From Clostridiaceae bacterium (lineage in GTDB: Bacteria > Bacillota > Clostridia > DSM-8532), in NCBI GenBank assembly GCA_012839205.1, contig DUNT01000019.1, positions 1 through 64,000 of the forward strand: a stretch of 64,000 nt of DNA. The letters are read 5' to 3'. The first letter of the stretch is position 1. Every line of letters begins with the position of its first letter. This document shows, one piece after another, positions 1-64,000 of the stretch. Below the pieces are notes generated by a model, which worked only from the letters and a program-made list of their open reading frames with translations, ran no database searches and was not told the origin of the DNA. The position numbers and the translations under genes were made by a program.

Positions 1-147
1 TTCAAGCTATCATCCTAAGCACAGCGGTAGCCTCCTTTATGTCATCCTGAGCGTCAGCGAAGGATCTTAAACGTCAACGCCAAAGATTCTTCATTACGCT
101 TCGCTCCATTCAGAATGACACGAGGGGGCCCAGAATGACATGTTTGT
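1..147. repeat. dispersed intergenic repeat block, left-edge copy
   Basis: This non-coding stretch downstream of gatD is built from short units of the type GTCATCCTGAGCG..AGCGAAGGATCTT and, inverted, AAGATTCTTCATTACG..CCATTCAGAATGACA. Positions 84-142 are the reverse complement of about 53850-53905 with one base of difference, and the order of flanking units (CAAGCTATCATCCTAAGC, ATCTTAAACGTCAACGC) is also shared. Related blocks lie near 18420-18615, 31190-31385 and, degenerate, 25876-25940. No coding potential is seen. The block is probably a multi-copy, non-autonomous element family; its mobility mechanism is unknown. Confidence 0.8.
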
Positions 148-168
148 TCGCATTATTCTTAAGATATG

Positions 169-915
169 CTATTCTGTGAATCTTTTCATCAGAGATTCAT
201 GAGCGAGATTCTCCAGTGTATCATCTAAGGGTGTAAGGCCTTGGAAATCCGGATATTTATTTAACAGTGCCAGCATTATTAAGTGATCGGCCAAGGCCGG
301 GTTCTTCGGCAGGAGACTTCCGTGGGAATAGGTACAGAAAGTGTTTTTATACACGGCTCCTTCAAATCCATCCTCACCGTTATTTCCAAAACCTTTGATA
401 ACTTTTCCAAGAGGCTTTACCCCTTCACCCAGATATGTTTTTCCGGCATGATTTTCAAAGCCTACAACACGATATTTTTGATTATTATTCTTGAGAAAAT
501 CAACCTCGAAAACAATATTACCAATCAGACGGGTGTCCCCGGCATGAGTCCAGACGTTTATTGCTCCCAGGCATTCTATTTCTTTACCACTACTAGTTTT
601 ATAATATTTTCCCAGAAGCTGAAAACCGCCGCAAATACCTAAAAAAACTTTACCGGCTTGTACAGCCTCAATTATTTCCTCACGCTTACCGTCCCTTAAA
701 TCATCCTGAATAATGGTTTGCTCAAAGTCTTGTCCGCCGCCGATAAAGAAAATATCATAATCCTCATATTTTAAGGTATCACCTATGGAGATATGATGAA
801 CATTAGCTTCAATATTGCGCCATTGGCAGCGGCGCTGTAAAGCTGTAATATTTCCCCTGTCACCATAAAGATTCAACAAGTCCGGATACAGATAACATAT
901 ATTCAGTTCATACAT
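169..915 (-). CDS. gatD: lipid II isoglutaminyl synthase, glutaminase subunit GatD
   Basis: Class I glutamine amidotransferase-like protein of the CobB/CobQ type. With MurT it amidates the alpha-carboxyl of D-Glu in lipid II to D-isoglutamine, supplying ammonia from glutamine on the cytoplasmic side. The nucleophile elbow LGICGGFQLLG carries the catalytic Cys near residue 94, and the C-terminal YSHGSLLP segment carries the His. Conserved LYGDRGN lies near the N-terminus. Length (~248 aa) is normal. I chose the ATG at 915 because GGGAG lies about 9 nt upstream; a TTG at 930 would overlap murT. murT is immediately upstream (5 nt gap), so the two form one operon. Confidence 0.93.
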   Translation of the reverse strand: MYELNICYLYPDLLNLYGDRGNITALQRRCQWRNIEANVHHISIGDTLKYEDYDIFFIGGGQDFEQTIIQDDLRDGKREEIIEAVQAGKVFLGICGGFQLLGKYYKTSSGKEIECLGAINVWTHAGDTRLIGNIVFEVDFLKNNNQKYRVVGFENHAGKTYLGEGVKPLGKVIKGFGNNGEDGFEGAVYKNTFCTYSHGSLLPKNPALADHLIMLALLNKYPDFQGLTPLDDTLENLAHESLMKRFTE

Positions 916-920
916 AATTT

Positions 921-2318
921 TTACTCCCAAATCTCTTTAAGATTAAATCTTTTCTTAAGACTCTTTCTGATATCAAGCATAGCCGTATAGGTGGGAAGGA
1001 GGTAGATGGTTTCGTTTTCATTTGATGCCTCCAGCAATGAATATACCAGCTCAGTTTCCCCGTGCATAATAAAAATATGGTCAGAGGGTATTCCGGCGTA
1101 TTTTAACCTGACGGCCATATCCTCTGCTCTTATTCCCGATACAAAGAATCTTCGTACTTTCTCCTGCATAAAGGACAGAATTTCAAAATCTACGTCCCAC
1201 AACCATGAAATGTCGGTACCATCAGCCAGCTTGTCATTTATTGCAAAGCCAATTACACATTTATCTTTTTGAGTCATCAGATATTTTAAGACCTGGTTGA
1301 AGCCGGTTGGATTCTTTACCAGTATCAGCTTAAGCTCCCGGCCGTTAACCGAAAGAGTTTCCATTCTGCCAAAACCGCATTCAAAGCCTTCAAGAACATA
1401 AACAAGGTCTTCTTCCTTAAGGTCCAGCATATGCCCTACAGCAGCGCCTGCAAGAGCGTTATAAATGTTGTAAAGCCCGGGAATAGCCAGCTTCACAGCA
1501 ATTTTTCCGCCAGGCATTTGAATTTCTATTGTAGAGCTTAAGTTGTCATATTCCAGCACCTGAGTGCACTCAATCTGGGCAGTAGGTCTTTCATATCCGC
1601 AGTTTGGGCATTTGAAATGTCCAAGGTGTGCGAAGGAGCTGGACAAATATTCATACCGGGATTTACAGTTGATACAGAAAGCAGCATCAGCATTAGCAAT
1701 TAAATAATCCTCAGGGTAAACCTTGTCGCCTAAACCAAAATAAATAACCGGGTTTGAAGTGTCCTGACCAAGAGAGGCGCAAAGAGAGTCATCAGCGTTA
1801 AGTATCAGCCTGGATTCGGGGGAACCCTGAATTCCTTCTCTTACACTGTTCAATGTAGTATACAATTCACCAAAACGATCCAGCTGATCTCTGAAAAAAT
1901 TCGTAACTATAACTATCTCAGGCTTTAGTTTCGGAGCCAGAGTTCTGAAGGCAGCTTCGTCTGTCTCAAGAAGAGCAGTTCTGACAATAGGCTTACCTGT
2001 AAGGGAAAGAGCGCTTATTAAGGTGGTGGCTATGCCGCTTGCAAGATTCGCCCCCGATTTATTCGAAATATATTCTAACCCGGCTTTTTGCAGCATCCCT
2101 TCAATTATTCGGGAAGTGGTGGTTTTGCCGTTTGTTCCGGTTACCATAATAATTCTGAATCTGTCTGAAAGCCTGTTAAAAATATCCGGACAAATTCTTA
2201 GGGCAATTTTCCCAGGCAGGCTTGTCCCGCCCCTTCCTACTATTCTCAGGCCGAAAACAGTAAGTTTAGTTATAATAATGGCCAGGCCCAATCTAAATTT
2301 TATAAAGAATTCTTTCAT
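921..2318 (-). CDS. murT: lipid II isoglutaminyl synthase, Mur ligase-like subunit MurT
   Basis: Mur-ligase-family ATPase that activates the D-Glu carboxylate of lipid II for amidation by GatD. The P-loop is VTGTNGKTTTSR near residue 60, and a four-cysteine zinc ribbon (CINC..CPNC, about residues 213-240) is the insertion that distinguishes MurT from MurC-F. The C-terminal DUF1727 region follows (GRMETL, NPTGFNQVL). The protein is 465 aa from the ATG at 2318, which has GGGAG six nt upstream; longer N-terminal extensions look artefactual. It is transcribed divergently from polA. Known MurT/GatD partners occur in Gram-positive bacteria that amidate peptidoglycan. Confidence 0.93.
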   Translation of the reverse strand: MKEFFIKFRLGLAIIITKLTVFGLRIVGRGGTSLPGKIALRICPDIFNRLSDRFRIIMVTGTNGKTTTSRIIEGMLQKAGLEYISNKSGANLASGIATTLISALSLTGKPIVRTALLETDEAAFRTLAPKLKPEIVIVTNFFRDQLDRFGELYTTLNSVREGIQGSPESRLILNADDSLCASLGQDTSNPVIYFGLGDKVYPEDYLIANADAAFCINCKSRYEYLSSSFAHLGHFKCPNCGYERPTAQIECTQVLEYDNLSSTIEIQMPGGKIAVKLAIPGLYNIYNALAGAAVGHMLDLKEEDLVYVLEGFECGFGRMETLSVNGRELKLILVKNPTGFNQVLKYLMTQKDKCVIGFAINDKLADGTDISWLWDVDFEILSFMQEKVRRFFVSGIRAEDMAVRLKYAGIPSDHIFIMHGETELVYSLLEASNENETIYLLPTYTAMLDIRKSLKKRFNLKEIWE

Positions 2319-2381
2319 ACAAAACTCCCGAAGGTAAAAAATACAATATGTATTATACCCCATAATATATACATACAAATA

Positions 2382-2400
2382 AAAGTCGTGAAACGACTTT
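2382..2400. promoter_or_regulatory. perfect 8+3+8 palindrome between murT and polA
   Basis: AAAGTCGT-GAA-ACGACTTT is a perfect inverted repeat in the 159-bp divergent promoter region. Minus-strand promoter-like boxes flank it: TATAAT at 2352-2357, and a TATAAT (2417-2422) with TTGTAC (2441-2446) at 18-bp spacing. It could be an operator or a 5'-UTR hairpin of the murT transcript. No regulator can be assigned. Confidence 0.45.
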
Positions 2401-2477
2401 AAGCGGTGCAATTATTATTATACAATAAGAGAAGAATCATGTACAAGCGAAACAGAACCTGGAAAGGATAGGGAAAT

Positions 2478-5144
2478 ATGAACAAAAAGTTAATGATAGT
2501 TGACGGAAACAGCATTTTAAACAGAGCTTTTTTTGCTCTAAAGGGGCCAAGAATGCTGACAAAAGCAGATGGTACGCCTACAAATGCCGTTTACGGCTTT
2601 ATTAATATTTTGAATAAATATATTGAAGAAGAAGATCCAGAGTACCTGGCAGTAGCCTTTGACCTCAAGGGTAAAACTTTTCGCCACAATTTATATGAGG
2701 AATACAAGGCAAACAGGAAAGGGATGCCGGATGAGCTTGCCGCTCAACTGCCCATTGTCAAACAGGTTTTGGAAGCCATGAACATAGCAGTTACCGAACA
2801 TGAGGGGCTGGAGGCCGATGACCTCATAGGAATATATTCAAAAACTGCAGAGGAGAAAGGACTGGATGTATCCATTTTAACCGGTGACAGGGACGCGCTT
2901 CAGTTGGCAAGCGATAAAGTGACCGTTATAATTCCCAGTACTTCAAAGGGGCAGACCACAACAAGCAGGTACACCCCGGCAGAAATAATTGAAAAATATG
3001 GTGTGGAGCCAGCGGATTTAATTGAAGTAAAGGCTCTTATGGGAGACCCCTCCGACAATATTCCGGGGGTAAAAGGAGTGGGTGAAAAAACAGCCATTGA
3101 GCTTATTAAACAGTTTGGAACCATCGACAAACTTTATGAGAACATTTCTTCAATAACAAGGGCAAAGTTGAAGGAAAATTTGGAAAATTGCAGAGATTTA
3201 GCGTATCTGAGCCGGGATTTAGGTACTATTGTCAGGGAAAAAGGCGGATTTACAGATATCTCGTGGTTTAAACGAAAAGAATATAATAAGGAAGAGCTTT
3301 TGGCCATATTTAAGGATTTAGAGTTTAACTCATTTATTAAAAGAATGGGGCTGGAGAGCTCCGAAACAGAACTGATTATACCCTGTGAGACTATTACCAG
3401 TCTTGAGTCTTTTAAGAATATTATAGATAAATTGTCCAATGAAAAACAGCTGGAGCTTTTGCCTGTTTTCAAGAAGACAGGAAGAGTCGGGGGTATGCTG
3501 GAAATAATGGGTATGGGAACCCGTGAAAAGTATTATTTCGTTTCAACAAAAACCATTGATGAGAGCAGCTTGATAAATGTTGTTAAAGTTATATTTGAGT
3601 CTGAAGATATTACTTTAATCAGCCATAATATTAAGGAGCTTCATACATGGTGTTTATACCATAATACAGAAATTCAATGTCGCCTCTTCGATATAATGGT
3701 GGCTGAGTACCTTATAGATGCTCTGGCCACCAGTTATTCGATTCCAAATCTGGCTAGAAAATATCTTGGCATTGAGATAGAAATGCCAAGAGAGAGGAAA
3801 GGCAAAGGAAAACAAATTGAGTTGGAGCAGGATGAGGACAATTCTATTGAGCTGTTAGGTAAAGCAATTTCTGCATTTAGAACTATTTACGAAAAGCAAA
3901 AGGTCATTATTGATGAAAGTAAACAAAACAGCCTTTTTTACGATGTGGAGCTGCCCCTTTCGCTTGTTCTCGGGAGCATGGAATATTACGGATTTAAAGT
4001 GGACAAGCAATATCTTGAAGAGTATGGTCAGCGCCTTGATCATCGTATTAAATCCCTTGAACAGACTATTTATATGCTGGCTTGTGAAGAGTTTAATATA
4101 AATTCTCCAAAACAGCTGGGGGTAATACTATTTGAAAAGATGGGTTTAAGGGCTGTGAAAAAAACCAAAACCGGATATTCTACCGATGCAGAATCTTTGA
4201 ATGAAATTATTGACAGCCATGAAATAGTTCCTTGTATCTTAGAGTACAGGCAATTGACAAAACTGAAATCAACTTATGCCGAAGGCCTGGTAAAGGAAAT
4301 AAATCCCGAAACGGGAAGGATACATTCCAGTTTCAATCAAACTGTGACTGCCACTGGAAGGATTTCAAGCACTGAACCCAATCTCCAGAACATTCCCATA
4401 CGAACTGAGGTGGGAAGGGAAATAAGGCAGGCATTTGTACCTGAAGACGGTTATATTTTCGTAGATGCTGACTATTCCCAGATAGAGCTTAGAGTGTTGG
4501 CACATATAACAGGGGATGAGGTACTTCAAAACGCTTTTAAAGATGGTATGGATATTCATACACTTACTGCTTCCCAGGTTTTTAATGTGTCCATGAAAGA
4601 TGTTACCCCAGAAATGAGGAGAAGCGCAAAAGCTGTTAATTTCGGTATTATATACGGTATTGGTGATTTCTCGTTGGCTAAGGATATAGGTGTAACCAGG
4701 AAAGAAGCTGCCAAATATATTGAAAACTATCTGGCAACCTACCCCAGAATAAAGGATTATATGGAAAATACGGTGAAGTTGGGCAAGGAAAAAGGATATG
4801 TCGAGACAATGTTTCATAGGGTAAGGCATGTTCCTGAACTGAAATCAAAGAATTATCAGATTAGAGAATTCGGGAAAAGAGTTGCCATGAATACTCCCAT
4901 ACAAGGCAGTGCCGCAGATATAATAAAAATTGCCATGGTAAAAGTATGGCGCGAATTAAAGGAAAAAAACCTTAAATCCAGATTAATCCTTCAGGTACAT
5001 GATGAGCTTATTGTAGAAACAGCCATTGACGAGCTTGAACAGGTTAAAGAAATCGTTAAGACAAATATGGAATCGGCTGCTGCCTTGTCAGCTCCGCTTG
5101 TGGCAGATGTATCTGTCGGTTCAACCTGGTTTGAAGCAAAATAA
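2478..5144 (+). CDS. polA: DNA polymerase I
   Basis: Repair and Okazaki-fragment-processing polymerase of 888 aa. The N-terminal 5'-3' exonuclease (residues ~1-290) has DGNSILNRAFFAL, the Asp-rich EADDLIG and GDRDALQL segments and a helix-hairpin-helix (GVKGVGEKTA). The middle 3'-5' exonuclease-like domain (~310-480) retains SHNIKEL and FDIMVAEYLID, but the expected DxE of Exo I is absent around LELLPVFKK, so proofreading is probably lost, as in Bacillus and Thermus Pol I. The polymerase domain has motif A DADYSQIELR (~662), motif B RRSAKAVNFGIIYG (~715) and motif C QVHDELIVE (~840). The O-helix has Phe rather than Tyr. AAAGGATAGGG supplies the ribosome binding site. coaE follows after 24 nt. 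Confidence 0.97.
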   Translation: MNKKLMIVDGNSILNRAFFALKGPRMLTKADGTPTNAVYGFINILNKYIEEEDPEYLAVAFDLKGKTFRHNLYEEYKANRKGMPDELAAQLPIVKQVLEAMNIAVTEHEGLEADDLIGIYSKTAEEKGLDVSILTGDRDALQLASDKVTVIIPSTSKGQTTTSRYTPAEIIEKYGVEPADLIEVKALMGDPSDNIPGVKGVGEKTAIELIKQFGTIDKLYENISSITRAKLKENLENCRDLAYLSRDLGTIVREKGGFTDISWFKRKEYNKEELLAIFKDLEFNSFIKRMGLESSETELIIPCETITSLESFKNIIDKLSNEKQLELLPVFKKTGRVGGMLEIMGMGTREKYYFVSTKTIDESSLINVVKVIFESEDITLISHNIKELHTWCLYHNTEIQCRLFDIMVAEYLIDALATSYSIPNLARKYLGIEIEMPRERKGKGKQIELEQDEDNSIELLGKAISAFRTIYEKQKVIIDESKQNSLFYDVELPLSLVLGSMEYYGFKVDKQYLEEYGQRLDHRIKSLEQTIYMLACEEFNINSPKQLGVILFEKMGLRAVKKTKTGYSTDAESLNEIIDSHEIVPCILEYRQLTKLKSTYAEGLVKEINPETGRIHSSFNQTVTATGRISSTEPNLQNIPIRTEVGREIRQAFVPEDGYIFVDADYSQIELRVLAHITGDEVLQNAFKDGMDIHTLTASQVFNVSMKDVTPEMRRSAKAVNFGIIYGIGDFSLAKDIGVTRKEAAKYIENYLATYPRIKDYMENTVKLGKEKGYVETMFHRVRHVPELKSKNYQIREFGKRVAMNTPIQGSAADIIKIAMVKVWRELKEKNLKSRLILQVHDELIVETAIDELEQVKEIVKTNMESAAALSAPLVADVSVGSTWFEAK

Positions 5145-5168
5145 CAGATTGGAAGTGGAGAAACCAGA

Positions 5169-5786
5169 ATGCAGGTATTAGGTGTAACAGGTGGAATAGG
5201 AGCAGGGAAATCTTCTGTTTCAGCTATTTTAAAAGAGTTGGGAGCTATAGTTATTGATGCCGATTTGATTTCTAAGCAGGTTGTAGAGCCTCATAAATCT
5301 GCATGGTCAGAAATCAGAGAAACCTTTGGAGATGATTTTATCCGGCAGGATAATACTCTTGATCGAAAGAAACTTGCTGATGAAGTATTTTCATCAAAAG
5401 AAAAGAAACTGTCTCTCGAAAAAATTATTCACAAAGAGGTTATATCTCAAATAAAAGCGAGATTGGCTGATTTAAAGGAAAACGGTTATGCGGGTACAGT
5501 TGTTCTGGACGTTCCTATCCCTGTAAAGGAAGGATTTTTAGATACGGTTGACAGAGTATGGGTTGTTGTGAGTCATGATGAAATCAGAATTAACCGCCTG
5601 ATGAAAAGGAGTAACATGTCCCGTAAGGAAATAGAAACCCGTATGTTATCCCAGCTTACCCAGGATGAATATATGGCTCTGGCGCATGAGACAATTGAGA
5701 ATAATGGCAGCAAAGAGGAGCTTAAGGAAAAAGTAAAGGTTTTATATAACCAATTTATGGAAGAGTGTAAAACTACTGGTGGCTGA
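5169..5786 (+). CDS. coaE: dephospho-CoA kinase
   Basis: Phosphorylates the 3'-OH of dephospho-CoA, the last step of CoA synthesis. The P-loop GGIGAGKSS lies at residues 8-16, DADLISKQV follows, and the CoaE-type DVPIP segment (usually DxPLL) is near residue 117; RMLSQL is the lid Arg region. At 205 aa the length is typical. GTGGAG lies 8 nt before the ATG. The polA-coaE order is common in Firmicutes and suggests co-transcription; CoA has no obvious link to DNA repair. Confidence 0.95.
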   Translation: MQVLGVTGGIGAGKSSVSAILKELGAIVIDADLISKQVVEPHKSAWSEIRETFGDDFIRQDNTLDRKKLADEVFSSKEKKLSLEKIIHKEVISQIKARLADLKENGYAGTVVLDVPIPVKEGFLDTVDRVWVVVSHDEIRINRLMKRSNMSRKEIETRMLSQLTQDEYMALAHETIENNGSKEELKEKVKVLYNQFMEECKTTGG

Positions 5787-5882
5787 TATAATATTTCCTT
5801 GAAAAACTTGTCACAAGATTCCGATTATTGTAAACTATATGAGAAGGTGCTGATATTACTACCTTTGGTATGGAGTGTTATT

Positions 5883-6218
5883 ATGAAAAAAGCAATGTTT
5901 GAAAGGGATTTTTTATACCCGACAAAAAACCCTCTGGAACCTGGAAGTGTCAATGTAAAAGTTTACCCTCCTAAGAATACTGGTGGTCTTCCAATTGTGG
6001 TGAAAGCCAAAACAAATCATAATCCTCTTGATTATGTTATTGATATTGTAGGCATACTACAGACAGATATATTCGACAGAATAAAAATAGACATTAAATC
6101 CGAAGGAATTATTTATTTTGTACCTTATGATAAAAGTGATTCAGCAGTGAGAGTTAATTTTACTGAAAAGGACAATTATAGTATTGGAAAAGTTTCTGAT
6201 ACGGATCTTCTTTTATAG
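5883..6218 (+). CDS. hypothetical protein, 111 aa
   Basis: I do not recognise this protein. From the ATG at 5883 (GGAG 7 nt upstream) it encodes a soluble, beta-strand-rich 111-aa protein with no signal peptide, membrane segment or cysteines. Visible landmarks are LEPGSVNVKVYPPKN, two stretches of alternating hydrophobic residues, and a SDTDLLL C-terminus. An in-frame TTG at 5799 would add 28 residues but has no good ribosome binding site. It lies about 96 nt after coaE in the same direction, so it may be read through from polA-coaE. It is not clearly related to any neighbour. Confidence 0.6.
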   Translation: MKKAMFERDFLYPTKNPLEPGSVNVKVYPPKNTGGLPIVVKAKTNHNPLDYVIDIVGILQTDIFDRIKIDIKSEGIIYFVPYDKSDSAVRVNFTEKDNYSIGKVSDTDLLL

Positions 6219-6257
6219 AAGATACACCAGTATATAGTTATACTTTATTAGTTAATC

Positions 6258-6285
6258 TTGCTTTATAGTCTGATTCTGATACAAT
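6258..6285 (+). promoter_or_regulatory. candidate promoter of fba
   Basis: TTGCTT (6258-6263), a 16-bp spacer, then an extended -10 TGATACAAT ending at 6285. It lies about 57 nt before the fba start in an otherwise gene-free gap. Confidence 0.5.
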
Positions 6286-6342
6286 AATATTTATTGGCTG
6301 TGATTTTTTTGACAAAACATATACAAAAGGAGTTGAGTTTTT

Positions 6343-7272
6343 ATGCCACTTGTAAATACTACTGAGATGTTCAAGAAGGCATATGAAGGCGGATATGCAA
6401 TAGGAGCCTTCAATGTAAACAACATGGAAATCGTTCAGGGAATAACTGAAGCAGCAAAGGAAGTTAATGCTCCCCTTATCCTGCAGGTTTCATCCGGCGC
6501 AAGAAAGTATGCGAATCATACTTATCTTATGAAATTAATCGAGGCAGCTATTGCTGAGACTGATCTTCCAATAGCTGTTCACCTGGATCACGGAGATAGC
6601 TTTGAACTCTGCAAATCATGTATAGACGGCGGTTTTACCTCGGTTATGATAGATGGCTCACATCTTCCTTTCGAAGAAAATATCGCTCTTACCAAGAAGG
6701 TGGTTGAATATGCTCATGCACATGGTGTAACCGTTGAAGGTGAGCTGGGGCGCCTTGCAGGTGTTGAGGACGATATTAATGTTTCAGTTGAAGATTCCTC
6801 TTATACCAAGCCTGAAGAGGTTGAGGAGTTTGTTAGCCGTACAGGAGTGGATTCCTTAGCTATTGCTATCGGAACCAGTCATGGTGCGTTCAAATTCACA
6901 GGTGAAGCCAGTCTTCGTTTTGATATCCTTGAAGAAGTTGCAAGAAGAGTACCCGGTTTCCCAATAGTTCTACACGGCGCATCCTCTGTTATTCCGGAGT
7001 ATGTTGATATGATAAATCAATATGGCGGAAATATGCCCGGTGCAAAAGGTGTTCCTGAAGAAATGCTGAGAAAGGCTGCATCCATGGCTGTGTGTAAGAT
7101 TAATATTGACTCAGACCTTCGTCTTGCCATGACAGCAACTGTACGTAAAGTATTTGCCGAGAACCCCAGTGAATTTGACCCCAGAAAGTATTTGGGCCCA
7201 GCTCGTTCAGAGATAAAGAAGCTCGTTAAGAATAAGCTGATTAATGTCCTTGGATGTGCAGGTAAAGCATAA
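6343..7272 (+). CDS. fba: class II fructose-1,6-bisphosphate aldolase
   Basis: Zinc-dependent aldolase that cleaves fructose-1,6-bisphosphate to DHAP and glyceraldehyde-3-phosphate in glycolysis, and works in reverse in gluconeogenesis. Zn-binding and catalytic segments are visible: VHLDHGDSFELC (Asp/His near 82-83), VEGELGRLAGVEDD, GTSHGAFKF and LHGASSV. NIDSDLR near residue 263 contacts substrate phosphate. Length is 309 aa. The ATG is preceded by AAAAGGAG. The gene is monocistronic, with its own promoter-like boxes and a hairpin terminator shared with the convergent cca. Tagatose-bisphosphate aldolase is a less likely alternative. Confidence 0.95.
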   Translation: MPLVNTTEMFKKAYEGGYAIGAFNVNNMEIVQGITEAAKEVNAPLILQVSSGARKYANHTYLMKLIEAAIAETDLPIAVHLDHGDSFELCKSCIDGGFTSVMIDGSHLPFEENIALTKKVVEYAHAHGVTVEGELGRLAGVEDDINVSVEDSSYTKPEEVEEFVSRTGVDSLAIAIGTSHGAFKFTGEASLRFDILEEVARRVPGFPIVLHGASSVIPEYVDMINQYGGNMPGAKGVPEEMLRKAASMAVCKINIDSDLRLAMTATVRKVFAENPSEFDPRKYLGPARSEIKKLVKNKLINVLGCAGKA

Positions 7273-7311
7273 TTAAGATTTGTGGTAATAGATTTTAAAT
7301 TTGTAGAAGAA

Positions 7312-7334
7312 AAGGGTTGTTGATTACAACCCTT
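7312..7334. terminator. bidirectional terminator between fba and cca
   Basis: The 9-bp perfect stem AAGGGTTGT/ACAACCCTT has a TGATT loop. T-rich sequence follows on both strands (ATTCTTATT on plus; TTTTCTTCT on minus). It sits between two convergent genes. Confidence 0.8.
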
Positions 7335-7338
7335 ATTC

Positions 7339-8562
7339 TTATTCAGTTATATAAAAAAGTTGGTTGGAAGTTAATATTTCTTTTGCTATATCAATTAAGA
7401 TATCTTTGTGGTTTAGATACGGGTTTTCATAGAGGCACAGCCGGAGAATATCCAACATGTCTCTTATTGCCCTGCCATCAAGTCCCAGATCCATAAGATC
7501 AAAACCTGATATAGCAGGAGTAACAGGCATAACATCACTATCTGAATATTGAGGAGCAAAAGGGTTATTCTTATTAAAACGGTGCATAATGCTTAATACC
7601 TTAAGCGTATTAAGAGCTACATTTGTTCCGAATTCAGCGGCGGCTTTTCTAATATTCCTTCGGCTCAAAGGGCCAATGTCCTTAAGACATTTAATGTGGT
7701 GCTTTACACTCCGCCGCGTTTTTTTATCATACTTATTACTTATTAAGTAGTCTTCGGCACAAGAAACAGCGTTATTTTCACAGGCGAGATAAAATAATAA
7801 AGATAAGAATAAATCTTTTTGATCTTTTGACCCGATAAGGGGTTTTATTAAATCAAACCAGATGTCCGGGATGCTATCGATTTGCGGGAATATTACTTTG
7901 CTGAGACCTGACTGCCAAAGTAATGAAATCTTTTGGGGAGCGTTTGCATCTAGAATTTTGTTTATCTCAGCCTGAATTCTTTCCTTGCTTATGTGAACAA
8001 TATCACTTGCATGCTCTTTAATGGCAGCAAATGTGTCATTATCGATATCAAAATTTAGCTGAGCTGAAAAGCGGATTGCTCTGAGCATTCTCAAGGCATC
8101 CTCAGAGAACCGCTCAGATGGTTTCCCAACACAGCGAATTATCCTGTTATTTATATCTGAAAGGCCATTAAATGGATCTATGAAACCTTCAGAGGGATGA
8201 TATGCTATAGCGTTCATGGTGAAATCTCTGCGGGAAAGATCATCCTTTAAAGAATTAGCTAAGGAAATGCTGTCAGGATGCCGATGGTCACTATAGCCGG
8301 TTTCCTGGCGCCAGGTGGTTACTTCAACGGGTATGCCATCCTGCAGAACTGTAACAGTACCGTGTTTAATACCTGTATCAATGGTCTTTGGAAACAGACT
8401 TTTTATAATTTGTGGGCTGACGTCTGTGGTAATATCCCAATCCACCGGAATTTTGTTTAAAAGTATATCACGCACGCATCCACCTACAATATGGGCTCTA
8501 TAACCGTTGTTATTGATTATGGCAATAATATTGGCTATATTTTTGGGAAGACTAATTTTCAT
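7339..8562 (-). CDS. cca: CCA tRNA nucleotidyltransferase / poly(A) polymerase family
   Basis: Class II nucleotidyltransferase that adds or repairs the 3' CCA end of tRNAs. The head domain has VGGCVRDILL (~27-36) and the metal-binding DWD (residues 41-43), followed by RRDFTMNAIAYHP and the neck motif EDALRMLRAIRFSAQL. The C-terminal half is helical, as expected for body and tail, and no HD phosphohydrolase motif is seen. Length is 407 aa. The start follows a GGAGC-type ribosome binding site. An A-adding enzyme or poly(A) polymerase of the same family cannot be excluded from sequence alone. Confidence 0.9.
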   Translation of the reverse strand: MKISLPKNIANIIAIINNNGYRAHIVGGCVRDILLNKIPVDWDITTDVSPQIIKSLFPKTIDTGIKHGTVTVLQDGIPVEVTTWRQETGYSDHRHPDSISLANSLKDDLSRRDFTMNAIAYHPSEGFIDPFNGLSDINNRIIRCVGKPSERFSEDALRMLRAIRFSAQLNFDIDNDTFAAIKEHASDIVHISKERIQAEINKILDANAPQKISLLWQSGLSKVIFPQIDSIPDIWFDLIKPLIGSKDQKDLFLSLLFYLACENNAVSCAEDYLISNKYDKKTRRSVKHHIKCLKDIGPLSRRNIRKAAAEFGTNVALNTLKVLSIMHRFNKNNPFAPQYSDSDVMPVTPAISGFDLMDLGLDGRAIRDMLDILRLCLYENPYLNHKDILIDIAKEILTSNQLFYITE

Positions 8563-8917
8563 ATATAATGCTCCATAAAAGTGTTACTGGTGAAATAAAA
8601 CAATATATGGTATAAATATATAGATATATTGATATATGATTATTATACTTGATTATGTTTAATTATTACAGGCTAATAAGGAATGTAAAAGGGCAATAGG
8701 CTCTTTTTATAAGATTTTATTTTTGCTTGGATCAGGCTTTGATAATACTGTGCTAATCCTGTGCAACTCTTTGGTGGGATGGTTTGGCAGGTTCCAACGA
8801 AGGGTTTATTCCTACTTGTATGCTTATTATGATTAGGATTGCATAAAGCTCAGGGCAATATATCCGGGTAAAGGTATATAGAATAGGATTTAATTATATA
8901 GACTACGGAGGTTTAAT
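8563..8917. other. 355-bp divergent intergenic region cca/rnj with orphan hairpin
   Basis: The part next to cca is very AT-rich and probably holds its promoter. At 8689-8709 AAAAGGGC pairs with GCTCTTTT around AATAG, followed by a T run: a terminator-like hairpin on the plus strand, about 210 nt before rnj. No gene upstream on that strand needs it, so it may be an attenuator in the rnj leader or the end of a small transcript. No known riboswitch class was recognised. The rnj ribosome binding site GGAGG is at 8907-8911. Confidence 0.45.
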
Positions 8918-10600
8918 GTGGCAGCAAAGAAAAAGAATAAACTAAAGATCATACCCTTGGGTGGTATGGAAGAAATAGGGAAAAACATGACAGTATTCGA
9001 GTACGGAGAAAACATTATCGTTGTGGATTGCGGACTTGCATTCCCCGAAGATGAAATGCTCGGCATAGATCTTGTTATTCCCGATGTAAATTATTTAGAA
9101 AAGAATATTGATAAGGTGCATGCGATTTTGGTAACCCATGGTCACGAAGACCATATCGGAGCCATTCCATATGTACTAAAACGAATTAACGTACCGGTTT
9201 ACGGTACAGAGTTAACTATTGGTCTTATAGAAAACAAACTTGCAGAGCATGAGATGACTGATATGGTAGAGCTCCGAATAATAAAGGCTGGCCAGACAAT
9301 AAAACTGGGTCCCTTTGCTATTGAGTTTATCCATACCAACCACAGCATTGCCGATTCAGTGGCAATGGCTATTAATACTCCTGTCGGGATGGTATTTCAT
9401 ACTGGTGATTTCAAAATTGATCAGACTCCGATTGAGGGCGAGCCTATAGACCTGGTACGTATTGCTGAATTAGGCAAAAAAGGAGTCCTTTTGCTTATTT
9501 CAGACAGCACTAATGTAGAAAGACCGGGTTACACAATGTCGGAAAGAACAGTGGGCGAGACCTTTGATAATATTTTCAGAGGAACTAAAGGCAGGATTAT
9601 TGTAGCAAGCTTTGCGTCCAATATTCACCGTGTTCAGCAGATTATAAACTCAGCTGTCAAATTTGGCAGGAAAGTTGCATTGGTAGGAAGAAGCATGCTC
9701 AATGTAGTTAACACTGCCACAAGGCTCGGATATCTATCCATCCCTGAAGGTACCATGGTTGATATTGACAAAATAAAAAACCTTAAGTCGGAGCAGATTG
9801 TCATAATTACAACCGGAAGTCAGGGCGAGCCCATGTCTGCATTAGCCCGCATAGCGGCATCAACCCATAAGAAGGTTACGATAACTGAAGGGGATTTGGT
9901 TGTCATTTCAGCAACGCCTATACCCGGAAACGAAAAACTTGTTTATAAGGTAATAGATGACCTCTTTAAGCAAGGTGCTGATGTTATTTATGACTCTCTT
10001 GCTGAAACCCATGTCTCAGGCCATGGTAAGCAGGAGGAGCTGAAACTTATGATTAGTCTGGTAAAACCGAAATATTTTATGCCCGGCCATGGAGAATACA
10101 GGATGTTGAAGAAACATGCAAAACTTGCTATGTCTCTGGGCATGGATGAAAAAAATATCTTCATCATGCAAAATGGTAAGATTTTAGAGTTAACATCCAG
10201 GTCAGCAGCTATTAATGGAAGTGTCCAGTCAGGCGGAATTCTTGTAGATGGCCTGGGTGTAGGTGATGTGGGAGATATTGTTTTAAGAGACCGGAAGATT
10301 TTATCTCAGGACGGATTGATGATGGTTATAGTACCTATGGATAAAAAGGGAAATCTGTTAGGGGATATTGAAGTTATGTCACGAGGTTTCGTGTATATGA
10401 AGGAATCGGAAGACCTGATTGAAGAGGTAAAAAATATAACCAGGGAAGCTATTATTAAGAATACAGGTAAAAAGAATGGAGGCTATTCAGCCATAAAAAA
10501 CTCAATCAAGGATGAATTAAGTATTTTCTTGTACAGAAGAACAATGAGGAAACCTATGATAATCCCTGTAATTGTCGAAATAGAACCTGGAGAACAATAA
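8918..10600 (+). CDS. rnj: ribonuclease J
   Basis: Metallo-beta-lactamase/beta-CASP RNase that does 5'-3' exonucleolytic and endonucleolytic mRNA decay and rRNA processing. The metal motif HGHEDH is at residues 74-79, with HTGDFKID, SDSTNVERPGYT, the beta-CASP Ser/His motifs (GSQGEP, HVSGHGKQEE) and GHGEYRM. The C-terminal region (~450-560) is the RNase J dimerisation domain. Length is 560 aa. The start is GTG with GGAGG 6 nt upstream; the ATG two bases earlier is in another frame. It is monocistronic with a strong terminator. Whether it corresponds to J1 or J2 cannot be told here. Confidence 0.95.
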   Translation: MAAKKKNKLKIIPLGGMEEIGKNMTVFEYGENIIVVDCGLAFPEDEMLGIDLVIPDVNYLEKNIDKVHAILVTHGHEDHIGAIPYVLKRINVPVYGTELTIGLIENKLAEHEMTDMVELRIIKAGQTIKLGPFAIEFIHTNHSIADSVAMAINTPVGMVFHTGDFKIDQTPIEGEPIDLVRIAELGKKGVLLLISDSTNVERPGYTMSERTVGETFDNIFRGTKGRIIVASFASNIHRVQQIINSAVKFGRKVALVGRSMLNVVNTATRLGYLSIPEGTMVDIDKIKNLKSEQIVIITTGSQGEPMSALARIAASTHKKVTITEGDLVVISATPIPGNEKLVYKVIDDLFKQGADVIYDSLAETHVSGHGKQEELKLMISLVKPKYFMPGHGEYRMLKKHAKLAMSLGMDEKNIFIMQNGKILELTSRSAAINGSVQSGGILVDGLGVGDVGDIVLRDRKILSQDGLMMVIVPMDKKGNLLGDIEVMSRGFVYMKESEDLIEEVKNITREAIIKNTGKKNGGYSAIKNSIKDELSIFLYRRTMRKPMIIPVIVEIEPGEQ

Positions 10601-10641
10601 TCAGCATATTTAATGTAAGTATTAGTATTAGTGCAACAAAA

Positions 10642-10674
10642 AACGTTCTACCGCCTAAAAAAGCTGTAGAACGT
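10642..10674. terminator. bidirectional terminator rnj/dacF-like
   Basis: The 10-bp perfect stem AACGTTCTAC/GTAGAACGTT has a 13-nt loop, followed by seven T on the plus strand and six T on the minus strand. It sits between the convergent rnj and carboxypeptidase genes. Confidence 0.9.
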
Positions 10675-10678
10675 TTTT

Positions 10679-12028
10679 TTATCTGTAATCCTTAAGCCTG
10701 TAATGGTTTTTCCTTGATGAATAGTAATTAAAACGTCTTCTTCTTTTTCTTCTTATAAACCGCAAAATAAAGCCCAGAATTATTATGGCTATAATAATCA
10801 ATACAGCTGCTTTCACACCGAATATGAAACGTTCATCGTTAATAATTTCTTTATACTTGTCACGTAATATAGCTATTGTGGTTTTTTCTATTGATTCTTT
10901 TGCAACAAGCTCCACAATCCCAATCGACTTTCCATCATAAATATATTCTATTTTACCTACTGTTTGCCCCTGTTCAATAGGAGCCACAAAAGGTTCATCA
11001 AAGGTCTTTATGATTTCCAGGTTTTCGTTGCGTATCACTTCATCCAACGGCAGAATATGGCTAAAATCATTGTTTGTTATTATCTCAATTTTTTTGCCGT
11101 CTAATGCATCCTCAACCTCAAATCTGCTGACGTATTCTCCTTTCTTGACAAGCTGTTGATAACTGAAGTTCTTAAAGCCGTATTCCAAGAGTTTTTGAGA
11201 ATCCTCAAACTGATGAGTTTTATCCTCTGCTCCCAGAACAACAGATATCAGCTCAAGCCCATCCGGATTAACAGCTGAAGCAACTAAACATAACCCGGCT
11301 AAATCTGTATACCCGGTTTTTATTCCTGTTACTTCAGAATAATATTTTGAACGTGACCTAAGAAGCTCGTTGGTATAAGTAAGATGACCAGCCTGCCATT
11401 CTTCGCTTTTTCTAAAATTCGTATCTGGTAATGTAAACTCTGTTCGTCCGACAACTTCTCTGAAAGTATCCAGTTTCATAGCTTCAAGGGACAGGTATGC
11501 AAGATCTCTTGCAGTAGTATAGTGGTCCTCTTCCTCTTTACCACTGGAGTTTGTAAAGTGGGTGCCCGTCAGACCTAATTCGGCTGCCTTCTTATTCATA
11601 AGGTCCGTAAAGCCCTTCATAGTTCCGTCTTCCGATATATTCTCAGCAATTATATTACTGGCTTCATTGGCAGATGTTATCATCATCAAATCAAGCAAAT
11701 CCTTGAATTTTAATGTTTCATCAATCTTTATACCTGCTGTGACATAATCATATGGAACGCTGTTTATGGCATCTTCAGAGGCTGTCATTTCATCCTCGAG
11801 ATCTGCATTTTCCAGTGCAACTAAAGCAGTCATTATTTTTGTGGTACTGGCAGGAGAACGCCGCTGGTCTGGATTCTTTTCAGCCAGGACCTGGCCGGTT
11901 TCCATTTCAATTAGAATATATGCTTCAGCGGTAATATCAGTCAGTGTTTCAGCAAGTGCCGGTATGGGAATTGAAAGAGTAAGAATTATTATAATTAATG
12001 TATATACTGTAAAGGATTTTATTTTCAA
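10679..12028 (-). CDS. D-alanyl-D-alanine carboxypeptidase (DacF/PBP5 type)
   Basis: Low-molecular-weight penicillin-binding protein that trims the terminal D-Ala from peptidoglycan stem peptides outside the membrane. It has an N-terminal signal peptide ending near ALAE (residue 27), the S-x-x-K motif S61-T-T-K64, the S-x-N motif S119-A-N121 and K237-T-G. A PBP5 C-terminal beta domain (~285-380) follows. A C-terminal transmembrane helix (VLIIIAIIILGFILRFI) is followed by an Arg/Lys-rich tail, where most PBP5 proteins have an amphipathic helix. Length is 449 aa and GAGGAG precedes the start. Sporulation-specific DacF and vegetative DacA cannot be told apart. Confidence 0.92.
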   Translation of the reverse strand: MKIKSFTVYTLIIIILTLSIPIPALAETLTDITAEAYILIEMETGQVLAEKNPDQRRSPASTTKIMTALVALENADLEDEMTASEDAINSVPYDYVTAGIKIDETLKFKDLLDLMMITSANEASNIIAENISEDGTMKGFTDLMNKKAAELGLTGTHFTNSSGKEEEDHYTTARDLAYLSLEAMKLDTFREVVGRTEFTLPDTNFRKSEEWQAGHLTYTNELLRSRSKYYSEVTGIKTGYTDLAGLCLVASAVNPDGLELISVVLGAEDKTHQFEDSQKLLEYGFKNFSYQQLVKKGEYVSRFEVEDALDGKKIEIITNNDFSHILPLDEVIRNENLEIIKTFDEPFVAPIEQGQTVGKIEYIYDGKSIGIVELVAKESIEKTTIAILRDKYKEIINDERFIFGVKAAVLIIIAIIILGFILRFIRRKRRRRFNYYSSRKNHYRLKDYR

Positions 12029-12199
12029 AAAACCAACTCCTCGTTTATCTTAAGTTAAAAGCAGAAGACCATAAATGAAAAACATATGATTTAAATAACT
12101 AGCGTTTTTTCAATAACATAATTAATTATAAAGTACATCAGTTATAAACTCAAGTCTGAGACAGCAGTCATTAGTTGCCAAATTATTAATGTCGTGTTA

Positions 12200-12227
12200 T
12201 TGATTTTACAGAAAAATATGTCATAAT
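12200..12227 (+). promoter_or_regulatory. candidate promoter of comEA
   Basis: TTGATT (12200-12205), a 16-bp spacer and CATAAT (12222-12227). Transcription would start near 12234, which supports the downstream ATG at 12259 as the comEA start. Confidence 0.5.
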
Positions 12228-12258
12228 ATAGGTAATGTTACAAAATCAGGGGTTAGCC

Positions 12259-12744
12259 ATGGATATAAATGTTAAGGGCAAGACATATAAAATAGCATGG
12301 GAATATTTTGTCGTGCCTGGTTTGCTTTTGCTTTTAGCTGCTGTACTTGTTCTGTCAAACTTCTCCTCTGTAAGACGCAGCTGGATATCTTTATCCAGGG
12401 GCCAGGCAAAGGAGGAGATTGTGGAAGAACTGCCGGTTAAGCCAATAGAATCGCATGAAACAGAAACAACTGCAAGTGAAATTCAGCAGAATGCGGAGAC
12501 TATCAACAAACAAGCGGAAATATCTCTGCAGAAAGAAACAATAGATAAACCAGCCAGAGTAAACATTAACAAAGCATCAATGGAAGAGCTGATGGCTTTG
12601 CCATATATCGGTGAGGTAAAAGCAAAAGCCATTATTGATTATCGTAATTCCAACGGTCCCTTTAAATCTATAGAAGAACTGATTAATATTAAAGGTATAG
12701 GGGCTAAAACAATGGAAAAGCTCCGGCCTTTGGTAACCATTTAG
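12259..12744 (+). CDS. comEA: ComEA-like helix-hairpin-helix protein
   Basis: Membrane-anchored DNA-binding protein of the ComEA family, which binds incoming DNA outside the membrane during competence. One N-terminal transmembrane helix ([15 protein letters not shown]), a charged linker of ~60 residues and a C-terminal double helix-hairpin-helix ([18 protein letters not shown], then [11 protein letters not shown]) are visible. Length is 161 aa from the ATG at 12259 (AGGGG 9 nt upstream); an ATG at 12235 has no good ribosome binding site. No comEB/comEC is adjacent, so a role in uptake is inferred from family only. The SLBB domain seen in some homologues is absent. Confidence 0.85.
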
Positions 12745-12787
12745 TACTGATATAATAATTTCTGCAAATACTGTTATTATACTATTG

Positions 12788-12827
12788 AAAAAGATGCCCC
12801 CGCATAGGCGCAGGGACATCTTTGTTT
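12788..12827 (+). terminator. terminator after comEA
   Basis: AAAGATG pairs with CATCTTT, with further GC-rich pairing inside (CCCCCGC against GCAGGG, two mismatches), followed by TTTGTTTTT. It lies between convergent comEA and the amidase gene and may serve both. Confidence 0.7.
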
Positions 12828-12854
12828 TTCGGTGACTTAAAGTAAAGAACATAT

Positions 12855-15752
12855 TTACTGCGTATAATACTTTACAATGGCTGCTGAGATTGTCTTTGCA
12901 AGTTTGGCCTGTTCTGCATCATTTGTGAGCCATTCAAAAACAGTTGGATTTGGCACGAAGTCGCTTTCAATGAGGAATGAAGGTGCCCAGGTATTTCGAG
13001 TCACATAGAAGTTCTTTTTATTTACCCCATGCTTGTTTTTCCCGTGCTCTTTGATGACTCCATCATAGACAAGCTGTGCCGCAGGCTTTGACAGAACCTC
13101 CCTGTAAAAGACTGAAAAGCCGCTGATTTTTGAGATATCAACATTATCAGGCATACTGTTGGCATGCAGGGATATAAACATATCCGGTCTTGCATTCCTT
13201 GAAACGGTAAGCCTGTCTGCCAACGAAATATATGAATCATCTGTTCTTGTCATTAAAACATTTGCACCCTTTGACTCCAGTTCTTTTTTTAGTTTAAAGG
13301 AGAGAGCTAAGTTAATATCTTTTTCGGCAAAACGAGCTCCCAAAGGCCCGATTGCTCCGGACTCACTGCCTCCGTGTCCGGCATCCAGCATAATTGTAAC
13401 GCCTTTCAGGGGTTCTGCCAGTGATTGTACTTTTGGTTTACGCTTGAGTACTAATTTAATGCCGGTATTGGTCTTTTCTATATAATACCCTTCAATTATT
13501 GCGCCATCTTTTTTTGTTAGCACATACTCTGAGTCATAAATACTTGTTTTGTACTTTACAGATGAAATAAGTGAATTGGACGGAAGTTTTGGCAAGGCTG
13601 CAGAAGCCGGCGCAGAGACCTTGAGTACAACATTTTCTCCGTCATAAGAGACTATAGCAGCCGCCAATGATGTCATTGTAAGCTCAAAAACATCGTTATC
13701 CATTCCGACTGTATATGCGGTACTTTTTACAACCGGAATTGACGGAGAGGCCAGATTATAAATTTTTACTCTGCTTTTAAAAACCCACTGGCCCGATGAT
13801 AGTCTGGCATAGTTGCCGGTCATGCCCGTCACAGAGTCAACCATACCCTTGTAAAGTTCGTAAGCTGCCCCGTTGCCTGTAACAGGAGCGTTATATGTAT
13901 CAACTACATCGTATAACATTTCTGCATAATAGGGGGCACCTTTCATTATTACCCCGATATTTGCTGGAGCACTTTTTGTTTTCACTGTACCTTTATAATT
14001 CACTGTATATACAGGTGCTCCCAAGTTTATTATACGTGGTGTTCCGCTGAATGACGGCATGGTATATTCAACAGAATAGGTTGCTTTATATAAACCGGAG
14101 GGATTAGTTGGTCCGGAGATTTGCTTCATGGAGTAAGTCTTTCCGTTCAGTTTAACTGAAACTGTTGATCCTGCCGGAGCCTGGCAGGTAAGTGTGATTT
14201 TTTCTCCGGGCATACGGTATTCCTGAGACTGAGGAAATGTAGACGATGAAGGTATTTCTACCCCGCTCATCTTCTCATAACCTGACGATGCTGTTCTTGT
14301 AATGGTACAGGTATCGCTGGAACCGGCCTGGGTAAAAGTAAAGGTGTTCTTACCCACAGAAAGGGGTACAAGTACTCCAAAATAACCCTTGGAGGATCGG
14401 TTCTCCACAAGTTTGCCGTTGAGATAAAGTGGCAGCGCAGGATCTGATTCCCCGTTTAAGTAGAAGGATGTCATACTTGTTGTAATGTCCGAGGCTGGAC
14501 GGGATATTCTTACGGCCACTTTCGGCAATTTGCCGTCCCGTCTGTCAAACACTGTCTTAACTGTGTTGGTTAGAGCAGCACTTTTCGCCATGACATTGTA
14601 ATTGAAAAAAACGCTTCCTTTAATTATTTTACTGGTTTCATTCAGCAACAATTGTCTTTCTATTTCAGCTGCCCCGTACCAGGGACTCTTGGGATCAGGA
14701 TTTTCAGCCTTATATGCGGCATGCCCAATATATAGGTCTACATTGGTTCCTTTAACTGCATTCTCCCACCAGACGGCAAGTTTTTTGTAATCAGCAATGG
14801 AATAACCGATATTCCAATAAATCTGGGGAAGGATATAGTCAATGATTTCATTATTAATCCAGTAAAGGGAATCAGCATAATGACTGTAATAGGACTGGAG
14901 TCCTTTAGTGTCGCTTCCTGAAGGATGACTGTCTTTATTTGCCCATATTCCAAAAGGACTTATTCCAAAGCGGATATTACTCTTCCTGCTTTTTATGGCA
15001 TTGTAAACATCCCTTACCAACGTATTTACATTGTCACGACGCCAGTCGTCCAGGCTTTTTCCGGTTGTGTTATATTTCTTATAAGTTTCCTTATCATCAA
15101 AGTTTTTATCCGGATAGAAATAATCATCAAAGTGAATACCATCCACCGAATAGTTTTCAACTATTTCGATAACACCGTTTATAATCAGCTGCCTCGCTTC
15201 AGGTATTCCCGGATTAAAATATATATTTCCGTCAGAATGCTTTACAGTCCAGCCGGGATTTTTTACGGCAGGATTTGTACTGTGAAGGGATGAATAATCG
15301 TGATTGGGTTCCCCCCACTCTCTTTTGGTAACCCTGTAGGGATTAATCCATGCATGGAGTTCAATTCCTCTTTTGTGAGCTTCTGTAATCCAGAAATCAA
15401 GTGGATCGAAACCTCGGTCAGGAGCAACTCCCTGTTTACCTGTCAGATATTTTGACCATGGAAAATACTTTGACTTATACAGAGCATCACAGGCGGGGCG
15501 GACCTGCAGGAATACAGCATTAAACCCTGTATTCTTTGCATAATCAAGAGTTTTAATTGCTTCGCTTTTGAGAATCTCGGAATTGGTAGTTGCTTTGGTG
15601 GGATAATCAATATTTGTCACTGTAGCAACCCATAATCCCCGAAAATCTCCGTTTTGGTGTGGGCTTGTAATACCAGTTGCAGCGAATGCAGTTAAATTAA
15701 ATAAAAAAACAAAAGTGATAATTAAGATTAGGCTTTTTCTTATGTACTTCAT
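12855..15752 (-). CDS. exported GHL10 (DUF187) glycosidase-like protein fused to N-acetylmuramoyl-L-alanine amidase
   Basis: Large secreted cell-wall protein of ~965 aa. After a signal peptide (residues ~1-25) comes a glycoside-hydrolase-like family 10 domain (~33-385) with GLWVATVTNIDYP, HAWINPYR, DGIHFDDYFYP and GISPFGIW, as in YngK-type proteins. About 380 residues of beta-rich, Ig-like sequence follow. The C-terminal amidase_3 domain (~785-965) has DAGHGGSESGA, EKDINLAL, SLHANSM and FLIESDFV, which supply the Zn ligands (His, Glu, His) and catalytic Glu. The ATG at 15752 is preferred (GGAG 6 nt upstream) over one 12 nt earlier. Each half alone is known; the fusion suggests coupled glycan and peptide cleavage in peptidoglycan. 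Confidence 0.88.
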   Translation of the reverse strand: MKYIRKSLILIITFVFLFNLTAFAATGITSPHQNGDFRGLWVATVTNIDYPTKATTNSEILKSEAIKTLDYAKNTGFNAVFLQVRPACDALYKSKYFPWSKYLTGKQGVAPDRGFDPLDFWITEAHKRGIELHAWINPYRVTKREWGEPNHDYSSLHSTNPAVKNPGWTVKHSDGNIYFNPGIPEARQLIINGVIEIVENYSVDGIHFDDYFYPDKNFDDKETYKKYNTTGKSLDDWRRDNVNTLVRDVYNAIKSRKSNIRFGISPFGIWANKDSHPSGSDTKGLQSYYSHYADSLYWINNEIIDYILPQIYWNIGYSIADYKKLAVWWENAVKGTNVDLYIGHAAYKAENPDPKSPWYGAAEIERQLLLNETSKIIKGSVFFNYNVMAKSAALTNTVKTVFDRRDGKLPKVAVRISRPASDITTSMTSFYLNGESDPALPLYLNGKLVENRSSKGYFGVLVPLSVGKNTFTFTQAGSSDTCTITRTASSGYEKMSGVEIPSSSTFPQSQEYRMPGEKITLTCQAPAGSTVSVKLNGKTYSMKQISGPTNPSGLYKATYSVEYTMPSFSGTPRIINLGAPVYTVNYKGTVKTKSAPANIGVIMKGAPYYAEMLYDVVDTYNAPVTGNGAAYELYKGMVDSVTGMTGNYARLSSGQWVFKSRVKIYNLASPSIPVVKSTAYTVGMDNDVFELTMTSLAAAIVSYDGENVVLKVSAPASAALPKLPSNSLISSVKYKTSIYDSEYVLTKKDGAIIEGYYIEKTNTGIKLVLKRKPKVQSLAEPLKGVTIMLDAGHGGSESGAIGPLGARFAEKDINLALSFKLKKELESKGANVLMTRTDDSYISLADRLTVSRNARPDMFISLHANSMPDNVDISKISGFSVFYREVLSKPAAQLVYDGVIKEHGKNKHGVNKKNFYVTRNTWAPSFLIESDFVPNPTVFEWLTNDAEQAKLAKTISAAIVKYYTQ

Positions 15753-15931
15753 ATTAAACTCCATAATGCTTTATTTTTCCTATCTCTAATTTTAGCATAT
15801 ACAGCCGCTTTACCAGATAATTCGCACTGTTTTTTAAGAAAATTGTAATAGTATAGTAAGGTACATAGAATCAATTGGTTGTATAATGACATAACCTTTG
15901 CTAAAAGCTTTAAATTGAGTAAAATAATAAG

Positions 15932-15950
15932 TACGTATTATAAATACGTA
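15932..15950. promoter_or_regulatory. 19-bp palindrome upstream of alcohol dehydrogenase
   Basis: TACGTATT-ATA-AATACGTA is a perfect inverted repeat ending 24 nt before the start codon and overlapping a TATAAA box. It is a good candidate operator for the adh-M24 operon; no regulator is encoded next to it. Confidence 0.5.
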
Positions 15951-15974
15951 ATACTTTGCAGGGGGTATCAAGCT

Positions 15975-17078
15975 ATGATTAAACAATATTATATGCCTAC
16001 ACGGGTTTTAATGGGAGAGGATTGTGTTAAAGCCAACAGCTCAGAGTTTTTAAAAATGGGGAAGAAGGCTCTTATAGTTACCGGAAAGCATTCAGCAAAA
16101 ATAAACGGGGCTCTTGATGATGTTATAGATGTACTTTCTTCAAACGGGCAAAAATGGGCATTATATGACAAAGTTATGACTAACCCGACCGTTGAGTCTA
16201 CTTATGAAGGTGCCGCTTTCGCAAGATCCGAGAATGTGGATTTTGTTATTGCTATAGGCGGCGGTTCCCCTATGGATGCGGCCAAGACTATCAATTTATT
16301 AGCATGTCAGGACATTCCAATGGATAAATTATATGACGGACAGTATTCAGATGAGATACTGCCTATGATTCTTGTGCCGACTACAGCGGGAACAGGATCA
16401 GAAGTGACTCCCTATGCTATACTGACGAATAACCGTTTACAGACAAAAAAAAGTATTGGTTCTCCTATATTATTCCCCCAAATAGCTATTTTGGATGCCA
16501 AGTATATGGATAACCTGTCGAAGGAGATAACTATTAACACCGCATTGGATGCCCTTTCCCATTCGATTGAGGGGATGCTGTCACTTAGGGCTAATCCAAT
16601 TACAGACTCAATTGCGTTGGAAAGCATCCGCCGCATTTCTCTTTGTTTTGAGAGTCTCAAATCCGGCCGATTGACAAGAGCAGAAAGATTTGAATTATTA
16701 TACGCATCAACACTTGCGGGTATGGTTATTTCTAATACCAAAACCACTGCTGTTCATTCCATGGGATATTCATTGACATATTTTCATGATATAGATCATG
16801 GAAGGGCTAATGGATTGGTATTAGGAGAGTTTTTAAAATATATTGAGAAAAGCTGGCCGGAGCGTGTTAATGAAATTCTGTCGGCTATGGGGTACGGTAC
16901 CGTTAATGAATTTATTATTTTACTTGATGAACTTTTAGGTGATAGAGAGAAACTTACCGACGAGCAAATAGAAAAATATGTATCCATTACCGCTAATTCC
17001 TCTAATGCGAAAAACTGTCGGGTAGTTCTCAGCATAGAAGAATTAACAGAGATCTTTAAAAACAGCGTGAATAAATAA
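15975..17078 (+). CDS. iron-containing alcohol dehydrogenase
   Basis: Group III metal-dependent NAD(P)H alcohol dehydrogenase of 367 aa. It shows IGGGSPMDAAK (dinucleotide binding), PTTAGTGSEVTPYA, and the metal ligands Asp/His in ALDALSHSIEG and His/His in HSMGYSLTYFHDIDHG. The ATG at 15975 has CAGGGGG upstream; a 32-residue longer reading frame lacks this and breaks the usual family N-terminus. It probably interconverts an aldehyde and an alcohol in fermentation, but the substrate cannot be read from sequence. The M24 peptidase gene follows after ~53 nt, probably on the same transcript. Confidence 0.9.
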   Translation: MIKQYYMPTRVLMGEDCVKANSSEFLKMGKKALIVTGKHSAKINGALDDVIDVLSSNGQKWALYDKVMTNPTVESTYEGAAFARSENVDFVIAIGGGSPMDAAKTINLLACQDIPMDKLYDGQYSDEILPMILVPTTAGTGSEVTPYAILTNNRLQTKKSIGSPILFPQIAILDAKYMDNLSKEITINTALDALSHSIEGMLSLRANPITDSIALESIRRISLCFESLKSGRLTRAERFELLYASTLAGMVISNTKTTAVHSMGYSLTYFHDIDHGRANGLVLGEFLKYIEKSWPERVNEILSAMGYGTVNEFIILLDELLGDREKLTDEQIEKYVSITANSSNAKNCRVVLSIEELTEIFKNSVNK

Positions 17079-17131
17079 GGGAAGGCAATATTCAGTATTA
17101 GTAAAGCTAGAAATACAATGAGGTGGAAAAT

Positions 17132-18331
17132 TTGATTAATGAATCACAAAAAGTACCGTTAAATGAGCTCAGTCTACGAATGAGAAGATTCAAAAACGAA
17201 ATGAGCAAAGCTCATCCCGATTGGGAAATAGTTATAATATTCAGTAAAATTAACCTTTATTATTTTACCGGAACTATGCAGGAGGGGATGCTTTTAATCC
17301 CAAGAGAAGAAGATGAAATCCTGTGGGTTCGCCGGAGCTTTGACAGAGCCGTGGATGAGTCTCTTTTTCCACAAATAAGACCTATGGAAAGCTATCGGGA
17401 TGTTGTTGGCACAATTAAGTTGCCTGAAACTTGCTATATTGAAGCAGAGATAATTCCCATCGCTTTTTTGCAGCGCTTTCAAAGGTATTTTCCCTTTAAG
17501 AACATAAAATCATGTGACAAACAGATTAACAAAGTCAGATCTGTTAAAAGCTCCTATGAACTATCTTTAATGGAGTTATCAGGTGCAAAACACAGATATG
17601 TGATGGAAGAGTGCGTTCCAGGGATTCTCACAAAAGGCATGAACGAGGTTGAGTTCGTTACAGAATTATATACTCTAATGGTGAAGGAAGGCCATCATGG
17701 AGTGGCCAGGTTTGCCATGTTTGAAACCGATATTGGTATAGGGCAAGTTGGGTTTGGAGACAGCTCCATTTATCCTGCGTTCTTTAACGGGCCTGGAGGC
17801 AACAGGGGGCTAAGTCCTGCAGTGCCGTTTATGGGCAGGCGGGACCGCAAACTTGAGAAAGGTGATTTGGTTTTTGTAGATGCAGCTTTCGGTGTGGATG
17901 GTTATCATACAGATAAAACCATGACATATATGTTTGGCAGGCCTTTGCCTGATAGTGCCATTTCAAAGCATAAAAAATGTCTGGAAATACAGAACAGAAT
18001 AGCCCGGTTGCTGAAACCCGGAAATATACCGGCTGATATTTATAAGACTGTTATGGATAATCTGGATCCGGAGCTGGCCGATAACTTTATGGGCTACAAG
18101 AATCGTAAAGTTAAGTTCTTAGGCCATGGGATAGGGCTGCATATTGATGAATACCCTGTTATAGCCGAAGGCTTTACTGAGCCGCTGGAACTCGGAATGA
18201 CCATTGCTGTTGAGCCGAAAGTTGGAATAGAAGGCATCGGAATGGTTGGAGTAGAGAATACCTTTTTGGTTACAGAAGAGGGAGGACGTTGTATAACAGG
18301 AGATAATCCGGGATTGATAGGAGTATATTAG
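17132..18331 (+). CDS. M24-family aminopeptidase (Xaa-Pro peptidase-like)
   Basis: Pita-bread-fold metallopeptidase of ~399 aa. An N-terminal creatinase/prolidase-like domain (~1-165) is followed by the catalytic domain with the five metal ligands: VDAAFGVDGYHTD (two Asp), FLGHGIGLHIDE (His), AVEPKVG (Glu) and GVENTFLV (Glu). I chose TTG at 17132, which has AGGTGG 5 nt upstream; a GTG at 17123 is the alternative. Family members remove N-terminal residues ahead of proline or cleave related amide bonds. The FNGPGGNRGLSP insertion differs from the textbook PepQ sequence, so substrate is uncertain. Co-transcription with the dehydrogenase is likely. Confidence 0.85.
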   Translation: MINESQKVPLNELSLRMRRFKNEMSKAHPDWEIVIIFSKINLYYFTGTMQEGMLLIPREEDEILWVRRSFDRAVDESLFPQIRPMESYRDVVGTIKLPETCYIEAEIIPIAFLQRFQRYFPFKNIKSCDKQINKVRSVKSSYELSLMELSGAKHRYVMEECVPGILTKGMNEVEFVTELYTLMVKEGHHGVARFAMFETDIGIGQVGFGDSSIYPAFFNGPGGNRGLSPAVPFMGRRDRKLEKGDLVFVDAAFGVDGYHTDKTMTYMFGRPLPDSAISKHKKCLEIQNRIARLLKPGNIPADIYKTVMDNLDPELADNFMGYKNRKVKFLGHGIGLHIDEYPVIAEGFTEPLELGMTIAVEPKVGIEGIGMVGVENTFLVTEEGGRCITGDNPGLIGVY

Positions 18332-18416
18332 ATTTTGTACTTGTTAAGAGGTGCTTGACATCGGCTGCGGTTCATCCCTACTTAAATTCATTTATAGTGG
18401 TGCGGGTATCGCGTGG

Positions 18417-18620
18417 GAATTCTGCCCCCCTCATGTCATTCTGAGCGCCAGCGAAGAATCTTATCCCCCTTTGTCATTCTGAATGGAGCGAAACGGAATG
18501 AAGAATCTATATGTTGACGTAAAAGATCCTTCGGCTCCGCTGTGCTACGCTCAGGATGACATATAGGTGCTGTGACTCCGTTTCACGACCCTCAGGATGA
18601 CATTCCCCATGTCATCCAGT
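18417..18620. repeat. dispersed intergenic repeat block (18.4 kb copy)
   Basis: Most of the 310-bp gap between convergent genes is made of the same units as at the left edge and 53.9 kb: GTCATTCTGAGCG..AGCGAAGAATCTT, GTCATTCTGAATGGAGCGAA..GAATGAAGAATCT, a TGTTGACGT..AAAGATCCTTCGG link, then CGCTCAGGATGACA twice. Orientation matches the 53.9 kb copy. No protein is encoded and no clear simple terminator is separate from the repeat. Confidence 0.8.
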
Positions 18621-18641
18621 GCCCTTTTATTTGCATTATCT

Positions 18642-20162
18642 TTATTTCCTTTTGAAGAGTTTTTTCACGACTCTCATAAAAAATGACGATTTCGAATCCG
18701 GAGAGGGGGAGGTTGCCGCATTTGTTTTCGCTTTTAGAACCTCCTGCTCAGTTACTTTGGGTTTTGGTCCAATTGTTATGCTGGTGGTAACTTTCTTTTT
18801 AACAGCACTATGAGTCTTTTCATAACCGTATTGGGATTTTGGTTTGTCTTTATATGAATTTGTTTTTGGCATTGCACTTTTTATACCGGACTTGGCTGTA
18901 CTGACTTTGCCGGTATACTTTTTTTTCTTTGAAACACTTGATTTTCTTTTCGCAGTATTGCTGTAATAATCATGCCTTCGGGCAACCTTCTGAGATTGCG
19001 CCTGAAGCCATGGGGTGGCGTTTTCTTTGCACTCTCTGATAACAGCCGCTGAAGGGAGCTCGGCTTCTTCAATAAGCACTCCTATATGCTCTTCAATTTC
19101 ATACAAGCTCATTATATCGTCACCTGTAACCAAAGTAATTGCCTTACCCACATTTCCTGCCCGACCAGTACGCCCTATACGATGTACATAACTGTCTTTC
19201 TCAACAGGTACATCATAGTTAATAACCAGAGCCAGGTCATCGACATGTATCCCCCTCGCTGCAACATCAGTAGCTACCAGCATACAAAAATCTCTGCGCT
19301 TGAACTGTCCCATTGTTTTAAGTCTTTTATTCTGGGGAATATCTCCATGAAGAGCCCTGGCCGAATATCCATTACGGGTTAAGAAATTATGCACACGATC
19401 TACCGTCATACGTGTATTACAAAAAATGATGCAACTTTCAGGCTGCTCAACCAAAAGCAGATTGTTGAGCCAGGTGCGTTTTTCGTTATGTTGAACACGG
19501 TAGTAAACCTGATTAATAGATTCCACTGTCATAGTGGGAGATTCTATTTCTATAGTTACCGGTTGCCTCATGTAAGCCCGGCAGATACTATTGACTTCAG
19601 GTGGGATGGTAGCAGAAAACAGAAGTGTAATCCTGTCCTTGGGTATAGTTTTAATAATTCTTACCACCTGGTCAATAAAGCCCATATCAAGCATCCTGTC
19701 GGCTTCGTCAAGTACTAAAAACTTTATGTTATTAGTTTTGAGACTTCCATGTTCGATATGGTCAAAGACTCTGCCGGGGGTACCGGATACTATTGATATG
19801 CCATTCTCAAGAGTTTGCTTTTCAATATTTATATTATGCTGCCCGTATACAGCTGTGGTCTTATGAGAAGTATACTTTGCCATCAGCTTTAAATCGTTGT
19901 CAACTTGTACAGCCAGTTCTCTGGTGGGTACCAGTATCAATCCCTGAGGAGCTGTACAATCAGAATCTATGGACTGTAACATCGAAATACCGTAAACTGC
20001 GGTTTTTCCGCTGCCGGTCTTAGATTTTACTATAAGATCTTCCTTGTTTAAAATATGAGGAATTGATTTACTTTGTACTTTGGTGGGTTTTTCATAGCCC
20101 ATTTCTTCCAGGGCTTTTAAAATAGGAGGGATTACTCCTAAATCACTAAATCTGTCATTCAT
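18642..20162 (-). CDS. DEAD-box RNA helicase
   Basis: ATP-dependent RNA helicase of ~506 aa, acting on structured RNA in the cytoplasm. The Q-motif region FSDLGVIPPILKALEEMGY, motif I SKTGSGKT, Ia PTRELA, II DEADRM, III SAT, V ARGIHVDDL and VI HRIGRTGRAG are all present (residues ~1-365). The last ~140 residues are a low-complexity basic Lys/Ser/Thr-rich tail, probably for RNA binding, with no DbpA-type RRM. The ATG at 20162 is chosen over an in-frame TTG 9 nt upstream. The gene may be cold-responsive like csdA/cshA, but nothing in the sequence proves this. Confidence 0.92.
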   Translation of the reverse strand: MNDRFSDLGVIPPILKALEEMGYEKPTKVQSKSIPHILNKEDLIVKSKTGSGKTAVYGISMLQSIDSDCTAPQGLILVPTRELAVQVDNDLKLMAKYTSHKTTAVYGQHNINIEKQTLENGISIVSGTPGRVFDHIEHGSLKTNNIKFLVLDEADRMLDMGFIDQVVRIIKTIPKDRITLLFSATIPPEVNSICRAYMRQPVTIEIESPTMTVESINQVYYRVQHNEKRTWLNNLLLVEQPESCIIFCNTRMTVDRVHNFLTRNGYSARALHGDIPQNKRLKTMGQFKRRDFCMLVATDVAARGIHVDDLALVINYDVPVEKDSYVHRIGRTGRAGNVGKAITLVTGDDIMSLYEIEEHIGVLIEEAELPSAAVIRECKENATPWLQAQSQKVARRHDYYSNTAKRKSSVSKKKKYTGKVSTAKSGIKSAMPKTNSYKDKPKSQYGYEKTHSAVKKKVTTSITIGPKPKVTEQEVLKAKTNAATSPSPDSKSSFFMRVVKKLFKRK

Positions 20163-20439
20163 TCTTATCAACTTTCATATTGCAAATATTTTAGCCTTGT
20201 CTCCGCTGATTATTTACTAACTAACATAAACAACAGGATGACATATAATTACACACAATACTTAACTATAACAGAAACCAGGGGGTAATTCAACAAGTGA
20301 AAAAGCCGGTGCAACACAATATATTTAACTGTAACATTATAGAATGTACAAATATAGCGGGTAGAACCTGCTGCGATTTACTAAACTCTGTATTGCATGA
20401 TAGCTTTTTTGCAGTTGTCATTAAGTTTCCCATATGATA

Positions 20440-22080
20440 TCAATTACCGGAGTACAATCTTGAATAATACTCATCCAGCATTCTTTTCATTCCAAAGCGT
20501 ACTTTTGTTGTATTAATAGAGGCAGCCATCATATTAATCCATTTGTCTCTGTTATTATAGTAGGTAGGGATTACTTCGTTTGTTAGGCAGCTTTTCAGCG
20601 CTTTAAAGTCATGCTCATCAGCTTTTGCTTCATTTTCGCTTTGATAAGCATCTCCGAACTGCCATCCATTAACACCATGGTTACATGCCTCTGGCCACCA
20701 TCCGTCAAGTATTGATACATTAAGCACACCATTCATGGCAGCCTTCATGCCGGAAGTTCCTGAGGCCTCTTTAGGGCGCCTGGGATTGTTCAGCCATATG
20801 TCGGATCCTCTTGTAAGCATTCTGCCAATTTCCATGTCATAGTTTTCAAGAAAAACCACATTATTCGGGTACAGCTTAGTCATTTCAAGAATATCCGAAA
20901 TAATTTCTTTACCGCGGTCATCAAGAGGATGGGCTTTACCGGAAAATACAATCTGAAGTTTGCCTTCATTAAATAGTGGTTCAATAAAAGATTTTTCAGT
21001 AAATATAAGGTTTGAGCGTTTATATGGGGCAGCCCGGCGTGAAAAACCTATTAAGAGTACATCCGGATCCAGCTGAACCCCGGTTTTAGTTTCAACAAAT
21101 TTAATAAGCTCATTTTTATTATACATATGCCTTTCCCATAGCATATTTCGTTGTGTTTCACTGCAAGTATAGTCCTTAGCCAGTTCCAGCATTTTTTTGT
21201 CAACCCATGTCGGGATATGGATGGCGTTTGTTATACCAATGATTTCACTTTTGCCCTTAACTCTTTTCCACATCTTGTTTGCCGTTTTCATGTGAAGTTG
21301 AGCTACGGCATTGGATTTTCTGGACAGTCTCAAGGCTCCGACAGTCATATTAAAAGGCTCTCCTCCGATAGCTTTCAGCTGTCTTTTGCTTAAACCCAGG
21401 TTAGCTCCCATATACATCAAACGTTCTATGGGATGAGACTCATTACCTTGTATTACAGGGGTATGAGTTGTGAAAACAACCTCCTTACGGGTCATTTCCC
21501 ACGCCTGTTTAAATGATAGCTTTTGCTCTATTTTCTCTCTTAACAGTTCAAAACCCGCAAAGAGAGCATGTCCTTCATTGAAATGAAAAACTGAGGGATG
21601 AAAGCCCAATGCTCTTATGGCTTTAACTCCGCCTATTCCTAAAACCATTTCCTGCGCAACTCTTTCCTCGCCAAACCACCCGTAAAGCTGACCGGTTATC
21701 CACCTTGCGTCACCGTCATTACCATCAATATCGGTGTCCAGCAGATAAAGATTATTAATGTTATGAGCATTGTACTTCCAGACCTTAACTTTTACATCCT
21801 GTTGGCGTATTTTTACGGTGACTGTTATTCCCGTATCCTCCAAAAACTCATAATATCTGTTTTTGTAAGAATCATAGGGAACACCGGTTTCTCTGTCTAT
21901 CATCTGTTCTCCATAACCCTGCTTCCATTTGATTCCTATTCCGATAAGGGGATAGTTGTTATCGCATGCCTCTTTAAGATAATCACCGGCAAGTATTCCC
22001 AGTCCGCCTGCATAAAGTTTTACATCGCTTTCGATAGCATATTCCATAGAAAAGTAGGCTACATTTGGTAAATTAATCAT
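20440..22080 (-). CDS. glgP: alpha-glucan (glycogen/maltodextrin) phosphorylase, short form
   Basis: GT35 phosphorylase that releases glucose-1-phosphate from alpha-1,4-glucans. At 546 aa it is the short type lacking much of the N-terminal regulatory part of animal and E. coli enzymes. Visible are YFSMEYAIESDVKLYAGGLG at the N-terminus, HFNEGHALF, TTHTPVIQGNE, GFSRRAAPYKR and the PLP-lysine region EASGTSGMKAAMNG followed by LDGWWPEA. The start ATG has an AGAGGAG-like ribosome binding site. No other glycogen gene is adjacent. Assignment to family is firm; preference for glycogen or maltodextrin is not resolved. Confidence 0.9.
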   Translation of the reverse strand: MINLPNVAYFSMEYAIESDVKLYAGGLGILAGDYLKEACDNNYPLIGIGIKWKQGYGEQMIDRETGVPYDSYKNRYYEFLEDTGITVTVKIRQQDVKVKVWKYNAHNINNLYLLDTDIDGNDGDARWITGQLYGWFGEERVAQEMVLGIGGVKAIRALGFHPSVFHFNEGHALFAGFELLREKIEQKLSFKQAWEMTRKEVVFTTHTPVIQGNESHPIERLMYMGANLGLSKRQLKAIGGEPFNMTVGALRLSRKSNAVAQLHMKTANKMWKRVKGKSEIIGITNAIHIPTWVDKKMLELAKDYTCSETQRNMLWERHMYNKNELIKFVETKTGVQLDPDVLLIGFSRRAAPYKRSNLIFTEKSFIEPLFNEGKLQIVFSGKAHPLDDRGKEIISDILEMTKLYPNNVVFLENYDMEIGRMLTRGSDIWLNNPRRPKEASGTSGMKAAMNGVLNVSILDGWWPEACNHGVNGWQFGDAYQSENEAKADEHDFKALKSCLTNEVIPTYYNNRDKWINMMAASINTTKVRFGMKRMLDEYYSRLYSGN

Positions 22081-22427
22081 TATTATATCTCCTCTTTAAC
22101 TAATCAGGATGTTATTAACAGTCAAAATTTTCTTTTTACGTTAATACTATTTTATGATAATACTTCTTCATTATCAAGGACACATGTTTTCCTTGTATTC
22201 TTATGATATTCGATAATTAAATATTTATTAGTATATGATATTGCTCCCGGAAAGCCATTTCATGGCTTTTTCATGCTTATTGACTTTGTCTTCTTGCGTG
22301 AAGTTGCAGCATTACGCTGCAGCCGGGTGTAATCATAGTATTGTAAAATATAGTATTTAAAAGTAGAATAATATTAAAAATTAATGGGAATTTGAGATTT
22401 TTTCCAACAACCCTGGGGGGGGTTTGT
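22081..22427. other. 347-bp divergent intergenic region glgP / transglutaminase-like gene
   Basis: AT-rich, holding the promoters for both directions. At 22251-22269 AAAGCCAT-TTC-ATGGCTTT is a perfect 8-bp hairpin followed by a T run on the plus strand, about 160 nt ahead of the next plus gene, so it looks like an attenuator or small-RNA terminator. GCAGCATTACGCTGC at ~22306-22320 is another short inverted repeat. No known riboswitch consensus was recognised. Confidence 0.4.
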
Positions 22428-24068
22428 ATGAAAGACAATAGAAAGAGGTACATAGTCTGTATTATTGCAGGAGCTATTTTACTGTTAATAACAGTGACTG
22501 CGGCTATGCCTAAAAAAAGTATTAATAAGATTGTTTCCATGGAAGCAGGCCGAGAATTTCCCGATGCCAGCATTTTTTTCAGGAAATATGTTGATGATGC
22601 TGAGTATGTCACAGATACACACAGTATTAATCTGAATGAACCGGGGATACATGATGTGGAGGTAAAGTCCGGAAAGAAAACATATCGTGTAAAACTGGAA
22701 ATCAAAGATACTATTGCACCAGTTGCCGAAGTCGGGATTGTAGACATCTATGAGCGCCGAACCGTTGAACCTCACGAATTTATAAAAAGTATTAAGGATG
22801 CCACAGACGTCAGCGTAACATATAAGACTGAGCCTGACTTTAACAGGACAGGCAGTCAGGAAGTATTCCTGATTCTTGAGGATACTTCGGGCAACAAATC
22901 TGAATACCAGTCAATACTGAGAATATCCAAGGTAAAGAGAATTGCTGAAGTGGATATATCTGTAGGCAAGTTAGATGCCAGTATATTTTTAAAAAATAAA
23001 AGAGATATCAACGAGGCGGAAATTGTAGATACTTTATTTCCTGATACAGTAGGATTGTTCCCTGTAAAGATAAAAATTGGAGATACTATATATGAATCAT
23101 CGGTTAACATGGTAGACAGAATTGCACCTGTGGGCAAAGCTATAGACAGAGAATTCTGGACTGTTGATGAAATTTCGGCTATGGATTTTGTTGAAGCGAT
23201 TACTGATGCAACAGCTGTGACGGCGAGGTTTGCCAAAGAACCCGATTTTACACAGGTGGGGGATCAAAAGGTTAGCATCATACTGAGAGACCAGGGGGGA
23301 AACGAAACCATATTGGAAGCAGTTCTTACCCTGGAGGCCGATACCGAACCTCCGAAAATATATGGAGTGCAGGATACCACAGTTTATCTTAATACTCCGA
23401 TTGCTTATAAAAAAGGAGTTTATGTGACAGATAACAGGGATAAAGAAATTGAGGTCTCTGTGGACAGCAGCAGGGTTAATATAAAGAAAGAAGGCTCATA
23501 TATAGTTATATACAGTGCTACAGATGCTTCCGGTAACAGTACCCGCAGGGAAGTTACTTTTAATGTAATAGAAAAACCTGCTGACACTATCGATCGTGCG
23601 GTGGTTGAAGAGCTTGCCGAGGAAATCTTATCAAAGATTATTACTGAAGATATGACTTTGAAAGAAAAAGCACTGGCAATTTATAAATATGTCAATAAGA
23701 ATGTATATTATTTAGGCGGAAGGCATAGTGACGACCTGATTACCGAAGCGTACTACGCATTAATGAAAGATCCGGGAGATTGCTACACTTATTTTGCCGC
23801 ATCTGATTTATTGCTTAATATGGTTGGGATTCCCAATATCCGAGTCGAAAGACTCAGGTATGAGGGAGAGACCAACCACTACTGGCATATGATTAATTGC
23901 GGTGATGGCTGGTACCATTTTGATGCCTGTATACATTTACCTGAATTCTTTTCTTTCATGTTAACTGATGCCGAGGCTGAGGCTTATTCCAGACAAAAAG
24001 GGAAAAATGCATATTACTATAGGCATGATAAAACAAAATACCCTGCAACCCCCGATGATATACAATAA
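22428..24068 (+). CDS. membrane-anchored transglutaminase-like protein, paralogue 1
   Basis: Predicted extracytoplasmic protein of 546 aa. An N-terminal transmembrane/signal anchor (YIVCIIAGAILLLITVTAA) is followed by three or four Ig-like modules of ~75-90 residues (recurring DT..P and SGNKSEYQ/SGNSTRREV endings, DUF5011-like) up to residue ~385. A C-terminal transglutaminase core has the Cys in GDCYTYF (~451), His in NHYWHM (~483) and Asp in HFDAC (~500). The ATG at 22428 has a GGGGGG run upstream. The catalytic triad is intact, so crosslinking or peptidase activity is possible. The next gene is a close paralogue. Function in wall or surface-polymer handling is inferred. Confidence 0.8.
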   Translation: MKDNRKRYIVCIIAGAILLLITVTAAMPKKSINKIVSMEAGREFPDASIFFRKYVDDAEYVTDTHSINLNEPGIHDVEVKSGKKTYRVKLEIKDTIAPVAEVGIVDIYERRTVEPHEFIKSIKDATDVSVTYKTEPDFNRTGSQEVFLILEDTSGNKSEYQSILRISKVKRIAEVDISVGKLDASIFLKNKRDINEAEIVDTLFPDTVGLFPVKIKIGDTIYESSVNMVDRIAPVGKAIDREFWTVDEISAMDFVEAITDATAVTARFAKEPDFTQVGDQKVSIILRDQGGNETILEAVLTLEADTEPPKIYGVQDTTVYLNTPIAYKKGVYVTDNRDKEIEVSVDSSRVNIKKEGSYIVIYSATDASGNSTRREVTFNVIEKPADTIDRAVVEELAEEILSKIITEDMTLKEKALAIYKYVNKNVYYLGGRHSDDLITEAYYALMKDPGDCYTYFAASDLLLNMVGIPNIRVERLRYEGETNHYWHMINCGDGWYHFDACIHLPEFFSFMLTDAEAEAYSRQKGKNAYYYRHDKTKYPATPDDIQ

Positions 24069-24199
24069 GGAAATTATTCCAGATTGTGCAGGTACTTTGT
24101 TTTGCATTATATTTGTGTTAAAATGTAATACGATTTATTAGCTAAAAGTACCTTTATCAGACTAAACATGTTGCTGCATATATATGGAGGATGACTCAC

Positions 24200-25867
24200 A
24201 TGCGTTTGCGAAAGAACAAAAAAATTTACAGGTTTTATATAATTGTCTGCGTGCTGATTACTCTGCTTTTATTACTTTTAGCCAATGCTTTCAAGTACAG
24301 TGATGTTAATAAAAAAGTTGTTATAGAAGCAGGGTCAGAACTACCACAGGCAAATGTATTTATAAAAGACCAAACCAGGCAAGCCGAATATATTTCAGAT
24401 ATAACAAAAATAGAGGCAAATAAACCTGGAACCTATGATGTAAGAATAGAATCCAACGGGAAAAAGTATAAGGTTAAACTGGAGATTAGGGATACTTTAG
24501 CTCCTGAAGCTGAAATTAAGAATATCGACTTATACGAAGGCCGTATTATTGAGCCGCAGGAATTCATAAAGGGCATAAATGATGCTACCAATGTTGCTGT
24601 GACTTATAAAAATACTCCTGACTTTTATAAAACAGGAATTCAGGATGTGTTTTTGTTGCTTGAAGACGAAGCAGGAAATAAATCTGAATACCAGGCCAGT
24701 TTAAGGGTTTCCAAAACAAAAGAAAATATTAGGGTGGATATTGGTAACCGTCAGTATAAAGTTGAGGATTTTTTGAAGGAAAAGAACGATCTTGAGAGAG
24801 CAAGCATTATAGAACCCTTAAGTGTTCCGGAAAAGATGGGTACCTATCCTGCAAAAATTAAAATTGATGATGTTATATATGACTCAAATATTGTAGTTAC
24901 AGACTTGACTCCTCCGAAAGGAGAAGCTGTTGAACAGCAAATATGGCAAAACGATGTGATTGAAGCCTCACAATTGGTTACCAATATTAAGGATTTAACG
25001 AGTGTAACAGTCAGATTCAAGGAACAGCCGGACTTTTCACTTGTAGGTGAGCAAACGGTCAAACTGATATTGGAAGATGAGGCAAACAATCAAACCGAAT
25101 TGGAGGCAAAGCTGACTGTAATACAGGATACTGAGCCACCGGAAATTTACGGTGTTAAAGACAATACCATATATTTAAATACCCCTGTTTCATTCAAAAA
25201 AGGTGTATATGTATATGATAACAGGGATGGAGAAATCCAGGTTCAGGTTGACAGCTCCAATGTTAATCAAAAGAAGACAGGAGAATACAAGGTAATATAT
25301 ACTGCAACTGATTCATCAGGCAATACTTCCAGTAAGGAAGCCATATACACTGTAAAGGAAATGAGAGTAACAATGGAACAGCTTGAGGAACTTGCCGATG
25401 AGATATTAGCCAGAATAACTACCCCGGATATGACCTTAAGAGAAAAAGCCTGGGAAATCTATCAGTATGTGAATAAGCATCTTACTTATACAGGATATTC
25501 TGATAAAACTGATTGGATGTTTGAGGCTTATAACGGAATAACGAATGCTGTGGGAGACTGCTTTACCTACTTTGCCATGTCAGAACTTTTGCTTAACAGG
25601 ATTGGTATGGAGACTATGAGGGTAGAAAGACTTTCAAAGCCGGGAGAGGCAAAACATTACTGGCATTTGGTGGATTTCGGTGAGGGCTGGTATCACTTTG
25701 ATGCATGTATACACATACCCAAGCTGGTTTCCTTTATGTTGACCGATGCGGAGATGGATGCTTTCTCAGCAAGGGTAGGGAAAGACAACTATTACTATAG
25801 ATTTGATAAGTCCAATTATCCAAGGACTCCGGAGAAATACAACTATCCAAGGCCTCTGCCGGAATAA
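24200..25867 (+). CDS. membrane-anchored transglutaminase-like protein, paralogue 2
   Basis: Tandem paralogue of the preceding gene (555 aa): same order of signal anchor (residues ~10-32), repeated Ig-like modules and C-terminal transglutaminase core with GDCFTYF, KHYWHL and HFDAC. The two share long identical blocks around the core (for example YHFDACIH and SFMLTDAE) but differ in most Ig positions, so the duplication is not recent. The ATG at 24200 is chosen because GGAGG at 24186-24190 abuts the other ATG at 24191. It has its own promoter-like boxes (TTGCAT / TGTAAT) in the 131-bp gap. Placed just before the racemase/Dlt-like cluster. Confidence 0.8.
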   Translation: MRLRKNKKIYRFYIIVCVLITLLLLLLANAFKYSDVNKKVVIEAGSELPQANVFIKDQTRQAEYISDITKIEANKPGTYDVRIESNGKKYKVKLEIRDTLAPEAEIKNIDLYEGRIIEPQEFIKGINDATNVAVTYKNTPDFYKTGIQDVFLLLEDEAGNKSEYQASLRVSKTKENIRVDIGNRQYKVEDFLKEKNDLERASIIEPLSVPEKMGTYPAKIKIDDVIYDSNIVVTDLTPPKGEAVEQQIWQNDVIEASQLVTNIKDLTSVTVRFKEQPDFSLVGEQTVKLILEDEANNQTELEAKLTVIQDTEPPEIYGVKDNTIYLNTPVSFKKGVYVYDNRDGEIQVQVDSSNVNQKKTGEYKVIYTATDSSGNTSSKEAIYTVKEMRVTMEQLEELADEILARITTPDMTLREKAWEIYQYVNKHLTYTGYSDKTDWMFEAYNGITNAVGDCFTYFAMSELLLNRIGMETMRVERLSKPGEAKHYWHLVDFGEGWYHFDACIHIPKLVSFMLTDAEMDAFSARVGKDNYYYRFDKSNYPRTPEKYNYPRPLPE

Positions 25868-25875
25868 TAGACTTA

Positions 25876-25940
25876 AATGTATCATTCTGAAGCAAATAGT
25901 CGGCAATGTTATTCCGGGTGAAGCGTAGAATCTTTAGTTG
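25876..25940. repeat. degenerate fragment of the dispersed intergenic repeat
   Basis: ATCATTCTGAAGC...TTATTCCGGGTGAAGCGTAGAATCTTTAG keeps the CATTCTGA and GAATCTT landmarks of the repeat family with many changes. It lies between the transglutaminase-like gene and the racemase gene and may have arrived before the region settled. Confidence 0.5.
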
Positions 25941-25961
25941 GCTCAGTAAGGGGGAATACTT

Positions 25962-26678
25962 ACGAAAGAATTAGGTGTAATTGGCGGTCTTGGCCCTATG
26001 GCCACTGCTTATTTTCTGGAATTGGTAGTTAAAATGACGGAAGCAAAGAACGATAGGGAACATGTGCCGATGATTATTTTTAATCATCCTGCCATTCCGG
26101 ACCGTACAGACTATATTCTGGGGAAAAGCCAGGAAAGCCCGCTGGATGCTATAGTTTCCATAGGAAAGACCTTAGTTGAGCTTGGCGTTGAGAATATTTC
26201 AATACCCTGTATAACCGCCCATTATTTTTATGATGATATATTAGCCCAAATTGGCATTCCGGTTATAAATATGCTGGAGGAAACCGCTAACTATCTTAAA
26301 GCTAATAATATTGATGAAGTTGGTATTATGGCAACAGATGGAACCATTAAAGCAGGATTCTTCACCGACGAGCTTGAAAAACATGGGTTAAAGGTTTATA
26401 CTCCCGGCGAAAATAGCCAGAAGAAAGTCATGAGCATTATTTATGATGATATAAAAGCTAATAAGCCATATGACATTGATGGGTTTAAACAAGTTGAGCG
26501 TGAATTGAGGGAAGCAGGGGCACAGGTTATAATACTGGGGTGTACTGAGCTTTCGTTAATTAAGAAGGATGGACATGCAGGTTTCGGGTTTTTAGATACA
26601 ATGGAGGTGCTAGCCGTTAAATCAATTGAATTGTCAGGGGCCTCTTTAAAAGCAGAATATAAAAATTTGCTTGTATAG
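25962..26678 (+). CDS. aspartate/glutamate racemase family protein, apparent ACG start
   Basis: Cofactor-independent amino acid racemase of ~239 aa with both catalytic cysteines: C83 in IPCITAH and C194 in ILGCTELS. The family's N-terminal strand and loop, KELGVIGGLGPMAT, is encoded upstream of the first ATG (25998). The only in-frame codons between the stop at 25947-25949 and this motif are GGG GGA ATA CTT ACG. AAGGGGG at 25948-25954 is 7 nt from ACG, so ACG (25962) is the likely start; a mutated ATG or a base-call error is the alternative. It probably supplies a D-amino acid (Asp or Glu by family) to the adenylation enzyme encoded 29 nt downstream. Confidence 0.8.
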   Translation, partial: TKELGVIGGLGPMATAYFLELVVKMTEAKNDREHVPMIIFNHPAIPDRTDYILGKSQESPLDAIVSIGKTLVELGVENISIPCITAHYFYDDILAQIGIPVINMLEETANYLKANNIDEVGIMATDGTIKAGFFTDELEKHGLKVYTPGENSQKKVMSIIYDDIKANKPYDIDGFKQVERELREAGAQVIILGCTELSLIKKDGHAGFGFLDTMEVLAVKSIELSGASLKAEYKNLLV

Positions 26679-26707
26679 CTTGAACTTGCATAGAAGGGTG
26701 TTAGTTG

Positions 26708-28225
26708 ATGGATAGACAGAACAATATTCTTGAATACTTAGATAATATAGTAAATATCTGTCCCGATAAAATTGCATATGCAAATGAAACTGATGAATTA
26801 TCATTTAAGACAGTCTATGATAATTCCAGGGCGATAGGGACTTTTTTGCATAATGAAGGCAGATACAAAGAGCCTGTGGTGGTTTTTATGCGGAAACACC
26901 CGGACACTATTGTTACTTTTCTTGGTGTTGTATATGGGGGCTGTTACTATGTACCCATAGACAACGAGATGCCGAGACACCGTATAGAACTGATATTTCA
27001 GAATCTAAATCCCAAAGCGGTTATATGTGATGATTCAACTATAGATTCAATTAAAGACTTTGATTATAAAGGAGCAGTGTACCACTATAACGAAATAGTA
27101 AAGACAACTGTTAATCAGGCTGCATTGGACGAAATCAGGGATAAAGCTCTTGACACTGACCCTATTTACATTGTATTTACATCAGGCTCTACAGGCAAGC
27201 CCAAAGGTGTAGTTGCATGCCACCGGTCAGTAATAGATTATATAGAAACTCTGTCTGAAGTCTTAGAAATATCTGAGGATACGGTATTCGGTAATCAGAC
27301 CCCGTTATATGTTGACGCCTGCTTAAAAGAAATATACCCGACATTAAAATTCGGTGCAAAGACTTATATAATACCAAAGGAACTTTTTATGTTCCCCATT
27401 AAGCTGGTAGAATTCCTTAATAAATATAAGATCAATACGGTTTGCTGGGTGGTACCGGCCTTGACCCTTATTTCAGGCTTAGGTGCGCTGGAAAAGGTAG
27501 TTCCTCAGCACCTGCATACAATAGCGTTTGGAAGTGAAGTGTTCCCCATAAAGCAGTTTAATATGTGGAGAAAGGCCCTGCCCAACGCCAGATTTATTAA
27601 TCTGTACGGGCCAACCGAAGCCACCGGAATGTCATGCTATTATATCGTTGACAGGGAATTTGCACTTGATGAAGCAATCCCTATAGGAAAGCCGTTTAAA
27701 AACACAGAGATTTTACTTTTGACCGATGAGAATAAACTTGCCCCAAAAGGTGAGCAGGGGGAGATTTGCATAAGAGGAACCTCTCTTACCCTGGGCTATT
27801 ACAACGATTTTGATAGAACAAATGAGGTATTTGTGCAGAACCCGTTAAATACTATGTACCCTGAACTTATCTACAGGACGGGAGATATAGGAAAGCTCAA
27901 TGAAAGGGGCGAGCTGGTATTTGTATCCAGAAAAGATTACCAGATTAAGCATATGGGGCATCGTATAGAACTGGGCGAAATTGAAATGGTTATGAATCAA
28001 ATGGATGGCATCCAAAGTGTGGTATGTATTTTTGATAATGACAAAAAGAAGATTATTATGTATTATGTTGGTGATGTAACAAAAGCAGATGCTGTAAATT
28101 ATTGCAGGGACAAGCTGCCCAGATACATGGTTCCAAATCTTGTTGAGAAGCTTGATATTATGCCGCTTACATCAAACGGAAAGATAAACAGACTGGCATT
28201 AAAAGAAAAGTATGCCAATCGATAG
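26708..28225 (+). CDS. amino acid adenylation enzyme, DltA-like
   Basis: Stand-alone adenylation enzyme of 505 aa that should activate an amino acid with ATP and load it on the carrier protein encoded 8 nt downstream. Core motifs: VFTSGSTGKPKGV (~155), NLYGPTEATG, YRTGDIGKL, QIKHMGHRIELGEIE and the catalytic Lys in SNGKINRLALKEKY. The Asp in LYVDACLKEIYP is the residue that usually binds the substrate amino group, so an amino acid substrate is likely. By eye, the Cys that DltA uses for D-Ala selection is not conserved (CWVVPALTLISGL), so D-Ala cannot be assumed. ATG 26708 is preferred to the overlapping TTG at 26705. Confidence 0.85.
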   Translation: MDRQNNILEYLDNIVNICPDKIAYANETDELSFKTVYDNSRAIGTFLHNEGRYKEPVVVFMRKHPDTIVTFLGVVYGGCYYVPIDNEMPRHRIELIFQNLNPKAVICDDSTIDSIKDFDYKGAVYHYNEIVKTTVNQAALDEIRDKALDTDPIYIVFTSGSTGKPKGVVACHRSVIDYIETLSEVLEISEDTVFGNQTPLYVDACLKEIYPTLKFGAKTYIIPKELFMFPIKLVEFLNKYKINTVCWVVPALTLISGLGALEKVVPQHLHTIAFGSEVFPIKQFNMWRKALPNARFINLYGPTEATGMSCYYIVDREFALDEAIPIGKPFKNTEILLLTDENKLAPKGEQGEICIRGTSLTLGYYNDFDRTNEVFVQNPLNTMYPELIYRTGDIGKLNERGELVFVSRKDYQIKHMGHRIELGEIEMVMNQMDGIQSVVCIFDNDKKKIIMYYVGDVTKADAVNYCRDKLPRYMVPNLVEKLDIMPLTSNGKINRLALKEKYANR

Positions 28226-28233
28226 GAGGAAAT

Positions 28234-28464
28234 ATGAAAGCATTACTGGAAATACTGGAGGAATTACACCCGGAAATTGATTTTGAAACTCATAAAAGTT
28301 TAATTGATGATAAAATACTGGACTCCTTCGATATCATTACAATTATTGCGGAAGTTAATGATGAATATGATGTGGCTATTCCGGCTCATGAAATTACGCC
28401 GGAGAATTTTAACTCTGCATCAGCACTTTACGAACTGATAGAAAGGCTGATGGACGAGGATTAA
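28234..28464 (+). CDS. acyl/aminoacyl carrier protein, DltC-like
   Basis: Acidic 76-aa carrier protein. The phosphopantetheine attachment serine is S31 in ILDSFDIITII, followed by the typical VAIPAHEITPENFNS loop and third helix. It has AGGAGG 5-6 nt upstream and sits between the adenylation and MBOAT genes, so it is the partner that carries the activated amino acid. Size matches DltC (~78 aa). No dedicated phosphopantetheinyl transferase is in the window. Confidence 0.88.
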   Translation: MKALLEILEELHPEIDFETHKSLIDDKILDSFDIITIIAEVNDEYDVAIPAHEITPENFNSASALYELIERLMDED

Positions 28465-28476
28465 TCAGGGGGAGCT

Positions 28477-30066
28477 ATGTTATTTACTTCATATGGGTTT
28501 ATACTATTTCTGTGTGTAGTAATTGGACTATACTATATAATACCTAAGCGATTCCAATGGCAGCTTCTGCTGATATCGAGTTTCGTTTTTTACTATTTTT
28601 CAGGCTGGAGTAATTTAATCTATATTTTAGTTACTATTGTATCCACCTATTTTATAGGGATGAAACTTGGCAACCTTAATAAGCAGCAGAATTTGTACCT
28701 GAAAGAAAATAAAGAGACTTTATCCAGAGAGGAAAAAAAGGCATATAAAGAGAGAATAAAAGCTAAGCGCTGGAGATGGCTTTTGTTCTGCCTTTTTTTC
28801 AACTTGGGAATTTTAGCGGTAATCAAGTACACAAATTTTGCCATAGCTAATATTAACAATATATTCACATTATTTAAGATGAATGAACTTTCCTTTGTGA
28901 ATCTTATCCAGCCAATGGGTATATCGTTTTATACATTCAAGACTATGGGATATATCATTGATGTTTACAGAGTTAAGTATGAGCCGGAGAGGAATATAGG
29001 TAAACTGGCTCTGTTTGTTTCATTCTTCCCTCAGTTAATACAGGGTCCTATAAGCCGTTTTGACGATTTAAGCCTGTCACTTTTTAAGGAGCATGATTTT
29101 AATGCTAAAAGTTTTTCATTCGGATTTCAGAGAGTGCTCTGGGGATATTTTAAAAAGCTTGTTATAGCCGACAGAATAGTTGTGGCTGTGCTGGAGATTA
29201 CAAGGAATCCCGAAACCTATGACGGAATATTCGTTCTGGTGGGTATGGTCTTTTATGCTATACAGCTTTATGCTGACTTTACCGGAGGTATTGATATTAC
29301 CATCGGTATTGCTCAGATGCTGGGAATTGAGGTTAAAGAAAACTTTAACCGGCCGTATTTCTCCAAGTCCATCGTGGAATATTGGAGAAGATGGCATATT
29401 ACTATGGGAACATGGTTCAGGGATTACATATTCTATCCCCTGTCTGTCTGTAAACCCATGCTGAATATATCAAAATCCTCCAGAAAACGCTTTGGAGAAC
29501 AAATAGGAAAGAAAGTACCTGTATATCTGTCAACAATGACAGTATGGTTTACAACGGGTTTATGGCACGGCGCCAGCTGGAATTTTGTTGTCTGGGGTTT
29601 GCTAAACGGATTTGTGATTTTAGTTTCCCAGGAATTTGAACCCTTGTACGCAAAATTTCATCAAAGGTTTAATGTAAGGGATACCTTTGGATTCAGGTTA
29701 TTTCAGGTTATACGAACTTTTCTTCTTATGTCCTCATTAAGAATTCTGGACTGCTACCGGGATGTAGGTATATCCTTCAGGATGTTTGGCTCAATGTTTA
29801 CCAAATTCAACATTAATGAGATGCTTACAGGCTCTTTGCTTAAATTGGGTCTGGATATTTCTGATTATATTGTACTTTTAATTGGAGTTATTGTGCTAAT
29901 ATCAATCAGTCTTATACAAAGGAGCGGAAGTGTCAGGGAAAAAATATCGGGCAAGCCGGCAATAATAAGGTATACCGTTTATGTATTGTTATTGTTCTCA
30001 ATAGTTATTTTTGGAGCTTATGGAATAGGCTTCGACAGCAATCAGTTTATCTATAATCAGTTTTAG
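28477..30066 (+). CDS. MBOAT family membrane O-acyltransferase (DltB/AlgI-like), system 1
   Basis: Polytopic membrane protein of 529 aa with ~10-12 hydrophobic helices. It has the MBOAT hallmarks: PMGISFYTFKTMGYIIDVYR, QLIQGPISRF, and the catalytic His near residue 364 in TTGLWHGASWNFVVWG, preceded by EYWRRWHITMGTWFRDYIFYPL. It is longer than DltB (~400 aa) and nearer in size to AlgI. In this operon it probably takes the aminoacyl group from the carrier protein and passes it across the membrane to a surface polymer. It starts 12 nt after the carrier protein gene (GGGGGAG site). Confidence 0.88.
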   Translation: MLFTSYGFILFLCVVIGLYYIIPKRFQWQLLLISSFVFYYFSGWSNLIYILVTIVSTYFIGMKLGNLNKQQNLYLKENKETLSREEKKAYKERIKAKRWRWLLFCLFFNLGILAVIKYTNFAIANINNIFTLFKMNELSFVNLIQPMGISFYTFKTMGYIIDVYRVKYEPERNIGKLALFVSFFPQLIQGPISRFDDLSLSLFKEHDFNAKSFSFGFQRVLWGYFKKLVIADRIVVAVLEITRNPETYDGIFVLVGMVFYAIQLYADFTGGIDITIGIAQMLGIEVKENFNRPYFSKSIVEYWRRWHITMGTWFRDYIFYPLSVCKPMLNISKSSRKRFGEQIGKKVPVYLSTMTVWFTTGLWHGASWNFVVWGLLNGFVILVSQEFEPLYAKFHQRFNVRDTFGFRLFQVIRTFLLMSSLRILDCYRDVGISFRMFGSMFTKFNINEMLTGSLLKLGLDISDYIVLLIGVIVLISISLIQRSGSVREKISGKPAIIRYTVYVLLLFSIVIFGAYGIGFDSNQFIYNQF

Positions 30067-30090
30067 CATTAAGGAGAATTAATAGAACCA

Positions 30091-31179
30091 ATGAGAAAGA
30101 AGAAGATAATATCCTTTGTAATTTTAATATTGGTGATTGTTACTCTGGCTTTGCTCCTCCAAAAGCTTCTGATGCCCAAATATATGACAAAGATAGTGGA
30201 AGGAGCCCTGATAGCCGAGTATTATGATGAAAAGAATAAAAACCATGATGTTATATTTATCGGAGACTGTGAGGTTTATGAGAATCTTTCTCCCATAACT
30301 CTTTGGGAGGAATATGGTATCACAAGCTATATCCGGGGCAGCGCTCAACAGCTGATTTGGCATTCCTATTATATATTGGAGGATACTCTAAAGTATGAAA
30401 AGCCGGATGTTGTTGTATTTAGTGTGCTTTCAATGATGTATGATACACCCCAGAAGGAAGCATATAACCGTATGTCTATTGACGGGTTACCTTTATCATT
30501 GACTAAAATGAAATTGGCCAAGGCATCTATGCTTCCCGAAGAGGATTTAATTACATATATTTTCCCTTTGCTCAGATTCCATTCAAGATGGAATGAGCTT
30601 TCTGAAGAGGATTTTAAGTACTGGTTCAAAAAAGACCAAATTGCCCATAACGGATATCTTATGAGAGTCGATGTCAAACCAGCAAGCTCTTTCCCCAAAC
30701 CAAGAAAACTTGCAGATTACAAATTCGGGGATATTTGCTATGAATATCTGGACAAGATTGTTAAGCTATGTAAAGATAACGATATAGAGCTGGTTCTGCT
30801 GAAGGCTCCCAGTCTTTACCCGCATTGGTATGAAGAATGGGATTCCCAGATAGTTGACTATGCTGAAAAGAATGGTTTATTATATATAAATATGCTTAAT
30901 CATTTAGATGAGATAGGCCTGGACTTTAATACCGATACTTATGATGCAGGGCTGCATTTGAATCTTTCAGGTGCTGAAAAATCATCAGTTTTTCTGGGGA
31001 GAATTCTTCAGACAGAGTTTAATCTTTCCGATAAGCGCCAGGATAAATATTTAAAGGCCGTTTGGAAGGAAAAAGCCGATGCATATTATGAAATGGAAGC
31101 GGATCAATACAGGGAACTTGAAGAATACGGTTATTTACTAAAATTCAACATGAAGAGGTCAGAAGAGAATAACCAGTAA
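30091..31179 (+). CDS. SGNH-like membrane-anchored protein, DltD/AlgJ-type, Cys at nucleophile position
   Basis: Predicted extracytoplasmic protein of 362 aa with one N-terminal transmembrane anchor (IISFVILILVIVTLALLL). The block DVIFIGDCEVYENLSP resembles the GDS/GSS nucleophile motif of SGNH acyltransferases, but the expected Ser is C60. Near residue 285, DAGLHLNLSGAEK matches the C-terminal D-x-x-H block. DltD, AlgJ and PatB-type proteins act with MBOAT partners on surface polymers, and this gene follows one by 24 nt. Whether Cys is the nucleophile or the activity is lost is unknown. It ends the five-gene run; a repeat block follows. Confidence 0.75.
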   Translation: MRKKKIISFVILILVIVTLALLLQKLLMPKYMTKIVEGALIAEYYDEKNKNHDVIFIGDCEVYENLSPITLWEEYGITSYIRGSAQQLIWHSYYILEDTLKYEKPDVVVFSVLSMMYDTPQKEAYNRMSIDGLPLSLTKMKLAKASMLPEEDLITYIFPLLRFHSRWNELSEEDFKYWFKKDQIAHNGYLMRVDVKPASSFPKPRKLADYKFGDICYEYLDKIVKLCKDNDIELVLLKAPSLYPHWYEEWDSQIVDYAEKNGLLYINMLNHLDEIGLDFNTDTYDAGLHLNLSGAEKSSVFLGRILQTEFNLSDKRQDKYLKAVWKEKADAYYEMEADQYRELEEYGYLLKFNMKRSEENNQ

Positions 31180-31189
31180 GATGACAAAT

Positions 31190-31385
31190 GAATGGGGAAG
31201 ATTTTTCGCTGACGCATTTGACATAACTCACGGTACTTGCCGCGAGTAAAGGATCTTCGTTAGCGTTCAGAATGGCAGAAGGATGTCATCCAGAGGGCAG
31301 CACATTACCCTAATTGTCATCCTGAGGATAGCACTTTACTCTTACTGTCATCCTGAGCGTAGCGAAGCGGAGTCGAAGGATCTTA
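31190..31385. repeat. dispersed intergenic repeat block (31.2 kb copy)
   Basis: Contains at least three units of the family: a degenerate AAGATTTTTCGCTGACGC..GGATCTTCGTTAGCGTTCAGAATGGCAG part, then GTCATCCAGAGGG, TTGTCATCCTGAGGATAGCAC and CTGTCATCCTGAGCGTAGCGAAGCGGAG..GGATCTTAC. It fills the gap between the Dlt-like run and a lipoprotein gene. No gene is seen in it. Confidence 0.75.
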
Positions 31386-31453
31386 CCCAAATTAACAATA
31401 AAACTTTCGTATATTCAGAGTGTTTAAAAAGCAGAAAAAAGGAGAAATATTAA

Positions 31454-32014
31454 ATGAAAATAAAGATATTCGTACTAATAATGGTAGTTATGATACTTTT
31501 TGCAGGTTGTGGTTCGGGTTCAGAAAATGTTAATCCATCACCATCACCTACCACATCTGCTGCAGCGAATCCCGACAACAATGAAACTAAGCCTGCAACA
31601 GAGGAGAAATCTAAATATTATTTTGAATATAACGGTACGGCTATTTACATGAATGATGTTGCAAAGCCTGTATTGGATGTTTGGGAAGAGCCTATGCACT
31701 ATTTTGAATCTCCCAGCTGCGCTTTTCAGGGAATTGACCGTGTATATACTTATAATGGCTTTGAATTATATACCTATACAGATGGAGATGATGAAACCGA
31801 ATATATATTTTCCGTGGTGTTCATGAACGACAGTGTTGAAACCAATGAGGGTATAACCATTGGTAGTAAACTGGAAGATGTAATTTCCAAGTATGGGGAT
31901 GATTTTACCCAGGAAGGAAAGAAATATACTTATACAGACTCCAACACCACTCTGTCCTTTGTACTTGAAAATGATGAAGTAGTTGAAGTATCATATAATC
32001 TCATCCTGAATTAA
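31454..32014 (+). CDS. putative lipoprotein, unknown function
   Basis: Lipoprotein of 186 aa. The signal peptide MKIKIFVLIMVVMILFAGC has a lipobox with Cys19, followed by a Pro/Ser/Thr/Asn-rich spacer (~20-50) and a compact alpha/beta domain (~55-186) with TYNGFELYTYTD and TIGSKLEDVISKYG. The latter resembles the 'small change in conformation' repeats of SmpA/BLIP-like lipoproteins, but I cannot name the family. AAAAAGGAG precedes the ATG. It is downstream of a repeat block, so probably not part of the Dlt-like operon. Confidence 0.7.
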   Translation: MKIKIFVLIMVVMILFAGCGSGSENVNPSPSPTTSAAANPDNNETKPATEEKSKYYFEYNGTAIYMNDVAKPVLDVWEEPMHYFESPSCAFQGIDRVYTYNGFELYTYTDGDDETEYIFSVVFMNDSVETNEGITIGSKLEDVISKYGDDFTQEGKKYTYTDSNTTLSFVLENDEVVEVSYNLILN

Positions 32015-32156
32015 AAACGGGTATTGTAACAAAAACTAAGAGTTTTTGCCTTTTTGGTAAAGAGAGATTACCAGTTTAGTATGATTCATCCAGACCCCGG
32101 GTTTCAGATATTTACGGCTCGTTTGAATTTTTTTCTGTAACGGGTGAGGTAATTTA

Positions 32157-32678
32157 ATGAGTAATAAAGAAAAGAAAAAATTTAGAATTGGGTTACGCTC
32201 GATAAAGACAGTCATTGCTGTATTTATTTGTTGTATAATTGGTTACTTACGGGGTGTAATCCCTGTACAAAGTACGATAGCGGCCATTCTATGTATTAAG
32301 GCAGATAAAAAGGAGACTATGGAAACGGCTGTTACAAGAATTGTGGGAACGCTTCTTGGAGGTGCAACGGGTGTTTTGGCATTGATATTTTTTCTGAAAG
32401 TCGGAATACCGTATTATTCACTGCTTTTCTATTTAATTCTTTGCATTTTGCTTATTCCTGTTATCTACATACCTGTTAAACTGGGATGGCCGGATGCCAC
32501 TGCGCTTACCTGCGTTGTTTATCTGGTTGTAGTTATGGGGTACACCGGCGAAATCACACCCGTACAAATGGCTGTTGAACGAACGGTAGACACATTGCTG
32601 GGAGTTATTGTTGCTGTGCCGTTAAATATGATATTGCCCCATCGCATCAAAAGTGATACAGATACAACTGTGGAATAA
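32157..32678 (+). CDS. FUSC/aromatic acid exporter-like membrane protein
   Basis: 173-aa membrane protein with about five hydrophobic helices. It resembles the N-terminal membrane half of aromatic acid exporter (ArAE_1/DUF939) proteins: RSIKTVIAVFICCIIGY, VQSTIAAILCIKADKKETMETAVTRIVGTLLGG, and a final VERTVDTLLGVIVAVPLNMIL. It lacks the soluble C-terminal half of longer family members, which is normal for this subfamily. GAGG lies upstream of the ATG. A strong terminator follows. Transport substrate is unknown. Confidence 0.75.
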   Translation: MSNKEKKKFRIGLRSIKTVIAVFICCIIGYLRGVIPVQSTIAAILCIKADKKETMETAVTRIVGTLLGGATGVLALIFFLKVGIPYYSLLFYLILCILLIPVIYIPVKLGWPDATALTCVVYLVVVMGYTGEITPVQMAVERTVDTLLGVIVAVPLNMILPHRIKSDTDTTVE

Positions 32679-32723
32679 GCCAAAAAGAATACATTTTATG
32701 GAACAAATAAATAAGGATATTGA

Positions 32724-32767
32724 AATAGCTGGAGAAGTTGTAATAAACATCACCAGCTATTTTTTTT
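32724..32767 (+). terminator. terminator after exporter-like gene
   Basis: AATAGCTGG pairs with CCAGCTATT around an ~20-nt loop, followed by a run of T. It separates the exporter-like gene from the tetR promoter. Confidence 0.85.
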
Positions 32768-32873
32768 CTCAATAAATCAGACGATTGTATCCTTAAAAGC
32801 GCATGAAAACAGTTGTATCGGGGAATAAGGGATGAATACCATCCGTGTTATTAAATAATTTGGTAAAAATATC

Positions 32874-32924
32874 TTGACAAATGGAAAATATCTCTACATA
32901 CTAGCAGGTAAGTAAGTGATTACT
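32874..32924 (+). promoter_or_regulatory. tetR promoter with candidate operator
   Basis: TTGACA (32874-32879), a 17-bp spacer and CATACT (32897-32902). Just downstream, AGTAA-GTGA-TTACT (32911-32924) is an inverted repeat where an autorepressor would block transcription. GAGG at 32930-32933 then serves the ATG at 32942. Confidence 0.6.
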
Positions 32925-32941
32925 AACGTGAGGCAGTGATT

Positions 32942-33526
32942 ATGAGAAATAGTATTTTACATAGGAAAGAACGGCTTATCATTACAGCCATTGAAGTGAT
33001 TGATGAGCTGGGAATACAGAAATTATCCACAAGAGAGATTGCCAGAAGACAAGGCGTCTCTGAAGCAACCTTGTTCCGGCATTATAAGAGCAAGAATGAG
33101 CTTTTATTAGGTGTACTGGATCACTTTTCTAAATTTGACGTTGATATTATTCAATCAACTAAATTAAAAAAACTTACATCAAAGGAATCCATTATATATC
33201 TTATTACAAAAACTGTTGAATATTATGAAAACTATCCCGCTATCACAGCAATTATGCAGCTTCATGATGTGTTGCGATACGATGATGAGCTTTGTGATAA
33301 AGTAAATCAGATACTTAATAGCCGAATGGCTGTGATCAGAGATCTTGTTGAAGGGGCCAAAAAAGAAGGTGAAATAAGTGCCGAGACAGACAGCACGGCT
33401 TTGGCGTTTATAATAATGGGGTTTTTTAGAGAGATATGCCTTAAATGGAGACTTTCAGGGCAAGAGTTCTCCTTAAGTAAAATAACTTTATCCACACTTG
33501 AAATGACGCTTAAAGCATTTCAATAG
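32942..33526 (+). CDS. TetR/AcrR family transcriptional regulator
   Basis: 194-aa regulator. The N-terminal helix-turn-helix (KLSTREIARRQGVSEATLFRHYKSKNELL, ~residues 25-53) is typical TetR_N; the rest is the variable all-helical ligand and dimer domain. ATG 32942 has GAGG 8 nt upstream; a GTG at 32936 is too close to it. Autoregulation through the palindrome at 32911-32924 is likely. It may control the chemotaxis/kinase genes 30 nt downstream or the exporter-like gene upstream; this is not decided by sequence. Confidence 0.88.
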   Translation: MRNSILHRKERLIITAIEVIDELGIQKLSTREIARRQGVSEATLFRHYKSKNELLLGVLDHFSKFDVDIIQSTKLKKLTSKESIIYLITKTVEYYENYPAITAIMQLHDVLRYDDELCDKVNQILNSRMAVIRDLVEGAKKEGEISAETDSTALAFIIMGFFREICLKWRLSGQEFSLSKITLSTLEMTLKAFQ

Positions 33527-33555
33527 ATAATGAAAGAGATAGGAGTGAAAAAGAG

Positions 33556-33921
33556 ATGAAAAAAGTACTTATTGTTGATGATGCCAGCTTTATGAGAATG
33601 ACTATCAGTATGATGCTCAAAAAACATGAGTTTGAGATAGTTGGCGAAGCAGAAAATGGAATTGAAGGTGTTGAAAAATATAAAGAACTAAGACCGAACA
33701 TAGTTACCATGGATATTACAATGCCTAAGATGTCAGGTATAGAAGCCCTTAGACAGATCAGGGAATTTGATCCAAATGCCAATGTCATCATGATTACTGC
33801 TATGGGTCAGGAGATATTGGTAAGAGAAGCAGTCTTAAATGGCGCAAAATCGTTTTTGGTAAAGCCATTTAAAGAAGAACAGGTAGTTCAGGCAATTAAA
33901 AAGGTTTTAGCAATTAATTAA
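33556..33921 (+). CDS. cheY: CheY-like response regulator
   Basis: Single receiver domain of 121 aa with the acidic pair VDDASFMR, the phospho-acceptor Asp in TMDITMPKMSG (~54), the Thr in MITAMGQ and Lys in LVKPFKEEQV. It matches the CheY of Gram-positive chemotaxis operons and heads a cheY-cheA-cheR-cheB order. Because cheA and cheR are broken here, another kinase must phosphorylate it if it still works; the hybrid kinase downstream is one candidate. Confidence 0.85.
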   Translation: MKKVLIVDDASFMRMTISMMLKKHEFEIVGEAENGIEGVEKYKELRPNIVTMDITMPKMSGIEALRQIREFDPNANVIMITAMGQEILVREAVLNGAKSFLVKPFKEEQVVQAIKKVLAIN

Positions 33922-33985
33922 TAAACCTGTTCATAGTTTTAGCAGTTGATTCGACAGTTTTATTACAATATATGAGGAGATAGAC

Positions 33986-35488
33986 ATGGCAGGACAGTAT
34001 GGAAATGAGCCGATGATGGAGATGTTTCTGTTTGAAACCTCACAGTTACTTGAGCAGCTGGAACAATTAATACTTACATGTGAGAAATCCAATTGTTACA
34101 CCGAAGACACAGTAAATGAAATATTTCGTATTATGCACACCATAAAAGGTTCTTCAGCTATGATGATGCAAGACAGCATTTCAACCATTTCCCATTCCAT
34201 GGAAGATTTGTTCTATTTTTTGCGTGAAAGCAAACCACAAAAAATTGATAATTCTGCTTTATCAGATTTGGTTTTGGAAGGGGTAGACTTAATAAAGATT
34301 GAAGTGGAGAAACTTAAAAACGGAGATAAAGCAGATGGAAATACTTCGGAGTTGCAGGGCAGAATAAAGAGTTTGTTATCTGATTTTCAAATGAGTAATT
34401 CATCTTCAAATACTGTAAAAGACAGGAAACTCCTGGTTAACAAAGAGCAACAGTATTATCTGAGTCAGGATAAAACAAGAATTAATACAGCTAAATATAA
34501 GAATGCCTTCAAAGCGACTATACACTTTGAAGAAGGCTGTGAAATGGAAAATATTCGCGCATATGAAATTGTACATAATATCCGTGATATCACAGATGAG
34601 TTTTTTCATATTCCTGAAAGAATTATTGAAGATGACAGCTGCGCAGAAATAATCAGACAGGAAGGATTCAAATTATTTTTAAGAACAGATTCTTCTTACG
34701 AAGAATTGCATGAGTTTTTTATGGAAACTCTGTTTCTCAAGGATTTAGAGCTGGTTCAGATAGAAATTGATGACTATTACCGGTTATATGATGAAAAGCA
34801 GGAAATAACAAGTAAGAATATATCTGTTTCCAACAGGAGTTCAGGGGAAGAGTCTGAAGAAATCAGGGAAACCCACTCTGTCTCATCTCAACAAAATATC
34901 ATTAGTGTCAATATGACTAAGCTGGATAAACTTATGGATTTGGTCGGTGAAATGGTTATTGCGGAGGATATGGTTATTCAGAATCCGGACTTAAAAGGGA
35001 TGGAGCTGGAAAACTTTCAAAAGGCGTCGCGACAACTACAGAAAATTACCGGAGAAATCTAGGATATAGTTATGTCTATCAGAATGGTTCCTCTCTCTGC
35101 AACATTTCTTAAAATGCATCGTATAGTCCGGGATATGTGTAAGAGACTGGGCAAAGAGGTGGAGCTTAAAATTATTGGTGAAGAAACTGAAGTAGACAAA
35201 AATGTAATTGAACACATCTCAGACCCGATTATGCATCTTGTAAGAAATGCTTTGGATCATGGTATTGAATCTCCTGAAGAAAGAAGAGCTAAAAACAAAC
35301 CAGAGATTGGAACTATTACCCTTGAAGCAAAAAATGCAGGCAGTGATGTTCTTGTTATTATAAAAGACGATGGCAAGGGATTGAATAAAGAGAGAATTCT
35401 TCAGAAGGCAAGAAAAAACGGTTTGCTCTTTAAAAATGAGGAAGAAATGTCCGAAAAAGAAATCTATAATTTGATATTCCTTCCGGGC
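33986..35488 (+). pseudogene. cheA: cheA pseudogene: amber codon and loss of the 3' part
   Basis: Remains of a chemotaxis histidine kinase. The Hpt domain is complete, with H51 in RIMHTIKGSS; P2-like and dimerisation regions follow. At 35060-35062 a TAG interrupts the otherwise unbroken frame in ITGEI*DIVMSIRMVP, where CheA proteins have Gln, so a single CAG-to-TAG change explains it. Beyond it the ATPase domain continues (HLVRNALDHGIESPEER, IIKDDGKGLN) until IFLPG, where homology stops at ~35488. The rest of the ATPase and the CheW-like P5 domain are missing. A re-start at ATG 35072 would give 151 aa without ATP-lid or P5. Confidence 0.88.
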
Positions 35489-35490
35489 TT

Positions 35491-35685
35491 AAGAACAAGT
35501 TCCATGTTATTTTTTGCAGAAACGTAATGATTTATTTTGATGCACAAACCAAAAAGAAACTGATTGATAAGTTTTATGATTTGTTGGAATATGGGGGGTA
35601 TCTGTTTATAGGACATTCAGAATCTATCAGCCGTAGTGAGACAAGGTACAAGTACATCAAACCTGCTGTATACAGAAAAGAGTAG
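35491..35685 (+). pseudogene. cheR: cheR pseudogene: 3' remnant
   Basis: About 64 codons in a different frame from cheA, starting abruptly at the cheA break: KNKFHVIFCRNVMIYFD, then KKLIDKFYDLLEYGGYLFIGHSES and a TAG at 35683-35685. This is the C-terminal end of the CheR glutamate methyltransferase, including the RNVxIYF and GHSES landmarks. The N-terminal ~200 residues and any genes between cheA and cheR are gone. No start codon or ribosome binding site serves it. It shows that a deletion joined the two genes. Confidence 0.88.
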
Positions 35686-35697
35686 TGAGGTGAAACT

Positions 35698-36720
35698 GTG
35701 TCAACAGAGAAAAGAATACGGGTATTGGTTGTAGATGACAGTATGTTATTCAGAACGGTATTGTCAAAAGGACTATCCTCTGATTCGAATATTGATGTTG
35801 TTGCTACAGCCGGTGACCCGTTTGAAGCACGAGATAAAATTATCCAATACCAGCCAGATGTAATGACATGTGATGTGGAAATGCCCAAAATGAATGGTAT
35901 TGAGTTTATACGAAGACTTCTGCCTCAATATCATTTACCTGTTGTTGTAGTAAGTGGAGTAAGTGGAATAGTATTTGATGCTATGGATACCGGTGCAGTA
36001 GATTTTGTTGCTAAGCCGGATATGAGCTCGGTAAATAGTGTTGAAAACTTCATTAAAGAAATCATTGAAAAGGTAAAAATCGCTTCTAAGGCCAAGGTCT
36101 TATGTGAACAAAAAGAAAGCAAAACGGGAAAAATCACAGGTAAAGTAAATAGTGCAAAAAAAATTATTGCGATAGGTGCTTCGACCGGGGGTACCGATGC
36201 AATTTACAAAATTATTAATGCACTACCTGAGGACGCCCCCGGTATTGTTATTGTGCAGCATATACCACCTGTCTTTTCCCGGATGTTTGCAGAAAGACTA
36301 AACGACACAACAAGGCTTCATGTAAAAGAAGCAGAATCAGGAGATTTAGTAGAGCCGGGTAAGGTGCTAATAGCTCCGGGTAATCAACATATGAAGATAG
36401 TTAAGATCAACAACAAGTATAAGGTATATTGTTATGAAGGAGAAAAAGTAAATAGACATTGCCCTTCTGTTGATGTACTTTTTGAATCTGTTGCAAAGGA
36501 AGCGGGGGCAAATGCTATTGGCGTAATTCTGACGGGTATGGGATATGACGGAGCAAAGGGGCTCCTTGCTATGAGAATGAAAGGTGCCAGAACTATAGGC
36601 CAGGATGAAAAATCCTCTGTGGTATATGGTATGCCAAAGATTGCTTTTAATATAGGTGCGGTTGAAAACCAGACTTCACTTAATAATATTGCACAGTTAA
36701 TATATAAAATGCTGCGCTGA
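35698..36720 (+). CDS. cheB: protein-glutamate methylesterase CheB
   Basis: 340-aa chemotaxis adaptation enzyme that demethylates or deamidates receptor glutamates. The receiver domain (~1-120) has VDDSMLFRTVL and the Asp in TCDVEMPKMNG. The esterase domain (~160-340) has the catalytic Ser in IGASTGGTD, His in VQHIPPVFSRMFAERL and Asp in GMGYDGAKGL. GTG start with GAGGTG upstream. The gene is intact although its partners CheA and CheR are broken in the same operon; no methyl-accepting receptor is in the window. Confidence 0.92.
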   Translation: MSTEKRIRVLVVDDSMLFRTVLSKGLSSDSNIDVVATAGDPFEARDKIIQYQPDVMTCDVEMPKMNGIEFIRRLLPQYHLPVVVVSGVSGIVFDAMDTGAVDFVAKPDMSSVNSVENFIKEIIEKVKIASKAKVLCEQKESKTGKITGKVNSAKKIIAIGASTGGTDAIYKIINALPEDAPGIVIVQHIPPVFSRMFAERLNDTTRLHVKEAESGDLVEPGKVLIAPGNQHMKIVKINNKYKVYCYEGEKVNRHCPSVDVLFESVAKEAGANAIGVILTGMGYDGAKGLLAMRMKGARTIGQDEKSSVVYGMPKIAFNIGAVENQTSLNNIAQLIYKMLR

Positions 36721-36740
36721 ATGAATAAGGGTGGTAGAAC

Positions 36741-39419
36741 ATGGATAACAAAATTTCAAAAGCAAAGGATCTTGAGCTTAAGGACGCTATTCTATCCGGC
36801 ATTGGGGACGGTATTATAGCCGTAGACCTGAATAATACAATCATATATATCAATCATATTGCCGAAAAAATAACCGGCTGGAGAAAAGATGAAACCATAG
36901 GAAGAAACATCGATAGTGTCTTGAGGGTTTTTAATGCAGAGACTAAAGAGCCTGTACCGCTTCCCACCAGATATGTAGTTGAAAACGGTACAGTAACGGG
37001 CCTTTACAGAGATACTGCCATTATAACTAAAAAAAATCTAATGAGATATATTTCTGCAACTTGTTCTCCAATAAAGAATGAGAATAGAGATATTATTGGC
37101 GTAGTGATTTCTATCCGTGACATCACCAGATTAAGAACTTTGGAAATTGAATGTATTAATGAAAAAGACTATTGCTTAAATCTTCTTAACCAGTTGCCCG
37201 CTTTGGTTTGGCGTACCGACAAAGAAATGAACAACAACTATTTTAATGAGAGCTGGACAAGATTTACAGGTTTGAGTCTTGAAACATCATTATCCCGAGG
37301 ATGGATGGATGCCATTCATCCCAATGATCTTAACAGATGGTCAAAGGTAATTAAGGAAGCCATAAGCAAGAAAGAATCATTTAGCATGGAAATAAGAATT
37401 CGCAGGAATGACGGTAAATATCGATGGTTTATTAATATAGGCAGCCCCTATTTTGATATAGGCGGTGATTTTGCCGGATATATAGGTATCCTGAATGATA
37501 TTACTACCAGCAAACAGGCTGCTAAGAGAATATTAGAGGGCCAGGAAAAATACCGGTTTCTCTTTATGAATATGTCAGGAGCTTATGCCTATTGCAGAAT
37601 AAAATATGATGATAAGAAAATTCCCAAGGATCTTTTGTTTACCGAAGCAAATGAGGCATTTGAAGAACTACTGGGGATAACCAAGAAGAATGTAATTGGC
37701 AAACACTATACGGAAGTTTTTGAGGAAGAAGACCGATTACTGATGGACCACATTCAGAAGAATACAAGTAATCTTCAAAAAGGGAAAAGTATACATATCA
37801 ATGAGTTTTTTTTAAGCTCTTCGCAGAAGTGGTGCTCTGTATCAATATATTGCCCTAAAAAAGATAATTTGGCCATGATACTGACAGATATCACCCAAAT
37901 GAAAGAGTCTGAGTTTATTTTAAAAAGAGCTAAAGAAGCTGCCGAAGCAGCTAATAAAGCAAAGGGTGAATTTCTGGCAAATATGAGCCACGAAATAAGG
38001 ACTCCTATCAATGGTGTGATAGGTATGATTGACCTTACACTGCTAACTGCTTTGGACCACGAGCAAAGGGATAATCTTCTCACTGCAAAAGTATGTGCTA
38101 ATACATTGTTGTCAATTATCAATGACATACTGGATTTTTCCAAATTAGAAGCCGGTAAAATGTCGGTTGAGTATGAGAGTATTGATATTAAAATGCTGAT
38201 TGAAGAGATAATAAAATCACATATGCCTCATGTAATAAAAAAAGGATTAGAACTAAATTATTCAATATCATCTTCAATACCCAGATATATTGTATGTGAT
38301 CCGAAGCGGCTACGGCAGGTATTGAACAATTTACTTAGCAATGCTATAAAGTTCACTGAAACTGGTGAAATAAACGTAGGTATCAGAGAAATATCCCGGA
38401 CAGAAGACAGAGTTGAATTGAAATTTTCTGTCTCTGACACAGGAATAGGCATTGCTGCCGAGGACTTTGAAAAAATATTTACCAGCTTTGGACAGGTGGA
38501 TAGTTCATTTACACGAAAAATCGGAGGAACAGGGCTTGGGCTTGTTATATCAAAACAGTTGGTAGAGATGATGGGTGGCGAGTTATGGGTCGAAAGTGAG
38601 GTAGGAAAAGGAAGCAGTTTTTATTTTACACTGACGATTAAGATTGGTAAAGAAACAGAGGTTAAAAAGAAGGAACTGCAACCAGTAATCGTTACCAAAA
38701 CCCCCTTGAATATTCTGCTGGTGGAGGATGACATCATTAATCAGAAGGTTATTATGAAGATGCTGCAGGGAAAGGGACATAGGGTTGAATTGTCCGGCAA
38801 TGGGGAAGAGGCGCTGGCAAAATATAAAACCGGGAAGTACGATGTCATTTTGATGGATGTTCAGATGCCCGGAATAGATGGAATTGAAACAGCAAACAGG
38901 ATAAAAAAAATAGATGGCACTGATAATCACACACCAATTATAGCGCTGACAGCATATGCACTGAAGGGCGACAGAGAAAGATATCTGGCTATGGGTATGG
39001 ATGAATATGTATCAAAACCTATTAATATGTTTGAATTATTTGCTGCTATTGATAAAGTAACATCAAAGCAGCGGGGTAAAGGGGAGCTTATTCCTGACAA
39101 AATAAAACTTGACGAAAATGGGGATATAACATTTGAATACAGTGATACTGAGAGTCAGATTGTGAATACCATTGACGTAATAGTACAAATAGGAGAATTT
39201 ATAGAAGATTTTGAGACTGCGATAAAAAACAATGATTTTATGAATGTTGAAAATATAGCCAATAATATAAAGATTATTTCGAAAAAGTATGATATTACTG
39301 AAATAGAAAATACAGCTTTTAAAATCGAACTTGCAATCAGACGCGGCAGTTTGGATGAAGCTGCAAAATATATTGAACGTATAAAGTCACAATACAAGAT
39401 TTTAAAAAAATACATATGA
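36741..39419 (+). CDS. hybrid sensor histidine kinase, PAS-PAS-PAS-HisKA-HATPase-REC
   Basis: 892-aa cytosolic sensor kinase with no transmembrane segment. Three PAS domains (~12-130, ~145-262, ~270-392) come first. A HisKA domain follows with the phospho-acceptor His in NMSHEIRTPING (~417), then an HATPase (N box LLSNAIKFTETG, G boxes DTGIGI and GGTGLGLVIS, to ~635). A receiver (~652-775) has LLVEDD, Asp in LMDVQMPG (~706) and SKPIN. The last ~90 residues are helical and Hpt-like, but the His-containing motif is replaced by ENIANNIKIISKKY, so it cannot accept phosphate. It starts 20 nt after cheB; a response regulator follows by 17 nt. Confidence 0.9.
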   Translation: MDNKISKAKDLELKDAILSGIGDGIIAVDLNNTIIYINHIAEKITGWRKDETIGRNIDSVLRVFNAETKEPVPLPTRYVVENGTVTGLYRDTAIITKKNLMRYISATCSPIKNENRDIIGVVISIRDITRLRTLEIECINEKDYCLNLLNQLPALVWRTDKEMNNNYFNESWTRFTGLSLETSLSRGWMDAIHPNDLNRWSKVIKEAISKKESFSMEIRIRRNDGKYRWFINIGSPYFDIGGDFAGYIGILNDITTSKQAAKRILEGQEKYRFLFMNMSGAYAYCRIKYDDKKIPKDLLFTEANEAFEELLGITKKNVIGKHYTEVFEEEDRLLMDHIQKNTSNLQKGKSIHINEFFLSSSQKWCSVSIYCPKKDNLAMILTDITQMKESEFILKRAKEAAEAANKAKGEFLANMSHEIRTPINGVIGMIDLTLLTALDHEQRDNLLTAKVCANTLLSIINDILDFSKLEAGKMSVEYESIDIKMLIEEIIKSHMPHVIKKGLELNYSISSSIPRYIVCDPKRLRQVLNNLLSNAIKFTETGEINVGIREISRTEDRVELKFSVSDTGIGIAAEDFEKIFTSFGQVDSSFTRKIGGTGLGLVISKQLVEMMGGELWVESEVGKGSSFYFTLTIKIGKETEVKKKELQPVIVTKTPLNILLVEDDIINQKVIMKMLQGKGHRVELSGNGEEALAKYKTGKYDVILMDVQMPGIDGIETANRIKKIDGTDNHTPIIALTAYALKGDRERYLAMGMDEYVSKPINMFELFAAIDKVTSKQRGKGELIPDKIKLDENGDITFEYSDTESQIVNTIDVIVQIGEFIEDFETAIKNNDFMNVENIANNIKIISKKYDITEIENTAFKIELAIRRGSLDEAAKYIERIKSQYKILKKYI

Positions 39420-39436
39420 AGAGGGAGTAGTGACGT

Positions 39437-39850
39437 ATGAGAATATTAATAGCAGAAGACGATTTAGGGAGTAGAAAATTTCTTTTCAAATTCATGTCCC
39501 AATATGGTGAATGTGACCTTGTAGTGGATGGACTTGAGACTTTGGATGCATTTTTAATGTCAATAAAGGAAAATAATCCATATGATTTAATATGTCTTGA
39601 TATAATGATGCCGAAGGTAGATGGTGTAAAGGCTCTGAAAGCCATTAGAGATTTAGAGAACCAGAAGGGCGTGCCTCCGGAGAAAAGAACAAAGGTTATT
39701 ATGACAACAGCGCTGGCTGAGACCCAGATGGTGAAGGATGCTTTCGAAATTGGTTGTGAAGCTTATGCAGCCAAACCCATAGATGTCGAAAAACTTGCTG
39801 ATGTTCTTGATAATCTGGGATTTAAAAAAATTGAAGAGAAGAGTGATTAA
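39437..39850 (+). CDS. single-domain response regulator
   Basis: 137-aa receiver protein. Acidic pair EDD at residues 7-9, phospho-acceptor Asp in LICLDIMMPKVDG (~55), Thr/Ala in MTTALAE and Lys in AAKPIDVEKL. It has a long loop (NQKGVPPEKRTK) before beta-4. No output domain. The close coupling to the hybrid kinase suggests it is that kinase's partner, or a phosphate sink; GAGGGAG precedes the start. Confidence 0.87.
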   Translation: MRILIAEDDLGSRKFLFKFMSQYGECDLVVDGLETLDAFLMSIKENNPYDLICLDIMMPKVDGVKALKAIRDLENQKGVPPEKRTKVIMTTALAETQMVKDAFEIGCEAYAAKPIDVEKLADVLDNLGFKKIEEKSD

Positions 39851-39867
39851 TGTTTTAGGATCACTCT
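39840..39867. terminator. bidirectional terminator, response regulator / tag
   Basis: AGAGTGAT/ATCACTCT is an 8-bp stem with a 12-nt loop straddling the stop codons of the two convergent genes. Moderately T-rich sequence follows on both strands. Confidence 0.65.
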
Positions 39868-40420
39868 ATTCTTCATACTTAAAACATGTGCTCAGATGAT
39901 CATTGATAATTCCTGTGGCCTGGAGATGTGAATACACTATTGTTGAACCGAGAAACCTGAAACCACGGGCTTTTAAGTCCTTGCTGACCCTATCGGAGAG
40001 TTCGGAATTAGCGGGTACCTGGGAAATATCGGCCCAGTGGTTTTTAACAGGTTTGTTATTTACAAAGCTCCAGATATAATTATCAAAACTACTGAATTCT
40101 TTCTGAATCTTTAAGAAGCAGCGGGCATTATTAATTGAGGCATCAATTTTTCTTTTATTCCTTACAATCCCCTGATTTTGCATAAGCTCATCTATTTTAT
40201 TATCGTCATATTGGGCGACTTTTGCTGGATCGAATCCATCATAGGCTTCCCGATAGTTTTCTCTTTTACGAAGAATCGTTATCCAGCTTAATCCGGCTTG
40301 TGCCGACTCAAGAACAAGAAATTCAAAATGTTTCCTGTCATCGTGAACAGGAACACCCCATTCTTCATCGTGGTATTTAATGTATAGTTCATCATTACCG
40401 CACCATGGGCATCTGTTCAA
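39866..40420 (-). CDS. tag: DNA-3-methyladenine glycosylase I
   Basis: 184-aa TagI base-excision enzyme that removes 3-methyladenine. N-terminal NRCPWCGNDELYIKYHDEEWGVP has the zinc-binding cysteines and the base-pocket region; LESAQAGLSWITILRKRENYREAYDGFDP is highly typical; the C-terminal segment ends with the second Zn-ligand region (SHLQATGIINDHLSTC). I chose the TTG at 40420 (AAGGGA 9 nt upstream), which gives the usual MNRCPWCG start; a TTG three codons earlier abuts the ribosome binding site. Confidence 0.93.
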   Translation of the reverse strand: MNRCPWCGNDELYIKYHDEEWGVPVHDDRKHFEFLVLESAQAGLSWITILRKRENYREAYDGFDPAKVAQYDDNKIDELMQNQGIVRNKRKIDASINNARCFLKIQKEFSSFDNYIWSFVNNKPVKNHWADISQVPANSELSDRVSKDLKARGFRFLGSTIVYSHLQATGIINDHLSTCFKYEE

Positions 40421-40584
40421 GTTAATCAATCCCTTCAGTCCTCTGGTTTATAATTCTAATTCTATCATAATTGACATGGCAAAAGTTATTGTCATTAATA
40501 TATTGCTGGGGTATACTAATTCAGTAGCATTTTTTGCTAATACTGCCATGATTAATTATTATCCGTATATATGGAGGAAACCAT

Positions 40585-41811
40585 TTGGATACAAAGCTTA
40601 ACTGGAAAAAGAATATAATACTGTTTCTGGCAGGACAGACTATATCTCTTTTTGGGTCGTCTCTAGTACAGTATGCAATTATGTGGTATATAACTCTAAA
40701 TACAAAATCCGGTATAATGCTGACTATATCTATAATTTGCGGGTTTTTACCCACCTTTTTTCTCTCGCCTTTTGCGGGGGTCTGGGCTGATCGTTATAAT
40801 CGTAAAATTCTAATTGTAATATCAGATTCTATGATTGCTTTAGTAACTCTCGTGTTGGCGATATTGTTCTTCATGGGTTATGATGCAATGTGGCTTCTCT
40901 TTTTTGCTTCAGCCATAAGGGCTTTGGGTGGAAGTATCCAGACACCCGCCGTAAACGCTTTTATCCCGCAATTTGTCCCGAGGGATAAACTACTAAGGGT
41001 AAATGCTATAAATGGTACCATACAATCATTTACAATGTTGGCATCGCCCATGTTAAGCGGTGCATTACTTACCTTTGCCTCTATTGAAATAATCTTCTTT
41101 ATCGATGTTATAACTGCTGCTTTGGCAATATTTACACTATACTTTTTTGTTGATGTTCCGGCTCACGAAAGGGCTCAAAGTCTACAAACAAACAGCTACT
41201 TTAACGATTTGGGAGAAGGGCTGAGATATATTAAAGATCATATGTTTATTAAAGAATACTTTTTATTCTTTTCTGTATTCTTTGTCTTGATTTCACCTGT
41301 AGCCTTTTTAACCCCGCTTCAGGTTGCCCGTAGTTTTGGTGAAGAAGTTTGGAGACTTACAGCCATTGAGATATCTTTTGCTGCCGGAATGATAGTGGGC
41401 GGAATAATTATGTCGGCTTGGGGAGGCTTCAAGAACAAGACTTATACAATTGCATTTGCTATCTTGTTTTTCGGAATAACAACCATTGCCTTGGGAGTAG
41501 TTGCTGCATTTTGGATTTATATTGCCTTCATGCTGCTTTCCGGCGTTGTAATACCGGCATTCAATACACCTGCTATAGCTTTATTGCAGCAGAAGGTAGA
41601 AGAGGGTTATCAAGGCAGAGTATTTGGAGTATTTGGGATGATACAAAGTGCTGTGATGCCTCTTAGCATACTGGTATTCGGACCGTTGGCAGATATAATG
41701 GCTATAGAATGGATGCTGATTGGGACAGGAATACTTCTGTCTGTTATGGCATTAATACTCACTAACAATAAAGTTCTGGTAGAGGCAGGAAAGCCTGTAC
41801 CGGAACCATAA
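40585..41811 (+). CDS. MFS transporter (exporter-like)
   Basis: 408-aa major facilitator with ~12 hydrophobic helices. The motif after helix 2 is FAGVWADRYNRKILIVISD, matching the MFS_3/EntS-like exporter group that also includes macrolide efflux proteins. TTG start with GGAGG 8 nt upstream. It stands alone between tag and a convergent SDR gene only 6 nt away. Substrate unknown; drug or metabolite export is a family-level guess. Confidence 0.85.
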   Translation: MDTKLNWKKNIILFLAGQTISLFGSSLVQYAIMWYITLNTKSGIMLTISIICGFLPTFFLSPFAGVWADRYNRKILIVISDSMIALVTLVLAILFFMGYDAMWLLFFASAIRALGGSIQTPAVNAFIPQFVPRDKLLRVNAINGTIQSFTMLASPMLSGALLTFASIEIIFFIDVITAALAIFTLYFFVDVPAHERAQSLQTNSYFNDLGEGLRYIKDHMFIKEYFLFFSVFFVLISPVAFLTPLQVARSFGEEVWRLTAIEISFAAGMIVGGIIMSAWGGFKNKTYTIAFAILFFGITTIALGVVAAFWIYIAFMLLSGVVIPAFNTPAIALLQQKVEEGYQGRVFGVFGMIQSAVMPLSILVFGPLADIMAIEWMLIGTGILLSVMALILTNNKVLVEAGKPVPEP

Positions 41812-41817
41812 GAGTTC

Positions 41818-42609
41818 TTATCTTTGCCACTTAACCTGAGCTTTACCCCACCTAAAATATATTAAAGTGGCTACCCAGGAGCGGGGAAGAATCTTTCCAA
41901 CAAAGGATAGAATTCTGTTTAATAAACCGGGAATATATATACTCTTGCCCTGGAGGGCATAGTTAATAGTCTTCCTTGCAACAATCTCCAGCGAGTTTGT
42001 TGTGGCGTTACCCCAGAAACCCTGAGCCGAGATACCCCGCATTGCTTCTTTTGTAGTAACCAATCCGCCGGGGCACAGGGTTAAAACGGTTACATTCTGA
42101 TTTTTTAGCTCCTGTCTGAGAGCTAGAGCGAAGTCTAATAAGAATCTCTTGGAAGCAGCATATGTCGCCTTTAACGGCATAGGATACATTGATGCAAGGC
42201 TTGACACAAAAATAAGCGAAAATTGTCTTTTTGGTCTTCGGCGCAATAAAATGTCATGAGTAATCCTTAAGGTAGCTTCGTTGTTAAGCGCAATTATTTT
42301 AGTAATCTTTTCCCGTTCCTGACTTAGAAAACCACCTTCATAGTCTATGCCTGCGACATTAATGAGCATATCAAATCTGATACCATGAAAATCAATAAAA
42401 GACATCAGCTCGTCAACGCTTTCGGCCTTTGTTAAATCACAGGCTTTAACGGCGATACATACTTTAAACTGTCTTTCTAAGCCCTGTTTCAGTGATAATA
42501 GCCCCGCCTGGTTTATATCTGTCAAAAATAAATTGTACCCCCGCAGGGCACATTCAATGGCTAACACCCTGCCAAGGCCACCGCTTGCCCCTGTTATCAT
42601 AACATTCAT
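41818..42609 (-). CDS. short-chain dehydrogenase/reductase, SDR 1
   Basis: 263-aa classical SDR. Nucleotide-binding TGASGGLGR at the N-terminus, catalytic Ser in LIFVSSLAS and Y-x-x-x-K as YAASK. The last ~50 residues include a hydrophobic stretch (GLLNRILSFVGKIL) that could associate with membranes. The start overlaps the stop of the upstream SDR by 4 nt, so the two are translationally coupled and might act on one substrate. The substrate is not predictable. Confidence 0.87.
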   Translation of the reverse strand: MNVMITGASGGLGRVLAIECALRGYNLFLTDINQAGLLSLKQGLERQFKVCIAVKACDLTKAESVDELMSFIDFHGIRFDMLINVAGIDYEGGFLSQEREKITKIIALNNEATLRITHDILLRRRPKRQFSLIFVSSLASMYPMPLKATYAASKRFLLDFALALRQELKNQNVTVLTLCPGGLVTTKEAMRGISAQGFWGNATTNSLEIVARKTINYALQGKSIYIPGLLNRILSFVGKILPRSWVATLIYFRWGKAQVKWQR

Positions 42610-43466
42610 AACCTTTTCTCCCGTCTGTCATATGAAATTCCGCATAGCTTCTGGCTAAGCGAAAACAGTTTATCTGCATTTTCACTTGTAACCTGCCGGC
42701 TGTATGCTTTTTCCTTAAATAAACAGTAGTATAAACCTGGGGGTGCCGGGTGTTTCTCAAGCAGGAATTCATAAGTACTTGCCGGAACTTCCGGTGAAAC
42801 GCCATGTTTTTTACGGATTGACCAGATAAGGTTTACAAGGCCTCCGGTCTGTTTGTTTCCAATATCGGTTTTTACCAGCCCGGGGTCTACAACATATGAC
42901 TTGACCCCTGTATCTTCAAGTCTGTCATCCAGGCCTTTGGCAAACAGGATGTTACACAGCTTAGACTGTTTATATGCTGTTAAAGGATTATATCTCTTTC
43001 TTAACATAACATCGCTCCAGTGCATCTTAATGCCCTTATGGGATTGGCTGCCGGTCATGATTACCCGGCCTTTTGCCTTGATGATAAAGGGGAGAAGTCT
43101 ATATGTAAGTAAAAAACCTGCAAGATGGTTGAGAGCAAACTGCTGTTCGTACCCTTCATCTGAAGTTGTGTACCAGCTTCTGACACAACCGGCGTTATTT
43201 ATAAGGCCATGGAGCTGGATGTTTTTATTGCTCTCAAGATAGGCAATGATTTCATCTGCAACACGGTTTACTTCATGTTGCTGAATAAGATCAGCTACAA
43301 AATAAACTATTCTTGCATCCGGATTTTCAGAAAGTATCAATTCTTCAGCTTTTTCACAATTTGTTTTGTTTCGCCCTATGCCCATAACCAGGTGGTTTCT
43401 GGATAAAAGACGGGCTATTTCAAATCCTATTCCGGAAGATGCCCCTGTTATAACAATTGCTTTCAT
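42606..43466 (-). CDS. short-chain dehydrogenase/reductase, SDR 2 (retinol dehydrogenase-like)
   Basis: 286-aa SDR with TGASSGIGFEIARLL, NNAG (LINNAGCVRS), Ser in MTGSQSHKG and Y-x-x-x-K as AYKQSKLCN, the pattern of retinol dehydrogenase/WWOX-like SDRs. The ATG at 43466 overlaps the stop of the DUF1700 gene (ATGA), which decides the start over a frame extending 9 codons upstream. It is the third gene of the padR operon. Confidence 0.87.
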   Translation of the reverse strand: MKAIVITGASSGIGFEIARLLSRNHLVMGIGRNKTNCEKAEELILSENPDARIVYFVADLIQQHEVNRVADEIIAYLESNKNIQLHGLINNAGCVRSWYTTSDEGYEQQFALNHLAGFLLTYRLLPFIIKAKGRVIMTGSQSHKGIKMHWSDVMLRKRYNPLTAYKQSKLCNILFAKGLDDRLEDTGVKSYVVDPGLVKTDIGNKQTGGLVNLIWSIRKKHGVSPEVPASTYEFLLEKHPAPPGLYYCLFKEKAYSRQVTSENADKLFSLSQKLCGISYDRREKRL

Positions 43467-44182
43467 TTTACAAACCATCCCCATACATGCCAAAATTCAA
43501 GGTTACCCGCTAAGATTGCAGAAATTATATAGCCTAAAACTAAGGTGACTGCAAAGACTGTAAGAGAGGACAGAGCAAGCATCCTCAAACGGCGTTTGAA
43601 CTTAGCAGATAAAAGGGGATATACAGGCAAAGACGGAAGCGTTGCCTTTCCTGCTGAAGCGGCCATAACATTAATATGAAATCTCTTGTAAGACCGCATG
43701 AGCTGTCTGGTAAAAACAACAAAATACAGACATGCGGCTGCCGAGAGGATAGCAAAAGAAAGAAGGGAAACTGCATAGATAATAGCGCACAAATAAGGCA
43801 TACCGGGAATAAGATTATAAATATTGTATCCACCAATAAGACAGATACCAATAACACCTGATGTAACAGTAACAACTCCCATGACTGCTGCAAAGATAAA
43901 GAGCATCAAAAAGAAAGCCCCTGTAAATATATTGGCAAATATCATTCCAATAATAGTTACAGTCTTTCTGCCTCCATATTTCTTTTGTGAAGTATCAGGT
44001 ATAAACTGTGATGCCAGTTCAGAGGGATTTCCTAGTTTAGCAGCAATCTCTTCTTCCGAAAAACCATCCGCTAACTTGAAGGCAAAGTGCTGTTCATATT
44101 CATTCAAAACATCATCTAAATCCGAAATATTATTTTTTTTCAGCTCATTCTTCAGCTGCAGCAGAAATTCACTTTTTGTCAT
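43463..44182 (-). CDS. DUF1700/HAAS-domain membrane protein
   Basis: 239-aa membrane protein. N-terminal HAAS signalling domain (TKSEFLLQLKNELKK..DLDDVLNEYEQHF..GFSEEEIAAKLGNPSELA) is followed by four or five transmembrane helices. Genes of this kind almost always follow a padR gene and respond to envelope stress or small molecules; mechanism unknown. I chose the ATG at 44182, since GGAGG directly abuts the other ATG at 44191; it overlaps padR by 14 nt. Confidence 0.85.
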   Translation of the reverse strand: MTKSEFLLQLKNELKKNNISDLDDVLNEYEQHFAFKLADGFSEEEIAAKLGNPSELASQFIPDTSQKKYGGRKTVTIIGMIFANIFTGAFFLMLFIFAAVMGVVTVTSGVIGICLIGGYNIYNLIPGMPYLCAIIYAVSLLSFAILSAAACLYFVVFTRQLMRSYKRFHINVMAASAGKATLPSLPVYPLLSAKFKRRLRMLALSSLTVFAVTLVLGYIISAILAGNLEFWHVWGWFVK

Positions 44183-44495
44183 AATCTTCATCCTCCAATA
44201 GAGTTTCTACAATTTTTGCGAAGTTAAGGTATTCTTTTTTGTCGGCTTCATATGTCTCAAATCCGAGGGCAGTAAGGGAATAGTACTTTCTGGGAGGGCC
44301 ACCGCTATCCTCTGAAAGATATGTGGTAACCAATCCATCACTTTTCAGCTTTCTCAGTATCGGATAAACTGTACCATCCGCAATATCAATATGTTTTGAA
44401 AGGTACTCCGATATTTCATATCCATAGCAATCGCGACGTTTTAGAATTGACATTACACACAGCTCTAAAACACCTTTTTTATATTGTGTATTCAA
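44169..44495 (-). CDS. PadR family transcriptional regulator
   Basis: 108-aa winged-helix regulator. NTQYKKGVLELCVMSILKRRDCYGYEI, the recognition region DIADGTVYPILRKLKSDGLVTTY and the wing GGPPRKYYSLT are classic PadR. TTG start at 44495 with GAGGAGG 6 nt upstream. First gene of the padR-DUF1700-SDR-SDR operon. It probably represses its own promoter through the inverted repeat at 44531-44555. Confidence 0.92.
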   Translation of the reverse strand: MNTQYKKGVLELCVMSILKRRDCYGYEISEYLSKHIDIADGTVYPILRKLKSDGLVTTYLSEDSGGPPRKYYSLTALGFETYEADKKEYLNFAKIVETLLEDEDYDKK

Positions 44496-44530
44496 ATTTG
44501 CCTCCTCAACACCCACTAATAATTACTGTT

Positions 44531-44568
44531 TACTATTATATATTATTCAATAGTAGCTAATATGTCAA
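44531..44568 (-). promoter_or_regulatory. padR operon promoter with inverted-repeat operator
   Basis: On the minus strand TTGACA (44568-44563), a 17-bp spacer and TAATAT (44545-44540). TACTATT-N11-AATAGTA (44531-44555 on plus) is a perfect 7-bp inverted repeat surrounding the -10 box, well placed for PadR autorepression. Confidence 0.75.
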
Positions 44569-44685
44569 TAGTCAAAATGAAAATATCAGATGTTTTTACA
44601 TCATATTGCATTGAAATATACTTTCGAAAGCTCCCATGAATAGATTGCATTAAAACTTTAAGCATATCAGAATAAAAAAATAAAA

Positions 44686-44716
44686 CTGCGGATGGGGAGT
44701 TGAGCCTGATCCGCAG
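44686..44716 (-). terminator. terminator of the liv operon
   Basis: CTGCGGAT/ATCCGCAG stem with a 15-nt loop; on the minus strand TTTTATTTTTTT follows. It lies just past the CBS-ACT gene, the last of the operon. Confidence 0.85.
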
Positions 44717-44743
44717 CTTTAAACAAAATCGCTTTATAAAATT

Positions 44744-45385
44744 TTATTTATTTTGTAGTTTGTACAATATTTTATAGCCATGCTCTTCAATGGATTTTTC
44801 CATTTCAGCTGTATTCAAAGAATTTATTCCTATAACAACAGAACTTTTGCCGCCGGTACCGCGGTATACGGCTACATGAGTTATGTTGGCACCAAATTCT
44901 CCAATAATACCCGTTAAGTTTGCCATAATTCCAGGTTTATCATAGGCTTCAACTGTTAGCCTTGTGCCGGGCTCGCGGAAAGCCAAAAGCTCTATAAACG
45001 CATCAAAGATATTACTTTCGGTAATAATTCCTACCAGTTTGCCATCATCTACTACAGGCAGAAAACTGACATCGTTATCTCTCATTAAAATGGCAGCTTC
45101 TTCTAATAGCGCATTCGATGATATAGTTACAGGGTTCTTATTCATTATATGGCTGATTTTAGTTTTAGAAAGCAAATAAGTGATTTCGCCCATACTGAAA
45201 GAAGTCGCCTTGGAGGGGGAAGCCTGAGCAATATCTTCCCTTGATACTACTCCCACAAGTTTTCCGTTCTTCATAACAGGCAGACGCTTTACACCGTTTT
45301 CGGTCATAATCTCATGTGCGTCGGGAATAGTCTGGTCTGCAGAGATAGTGAAAGGATTCGAAGTCATCTTATTCCTTACAAACAT
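44744..45385 (-). CDS. CBS-CBS-ACT domain protein (AcuB-like)
   Basis: 213-aa predicted sensor protein. Two CBS domains (FTISADQTIPDAHEIM..VKRLPVMKNGKLVGVVSREDI and ITISSNALLEEAAILM..FLPVVDDGKLVGIITESNI, ~1-130) and a C-terminal ACT domain (~140-213, TVEAYDKPGIMANLTGIIGEFGANI). CBS pairs bind adenine nucleotides and ACT domains bind amino acids, so it may report branched-chain amino acid or energy status. It begins 4 nt after livF and ends the liv operon. AcuB itself is tied to acetoin use in Bacillus; that is not supported here. Confidence 0.85.
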   Translation of the reverse strand: MFVRNKMTSNPFTISADQTIPDAHEIMTENGVKRLPVMKNGKLVGVVSREDIAQASPSKATSFSMGEITYLLSKTKISHIMNKNPVTISSNALLEEAAILMRDNDVSFLPVVDDGKLVGIITESNIFDAFIELLAFREPGTRLTVEAYDKPGIMANLTGIIGEFGANITHVAVYRGTGGKSSVVIGINSLNTAEMEKSIEEHGYKILYKLQNK

Positions 45386-45389
45386 AATG

Positions 45390-46094
45390 CTAACCTCCTA
45401 AATACGCTTTTTTGATATCGTCACTTTGCATTAGCTCGGAACCTGTACCGGAAAGAACTATAGAACCTGTCTCCATTACATAAGCGCGATTGGCAATTTG
45501 CAGAGCCATGCTGGCGTTTTGCTCCACCAAAAGAATAGTCGTTCCAGCTTTATTTATATCTCTAATTATATTGAAAATTTCCTGAACAAACAATGGAGCA
45601 AGTCCCATAGATGGTTCATCAAGAAGCAGTATTCTTGGGCGGCTCATCATTGCACGACCTATGGCAAGCATCTGTTGCTCGCCTCCTGATAATGTCCCGG
45701 CAAGCTGCTTTTTCCGGTCAGCCAGAATGGGGAAATGGTTATATACTTTTTCTAAGTCCTTTGCAATTTCTTTTTTGTCACGGCGAAGATATGCTCCTAA
45801 CTCCAGATTTTCCAGAACAGTCATTGCCGAAAATACCCGGCGGCCTTCAGGAGCCTGAGAAATTCCCATCAATACCCTGTCTTGCGGACTTGAGCTGATG
45901 ATATCCTTTCCCTCAAGCAGGATTTGTCCGTCTGTGGGCTTTTTAAGGCCAGAGACAGTGCGTAATGTTGTGGTCTTACCCGCACCGTTTGCACCTATAA
46001 GGGTAACGATCTCGCCTTCGTTTACAGTTAGAGAAACGCCTTTCAGGGCATGGATTACGCCGAAATGTACGTTTATATTCTTAATTTCCAGCAT
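45390..46094 (-). CDS. livF: branched-chain amino acid ABC transporter ATP-binding protein LivF
   Basis: 234-aa ATPase of the Leu/Ile/Val importer. Walker A GANGAGKTT, LSGGEQQMLAIGRAM signature, Walker B ILLLDEPSMGL and an H-loop replaced by VEQNAS, as is normal in LivF. Its start overlaps livG by 14 nt, indicating translational coupling. It sits under the T-box leader upstream of livJ. Confidence 0.94.
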   Translation of the reverse strand: MLEIKNINVHFGVIHALKGVSLTVNEGEIVTLIGANGAGKTTTLRTVSGLKKPTDGQILLEGKDIISSSPQDRVLMGISQAPEGRRVFSAMTVLENLELGAYLRRDKKEIAKDLEKVYNHFPILADRKKQLAGTLSGGEQQMLAIGRAMMSRPRILLLDEPSMGLAPLFVQEIFNIIRDINKAGTTILLVEQNASMALQIANRAYVMETGSIVLSGTGSELMQSDDIKKAYLGG

Positions 46095-46872
46095 TGTTTA
46101 AACCCTCCCCCAAATAAGCTTTAATAACACGTTCATTTGTCTTGATTTCATCAGGAGTGCCGCTTGCAATTACCATTCCGTAGTCCAGAACATAAATACG
46201 CTCACAAATTCCCATAACCAATGACATATCATGCTCAATAAGGAGTATGGTGAGATTAAACTTTTCTCTGATCCAACCGATTAATTCAGTTAATTGAGCC
46301 GTCTCGGCCGGGTTCATTCCCGCTGCAGGCTCATCCAGCAACAGGAGGGAGGGATTAGTAGCAAGCGCACGGGCTATTTCCAGGTGGCGTTGTTCACCGT
46401 AGGGCAGATTCTTGGCAAGCTCATCTTTTTTATGATCAAGCTTAAGAATCTCAAGTAATTCCATACTTTGTTTAATAAGCTCAGCTTCCTCTTTCTTGTA
46501 GGAAGGCAGGTGCAAGAAACTTGAAATCAAGCCGTATTTAACATTTTTATGCATGGCAATACGAACATTGTCAAGTACAGTTAAATCCCTAAACAACCGT
46601 ATGTTCTGAAATGTTCTGGCTACACCATTTTTACAGATGGTGTAGGGCTTTAATCCTCCAAGTGATTTGTCTTTTCCATTGATATTAAGAGTAATAGTAC
46701 CTGATGATGGCACATAGACTCCGGTTAACAAATTGAATAATGTTGTTTTTCCGGCACCGTTGGGGCCGATTAAGCCTACCAATTCACCTTCGTTAATTTC
46801 CATACTTACTTTTGAAACAGCAGTTAAACCGCCAAAGGATTTAGTTAATTTTTTTACACTTAAAATTGACAT
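46081..46872 (-). CDS. livG: branched-chain amino acid ABC transporter ATP-binding protein LivG
   Basis: 263-aa ATPase, partner of LivF. Walker A GPNGAGKTT, YGEQRHLEIARAL in place of LSGGQ (typical of LivG), Walker B LLLLDEPAAGMNP and H-loop IEHDMS. The LivG insertion between Walker A and signature (VARTFQNIRLF) is present. One nucleotide separates it from livM. Confidence 0.94.
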   Translation of the reverse strand: MSILSVKKLTKSFGGLTAVSKVSMEINEGELVGLIGPNGAGKTTLFNLLTGVYVPSSGTITLNINGKDKSLGGLKPYTICKNGVARTFQNIRLFRDLTVLDNVRIAMHKNVKYGLISSFLHLPSYKKEEAELIKQSMELLEILKLDHKKDELAKNLPYGEQRHLEIARALATNPSLLLLDEPAAGMNPAETAQLTELIGWIREKFNLTILLIEHDMSLVMGICERIYVLDYGMVIASGTPDEIKTNERVIKAYLGEGLNNAGN

Positions 46873-46873
46873 T

Positions 46874-47845
46874 CTAAACCCTCCCTTTCTTTGATTTAAA
46901 ACTGTTACCGAACTTGCTAAAAACTGAAAGGGACAGTTCTTTGGAACCCATTAAGCCCTGCGGCCGGAATATCATTATAATTACCAGCAACAGAGAGTAA
47001 AGTATCATCTGAATATTGGCAAATGCTTGCAAATAGGTAGTTATAATCCCTAATAAGATTGCAGCTATAATTGATCCGGATATACTGCCCAGCCCGCCTA
47101 AAACAACAATGACCAGGATATCAATAGACTTAGAGAAACCAAAAATCTTTGGATCTATAAAGTTGAAGGTAGAAGCATACAATGCCCCTGCAATTCCGGC
47201 AAAGAAGGCACCGATAGTAAAGGCTATTACCTTATATCTGGTAGAATTGATACCCATAGCTTCAGAAGCTATTTCATCCTCACGAATGGAGATACATGCC
47301 CGACCGTGAGAAGATTTGATGAAGTTTGCAATAATAAGGATTGTACCTGCTGTGTAAAAGAATAACCATCTCCAGTTTACAAACTGGGGAATATCCTGTA
47401 AACCTGCAGCTCCGTTTGTAATGCTGTCCATATTAAGAAATATAATACGAATTATCTCTGCCATACCCAAAGTGGCTATTGCAAGGTAATCACCCCTGAG
47501 TCGCAGCGTAGGCAAGCCTACAAGAATTCCTATGACAGCTGCGGTAAGGGCGCCGGCCAGGACGCCTAAAATAAAGCCTGGAATGGTTGGGGTTTTTAAA
47601 GTTATTAGGGCACACACATATGCGCCTATTGACATGAATCCGGCATGCCCCAACGAGAATTGTCCGGTAAAACCCGTTATAAGGTTAAGGCTTACTGCCA
47701 GAATTATATTAATGCAAATGGTTGCAAGGGTTGTTTGTAAATAACTATTAATAATATTAAGAGATATTAACAACTGAATAATAACGAAGGTTAATATAAG
47801 CGAAACAAGCGTTTTTATCCAATTGGTTCTAAATAATTTTTTCAA
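46874..47845 (-). CDS. livM: branched-chain amino acid ABC transporter permease LivM
   Basis: 323-aa inner-membrane permease with ~9-10 helices. NLITGFTGQFSLGHAGFMSIGAY near residue 55, LPTLRLRGDYLAIATLGMAEIIR and the EAA-like IREDEIASEAMGIN loop are classic for LivM. It pairs with LivH to form the channel. Confidence 0.94.
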   Translation of the reverse strand: MKKLFRTNWIKTLVSLILTFVIIQLLISLNIINSYLQTTLATICINIILAVSLNLITGFTGQFSLGHAGFMSIGAYVCALITLKTPTIPGFILGVLAGALTAAVIGILVGLPTLRLRGDYLAIATLGMAEIIRIIFLNMDSITNGAAGLQDIPQFVNWRWLFFYTAGTILIIANFIKSSHGRACISIREDEIASEAMGINSTRYKVIAFTIGAFFAGIAGALYASTFNFIDPKIFGFSKSIDILVIVVLGGLGSISGSIIAAILLGIITTYLQAFANIQMILYSLLLVIIMIFRPQGLMGSKELSLSVFSKFGNSFKSKKGRV

Positions 47846-47851
47846 CTTAAA

Positions 47852-48736
47852 TTACACCTTCTCTCTTGAATTTTTGCCTAATAATCCGGTAGGTTTAATT
47901 ATCAGAACAAGAATAAGAATTGCAAATACAACACCGTCTCTGTACAATGAATTGCTGTATCCTGATACCAAAACTTCTACAATACCAATAAAATAACCAC
48001 CAATCATAGCACCGGGAATTATTCCTATACCGCCGAAAACTGCTGCGACAAAGGCTTTAATGCCCGGTAGCATACCCATAAGCGGGTTTATTGAATTGTA
48101 ATATAGTCCAACCAAAATCCCCGCAGCTCCGGCTAAGGCTGAACCTAAAGCGAAGGTGAAGGAGATGGTTGTATCAACATTTATGCCCATTAACTCGGCA
48201 GCATCTCTATCAAGGGATACTGCCCGCATTGCTTTACCTATTCTGGTTTTCTTGACAATAAACTGAAGTGAAACCATAAGAATTATTGTTATACTCACAA
48301 TAACTATCTGATGTACGGTGATATTAACACTTCCAAGTCTGTAGGCTCCTGTCAAAAAACCGGTCATTTGGGGATAGGCTCTTACACCTGCTCCCGCAAT
48401 AGCCATTGTAGTATATTCTATAAAGAGAGATACACCTATTGCGGTAATAAGTACGGCAATTCTGGTGGCATTTCTCAAAGGTTTATAGGCCACTTTTTCT
48501 ATGACAACTCCAATAATGGTGCAAAAAAGCATGGATAAAAACAGAGATGGTATAAAACCAAGTTTAAGTGTTGTCATCGAAAAATAGCCTATAAAAGCTC
48601 CCAGCATATATATATCACTATGGGCAAAGTTAATTAGCTTAATTATACCGTATACCATGGTATAGCCAAGAGCGATCAGCGCATATATACTTCCAAGGGA
48701 TATTCCATTAATTATTTGCTGAAATAGCTGTTCCAA
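47852..48736 (-). CDS. livH: branched-chain amino acid ABC transporter permease LivH
   Basis: 294-aa permease with ~8 helices. INGISLGSIYALIALGYTMVYGIIKLINFAHSD at the N-terminus and the cytoplasmic loop RAVSLDRDAAELMGINVD are family signatures. It starts 163 nt after the binding-protein gene, beyond a strong hairpin that may lower expression of the membrane genes relative to livJ. Confidence 0.94.
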   Translation of the reverse strand: MEQLFQQIINGISLGSIYALIALGYTMVYGIIKLINFAHSDIYMLGAFIGYFSMTTLKLGFIPSLFLSMLFCTIIGVVIEKVAYKPLRNATRIAVLITAIGVSLFIEYTTMAIAGAGVRAYPQMTGFLTGAYRLGSVNITVHQIVIVSITIILMVSLQFIVKKTRIGKAMRAVSLDRDAAELMGINVDTTISFTFALGSALAGAAGILVGLYYNSINPLMGMLPGIKAFVAAVFGGIGIIPGAMIGGYFIGIVEVLVSGYSNSLYRDGVVFAILILVLIIKPTGLLGKNSREKV

Positions 48737-48818
48737 TTGTTTTCCCTTCCTTTAACAAGTCAGTATTTTTTTTGAATCAGACCATTCCGACTGTGTTGTT
48801 TTAGCTGTTAAAAACATG

Positions 48819-48850
48819 TATAAGTGGGGGCAGTGTTGACCCCACTTATA
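48819..48850 (-). terminator. intercistronic hairpin between livJ and livH
   Basis: TATAAGTGGGG/CCCCACTTATA is an 11-bp perfect stem with a 10-nt loop. On the minus strand CATGTTTTT follows, so it can act as a partial terminator or as a 3'-end stabiliser for the binding-protein mRNA. Confidence 0.75.
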
Positions 48851-48899
48851 ACAAGTTCAAAGATGTCTCCTGCTAATTAGATTGTACTATAATTTAATC

Positions 48900-50051
48900 C
48901 TATTGGGCAACCCTTTCGCTGGTAGCGTGGACTCCGTTTTCAATACCTACAACAACAACAGCCTTAACAGGATTATGGTTTTCATCCATACTGAAGGAAC
49001 CGGTAATACCTGCAAAGTCCTTGGTAGCAGCCAGTGCGTCCTTAATAGCTACAGTATCGGTGTTTCCGGCACGTTTGATACCATCTGCAATAAAATAAAC
49101 AAGGTCATAGCCTAATGCTGCGAATTGGTCGGGTTCTTTACCATACTTAGCTTTGAAGTTCTCGATAAAGTCTATAACCGAAGGATCTTTATCAAGGGAT
49201 GAAAAATGGCTTGAGAAAAAGACATCATTCAAAGCGTCTGCACCAGCAAGTTCCACAAGTTCAGGGGCGCCGAAACCGTCAGCACCGAGAATAGGAGTGT
49301 CAATTCCCTGATCACGGGCTTGCCGGATGATAAGGCCTGCTTCTTCGTAGTAGCCAGGCAGGAAGATAACGTCAAAATCTTGTCCTTTAATCTTTGTCAG
49401 GATTGCGTTAAAGTCGGTATCGCCTGCAACAAAAGCCTCAGTAGCAACAACTGTACCGCCGCCTGCCTCAAAGGTTTGTGTAAAGTTTGCTGCCAAACCT
49501 TTGGCATAGTCACTGGAGTTATCCATAATAACAGCAGCTTTGGTAGCGGACATATTGTTTAGAGCATAATTTGCCATAGCCGTTCCCTGGTAGCTGTCTG
49601 TAAAACAGATACGGAAAGCATATTCCTTAACACCACTGGCATCTACTGTTACATCATCTGCAGTTGCTGACCCAGACGCAACAACAACTTTATTCTTTAT
49701 AGCTTCGGGTATTGTTGCTTTAAATGCACCTGAAGTAGCAGGACCGAGTACAGCAACAACCTTGTCCTGAGTCATAAGTTTTGTTGCAAGGGTGGTAGCT
49801 TGCGACTTATCAGACTTATTGTCATATTTAATTGCCTTAATCTCTTTTCCGTCGATTCCGCCGGCCGCATTGATTTCTTCAATTGCAAGCTCTATACCTT
49901 CAACTGAAGCCTGCCCATAAGAAGCTACTTCGCCGCTAAGCTCGTAATTGATGCCTATTCTGATTTCGTTGGCGTTGGCTGAACCTCCGCAGCCCGAGAT
50001 TAGTGTCATAGTAAGTGCGATAAGCAGTGTAACGCTTATAATCTTCTTCAT
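48900..50051 (-). CDS. livJ: branched-chain amino acid ABC transporter substrate-binding lipoprotein
   Basis: 383-aa lipoprotein. Signal peptide with lipobox LISGC (Cys ~21), then a type I periplasmic-binding fold: IRIGINYELSGEVASYGQASVEGIELAIEEINAAGGIDG, VLGPATSGAF, VASGSATADDVT and FAALGYDLVYFIADGIKRAG. First gene of the liv operon; GGAGGAGAG precedes the ATG. Specificity for Leu/Ile/Val is supported by the T-box leader, not by residues I can check. Confidence 0.92.
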   Translation of the reverse strand: MKKIISVTLLIALTMTLISGCGGSANANEIRIGINYELSGEVASYGQASVEGIELAIEEINAAGGIDGKEIKAIKYDNKSDKSQATTLATKLMTQDKVVAVLGPATSGAFKATIPEAIKNKVVVASGSATADDVTVDASGVKEYAFRICFTDSYQGTAMANYALNNMSATKAAVIMDNSSDYAKGLAANFTQTFEAGGGTVVATEAFVAGDTDFNAILTKIKGQDFDVIFLPGYYEEAGLIIRQARDQGIDTPILGADGFGAPELVELAGADALNDVFFSSHFSSLDKDPSVIDFIENFKAKYGKEPDQFAALGYDLVYFIADGIKRAGNTDTVAIKDALAATKDFAGITGSFSMDENHNPVKAVVVVGIENGVHATSERVAQ

Positions 50052-50138
50052 TTGCTTCTCTCCTCCACTTTTTAATTATTTATAGAATTTCCGGTTACCG
50101 GAAATATCTTTTTTACTATTTTTTATATTCATTATATT

Positions 50139-50485
50139 AAAAAAAGCTTCGCCTCTTTACTATGAAAGAGACAAAACTTTATAGTTCTGCGGTACCACCC
50201 TTTATTGCTGTAAATACACAGCCCCTCCGTGCATAATAGTAAGACTAATATGCAGATTTTCTAACGGTAATCAACCGGTCAGACCTAATAAACAATTCTT
50301 ACAAGTAACCAACTACTAATCATAGTATTATAAAGGCTATTATGTACAATTTCAGAATTGGCTTTCAGCCTGAAAGCTCCGGGGTGAGTATTCACACAAT
50401 ACAAACCTTATCTCTCAGCAAATGATAAGTTCTCTGTAGCTCTTCTTGTGCTGTTTTCCCCTTCATTGCTAATTTCTATATTTTT
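50139..50485 (-). promoter_or_regulatory. T-box riboswitch, specifier probably CUC (Leu), controlling liv operon
   Basis: On the minus strand the T-box sequence AAAGGGTGGTACCGCAG lies at 50203-50187; its TGGT bulge pairs with an ACCA acceptor end (discriminator A, as in tRNA-Leu). The terminator stem is 50177-50165 / 50158-50146 (13 bp with G-U pairs) followed by seven U. Stem I begins near AGAAGAGCTACAGAGAA and carries GTGTGAATACTCACCCCGGAG; CUC at 50388-50386 followed by A fits the specifier pattern. UAC (Tyr), overlapping two bases earlier, is the alternative but fits the gene less well. Uncharged tRNA would favour the antiterminator and transporter expression. Confidence 0.93.
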
Positions 50486-50489
50486 AGAT

Positions 50490-50518
50490 AGTGTATACTT
50501 TTACAGGACTTTTGTCAA
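50490..50518 (-). promoter_or_regulatory. promoter of the T-box/liv operon
   Basis: TTGACA (50518-50513), a 17-bp spacer and TACACT (50495-50490) on the minus strand, directly ahead of the T-box leader. Confidence 0.8.
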
Positions 50519-50609
50519 TAGGAATTTTAGTGTTGAAAAAAGTCCTGTAAAATCGCATAAAAACTCAATAGTTCCCCGCTTTAAATGAGGCAGTTTAGAC
50601 AATGAAAAC

Positions 50610-50690
50610 CGTGTCATGGGGACGGTTCTATCGATACGTGTCATGGGGACGGTTCTATCGATACGTGTCATGGAGACGGTTCTATTGACA
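50610..50690. repeat. three tandem 27-bp REP-like units
   Basis: CGTGTCATGGGGACGGTTCT + ATCGATA is repeated three times head to tail without spacers (50610, 50637, 50664); the third copy ends ATTGACAC, so it has inverted termini GTGTCA/TGACAC. The GGGACGGTTCT core is one I associate with REP-like elements mobilised by IS200-type REP-associated transposases. No transposase is in the window. It lies in the gap between the liv promoter and the next MBOAT gene; nothing else is recognised at 50691-50929 apart from AT-rich promoter-like sequence. Confidence 0.8.
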
Positions 50691-50929
50691 CATTTTATAA
50701 TAAATTAAGATGTAATATATACAATATATTATGATATTAGGATAAGTATAAACTTTAAGTATGCAAGCTGAATCACAAATTAAGGTGACAAGTCTTTTTT
50801 TACCGAAACAAAGTGATATAATAAAAGTTAAAGAGAATGCAGCTGTAATACTAATTTATAGCTAGGGTTCATGGAGCGTTAAACTTAGTGTGGACCTTTC
50901 TTAATATGGAGACTCGAGGGGGCATTTTT

Positions 50930-52345
50930 TTGGTTTTTTCCAGCTTGTTTTTTTTATGCATTTTTCTTCCGATTTGTTTGGGCTTATATTATATCAATAA
51001 GAACAGGACCTATAGAAATTGGCTTCTTATAATAACATCTCTTATTTTCTATGCGTGGGGAGAGCCAGTTTGGATTTCAATTCTTTTATTGTCAACCGGG
51101 TTCAGCTACTTTAGTGCACTTCTTGCCGAAAAGTACAGAGGAAACGTTAAAGGGAAGATAGCTCTTATAGCTTCAATTGCTGGTAATCTTCTGATTCTTG
51201 GTTTTTTCAAATATTCCGGATTTCTGATTGACAATATAAATGGCTTGATAGGAACAAGCATTAAGGTGCCGGAGGTCGGTCTGCCCATAGGGATTTCTTT
51301 TTATACCTTCAAGATTATTTCTTATATAGTGGATGTATATAAAGGAGAAACAGAAGCACAAAAATCACCGTTTAAACTGCTTCTCTATGTTTCTTTGTTC
51401 CACCAGCTGATGGCAGGGCCTATTACGCGCTATAAGGATATTTCCGAAGCTATTGACAACAGGGTGGAAACATATCAGGATTTCAATTACGGTGTCAGCC
51501 GTTTCATAATAGGACTTGGCAAAAAGGTGATTCTTGCGGGTACAGCAGGTAAAATCACAGATATATTCATGGGTACCGATTATACAAGGCTTCCTTTGCT
51601 GGGTGCCTGGTTCGGTATACTGATGTTTGCTCTTCAATTATATTTTGATTTTTCAGGCTATTCAGATATGGCCTTAGGGCTTGGCAGCATGTTCGGGTTT
51701 AAGTATAAGGAGAATTTTGATTATCCTTATATTTCGAAATCAGCAGGTGAGTTCTGGCGAAGGTGGCATATTTCATTAGGCAGCTTTTTTAGAGATTATG
51801 TATATATACCACTGGGGGGAAACAGAAAGTTTAGAATAAGAAATCTGTTTATTGTCTGGGGACTCACGGGTTTGTGGCATGGTGCAGACTGGAATTTTAT
51901 CATTTGGGGTCTGTATTATTTTGTGCTTCTGGTGATAGAAAAAGCGTTTTTACTTAAGCTTTTTGAAAAACTTCCTGCAATAATATCAAGATTATATCTA
52001 TGGGTTGCGGTGCTTGTTGGATGGGTGTTCTTCTATCACAACGACATAGGACAGGCGTTCAGATTCTTAGGGATTATGTTTGGACCCGGTGCCAATGGAA
52101 TATCCAGCCCTGAACTGAGTATACATTTTTGGAATAATGCTGTGTTTCTGATTATTGCGCTTATAGGCTGCACACCTGTTTTCAGCAGGATCTTCAAGAG
52201 GCTAAAAGAAGAAGGATCCAAAGGAAAACTTATTTGGTTTATTGAAACATATGGTAAGCCGGCTTTCAATATAGCAGTACTGGTACTGTCGGTTATTTTC
52301 CTGGTGGGACAATCCTTCAGCCCATTTATGTATTTTAAGTTTTAG
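50930..52345 (+). CDS. MBOAT family membrane O-acyltransferase (AlgI-like), system 2
   Basis: 471-aa polytopic acyltransferase. From the TTG at 50930 (GAGGGGG 8 nt upstream) it begins VFSSLFFLCIFLPICLGLYY, the usual AlgI-type N-terminus; an upstream GTG at 50888 would add 14 unrelated residues. Hallmarks: LPIGISFYTFKIISYIVDVYKGE, HQLMAGPITRYKDI, EFWRRWHISLGSFFRDYVYIPLGGN and the catalytic His in LTGLWHGADWNFIIWG. It probably acylates (typically acetylates) an extracellular polysaccharide together with the DHHW protein encoded 78 nt downstream. Confidence 0.92.
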   Translation: MVFSSLFFLCIFLPICLGLYYINKNRTYRNWLLIITSLIFYAWGEPVWISILLLSTGFSYFSALLAEKYRGNVKGKIALIASIAGNLLILGFFKYSGFLIDNINGLIGTSIKVPEVGLPIGISFYTFKIISYIVDVYKGETEAQKSPFKLLLYVSLFHQLMAGPITRYKDISEAIDNRVETYQDFNYGVSRFIIGLGKKVILAGTAGKITDIFMGTDYTRLPLLGAWFGILMFALQLYFDFSGYSDMALGLGSMFGFKYKENFDYPYISKSAGEFWRRWHISLGSFFRDYVYIPLGGNRKFRIRNLFIVWGLTGLWHGADWNFIIWGLYYFVLLVIEKAFLLKLFEKLPAIISRLYLWVAVLVGWVFFYHNDIGQAFRFLGIMFGPGANGISSPELSIHFWNNAVFLIIALIGCTPVFSRIFKRLKEEGSKGKLIWFIETYGKPAFNIAVLVLSVIFLVGQSFSPFMYFKF

Positions 52346-52422
52346 ACTTTAAAAGAACATGAGTCGTTTATACAGGCAGCTGATTTTAGATACATTCATT
52401 CGGAATATAGGGAGGCATAGTT

Positions 52423-53790
52423 TTGAAGAAACTAAAAATTGATACGATATTTTTCATTATACTTATTACTTTGCTGGGCTTAGTAAATTTAATCAATACC
52501 AATAAGCCAACAGTATCTAATCTTGAGAACAGGGCCCTTAAAACCATGCCTCAGTTTTCGTTGGCCAGTGTAGTCAGAGGCAGCTTTCAGAGGGATTTTG
52601 AGGAATATTACAGCGACACCTTTATTTTCAGAGATAATCTGGTGAAAATAAGCAGGGATGTAAACAAGATTATGGCTTTCCTGGGGCCTGACATCAGTAT
52701 TGTTACATCAGTTGAGGATGTACAATTACCTCCGGTTATACCCGAGGGAGAAAAAGAAACTGTATTCCCGGCGCCGACAGGAAGCAAGGCTAATGAAACC
52801 AACGAAAACTTCTCTCCATCTAATGAGAATACCCAAACGGCAACTCCCACACCCACTCCCGAACCGGAAAAAGACTATGGAGATGACCCTAATGTAGGAT
52901 ATTGGATGGTTGTGGATGGTAAGGCTGTTCAGCTGTTTAAATTCAATAAGGAAAGTATTGAATACTATGCACAAGTCATAAATAAATACAATGAAAAGCT
53001 GGGGGATGGAGTAAAAATATATTCTATGATACCTCCGACAAACGGGGAGTTTATGCAGCTAAAGAAGTACAAGAGCATAACTGATTCTCAAAATGATGCA
53101 CTTGGGTTTTTAAAAACCAAGCTAAATGACAGTATTATATCTGTTGATGTCTATGATGCTTTGAACAAACACAAGGATGAATATATTTACTTCAGGACCG
53201 ATCATCACTGGACAGCGCTTGGTGCCTATTACGGGTATTGCGAATTTATGAGAACCAAAGGAGATACGCCTCTTTCTCTTGATCGATTTGAAAAAATTGA
53301 TTTGGGGGATTTCCTGGGCAGTTCCTACACCAAAACATTGGACAAGAGTCTTGAGAAAAACCCGGATAATATTGTTGCATATAAGCCGTTAACCAACCAC
53401 AAATTCACTATATATAAAGGCAATGAGGGGACTAAAGCCGATATAATCGACCTGAAATATGCTGACGATATCAGTAAAAAATATCTGGTATTCATTAGCT
53501 CAGGCGGGGCAACCTGGAGTAAAGTAAAGACAGATATTAATAACGGCAAAAAAGTCTTGGTTATAAAGGACTCTTTTGGTAACATGCTGGTACCTTTTTT
53601 AGTGCCCCACTATGAGGAGATTTATGTTGTTGACTCAAGATTTTACAATATGAACTTAACGGAAAAGAATATTGTGGAATTTGTAAAAGACAACGGAATC
53701 AATGAAGTGGTATTCTGTATATACATGGAGGATGTAAACTGGCACAAGTTTATGAGCGGTGTTGAGAACATGCTGGGCAGTGAGAATTAA
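52423..53790 (+). CDS. DHHW/AlgX-like extracytoplasmic protein
   Basis: 455-aa protein with an N-terminal membrane anchor (TIFFIILITLLGLVNLI), the ENRALKTMPQFS motif and FIFRDNLVKISR. A Pro/Thr/Glu-rich linker (~125-155, TPTPTPEPEK) precedes the SGNH-like domain, which has FRTDHHWTALGAYYGY (DHHW motif, ~263) and VIKDSFGNMLVPFL near 385 carrying the Ser-like nucleophile block. Such proteins act with AlgI-type MBOATs in O-acetylation of exopolymers. TTG start with GGAGG ~7 nt upstream. Confidence 0.88.
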   Translation: MKKLKIDTIFFIILITLLGLVNLINTNKPTVSNLENRALKTMPQFSLASVVRGSFQRDFEEYYSDTFIFRDNLVKISRDVNKIMAFLGPDISIVTSVEDVQLPPVIPEGEKETVFPAPTGSKANETNENFSPSNENTQTATPTPTPEPEKDYGDDPNVGYWMVVDGKAVQLFKFNKESIEYYAQVINKYNEKLGDGVKIYSMIPPTNGEFMQLKKYKSITDSQNDALGFLKTKLNDSIISVDVYDALNKHKDEYIYFRTDHHWTALGAYYGYCEFMRTKGDTPLSLDRFEKIDLGDFLGSSYTKTLDKSLEKNPDNIVAYKPLTNHKFTIYKGNEGTKADIIDLKYADDISKKYLVFISSGGATWSKVKTDINNGKKVLVIKDSFGNMLVPFLVPHYEEIYVVDSRFYNMNLTEKNIVEFVKDNGINEVVFCIYMEDVNWHKFMSGVENMLGSEN

Positions 53791-53849
53791 TACAATAGTC
53801 CCCAGATTATCTTACCGCCTTAATAAAATAATGCGTAACAAAGATGTCA

Positions 53850-54145
53850 TTCTGGGCCCCTCGTGTCATTCTGAATGGAGCGAAGCGTAATGAAGAATCT
53901 TATGCGTTGACGTTTAAGATACTTTGACTCCGATACGCTCCGCTTAGGATGATAGCTTGTACGAACGTAATTAAGCGGCGTGGCTGCTGCGATTTAAAGC
54001 GGAGCATGGATTGCGTAGCGAGCGCGACTAGAAACTGGATGTTGGAGATGGAGCGCTAAATCGCAGCAGTCTACAGCCGCTTTCTAGTTTAACGCAGAAA
54101 GATCCTTCGACTCCGCTACCGCTGAGCTCAGGATGACAGCTAGGG
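53850..54145. repeat. dispersed intergenic repeat block (53.9 kb copy)
   Basis: Fills most of the 416-bp gap between convergent DHHW and carB genes. It begins GTCATTCTGGGCCCCTCG, runs through CATTCTGAATGGAGCGAAGCG and GAAGAATCTTATGCGTTGACG to CTTAGGATGATAGCTTG (to ~53960), and resumes at 54101-54142 with AAGATCCTTCGACTCC..CTCAGGATGACAGC. The first part is the inverted counterpart of 3-142. A separate palindromic element lies inside it. No gene is present. Confidence 0.8.
53973..54082. repeat. 110-bp imperfect palindromic element
   Basis: Outer arms AAGCGGC/GCCGCTT and inner arms CTGCTGCGATTTA/TAAATCGCAGCAG (53984-53996 and 54057-54069) are perfectly complementary, enclosing ~60 bp. It splits the dispersed-repeat block, as an inserted MITE would. 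The same 13-mer recurs at 20368-20380, in the gap between the helicase and glgP genes, followed by similar degenerate sequence (TATTGCATGATAGC against GATTGCGTAGCGAGC). Confidence 0.65.
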
Positions 54146-54206
54146 GTAATGCGCGACCTTTAAAATGACATTGTAGTTCACATTATTCTATTAACATTTC
54201 CTCAGA

Positions 54207-57200
54207 TTAACTAATTCCTTTATGATATTCCTGCAGTGACTTTATTCTGTTATTTCCTGCCTCCTCCATCAAACAGGCTCTTATGCCCTTGGCACTTGCT
54301 AAAGCAGCTGGTAGAGTTGTAATATAGGGGACCTTGTATTTAATTGCTGCCTTACGGATATAGGAATCATCATATTGGCGTTGCTTTCCGATGGGTGTAT
54401 TAATAACCAACTGGATTTCCTTATTCATAATCCCGTCAATAATATTTGGTCTGCCTTCGTAGAGCTTGTTTATTACTTCAGCTTTAATGCCATTATCAAT
54501 CAGAAACTTATATGTTCCTGCCGTGGCCTTAATCCTGAAACCTAAATCAGCAAACTCCTTTGCAACTTCCAAAACACCGGAACGATCTCTTTCTGCTACA
54601 CTTATGAGTACAGTGCCAGAGGTTGGCAGTTCAACCTGTGTTGCTTCCTGCGACTTGTAAAAGGCAATTCCAAAGGTATCAGCCAATCCCAGCACTTCGC
54701 CGGTAGATCTCATTTCCGGACCTAAAACAGGGTCTACCTCAGGGAACATATTAAACGGGAAGACAGCTTCTTTAACACCATAATGAGGTATTCTTCCAGA
54801 TGGGATAACAGGTATATTAGTAGCTGCGCCTGTTTCATTTGCCATAATTAATTCAGTAGCAACCCTGGGCATAGATACGTTGCATACTTTTGAAACCAGA
54901 GGCACTGTACGGGATGCCCTGGGGTTAGCCTCCAAAACATATACCTTGTCATTGGATATAGCATATTGCATGTTCATAAGGCCTACCACACCAAGCTCAC
55001 GGGCAATATTTCCTGTATACTCAGTAATAGTTTTTATATGTTTGTCAGGAATACTGACAGGGGGGATGACACAAGCCGAGTCCCCTGAATGGATGCCGGC
55101 AAATTCTATGTGCTCCATTACAGCCGGAACCAGGCAACTCTTGCCGTCTGTTACTGCATCAGCCTCACACTCGATTGCGTGATCCAAAAACTTGTCTATC
55201 AATACAGGCCTTTTCGGTGAAATGTTTTCGGCACAGGCTATATAATTTTTCAAAGATGCTTCATCGTATACAACCTCCATGCCACGTCCCCCCAACACAT
55301 AGGAAGGCCTCACCATCAGTGGATAGCCAATTTCATCGGCTGCCGCCAATGCCTCATTTATGTTACATGCCATTGCAGATTCAGGCATCGGAATGTTAAG
55401 TTTATTCATCATCTCACGAAATCTGTCCCTGTCCTCAGCAAGATCAATGGTCTCAGGGGAGGTACCGAGTATTTTTACACCTGCGTTTTCCAGATCTTTA
55501 GCTATGTTGAGGGGAGTCTGACCTCCAAACTGGACTATTACCCCCAATGGCTTTTCTTTATTATATATGCTTAATACATCCTCTACCGTCAAAGGCTCGA
55601 AGTAGAGCTTATCCGAGGTGTCATAATCTGTAGAGACTGTTTCCGGATTGCAGTTTACTATAATAGTCTCATACCCTAAATCTCTTAAAGCGAAAGCCGC
55701 ATGAACACAACAATAATCAAATTCTATTCCCTGGCCTATCCTGTTAGGGCCCCCACCGAGAATCATAACTTTTTTATTTTTGCTTCCGGAAGGAATTCTA
55801 TCTTCTATATTATACGAAGAATAATAGTAGGCCGAATTCTCAACACCGCTGACCGGAACGGCATCCCAACTTTCAACCACATTAAGTTTAATTCGCCGTT
55901 CCCTTATCTGGGATTCTTTTTCGCCTAATATTTCGGCCAGGTAACGATCAGAAAAGCCGTCCTTTTTAGCACGTATCAGCAGTTGGTCAGGTAATGTGCT
56001 GCCTTTATATGAAAGAATTTCTTCTTCGAGGTTTACAAGTTCCTGCATCTGTTCTATAAACCACTTTTTTATATAGGTAAGATTATGCAATTCTTCTATG
56101 GAAGCACCCTTACGCAGGGCTTCATACATTATAAAGTGACGTTGGCTTGATGGCTCAATAAGGAGCTCCATCAGCTTTTCAAGAGGCAAACTGTTATAGT
56201 TTCCGGCAAAACCCAGCCCGTACCTGCCGATTTCCAAAGAGCGGATGGCTTTTTGCAGAGCTTCCTTAAAGTTTTTACCTATACTCATGACTTCTCCCAC
56301 TGCACGCATTTGAGTGCCCAATTTATCCTGGGCATCCTTAAATTTTTCAAAAGTCCAGCGGGCAAATTTTACTACTACATAATCACCACTTGGTGTATAT
56401 TTATTCAGAGTTCCTTCTTTCCAGTAGGGGATTTCATCCAGGGTTAGTCCCACAGCCAGCATTGCTGAAATATATGCTATAGGAAAGCCGGTTGCTTTTG
56501 ATGCCAGAGCAGAGGATCTGGATGTTCTGGGGTTAATCTCAATTATTACCACTCTGTCGGTGACAGGATCATGGGCAAACTGTACATTAGTGCCACCTAT
56601 TACTTCGATAGCTTCAACTATTTTATATGCATAATTTTGAAGACGTTTCTGCAAATCGGGACTGATGGTCAGCATAGGAGCAGTACAAAAAGAATCGCCG
56701 GTATGCACACCCATAGGATCTACGTTTTCTATAAAACATATTGTTATCATCTGGTTTTTGGAATCCCGGACAACTTCAAGCTCCAGCTCTTCCCATCCAA
56801 GAACCGATTCCTCTATAAGAACCTGGCCAACAAGACTGGTGGCAATTCCACGGTTTACAACATTTTGCAGCTCTTCGATATTGTAAACCAATCCGCCTCC
56901 GGTTCCGCCCAAGGTATAGGCGGGGCGTACTACGACAGGAAATCCGAGCTCAAGAGCAATTTTTTCGGCTTCTTCTACACTGTAGGCAGGTTTACTTTCA
57001 GGGATTTCGATACCCAGCCGGTTCATGGTCTCTTTAAAGGCTATACGATCTTCGCCCCGCTCTATAACATCAACCTTTATTCCGATTACTTCTACCCCGT
57101 ATTGTTCGAGAATCCCGGCTTTGGATAGTTCAAGGCACAGATTTAACCCTGTCTGACCTCCAAAGTTAGGGAGAAGAGCATCCGGTCTTTCTTTTTCAAT

Positions 57201-57431
57201 AATCTGTGTAAGTCGCTTTAAATTGAGAGGTTCTATGTATATTGAGTCGGCAGTAGACGGGTCTGTCATGATAGTTGCCGGATTTGAATTTACAAGCACT
57301 ATCTTGTAACCCAAGTTTTTAAGAGCCTTACATGCCTGTGTACCTGAATAGTCGAACTCGCTTGCCTGACCGATGACTATCGGCCCTGAGCCTATAATCA
57401 TTATTTTGTTAATATCAGTGCGCTTTGGCAT
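54207..57431 (-). CDS. carB: carbamoyl-phosphate synthase large subunit
   Basis: 1074-aa enzyme making carbamoyl phosphate from bicarbonate, ammonia and two ATP, for pyrimidine and arginine synthesis. Two ATP-grasp halves (~1-400 and ~550-935) each show GSGPIVIGQASEFDYSG or GGGPNRIGQGIEFDYCC and GG(T/R)G loops (LGGTGGGLVYN, VLGGRGMEVVY). The last ~140 residues are the MGS-like allosteric domain. ATG 57431 has GGAG 8 nt upstream. No carA lies on either side, so the glutaminase subunit must be elsewhere. Three ARG boxes upstream argue for arginine control. Confidence 0.96.
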   Translation of the reverse strand: MPKRTDINKIMIIGSGPIVIGQASEFDYSGTQACKALKNLGYKIVLVNSNPATIMTDPSTADSIYIEPLNLKRLTQIIEKERPDALLPNFGGQTGLNLCLELSKAGILEQYGVEVIGIKVDVIERGEDRIAFKETMNRLGIEIPESKPAYSVEEAEKIALELGFPVVVRPAYTLGGTGGGLVYNIEELQNVVNRGIATSLVGQVLIEESVLGWEELELEVVRDSKNQMITICFIENVDPMGVHTGDSFCTAPMLTISPDLQKRLQNYAYKIVEAIEVIGGTNVQFAHDPVTDRVVIIEINPRTSRSSALASKATGFPIAYISAMLAVGLTLDEIPYWKEGTLNKYTPSGDYVVVKFARWTFEKFKDAQDKLGTQMRAVGEVMSIGKNFKEALQKAIRSLEIGRYGLGFAGNYNSLPLEKLMELLIEPSSQRHFIMYEALRKGASIEELHNLTYIKKWFIEQMQELVNLEEEILSYKGSTLPDQLLIRAKKDGFSDRYLAEILGEKESQIRERRIKLNVVESWDAVPVSGVENSAYYYSSYNIEDRIPSGSKNKKVMILGGGPNRIGQGIEFDYCCVHAAFALRDLGYETIIVNCNPETVSTDYDTSDKLYFEPLTVEDVLSIYNKEKPLGVIVQFGGQTPLNIAKDLENAGVKILGTSPETIDLAEDRDRFREMMNKLNIPMPESAMACNINEALAAADEIGYPLMVRPSYVLGGRGMEVVYDEASLKNYIACAENISPKRPVLIDKFLDHAIECEADAVTDGKSCLVPAVMEHIEFAGIHSGDSACVIPPVSIPDKHIKTITEYTGNIARELGVVGLMNMQYAISNDKVYVLEANPRASRTVPLVSKVCNVSMPRVATELIMANETGAATNIPVIPSGRIPHYGVKEAVFPFNMFPEVDPVLGPEMRSTGEVLGLADTFGIAFYKSQEATQVELPTSGTVLISVAERDRSGVLEVAKEFADLGFRIKATAGTYKFLIDNGIKAEVINKLYEGRPNIIDGIMNKEIQLVINTPIGKQRQYDDSYIRKAAIKYKVPYITTLPAALASAKGIRACLMEEAGNNRIKSLQEYHKGIS

Positions 57432-57483
57432 AGTTATCACTCCTTTATACCTGAATGGATTGATTAAACAATACTTTGATTTT

Positions 57484-57541
57484 TGTATTATTATACATCA
57501 CATTTACGAATAAGTATACATATTTTTTGAATAATTATACA
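57484..57541. promoter_or_regulatory. three phased ARG boxes between carB and tlp
   Basis: TGTATTATTATACA (57484-57497), CGAATAAGTATACA (57507-57520) and TGAATAATTATACA (57528-57541) match the imperfect palindrome bound by ArgR/AhrC-type repressors. Centres are 23 and 21 bp apart, about two helical turns, as required for hexamer binding. They overlap minus-strand TATAAT boxes upstream of carB. Effects on tlp are possible but less likely. Confidence 0.75.
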
Positions 57542-57596
57542 CATATTTTGAGTCTTTTTTGAACAAACTATTATAAACAGCAAGGAGGTTAGTAGA

Positions 57597-57815
57597 ATGA
57601 AACCAAAACCAGATGATAGGCGTGATAACGCCAGAAAAATAAGAAACAATATTAAAAATACCATCGAAAATATTGAACTGGCCGAAGATATGATTGATAA
57701 CATTGATAATGAAAAAACTATTCATGATCTGAAGGCTAAAAACGAAAGAAGAAGAGAAGCAGTGGAAGGTATGCGGCAGGAATTGAAAGATGAAACCAGA
57801 AACCAATTCAAGTAA
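57597..57815 (+). CDS. tlp: small acid-soluble spore protein Tlp
   Basis: 72-aa very hydrophilic, helical protein: MKPKPDDRRDNARKIRNNI.. ..NIELAEDMIDN.. ..KAKNERRREAVEGMRQE. This is the Tlp family, made in the forespore and present in the mature spore core. AAGGAGG precedes the ATG. A forespore (sigma-G) promoter is expected in the 57510-57560 region but no clean consensus was found. A strong terminator follows. It is the clearest sporulation marker in the window. Confidence 0.92.
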   Translation: MKPKPDDRRDNARKIRNNIKNTIENIELAEDMIDNIDNEKTIHDLKAKNERRREAVEGMRQELKDETRNQFK

Positions 57816-57843
57816 TGCAAGTAATATTTGATTGCCTTATAAT

Positions 57844-57881
57844 AGCCGGAGAGTAGTTCCGATATTATAATCTCTCCGGCT
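57844..57881 (+). terminator. terminator after tlp
   Basis: AGCCGGAGAG/CTCTCCGGCT is a 10-bp perfect GC-rich stem with an 18-nt loop, followed by GTTTTAT. Confidence 0.9.
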
Positions 57882-57958
57882 GTTTTATGCACCTGTCTTA
57901 CATATAGGCTAATTATTAAAAGAAAACGAAAAATAAAATAGAAAAATTGCGTTATTAG

Positions 57959-57987
57959 TTGAAATGTAATGTTTTACAATATATAAT
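57959..57987 (+). promoter_or_regulatory. promoter of the lysine riboswitch operon
   Basis: TTGAAA (57959-57964), a 17-bp spacer and TATAAT (57982-57987), about 28 nt before the aptamer. Confidence 0.85.
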
Positions 57988-58014
57988 TACCCTGGTAGAC
58001 CTCTTTTTTTTTGA

Positions 58015-58191
58015 TGGGGTAGAGGCGCAGTATTTAACAGTTTATAGTGGAGTATGAGAAAACGATGATGCTATGAAGAAGGAAATACTGCCGAAGCTGA
58101 TAGTAATCTCATTATTATCGGCTGGGTCTGCAGTGAATAACTGCAGAACTGTCTCAGTAAACTTCCCGGTTTATTGAGATGCACTATCTCA
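58015..58191 (+). promoter_or_regulatory. lysine riboswitch aptamer (L box)
   Basis: P1 is TGGGGTAG (58015-58022) pairing with CTATCTCA (58184-58191). Conserved L-box blocks appear in order: AGAGGCGCAG, AGTATGAG, GAAGGAAATACTGCCGAAGC, GGCTGGGTCTGCAGTGAATA, CTGCAGAACTGTCTCAG and ATTGAGATGCACTATCTCA. An expression platform with an intrinsic terminator follows at 58227. In the known class lysine binding favours termination, so the downstream transporter should be made when lysine is scarce. Confidence 0.92.
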
Positions 58192-58226
58192 TTTGGGAAA
58201 AGCTGAGGAATTAAGGTAAAACTTTA

Positions 58227-58253
58227 CGGCCTGAATTCTCAGGTCGTTTTTTT
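58227..58253 (+). terminator. riboswitch-controlled terminator
   Basis: CGGCCTGA-ATTC-TCAGGTCG is an 8-bp stem (one G-U) followed by seven T. CTGAG just upstream (~58203-58207) could pair alternatively with CTCAG inside the stem as antiterminator. It lies 66 nt before the binding-protein start. Confidence 0.85.
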
Positions 58254-58318
58254 ATATATAATAGTATTTACTGGTTAAATGACTATTGTTAAATAAATGT
58301 TAAAGGGGAGAAAAGGTC

Positions 58319-59134
58319 ATGAAAAGAAGAATAATATCAATGATTCTGGTGGTACTGATGGTCGTTTCACTATTATCAGGATGTGGTGCATCAAAAGACG
58401 ATAAAGTATTGAAAGTTGGTATGGAATGCGGGTATGCACCATTTAACTGGACTCAAAAGGATGCTTCAGGCGGTGGAGTTAAAATCGAAGGCAGTTCTGA
58501 GTATGCCGGCGGGTATGATGTGGAAATTGCAAAGAAAATTGCAGAAGGTCTGGGAAAAGAACTCGTTATAGTAAAAACTGAATGGCTTGGTCTTGTTCCG
58601 GCTCTTACTTCCGGCAAAATCGATGTCATAATTGCAGGTATGTCACCTACAGCAGAGCGTTTAGAACAAATTGATTTTTCGGATATTTATTACACATCGG
58701 ATTTAGTTATGGTTGTAAAAAGAGGTGGGGCTTATGATGGGGCTACATCTATCCAGGATTTCAATGGAGCAAAAATTACCGCACAGCTAAATACATTCCA
58801 TTATACAGTTATAGATCAAATTGAAGGTGTTGATAAACAAACTGCCATGGATGACTTCCCGGCTATGAGGGTTGCTCTTGAATCAGGAATAATTGATGGT
58901 TATGTCTCTGAAAGACCGGAAGGCGTCAGTGCAGAGGCTGCCAACAGTAATTTTAAGATGGTAGAGTTTACAGACGGATTTGAAACTTCTCCTGAAGATA
59001 CAGCAATTGCAGTGGGCGTTAAAAAGAACAGTGAATTAACACCAAAAATCAACGAAATTTTAAAAGGTATTTCAGAAGAGGAACGTATTAAATTAATGGA
59101 TGATGCAATTAAGAATCAACCCGCAGCTGAATGA
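58319..59134 (+). CDS. amino acid ABC transporter substrate-binding lipoprotein (probably lysine)
   Basis: 271-aa family 3 solute-binding protein. Signal peptide with lipobox LLSGC (Cys ~22), then LKVGMECGYAPFNW, GGYDVEIAKKIAEGLGKELVIVKTEWLGLVPALTSGKIDVIIAGMSPTAER and DFSDIYYTSD. These are the ligand-binding landmarks of the His/Lys/Arg/Gln group. The upstream lysine riboswitch is the main evidence for lysine as substrate. GGGGAG precedes the ATG. Confidence 0.9.
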   Translation: MKRRIISMILVVLMVVSLLSGCGASKDDKVLKVGMECGYAPFNWTQKDASGGGVKIEGSSEYAGGYDVEIAKKIAEGLGKELVIVKTEWLGLVPALTSGKIDVIIAGMSPTAERLEQIDFSDIYYTSDLVMVVKRGGAYDGATSIQDFNGAKITAQLNTFHYTVIDQIEGVDKQTAMDDFPAMRVALESGIIDGYVSERPEGVSAEAANSNFKMVEFTDGFETSPEDTAIAVGVKKNSELTPKINEILKGISEEERIKLMDDAIKNQPAAE

Positions 59135-59141
59135 TAAAGAA

Positions 59142-59168
59142 CAAGCCGGGTGCAGTATGCATTCGGCT
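59142..59168 (+). terminator. intercistronic hairpin after lysine-binding protein gene
   Basis: AAGCCGGGTGCA-GTA-TGCATTCGGCTT forms a 12-bp stem (two G-U pairs), followed by TT, only 7 nt past the stop codon. It probably acts as partial terminator or mRNA 3'-end protector, favouring binding protein over permease. Confidence 0.75.
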
Positions 59169-59190
59169 TTTACATACTGGGGAGGGCAAG

Positions 59191-59976
59191 ATGACCTTAA
59201 AATTAATATATAAGATTCTTGTGGAAAATTGGCCGATGTTCCTTCGTGGAGCAGGGATGACTCTATATATATCTATAATATCAACAATTTTAGGTTCGAT
59301 TATTGGATTGATAGTGGGTGTGATACGAACAATACCTATGCCTGAGAGAGGGTTCAAAAAAGTCGTGTTGAAGATTGTAAACGGGATACTTTCAGCGTAT
59401 ATTGAATTCTTTCGGGGCACCCCTATGATGGTACAGGCCATGGTGATATACTATGGCTCTGCCGAAGCATTTGGAATAAGCATTGATAAATATTTAGCAG
59501 CAATATTTATTGTATCAATAAATACTGGTGCCTATATGTCTGAAATTGTTCGAGGCGGTATCGTTTCAATTGACAAAGGTCAGTTTGAGGCTGCTCATGC
59601 ACTTGGCATGAATCATGTTAAGACTATGACAAATGTAGTAATGCCGCAGGTTATTCGTAATATTTTACCTGCCACCGGAAATGAATTTGTCATAAATATT
59701 AAAGATACATCTGTGTTAAATGTTATATCTGTTTCTGAGCTTTATTTTGTTACTAAGTCAATAGCCGGGAACTCGTTTATTTTCTATCCGCCTTTCTTTA
59801 TCGCATGTATTCTTTATTTTGTAATGACGTTTACTGTTACAAGAATACTCCGGCTGTTTGAAAGAAAAATAGATGGCCCTGAAAACTTTGATTTGACCGG
59901 CAATCAGATGCAGGTGGCAAGGCCGGAAGATATAATACGCAAGAAGAGAGCCGAGGGTATAGGTCATCCGTATTAA
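59191..59976 (+). CDS. amino acid ABC transporter permease (HisM/GlnP type)
   Basis: 261-aa permease with about five transmembrane helices. [23 protein letters not shown] at the N-terminus, [18 protein letters not shown] and the EAA loop [38 protein letters not shown] are characteristic. ATG 59191 has GGAGG 5 nt upstream; the reading frame extends 20 codons further back to overlap the previous stop but has no ribosome binding site there. The C-terminal ~25 residues form a charged tail. Confidence 0.92.
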
Positions 59977-59987
59977 AAGGGGGAACT

Positions 59988-60725
59988 ATGGAGAAATTAA
60001 TTGAAATTAAGCATCTAAGCAAGACTTTCGGTACAAACGAAGTTCTTAAGGATATTGGTTTTACTGTAAATAAAGGTGAAGTAGTTTGTATTATTGGCTC
60101 TTCGGGGTCAGGAAAATCTACTTTACTCCGATGTGTTAACCTGCTGGAAAAGCCAAGCGGTGGTCAAATAATCTATAAAGGCGAAAACATACTGGATGAT
60201 AAGCATGATATATATGCATATCGTACAAAACTGGGCATGGTGTTCCAGCAATTTAACCTCTTTAATAATTTCAATGTGTTGGGGAACTGTACAGTCGGCC
60301 AGATAAAGGTTTTGAAACGCTCCAGGGAAGAGGCTGAGGAAGTTGCAATGAAATATTTAAAGGTTGTTGGGATGGATCAGTATATCAATGCAAAGCCCAG
60401 ACAATTATCAGGCGGCCAAAAACAGCGTGTGGCAATTGCAAGAGCCCTTTCTATGGAGCCGGATGTTATGCTGTTTGATGAACCCACCTCAGCCCTTGAC
60501 CCAGAGATGGTTGGCGAGGTGCTGAAAGTGATGAGAGAACTTGCAGAATCTGGGCTAACCATGCTGATAGTAACTCATGAAATGGGCTTTGCAAAAGATG
60601 TGGCAGACAGAGTGGTGTTCATGGATCAGGGAGTTATTGTTGAAGAGGGCAGTCCGGAACAGGTTTTGAATAATCCTGTCCAGGAACGTACAAGAGAGTT
60701 TTTAAGCCGTACACTAAATCAATGA
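59988..60725 (+). CDS. amino acid ABC transporter ATP-binding protein (GlnQ/HisP type)
   Basis: 245-aa ATPase: Walker [25 protein letters not shown] signature, Walker [16 protein letters not shown]-loop VTHEM. It starts 11 nt after the permease gene (GGGGG site). The three genes make a complete importer with one permease gene, so the permease probably forms a homodimer. Confidence 0.94.
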
Positions 60726-60737
60726 TGATATTTTATC

Positions 60738-60771
60738 AAAAAGGCTTCACAGTAAAAACTGGAGCCTTTTT
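60738..60771 (+). terminator. terminator of the lysine transporter operon
   Basis: AAAAAGGCT/AGCCTTTTT with an inner CAGT/ACTG pairing, ending in a T run followed by TCTATAC. Confidence 0.85.
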
Positions 60772-60905
60772 CTATACTCTTTTCTAAAATGTAGTTATAC
60801 ATAAATAAATGTCGTTTTTTCTTTAAACAGGTATTTTTATTTCTTCATAATATGATAAAATAATTATTGAATATTACTTAAGAGAAAAAATTGGAGGGTT
60901 ATAGT

Positions 60906-63900
60906 ATGTCTGATACTATCTATTATCCTTTAACTTCCCCTCAGTTATCAATTTGGTATACCGACCGAATGTATTCTGGAACAAGCATTTCAAACGTCGC
61001 AGGAACTTTAAGAATTAAAGAAAAAGTCGATATTGAAGTTTTAGATAAAGCAATCAATTACTATATCAAGAATAATGACGGTATACGTTTACGGATTTGT
61101 CTTGATGGTGAAGGTAATCCACAGCAATATGTATCAGAATATGTATACAAGAAAATTGAGGTTAAAGACTTTTCAAACTTTGCAGACCCTATAAGGGCTA
61201 TGCAAGAGTGGGACAGACAAGAAACTCTCAGGCCATTTGATTTATTAAACAGTGAATTATTCCGTTTTGTAATTATTAAACTTAATGATTTTGATATAGG
61301 GTTTTATATTATAACACACCATATTATATCTGACGCCTGGAACATGAGCCTTTTAGGCAGTTCTATAGTTGACTGTTATTGCAAAATTAAAAAAAATCCG
61401 GATGATACCAGTCTTAATGATACTATGCCATCATATACTTCGTTTATTGAAGACGAGCAGCTCTATATAAAGTCCAGCAGATATGAGAAGGATAAAAATT
61501 ATTGGGAGGAAACCTTTGGAGCGTACCCTGAGACAACATTTTTAAAGATTAGACAGACCAATGAGTTTTCTGCTAAAACAAAAAGGAAAACATTTATCGC
61601 ACCAAAAAAGTTTACAAATAAGCTCAGGGCTTATTGTCAGGAAAACAAAATAACTCCATACCCATTGTTTATTTCGGCTTTAGCAATGTATATTAACAGA
61701 ATATTGGATAAAGATGATATAATTATAGGGACACCTATTTTAAACAGACTTAACCGCACCTACAAAAATACTGCAGGGATGTTTGTCAGTACGATACCAT
61801 TACGGATTGGCATAAATAATCAGGATTCATTTTTGGATTTATCTCAAGACGTATTAGAAATATGCCTAAAATCATACAGGCATCAAAGATACCCTTACGA
61901 CCATATTCTAAAGCATGTCAGGGAAAAGCATAATATAAAAGAGAATCTATATGATATTGTTCTTTCCTATCAAAATTCAAAGTTTGACAAGTCTTTTGAT
62001 GTCGATTACATAACTAGATGGCATTTTAATGAATACCAGTCCAATTCATTCACGATGCATATTAACGACAGAGACGATGAGGGTGTCTTAATCATAGATT
62101 ATGATTATCATTCTGATTTATATTATGATAAAGAAATTGAATTCATACATCAGCATGTATTGAGTCTGTTATGGCATGCGTTGGATAATCCGAACAATTT
62201 AATCTGTAAAATTGAGATGCTCTCCGAAAATGAGAAAAAGAAAATACTACATGATTTTAATGATACCTATGCAGATTATCCAAGAGAAAAGACCATTCAT
62301 CAATTATTCGAAGAGCAGGTTGAAAAAACGCCTAATAATGTTGCTATTGTCTTTGAAGACAATAGACTTACTTATAAGGAGCTGAATCAAAAAGCAAATT
62401 CTTTAGCTAACGTGTTAAGAAACGAAGGAATAGGACCCGATGATGTTGTTGGAATTATGGCTCCAAGATCGCTTGAGCTGATTATTGGAATATTAGCGAT
62501 ATTAAAAGCGGGTGGTGCTTTTTTACCAATTGAACCTGGATTCCCTGATGAAAGAAAGAAGTATCTATTAAATAACAGCGGTGCAAAACTTTTGATTTCT
62601 ACAAAGGAATTATACTCTTTTGAATATGGGATCGGATTAATAGATATATATGACTGTAATAATTATAGGAAGGAATTATATGAGAATCTGCCACATGTAA
62701 ACATGTCAAGCGATATGGTTTATGTTTTATATACATCGGGTTCCTCAGGTTTACCTAAAGGTGTTATTATCGAACATAAGTCTTTACATAATTTTGTATC
62801 AGGTGTAAAGAAAGTATTGGATTTTAATCCATCATCAGTTGTTTTATCGGTTACTACAGTATGTTTCGATATTTTTGCTTTTGAACTATTTACATCATTA
62901 TTAAGTGGCTCGACTGTAATTATTTCCAATGAAAATGAACAGAACAATCCTAGGGTATTAGGCGAATTAATTCTTAATAATAATGTTTCGACCATACTAA
63001 CAACTCCTTCAAGAATGAAACTGTTTGTTAATGTTGAGGTATTTAAAAAGAGTTTATTAAAGGTAAAACAGATAATGCTAGGTGGTGAAGAGCTTGAATT
63101 AAGTTTTGTAAACAAGTTAAGAAAGCTTACAGATGCCAGAATTATTAATGGTTATGGTCCAACTGAAACAACAATTGGTGTAACCTTTAAAGATGTTACG
63201 AAATCAAACAAAGTAACGATTGGCAAGCCAATAAGTAATACAAAATGTTACATACTGGATAAATATTCGAATCTTGTACCAATAGGCATACAAGGAGAAT
63301 TATGTATTTCAGGAGAATGTTTAGCTAGAGGTTATTTAAATAATAATGAGTTAACAAATAGTGCTTTTGTTTTGAACCCATTTAATGAAAACGAAAGACT
63401 TTATAAGACCGGAGATATGGCTCGTTGGTTTCCAGAAGGTGAAATTGAGTTTTTAGGAAGAAAAGATAAACAAGTAAAACTACGGGGATATAGAATTGAG
63501 TTAGAAGAAATTGAAAATGCAATCTTAAAGTATAAAGGCATCAAAGATGTTGCAGTTGTTCTAAAAAAGAATAGTGATTATGGAGATTTATTGTGTGCAT
63601 ATTGTGTAAGTAACGATACCATTATAATAAAAGATTTGAAATCATTATTAGCTCGTCAATTACCTAGGTATATGGTTCCTAGAATTATAATGGAAGTTGA
63701 AAGCATACCAATTAATTCAAATGGTAAAAGAGATACATCAAGACTGCCGGATATTGATTATTCAAGTTTAGCCAGCGACAGTATTATAAAACCATCAACA
63801 AAAATGGAGAAAAAACTGCTAGATATGTTTCATAAGCTGGTTAAGGGCAGTAGAATTAGTATCGATGACAATATCTTTGAGTATGGTGCTGATTCATTAA

Positions 63901-64000
63901 CCGTTATTCAATTAATCTCACTATTAGAAAAGGACGGTTACAGTATAAAAACTGAAGACGTATATAAAAATCCTACTATAAAAAAATTAGGTCAATGGAT
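60906..64000 (+). CDS. non-ribosomal peptide synthetase, 5' part (C-A-PCP), runs off the window
   Basis: The frame is open from ATG 60906 (GGAGGG ~8 nt upstream) to the window end: 1031 codons, no stop. A condensation domain (~1-430) has HHIISDAW near 138-145 (HHxxxDG with Ala last) and GMFVSTIPLRI. An adenylation domain (~455-955) has LYTSGSSGLPKGV, NGYGPTETT, YKTGDMARW, KLRGYRIELEEIE and NSNGKRD. A peptidyl carrier domain has the attachment Ser in EYGADSLTVIQL (~991). My hand-read pocket positions are D-I-F-T-M-G-G-I-G, which I cannot match to a substrate. Starting with C suggests N-acylation or a middle module. It looks more AT-rich than its neighbours, hinting at transfer. Confidence 0.93.
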   Translation, partial: MSDTIYYPLTSPQLSIWYTDRMYSGTSISNVAGTLRIKEKVDIEVLDKAINYYIKNNDGIRLRICLDGEGNPQQYVSEYVYKKIEVKDFSNFADPIRAMQEWDRQETLRPFDLLNSELFRFVIIKLNDFDIGFYIITHHIISDAWNMSLLGSSIVDCYCKIKKNPDDTSLNDTMPSYTSFIEDEQLYIKSSRYEKDKNYWEETFGAYPETTFLKIRQTNEFSAKTKRKTFIAPKKFTNKLRAYCQENKITPYPLFISALAMYINRILDKDDIIIGTPILNRLNRTYKNTAGMFVSTIPLRIGINNQDSFLDLSQDVLEICLKSYRHQRYPYDHILKHVREKHNIKENLYDIVLSYQNSKFDKSFDVDYITRWHFNEYQSNSFTMHINDRDDEGVLIIDYDYHSDLYYDKEIEFIHQHVLSLLWHALDNPNNLICKIEMLSENEKKKILHDFNDTYADYPREKTIHQLFEEQVEKTPNNVAIVFEDNRLTYKELNQKANSLANVLRNEGIGPDDVVGIMAPRSLELIIGILAILKAGGAFLPIEPGFPDERKKYLLNNSGAKLLISTKELYSFEYGIGLIDIYDCNNYRKELYENLPHVNMSSDMVYVLYTSGSSGLPKGVIIEHKSLHNFVSGVKKVLDFNPSSVVLSVTTVCFDIFAFELFTSLLSGSTVIISNENEQNNPRVLGELILNNNVSTILTTPSRMKLFVNVEVFKKSLLKVKQIMLGGEELELSFVNKLRKLTDARIINGYGPTETTIGVTFKDVTKSNKVTIGKPISNTKCYILDKYSNLVPIGIQGELCISGECLARGYLNNNELTNSAFVLNPFNENERLYKTGDMARWFPEGEIEFLGRKDKQVKLRGYRIELEEIENAILKYKGIKDVAVVLKKNSDYGDLLCAYCVSNDTIIIKDLKSLLARQLPRYMVPRIIMEVESIPINSNGKRDTSRLPDIDYSSLASDSIIKPSTKMEKKLLDMFHKLVKGSRISIDDNIFEYGADSLTVIQLISLLEKDGYSIKTEDVYKNPTIKKLGQW

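Follow-up and report, generated by a model that had tools for sequence, protein, structure and literature searches.

A racemase gene within a conserved Dlt-like operon almost certainly begins at ACG, a codon kept by every full-length orthologue examined in the same family. We consider it rather probable that this weak start, set behind a strong Shine-Dalgarno sequence (SD), acts as a deliberate throttle, probably IF3-sensitive, that limits the racemase relative to its operon.

In the window, that is, the whole stretch of 64,000 nucleotides that was analysed, the start region reads TAA, GGG GGA ATA CTT, ACG, AAA GAA TTA GGT, and the frame opened by the ACG runs without interruption to a TAG at 26676-26678 (Table 1). 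The first-pass annotation had pointed out that no ATG, GTG, TTG or CTG stands in frame from the TAA to the ACG and the KELGVIGGLGP block, and the window sequence bears this out. The earliest canonical in-frame start is ATG 25998, which is codon 13 and lies just 3' of GGLGP, and the conserved block is indeed encoded before it. The spacing given for the SD was also right, since exactly 7 nt (AATACTT) separate AAGGGGG from the ACG.

Table 1. Position of the ACG start, its signals and the surrounding operon genes in the window
Feature	Position	Strand	Basis
Upstream gene, Ig-like and transglutaminase-like domains	24191..25867	+	Domain matches; same place in relatives
In-frame TAA, four codons before ACG	25947..25949	+	Same TAA in G003 and G007
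Shine-Dalgarno AAGGGGG	25948..25954	+	7 nt before ACG; duplex -10.2 kcal/mol
Putative ACG start codon of the racemase	25962..25964	+	ACG in 17/17 family orthologues and in G236 and G406 (another family)
Asp/Glu-type racemase, 238 codons	25962..26678	+	TIGR00035, PF01177, alignment with 1jfl, two invariant cysteines
DltA-like adenylation enzyme, ATG start	26708..28225	+	Domain match
Acyl/peptidyl carrier protein, ATG start	28234..28464	+	Domain match
DltB-like MBOAT, ATG start	28477..30066	+	Domain match
Protein in the DltD place	30091..31179	+	Position; no NCBIfam match

The order to which the window's genome belongs is represented by 33 genomes in our collection and its family by 32, of which 17 gave a racemase match. 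The match of G013 was omitted as a distant fragment (26%, residues 70-221), and the set of 17 genes used below consists of 16 family genomes from four genera plus L015, a MAG of unknown placement. Weak second matches in G018 (22%) and G026 (25%) were dropped from the counts; L013, L014 and L016, whose contigs equal those of G003, G007 and G010 in length, were not counted twice; the racemase of G007, split over two contigs with the start present on both, was counted once and left unjoined.

All 17 full-length orthologues carried ACG at the start position, behind GGGGG or GGAGG, which supported the earlier proposal that ACG is the start actually used. The codons leading up to it were variable, being CTT, CCT, TTT, ATT, AAT or ACT directly before the ACG, and ATA, ATT, GTT, GAA, AAA or ATG one position further upstream. 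Of the alignment columns, 47 were invariant for an amino acid that has four or six codons, and only that of the ACG was written with a single codon in 17/17 genes; the other 46 varied. The 17 genes are non-independent by kinship, but this applies equally to those 46 columns, which vary all the same. ACG accounted for 27 of the 193 other threonine codons in these genes (14%). This pattern argues for a start rather than a threonine codon, with the third-position G apparently held, as expected if this G pairs with C34 of the initiator anticodon. Both marks of a conserved non-canonical start are found here: the codon is kept as a codon and, in the window, no canonical start is able to serve.

The encoded protein scored 221.9 bits against TIGR00035 (cut-off 93.1) and 136.7 bits against PF01177 (31). 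It also passed the cut-off of the cysteate racemase model CuyB (NF052483; 203 vs 190 bits), a label that looks doubtful to us, as the Dlt-like operon does not suggest cysteate. The Pyrococcus aspartate racemase (1jfl, 2dx7) is of the same sequence family, and residue 2 of the solved 1jfl aligns to residue 2 of our racemase, so that the ACG falls where Met1 of the solved homologue sits; the gene studied here differs from it by its Dlt-like operon and its ACG start. Two cysteines, at alignment columns 83 and 194, which we take to be the catalytic pair, were invariant in 17/17. Comparison with three congeners gave dN values of 0.072, 0.087 and 0.095 for dS values of 0.75, 1.06 and 0.71, that is, a dN/dS of about 0.08-0.13. 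The low dN relative to dS and the two invariant cysteines indicate that the racemase is under purifying selection, hence that the gene is used.

In the family, the gene order is Ig/transglutaminase-like protein, racemase, DltA-like adenylation enzyme, carrier, DltB-like MBOAT, protein in the DltD place and lipoprotein, several family contigs ending early and the lipoprotein being unmatched in G018. The adenylation enzyme, the carrier, the MBOAT and a fourth protein follow one another in the same order as in the dlt operon for teichoic acid D-alanylation. The operon studied here differs from dlt by the addition of the racemase and the transglutaminase-like protein, and its scores were far below the equivalog cut-offs for DltA (273 vs 559.85 bits), DltB (141.6 vs 375 bits) and DltC (29.6 vs 68 bits); we thus refer to it as Dlt-like and not as dlt. 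A literature search brought up no paper on a racemase linked to a dlt operon that looked relevant from its listed entry. Of the 19 family genomes in the class sample, 11 had a match to the adenylation enzyme (E up to 1e-100), and these same 11 also had the racemase (E up to 1e-35). The next four genes after the racemase started with ATG in 17/17, 16/16, 15/15 and 14/14 rows, with the proviso that, for the DltD-place gene, a script moved some starts to an ATG close by when the alignment had begun at another point. Incidentally, the conserved operon, with its own racemase and transglutaminase-like protein, extends over 24191-32014. Two tandem paralogues of the Ig/transglutaminase protein, about 50% identical, occupy 22392-25867, and the same pair is present in several genomes of the genus. 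The same window also has a further DltB-like MBOAT, followed by another gene (50888-53790), and a second adenylation-domain protein (62283-63728).

We then compared SD strengths, using duplex energies computed against an assumed anti-SD word. The racemase SD averaged -11.2 kcal/mol over the 17 orthologues (range -12.2 to -10.2), with a scored spacing of 6 nt in 15 of them. Means for the next four operon genes were -6.1, -9.2, -8.0 and -6.3 kcal/mol, with scattered spacing, and 20 ATG-started relatives of the racemase averaged -6.6 kcal/mol. When the 19 ACG genes, that is, the 17 and those of G236 and G406 from another family (see below), were set against these 20 ATG genes, the Mann-Whitney p was 6e-6, uncorrected for kinship. 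Strong SDs (-9.8 to -11.5) were also found in the ATG-started L140, L141, L144, L146 and L152, and strength is thus not unique to the ACG genes. Single-sequence folds of the leaders revealed no shared structure by eye.

We also examined the tRNAs and infC. All 40 RF00005 matches of the window's own genome were scanned by ARAGORN, which yielded three CAU tRNAs. One of them has initiator features by reading, namely a GGG/CCC anticodon stem and a C1-A72 end, and this initiator looks ordinary from its sequence. None of the 40 matches had a CGU anticodon, the threonine tRNAs being GGU and UGU only. A dedicated initiator tRNA reading ACG was rejected on these two grounds. The infC gene was found in 29 of the 32 family genomes (L159-L187). 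The codon behind GGAGGTGTT was ATT in 18, ATA in 6 and ATC in 3 of them, and the codon behind the SD was also ATA in L159 and L162, where the alignment began later, which brings the total of ATT, ATA and ATC to 29/29; a few infC loci carry an ATG at that SD or ahead of it. In E. coli infC starts with ATT and in Streptomyces with ATC, and IF3 thereby controls its own synthesis (PMC5472188). Since infC has such starts here and IF3 self-control is known elsewhere, IF3 discrimination is probably live in this family.

Beyond the family, a class-level search gave 84 matches in 83 genomes, and starts were read for the 30 that came with loci, of which 19 lie outside the family. ATG stood at the ACG position or one to three codons away in 18 of these 19, and at exactly the ACG codon in seven (L140, L142, L144, L145, L146, L150 and L151). 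The first-pass annotation had expected ATG at this codon in orthologues: this was true of those seven loci, but not within the family, where all 17 had ACG. The one ACG among the 19 outside loci was that of G236, a member of another family, which reads TAA GGG GGG AAC ATC ACG. That family comprises 13 genomes, seven with a racemase match, and its starts were mixed: ACG also in G406, ATG at the same codon in G073 and G273, ATG one codon before it in G407 and one codon after it in G291 and G372. A pattern written for ACG-started members matched 11 of 391 class genomes, ten from the window's family plus G236; G011, which has GTT as codon 4, escaped it, so the pattern has false negatives.

The ACG state required three changes on a tree of 46 racemases. 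A single clade of all 19 ACG genes, a group named after the tree had been seen, was rejected (p-AU 2e-7). For the 17 family genes alone, a single clade was not rejected (p 0.107), because the ATG-started L142 of another family falls inside it with unstarred support; L158, which starts with ATG and then has ACA, was left out of the ACG group in these tests. So the ACG would have arisen by at least two gains, or by one old gain with losses. ATG occupies the same codon in more distant relatives, which makes an ancient change between ATG and ACG likely. The earlier suggestion that ATG had mutated to ACG does not hold as a fresh change in the window's genome, which the ACG of all 17 orthologues excludes.

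How might such a start work? The ordinary CAU initiator tRNA would decode ACG with a C-A mismatch at the second codon base. In E. coli, ACG serves poorly as a start, and IF3 would be expected to reject most initiation complexes formed on it, with the unusually strong SD at near-fixed spacing rescuing enough of them. The outcome would be a built-in low rate of racemase synthesis, independent of transcription, within an otherwise ATG-started Dlt-like operon. This rate would probably respond to IF3 activity, as it does for infC and for sigR of Streptomyces; we infer both the low output and this response by analogy with such systems. The benefit might be that small amounts of catalyst suffice, or that an excess would drain the L-amino-acid pool or overmake the D-amino acid. 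As to why the codon is frozen, its one-step neighbours are either ATG, with a stronger output, or codons expected to be weaker still, and the same argument would account for ACG being fixed while infC drifts among ATT, ATA and ATC. The conservation of so odd a codon suggests a built-in scarcity of the racemase rather than a mistake.

We considered whether the gene could be read in some other way. Initiation might take place elsewhere, at ATA 25956, at an upstream codon or at ATG 25998. ATA is a listed, rare start in NCBI table 11, but ATA 25956 begins 1 nt after the G run of the SD and is unconserved, relatives having ATT, GTT, GAA or AAA at that place. An open in-frame ATG, GTG or TTG does lie 2 to 42 codons upstream of the ACG in 10 of the 19 ACG genes, but none is conserved, and the other nine have none; in the window, G003 and G007, upstream starts are shut out by the TAA. 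Solely in G026 does the upstream codon sit between the SD and the ACG: in that locus (L066) an ATG stands two codons before the ACG, 2 nt behind GGAGG, and it might be a second start there. Starting at ATG 25998 would cost the protein its GGLGP, and no more than 7 of the 17 orthologues have ATG as codon 13, the others having CTG (5), TTA (3) or TTG (2), so that orthologues do not begin at this later ATG behind the conserved motif. We hold a start elsewhere to be highly improbable. The prospect of a base error, which had been raised earlier, or of a dead gene is practically nil: the rarity of ACG starts speaks for it, nothing more, and it is refuted by the same base in 17 assemblies and by a dN/dS of about 0.1. 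Editing of the mRNA from C to U, as in plant organelles, would restore AUG, and ACG is the one codon so converted; it is known for chloroplast rpl2, psbL and ndhD (PMC9845219). However, according to the same source, editing of such kind has not been observed in bacteria, nothing in this analysis points to an editor, and we regard this explanation as extremely improbable.

Other explanations accept the ACG but give it a different role. Ribosomes finishing the upstream Ig/transglutaminase gene could reinitiate at the ACG and so tie both genes. The upstream stop touches the SD in two genomes, lying 12 nt ahead of the ACG in G236 and 11 nt ahead of it in G406, and coupling may contribute there. 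It would not do so in general, since the gap is 94 nt in the window and ranges from 31 to 176 nt elsewhere in the family (leaving aside L059 and L066, whose values were unusable, and L054, with no upstream gene on its contig) and the SD is strong on its own; reinitiation as the driver is unlikely. A lineage whose machinery reads ACG efficiently, through an altered initiator tRNA, IF3 or 16S rRNA, would have no throttle at all. The fixation of ACG in 17/17 fits this idea, but the CAU initiator is ordinary-looking, infC still starts with ATT, ATA or ATC, and, of the eight sites in the window's own genome with GGAGG or GGGGG 5-8 nt before ACGAA, the seven besides the racemase open at most 39 codons. 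Such a machinery is very unlikely, and the idea that this genome uses ACG starts widely was rejected on sites of that form only. A last possibility is that the ACG is a specific switch, whereby translation of the racemase would be turned on, by a factor of its own or by conditional C-to-U editing, when a D-amino acid is needed to modify the envelope. All 17 family copies examined, and a second family, have ACG rather than some other weak start, and a switch would account for this; we judge it quite unlikely.

The throttle that we favour has partial precedents. In Streptomyces, the conserved GTC start of sigR was shown to hold its product below that of its partner, with IF3 repressing it (PMC5472188). 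In both cases a single gene within an operon keeps a non-canonical start, that of sigR being kept across a genus. They differ in that sigR has GTC and encodes a sigma factor, whereas the racemase has ACG and encodes an enzyme; the ACG also extends across four genera of one family and occurs in a second. The infC gene likewise has a conserved poor start under IF3 discrimination, also in the racemase's family, but infC drifts among three start codons and regulates itself, whereas the racemase is strictly ACG in 17/17 and is no initiation factor. Chloroplast genes also have a conserved ACG where the start codon belongs, and there AUG is restored by C-to-U editing (PMC9845219). A literature search by titles and abstract openings, with most subscription journals outside its scope, returned no recognisable native bacterial gene started by ACG.

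At a practical level, gene finders restricted to ATG, GTG and TTG would truncate the racemase at codon 13, as the program-made list of open reading frames does. Few conserved bacterial starts outside ATG, GTG and TTG have been characterised, those treated in PMC5472188 being infC and sigR. The racemase would add to them a conserved start at ACG, shared by four genera and found again in a second family. It lends itself to a natural, comparative test of the idea that a weak start and a strong SD have been selected together as a fixed throttle, and it is a candidate for a metabolic gene whose dose may depend on IF3.

Follow-up and report, generated by a model that had tools for sequence, protein, structure and literature searches.

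What does a dlt-like gene cluster that carries its own racemase attach, and to what? An earlier note on the 64,000-nucleotide stretch of DNA analysed here (the window) had described five genes running in one direction and had proposed D-aminoacylation of a surface polymer. We confirmed the cluster: genes for an Asp/Glu-type racemase, an adenylation enzyme, a carrier protein, an MBOAT transferase and an SGNH-like protein all lie on the + strand at the coordinates below, with intergenic gaps of 8-29 nt. The unit is larger than five genes, however. A gene for a transglutaminase-like surface protein upstream (24191-25867, +) and one for a lipoprotein downstream (31454-32014, +) also belong to it, and the order transglutaminase, racemase, adenylation enzyme, carrier, MBOAT, SGNH protein, lipoprotein is conserved across loci. 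A paralogue of the transglutaminase-like gene (22428-24068, +) is accessory: only some relatives have it, several close ones next to the module. No Rfam match was found within the operon, and a promoter and terminator scan gave scores no better than those of shuffled sequences.

The racemase and its linkage to the module

The racemase (25962-26678, +), of the PLP-independent type, scored 221.9 bits against TIGR00035 (cut-off 93.1), and its nearest solved structure is the aspartate racemase 1jfl. Both catalytic cysteines, Cys83 and Cys194, are invariant in 73 homologues. From its sequence it is probably an aspartate racemase; it also passed the NCBIfam cysteate-racemase model (203 against a cut-off of 190). 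The operon racemases form one clade (support 0.998), one member of which adjoins ATP-grasp and asparagine synthase genes, and an asparagine synthase gene lies inside one module (G150, L186); the lactococcal D-Asp/D-Asn pathway discussed below has a comparable gene set.

The racemase frame opens on an ACG codon (25962-25964), and its first ATG, at 25998, falls inside the conserved domain. Because this ACG follows the Shine-Dalgarno sequence AAGGGGGAA (25948-25956, +) at normal spacing in 19 genomes (16 of the window's family plus L057, L080 and L082) and aligns with an ATG in the other relatives, it is likely to be the start codon. Within the 16 genomes there was no conserved ATG, GTG or TTG alternative and the flanking sequence has diverged. 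No RNA structure was found at the start, conservation being limited to the Shine-Dalgarno sequence and the ACG.

The arrangement recurs in about 100 genomes, which is far beyond chance, and its carriers include many Clostridia MAGs from gut, rumen and digesters as well as the cultured Hominifimenecus microfluidus (locus L102); far from being confined to this window, the system is widespread. A plasmid search gave one distant match, and a search of open-access papers found none on this gene combination. At 80 named Clostridia loci the racemase gene adjoined the adenylation gene in 69, lay one gene further away in 3 and was absent from 8. It thus sits in the operon at 72/80 named loci, and does so in 16 of the 24 complete modules of a class-wide sample, bearing out the view that the racemase belongs with the other genes; given this conserved linkage, the idea of an unrelated neighbour was rejected. 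The class-wide sample was an even one of 291 genomes, 35 with the Cys-SGNH marker described below and 24 of these with the full aminoacyl arm. Such a racemase was encoded somewhere in the genome in 21 of the 24, whereas among the 256 genomes that lack the module 49 had one (Fisher P 2e-11, a value inflated by shared ancestry). When the window's family was left out, 12 of 15 module genomes had it (P 2e-6). The sampled module genomes lacking it were G045, G121 and G142.

The adenylation pocket, the carrier and the fused acyl shuttle

The stand-alone adenylation enzyme (26708-28225, +; start at TTG 26705 or ATG 26708) matched TIGR01733 above its cut-off yet fell below that for DltA. Its pocket code, DAKWAGLGMK, is nearly invariant, reading DAKWA[G/A]LG[M/I/V]K in 82/82 members, and Lys239 (codon 27326-27328) is present in every one of them. 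Together with the aspartate-racemase partner, this lysine suggests an acidic amino-acid substrate, with D-Asp as the likeliest candidate. The reading of Lys239 draws on the NRPS codes of Glu modules; to our knowledge the full code matches no known one exactly. Most pocket positions differ from DltA. The cysteine of DltA that to the earlier note had seemed missing is indeed absent (Gly276), but its absence is weak evidence and not diagnostic, and it was rejected as proof of a different substrate: DltA proteins beside DltBs above the cut-off in other Clostridia carry Ile or Ala there. A tie between racemase loss and a changed pocket (G301 to A) was also rejected, as the variant codes mostly occur with the racemase.

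The same machine might instead handle D-Glu, D-cysteate, D-Ala or an L-amino acid, with a racemase that is broad or supplies something else. The unmatched code, the score above the cysteate-racemase cut-off, the breadth that Asp/Glu-family racemases can have and the three racemase-free module genomes all speak for this. We nevertheless consider it unlikely, since the invariant Lys239, the close relationship to 1jfl and the asparagine synthase neighbours at L186 and L193 point to Asp.

The DltC-like carrier protein (28234-28464, +; 76 aa, PF00550) has its phosphopantetheine site at Ser31 (28324-28326) in an LDSFD motif, and this serine is invariant in 79 homologues. The MBOAT (28477-30066, +; PF03062) is longer than DltB, as the earlier note had claimed, at 529 aa against DltB open frames of 384-410. 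The extra length is explained by its being of the AlgI/PatA kind, with the acyl-shuttle motif FxYxxF (here FIYNQF, 30046-30063) fused at the C-terminus. His307, His364 and F524-I-Y526..F529 are invariant in 75 homologues. The motif is that of PatA and DltX, and Dlt systems carry it on the separate DltX (PMC12148441); here the 8-29 nt gaps leave no room for a DltX microprotein between the genes. By its sequence features, then, the module is a hybrid, carrier-fed like Dlt and shuttle-fused like PatA/AlgI.

Could this nonetheless be a D-alanylation operon of the usual kind, with a racemase gene alongside? The four reactions would be those of dlt, and the adenylation enzyme, carrier and MBOAT do match the DltA, DltC and DltB models. 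All three equivalog scores are far below the cut-offs, however: 272.9 bits against 559.85 for TIGR01734 (DltA), a cut-off that no protein in the genome passed, 29.6 against 68 for PRK05087 (DltC), though the carrier serine is present, and 141.6 against 375 for TIGR04091 (DltB). With a pocket unlike that of DltA at most positions and a racemase that is not an alanine racemase, we regard D-alanylation as very improbable. The genome, 99.7% complete, also had no match to PF00884 (the LtaS fold) or PF04464, so that no LtaS-type or TagB/F homologue was found; on this indirect, negative evidence a classical teichoic acid is an improbable acceptor. The proposed D-aminoacylation of a surface polymer is partly supported: Lys239 and the racemase family point towards an acidic D-amino acid, whereas teichoic acids are unlikely to receive it. 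Mutual exclusion of dlt and the module was considered and not upheld; the DltB cut-off was passed in 12/291 class genomes and in 0/35 with the Cys-SGNH module, an overlap of zero that has P 0.2 by chance.

The cysteine SGNH protein and its partners

The membrane-anchored SGNH-fold protein (30091-31179, +; 362 aa) gave an AlphaFold model with a mean pLDDT of 92.8, for which Foldseek returned GDSL lipases, DltD (6pfx) and PatB (7tlv). It had no match to the DltD family despite the similar fold, and its profile had no meaningful match among PDB sequences. The catalytic serine is absent: Cys60 (30268-30270) takes the nucleophile position in 67/67 homologues, and this Cys, Asp285 and His289 are invariant. 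The same Cys, in a GDC motif, was found in 25 further class-sample loci.

The lipoprotein, which has a lipobox and an invariant SCA motif, follows the SGNH gene in most loci and in L051 is fused to the SGNH protein as its C-terminal domain. Its model (pLDDT 85) gave weak DUF4309/YfeY-like fold matches, and Pfam and PDB searches also returned weak matches only. The transglutaminase-like protein (Pfam Transglut_core and Bact_surface_Ig-like) has an N-terminal membrane helix, Ig-like domains and a Cys457-His489-Asp504 triad with little or no variation among 86 homologues; its gene adjoins the module in nearly all loci.

Within one genus some members (L166, L168, L170-L172) have the aminoacyl arm replaced by GT87 and GT2 glycosyltransferases. 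These five genomes keep the transglutaminase, Cys-SGNH protein and lipoprotein, have no linked MBOAT, and 0/5 encode the racemase. In L165, L167 and L169 the aminoacyl arm is reduced to the MBOAT. Such exchanges, like the fusion in L051, would fit a module whose core task lies with the transglutaminase, Cys-SGNH protein and lipoprotein, for example in maturing or anchoring a surface protein or polysaccharide, with the aminoacyl arm as one of several interchangeable decoration arms on the same acceptor. Most loci hold a complete aminoacyl arm in the same operon, and we rate this account as improbable. It is compatible with transmembrane aminoacylation rather than opposed to it. The five genomes with no linked MBOAT do count against the latter, in that the SGNH protein may have a role other than taking an acyl group off an MBOAT.

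Proposed mechanism, related systems and meaning

From the directly observed gene content, conservation, catalytic residues, folds and linkage of racemase to aminoacyl arm, we favour, with modest confidence, a transmembrane aminoacylation module that acts most likely with D-aspartate on a surface acceptor other than classical teichoic acid. The racemase would make the D-amino acid, which the adenylation enzyme would activate with ATP and, by analogy with the named families, load as a thioester onto the carrier. The MBOAT would pass it from the carrier to the tyrosine in the FIYNQF tail at the MBOAT's own C-terminus, on the outer side of the membrane, and the SGNH protein would take it onto Cys60 and then transfer it to the acceptor, presumably in ester linkage. 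The transglutaminase-like protein and lipoprotein may bind that acceptor as well, or act on it.

The Dlt system (DltX-DltA-DltB-DltC-DltD) shares the stand-alone adenylation enzyme, carrier, MBOAT, SGNH protein and FxYxxF tyrosine shuttle. Unlike it, the module has its own Asp-type racemase, a different pocket, the shuttle fused to the MBOAT, Cys for Ser in the SGNH protein, and a transglutaminase and lipoprotein in the operon; no LtaS or TagB/F homologue was found in its genome. PatA/PatB, AlgI with AlgX or AlgJ, and DHHW-type O-acetyltransferases likewise pair a long MBOAT ending in FxYxxF with an SGNH partner; the module differs in its adenylation and carrier feed and its SGNH cysteine. Other MBOAT/SGNH pathways have no carrier (PMC12148441), evidently because they use acyl-CoA. 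The lactic acid bacteria D-Asp cross-bridge pathway, known in lactococci as AslA, RacD and AsnH (PMC4155827), also has an operon aspartate racemase and brings D-Asp into the envelope, and some module relatives share its asparagine synthase. In contrast to the module, it uses an ATP-grasp ligase to form an amide on a cytoplasmic precursor, with no carrier or MBOAT.

More tentatively, we propose a widespread Clostridia system in which D-aspartate, or amidated D-Asn, would be esterified to a non-teichoic acceptor through a carrier-fed, shuttle-fused MBOAT and a Cys-SGNH transferase, as an exchangeable arm around a constant transglutaminase/Cys-SGNH/lipoprotein core, the racemase being kept low in some lineages by the conserved ACG start. 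If true, the envelope would be aminoacylated here by a system distinct from D-alanylation, and one commoner than dlt in the even Clostridia sample (Cys-SGNH in 35/291 genomes, the full aminoacyl arm in 24, DltB in 12). The module would join two mechanisms held to be separate, a carrier donor and a fused tyrosine shuttle, and in a natural Ser-to-Cys SGNH transferase the thioester intermediate could be trapped. As a D-Asp group is zwitterionic and D-Ala cationic, charge, resistance to cationic peptides and sensing by the host should be affected differently.

The racemase in an extended module

The five genes at 25962-31179 (+ strand) were confirmed to run in one direction with gaps of 8-29 nt, as the earlier note had claimed. 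Pfam and NCBIfam identified the first as an Asp/Glu racemase (TIGR00035, 221.9 bits), the second as an amino-acid adenylation enzyme (TIGR01733, 320.1 bits), the third as a phosphopantetheine carrier and the fourth as an MBOAT; the fifth, SGNH-like gene had no above-threshold Pfam match. We found that the module extends beyond these five genes. In relatives within the window's family and in 80 named loci (mostly Clostridiaceae, Lachnospiraceae and Oscillospiraceae MAGs, with a few isolates), the order was transglutaminase-like protein, racemase, adenylation enzyme, carrier, MBOAT, SGNH protein and lipoprotein. In L051, a locus from another family, the SGNH protein ends in a C-terminal domain corresponding to the lipoprotein, a fusion that ties the latter to the module.

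In the 80 loci whose adenylation enzymes are closest to that of the window, the racemase lay directly upstream of the adenylation gene in 69 and upstream of the transglutaminase gene in three. It was absent from eight; of these genomes, six have an intact family racemase at another place and one more has an interrupted copy. To avoid picking loci by adenylation-enzyme similarity, an SGNH-protein profile was searched against 291 genomes drawn evenly from Clostridia. Strong matches (at least 476 bits) occurred in 35 genomes, with a clear gap to the weaker ones (at most 207 bits), and 34 neighbourhoods were readable. All three genes of the aminoacyl arm (adenylation enzyme, carrier and MBOAT) were present in 24, with the racemase alongside in 16. 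In two, the carrier and MBOAT genes were present but no adenylation gene separated the racemase from the carrier; this gene lies downstream, after the racemase, in one (L186) and elsewhere in the genome in the other. Three had only the MBOAT, and in five the arm was entirely missing, with GT87 and GT2 glycosyltransferases instead (families assigned on one locus, L166).

A family racemase was found somewhere in 21/24 aminoacyl-arm genomes versus 49/256 module-free genomes (Fisher P 2e-11; 2e-6 when the window's family is left out; both values are inflated by relatedness of the genomes). None of the five glycosyltransferase-arm genomes has one; two racemase-bearing aminoacyl-arm genomes belong to the same genus. 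In the tree, operon racemases formed one clade (support 0.998), separate from unlinked racemases. Those preceding the transglutaminase gene (L128, L159, L163) fell within another clade and therefore look like separate recruitments. Given these counts and the tree, the claim that the racemase belongs to the unit survived the neighbourhood check across the 80 loci and the 34 class-sample neighbourhoods.

Several other features were seen in the window. A cheA-like gene (33986-35527) adjoining cheY- and cheB-like genes has an in-frame stop (GEI*DIVMSIRMVPL) and lacks its C-terminal part, being either a pseudogene or an assembly error. A lysine riboswitch (58012-58194, +) precedes an amino-acid ABC transporter, and a branched-chain-type ABC operon is preceded by a T-box leader (50164-50475, -). 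The adenylation domain at 62283-63737 and past the window end is part of a large NRPS-like reading frame, open for 1443 aa, that has no relation to the module.

MBOAT and Cys-SGNH protein

In Dlt, D-Ala leaves the carrier when the MBOAT transfers it to a Tyr in the FxYxxF tail of DltX; from there DltD, an SGNH protein, delivers it to lipoteichoic acid. PatA and similar MBOATs carry this tail themselves, fused via two additional helices, and use acyl-CoA as donor; non-Dlt MBOAT/SGNH pathways are described as lacking a carrier protein (PMC12148441). The window MBOAT ends in FIYNQF, whose F, I, Y and final F are invariant in 75 homologues, as are His307 and His364. This fused tail accounts for the ~130 residues by which the MBOAT was said to exceed DltB. 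It points by analogy to a hybrid, carrier-fed like Dlt but, unlike Dlt with its separate DltX, shuttle-fused like PatA-type MBOATs. The carrier-borne aminoacyl group would pass to the Tyr of the MBOAT's own tail and then to the SGNH protein. Judged by equivalog scores, DltX and the catalytic Ser, the module falls outside Dlt, although it would work alike. A second MBOAT (ending FMYFKF) with a DHHW/AlgX-type SGNH protein, at 50888-53790, resembles an ordinary O-acetyltransferase pair.

The AlphaFold model of the fifth gene product (mean pLDDT 92.8) matched GDSL lipases, DltD (6pfx) and the peptidoglycan O-acetyltransferase PatB (7tlv) in the PDB, supporting the predicted SGNH fold proposed earlier. 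The protein has GDC where block I normally has Ser. Cys60, Asp285 and His289 were invariant in 67 homologues, and GDC was present in 25/25 further class-sample loci; distant homologues outside the module mostly have Ser. A text search of a review of SGNH families gave no mention of a Cys nucleophile (PMC9487903). With Cys in place of Ser, an aminoacyl thioester on Cys60 would be the expected intermediate. At L179 (G308:C26), four tandem genes for distant SGNH proteins adjoin an MBOAT gene.

Substrate and acceptor

The ten adenylation pocket positions read DAKWAGLGMK in 71 of 82 sequences, DAKWAALGIK in 10 and DAKWAALGVK in one. The alpha-amino-binding residue Asp235 is retained, as is Lys517, arguing that the enzyme would activate an amino acid. 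Lys at position 239, presumably as in NRPS codes for glutamate, suggests a side-chain carboxylate. DltA proteins of the same class differ at most pocket positions, and not all of them have the Cys tied to D-Ala selection (PMC9338922). The racemase's nearest solved structure is aspartate racemase 1jfl, and both its catalytic Cys are invariant among homologues. D-Asp is most likely the substrate, with the caveat that the racemase also passes the NCBIfam cysteate racemase cut-off (203 vs 190).

In Lactococcus lactis, RacD makes D-Asp, the ATP-grasp protein AslA ligates it and AsnH amidates (PMC4155827). A module-free genome has ATP-grasp, operon-clade racemase and asparagine synthase genes in a row (L193:6407-10261); we infer that its ATP-grasp protein, which lacks both a relative of known structure and a specific match in NCBIfam, may be an AslA. 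An asparagine synthase gene also lies within the L186 module (L186:1057-2922).

The window's genome (99.68% complete) gave no match to the sulfatase/LtaS (PF00884) or TagB/F (PF04464) families, to which control genomes responded, and no DltA above cut-off. The acceptor may be a polysaccharide, a surface protein or peptidoglycan. In L166, L168, L170, L171 and L172, all from a single genus in which other members have the aminoacyl arm, the transglutaminase, Cys-SGNH protein and lipoprotein are kept while GT87 and GT2 replace the adenylation enzyme, carrier and MBOAT. This exchange suggests one acceptor, decorated in different ways. What most complicates a simple shuttle model is that the SGNH protein occurs there without a linked MBOAT; these genomes carry distant MBOATs (37-39% identity) elsewhere.

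We found no description of this gene combination in the open literature searched. The D-aminoacylation reading of the earlier note was mostly right in direction, and the module represents a widely distributed variant of MBOAT-SGNH envelope acylation.

Probable start codon of the racemase gene

The racemase gene has a strong SD and a probable ACG start (25948-25964, +), with no ATG, GTG or TTG in frame ahead of the conserved first strand. A conserved ACG start is unusual in bacteria. The ACG is conserved in 19 genomes (16 of the window's family plus L057, L080 and L082), where other lineages have ATG, and lies a few bases 3' of GGGGG or GGAGG. L047 has an ATG two codons upstream, very near the SD. 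Since ACG is the rarest Thr codon (6% in the operon, 15% in the clade) and the region 5' of the SD is not conserved, we infer that selection probably acts on the codon itself as the start. In E. coli, ACG starts give 0.1-1.5% of ATG expression (PMC6925171). A conserved weak start of this kind would hold racemase levels low.
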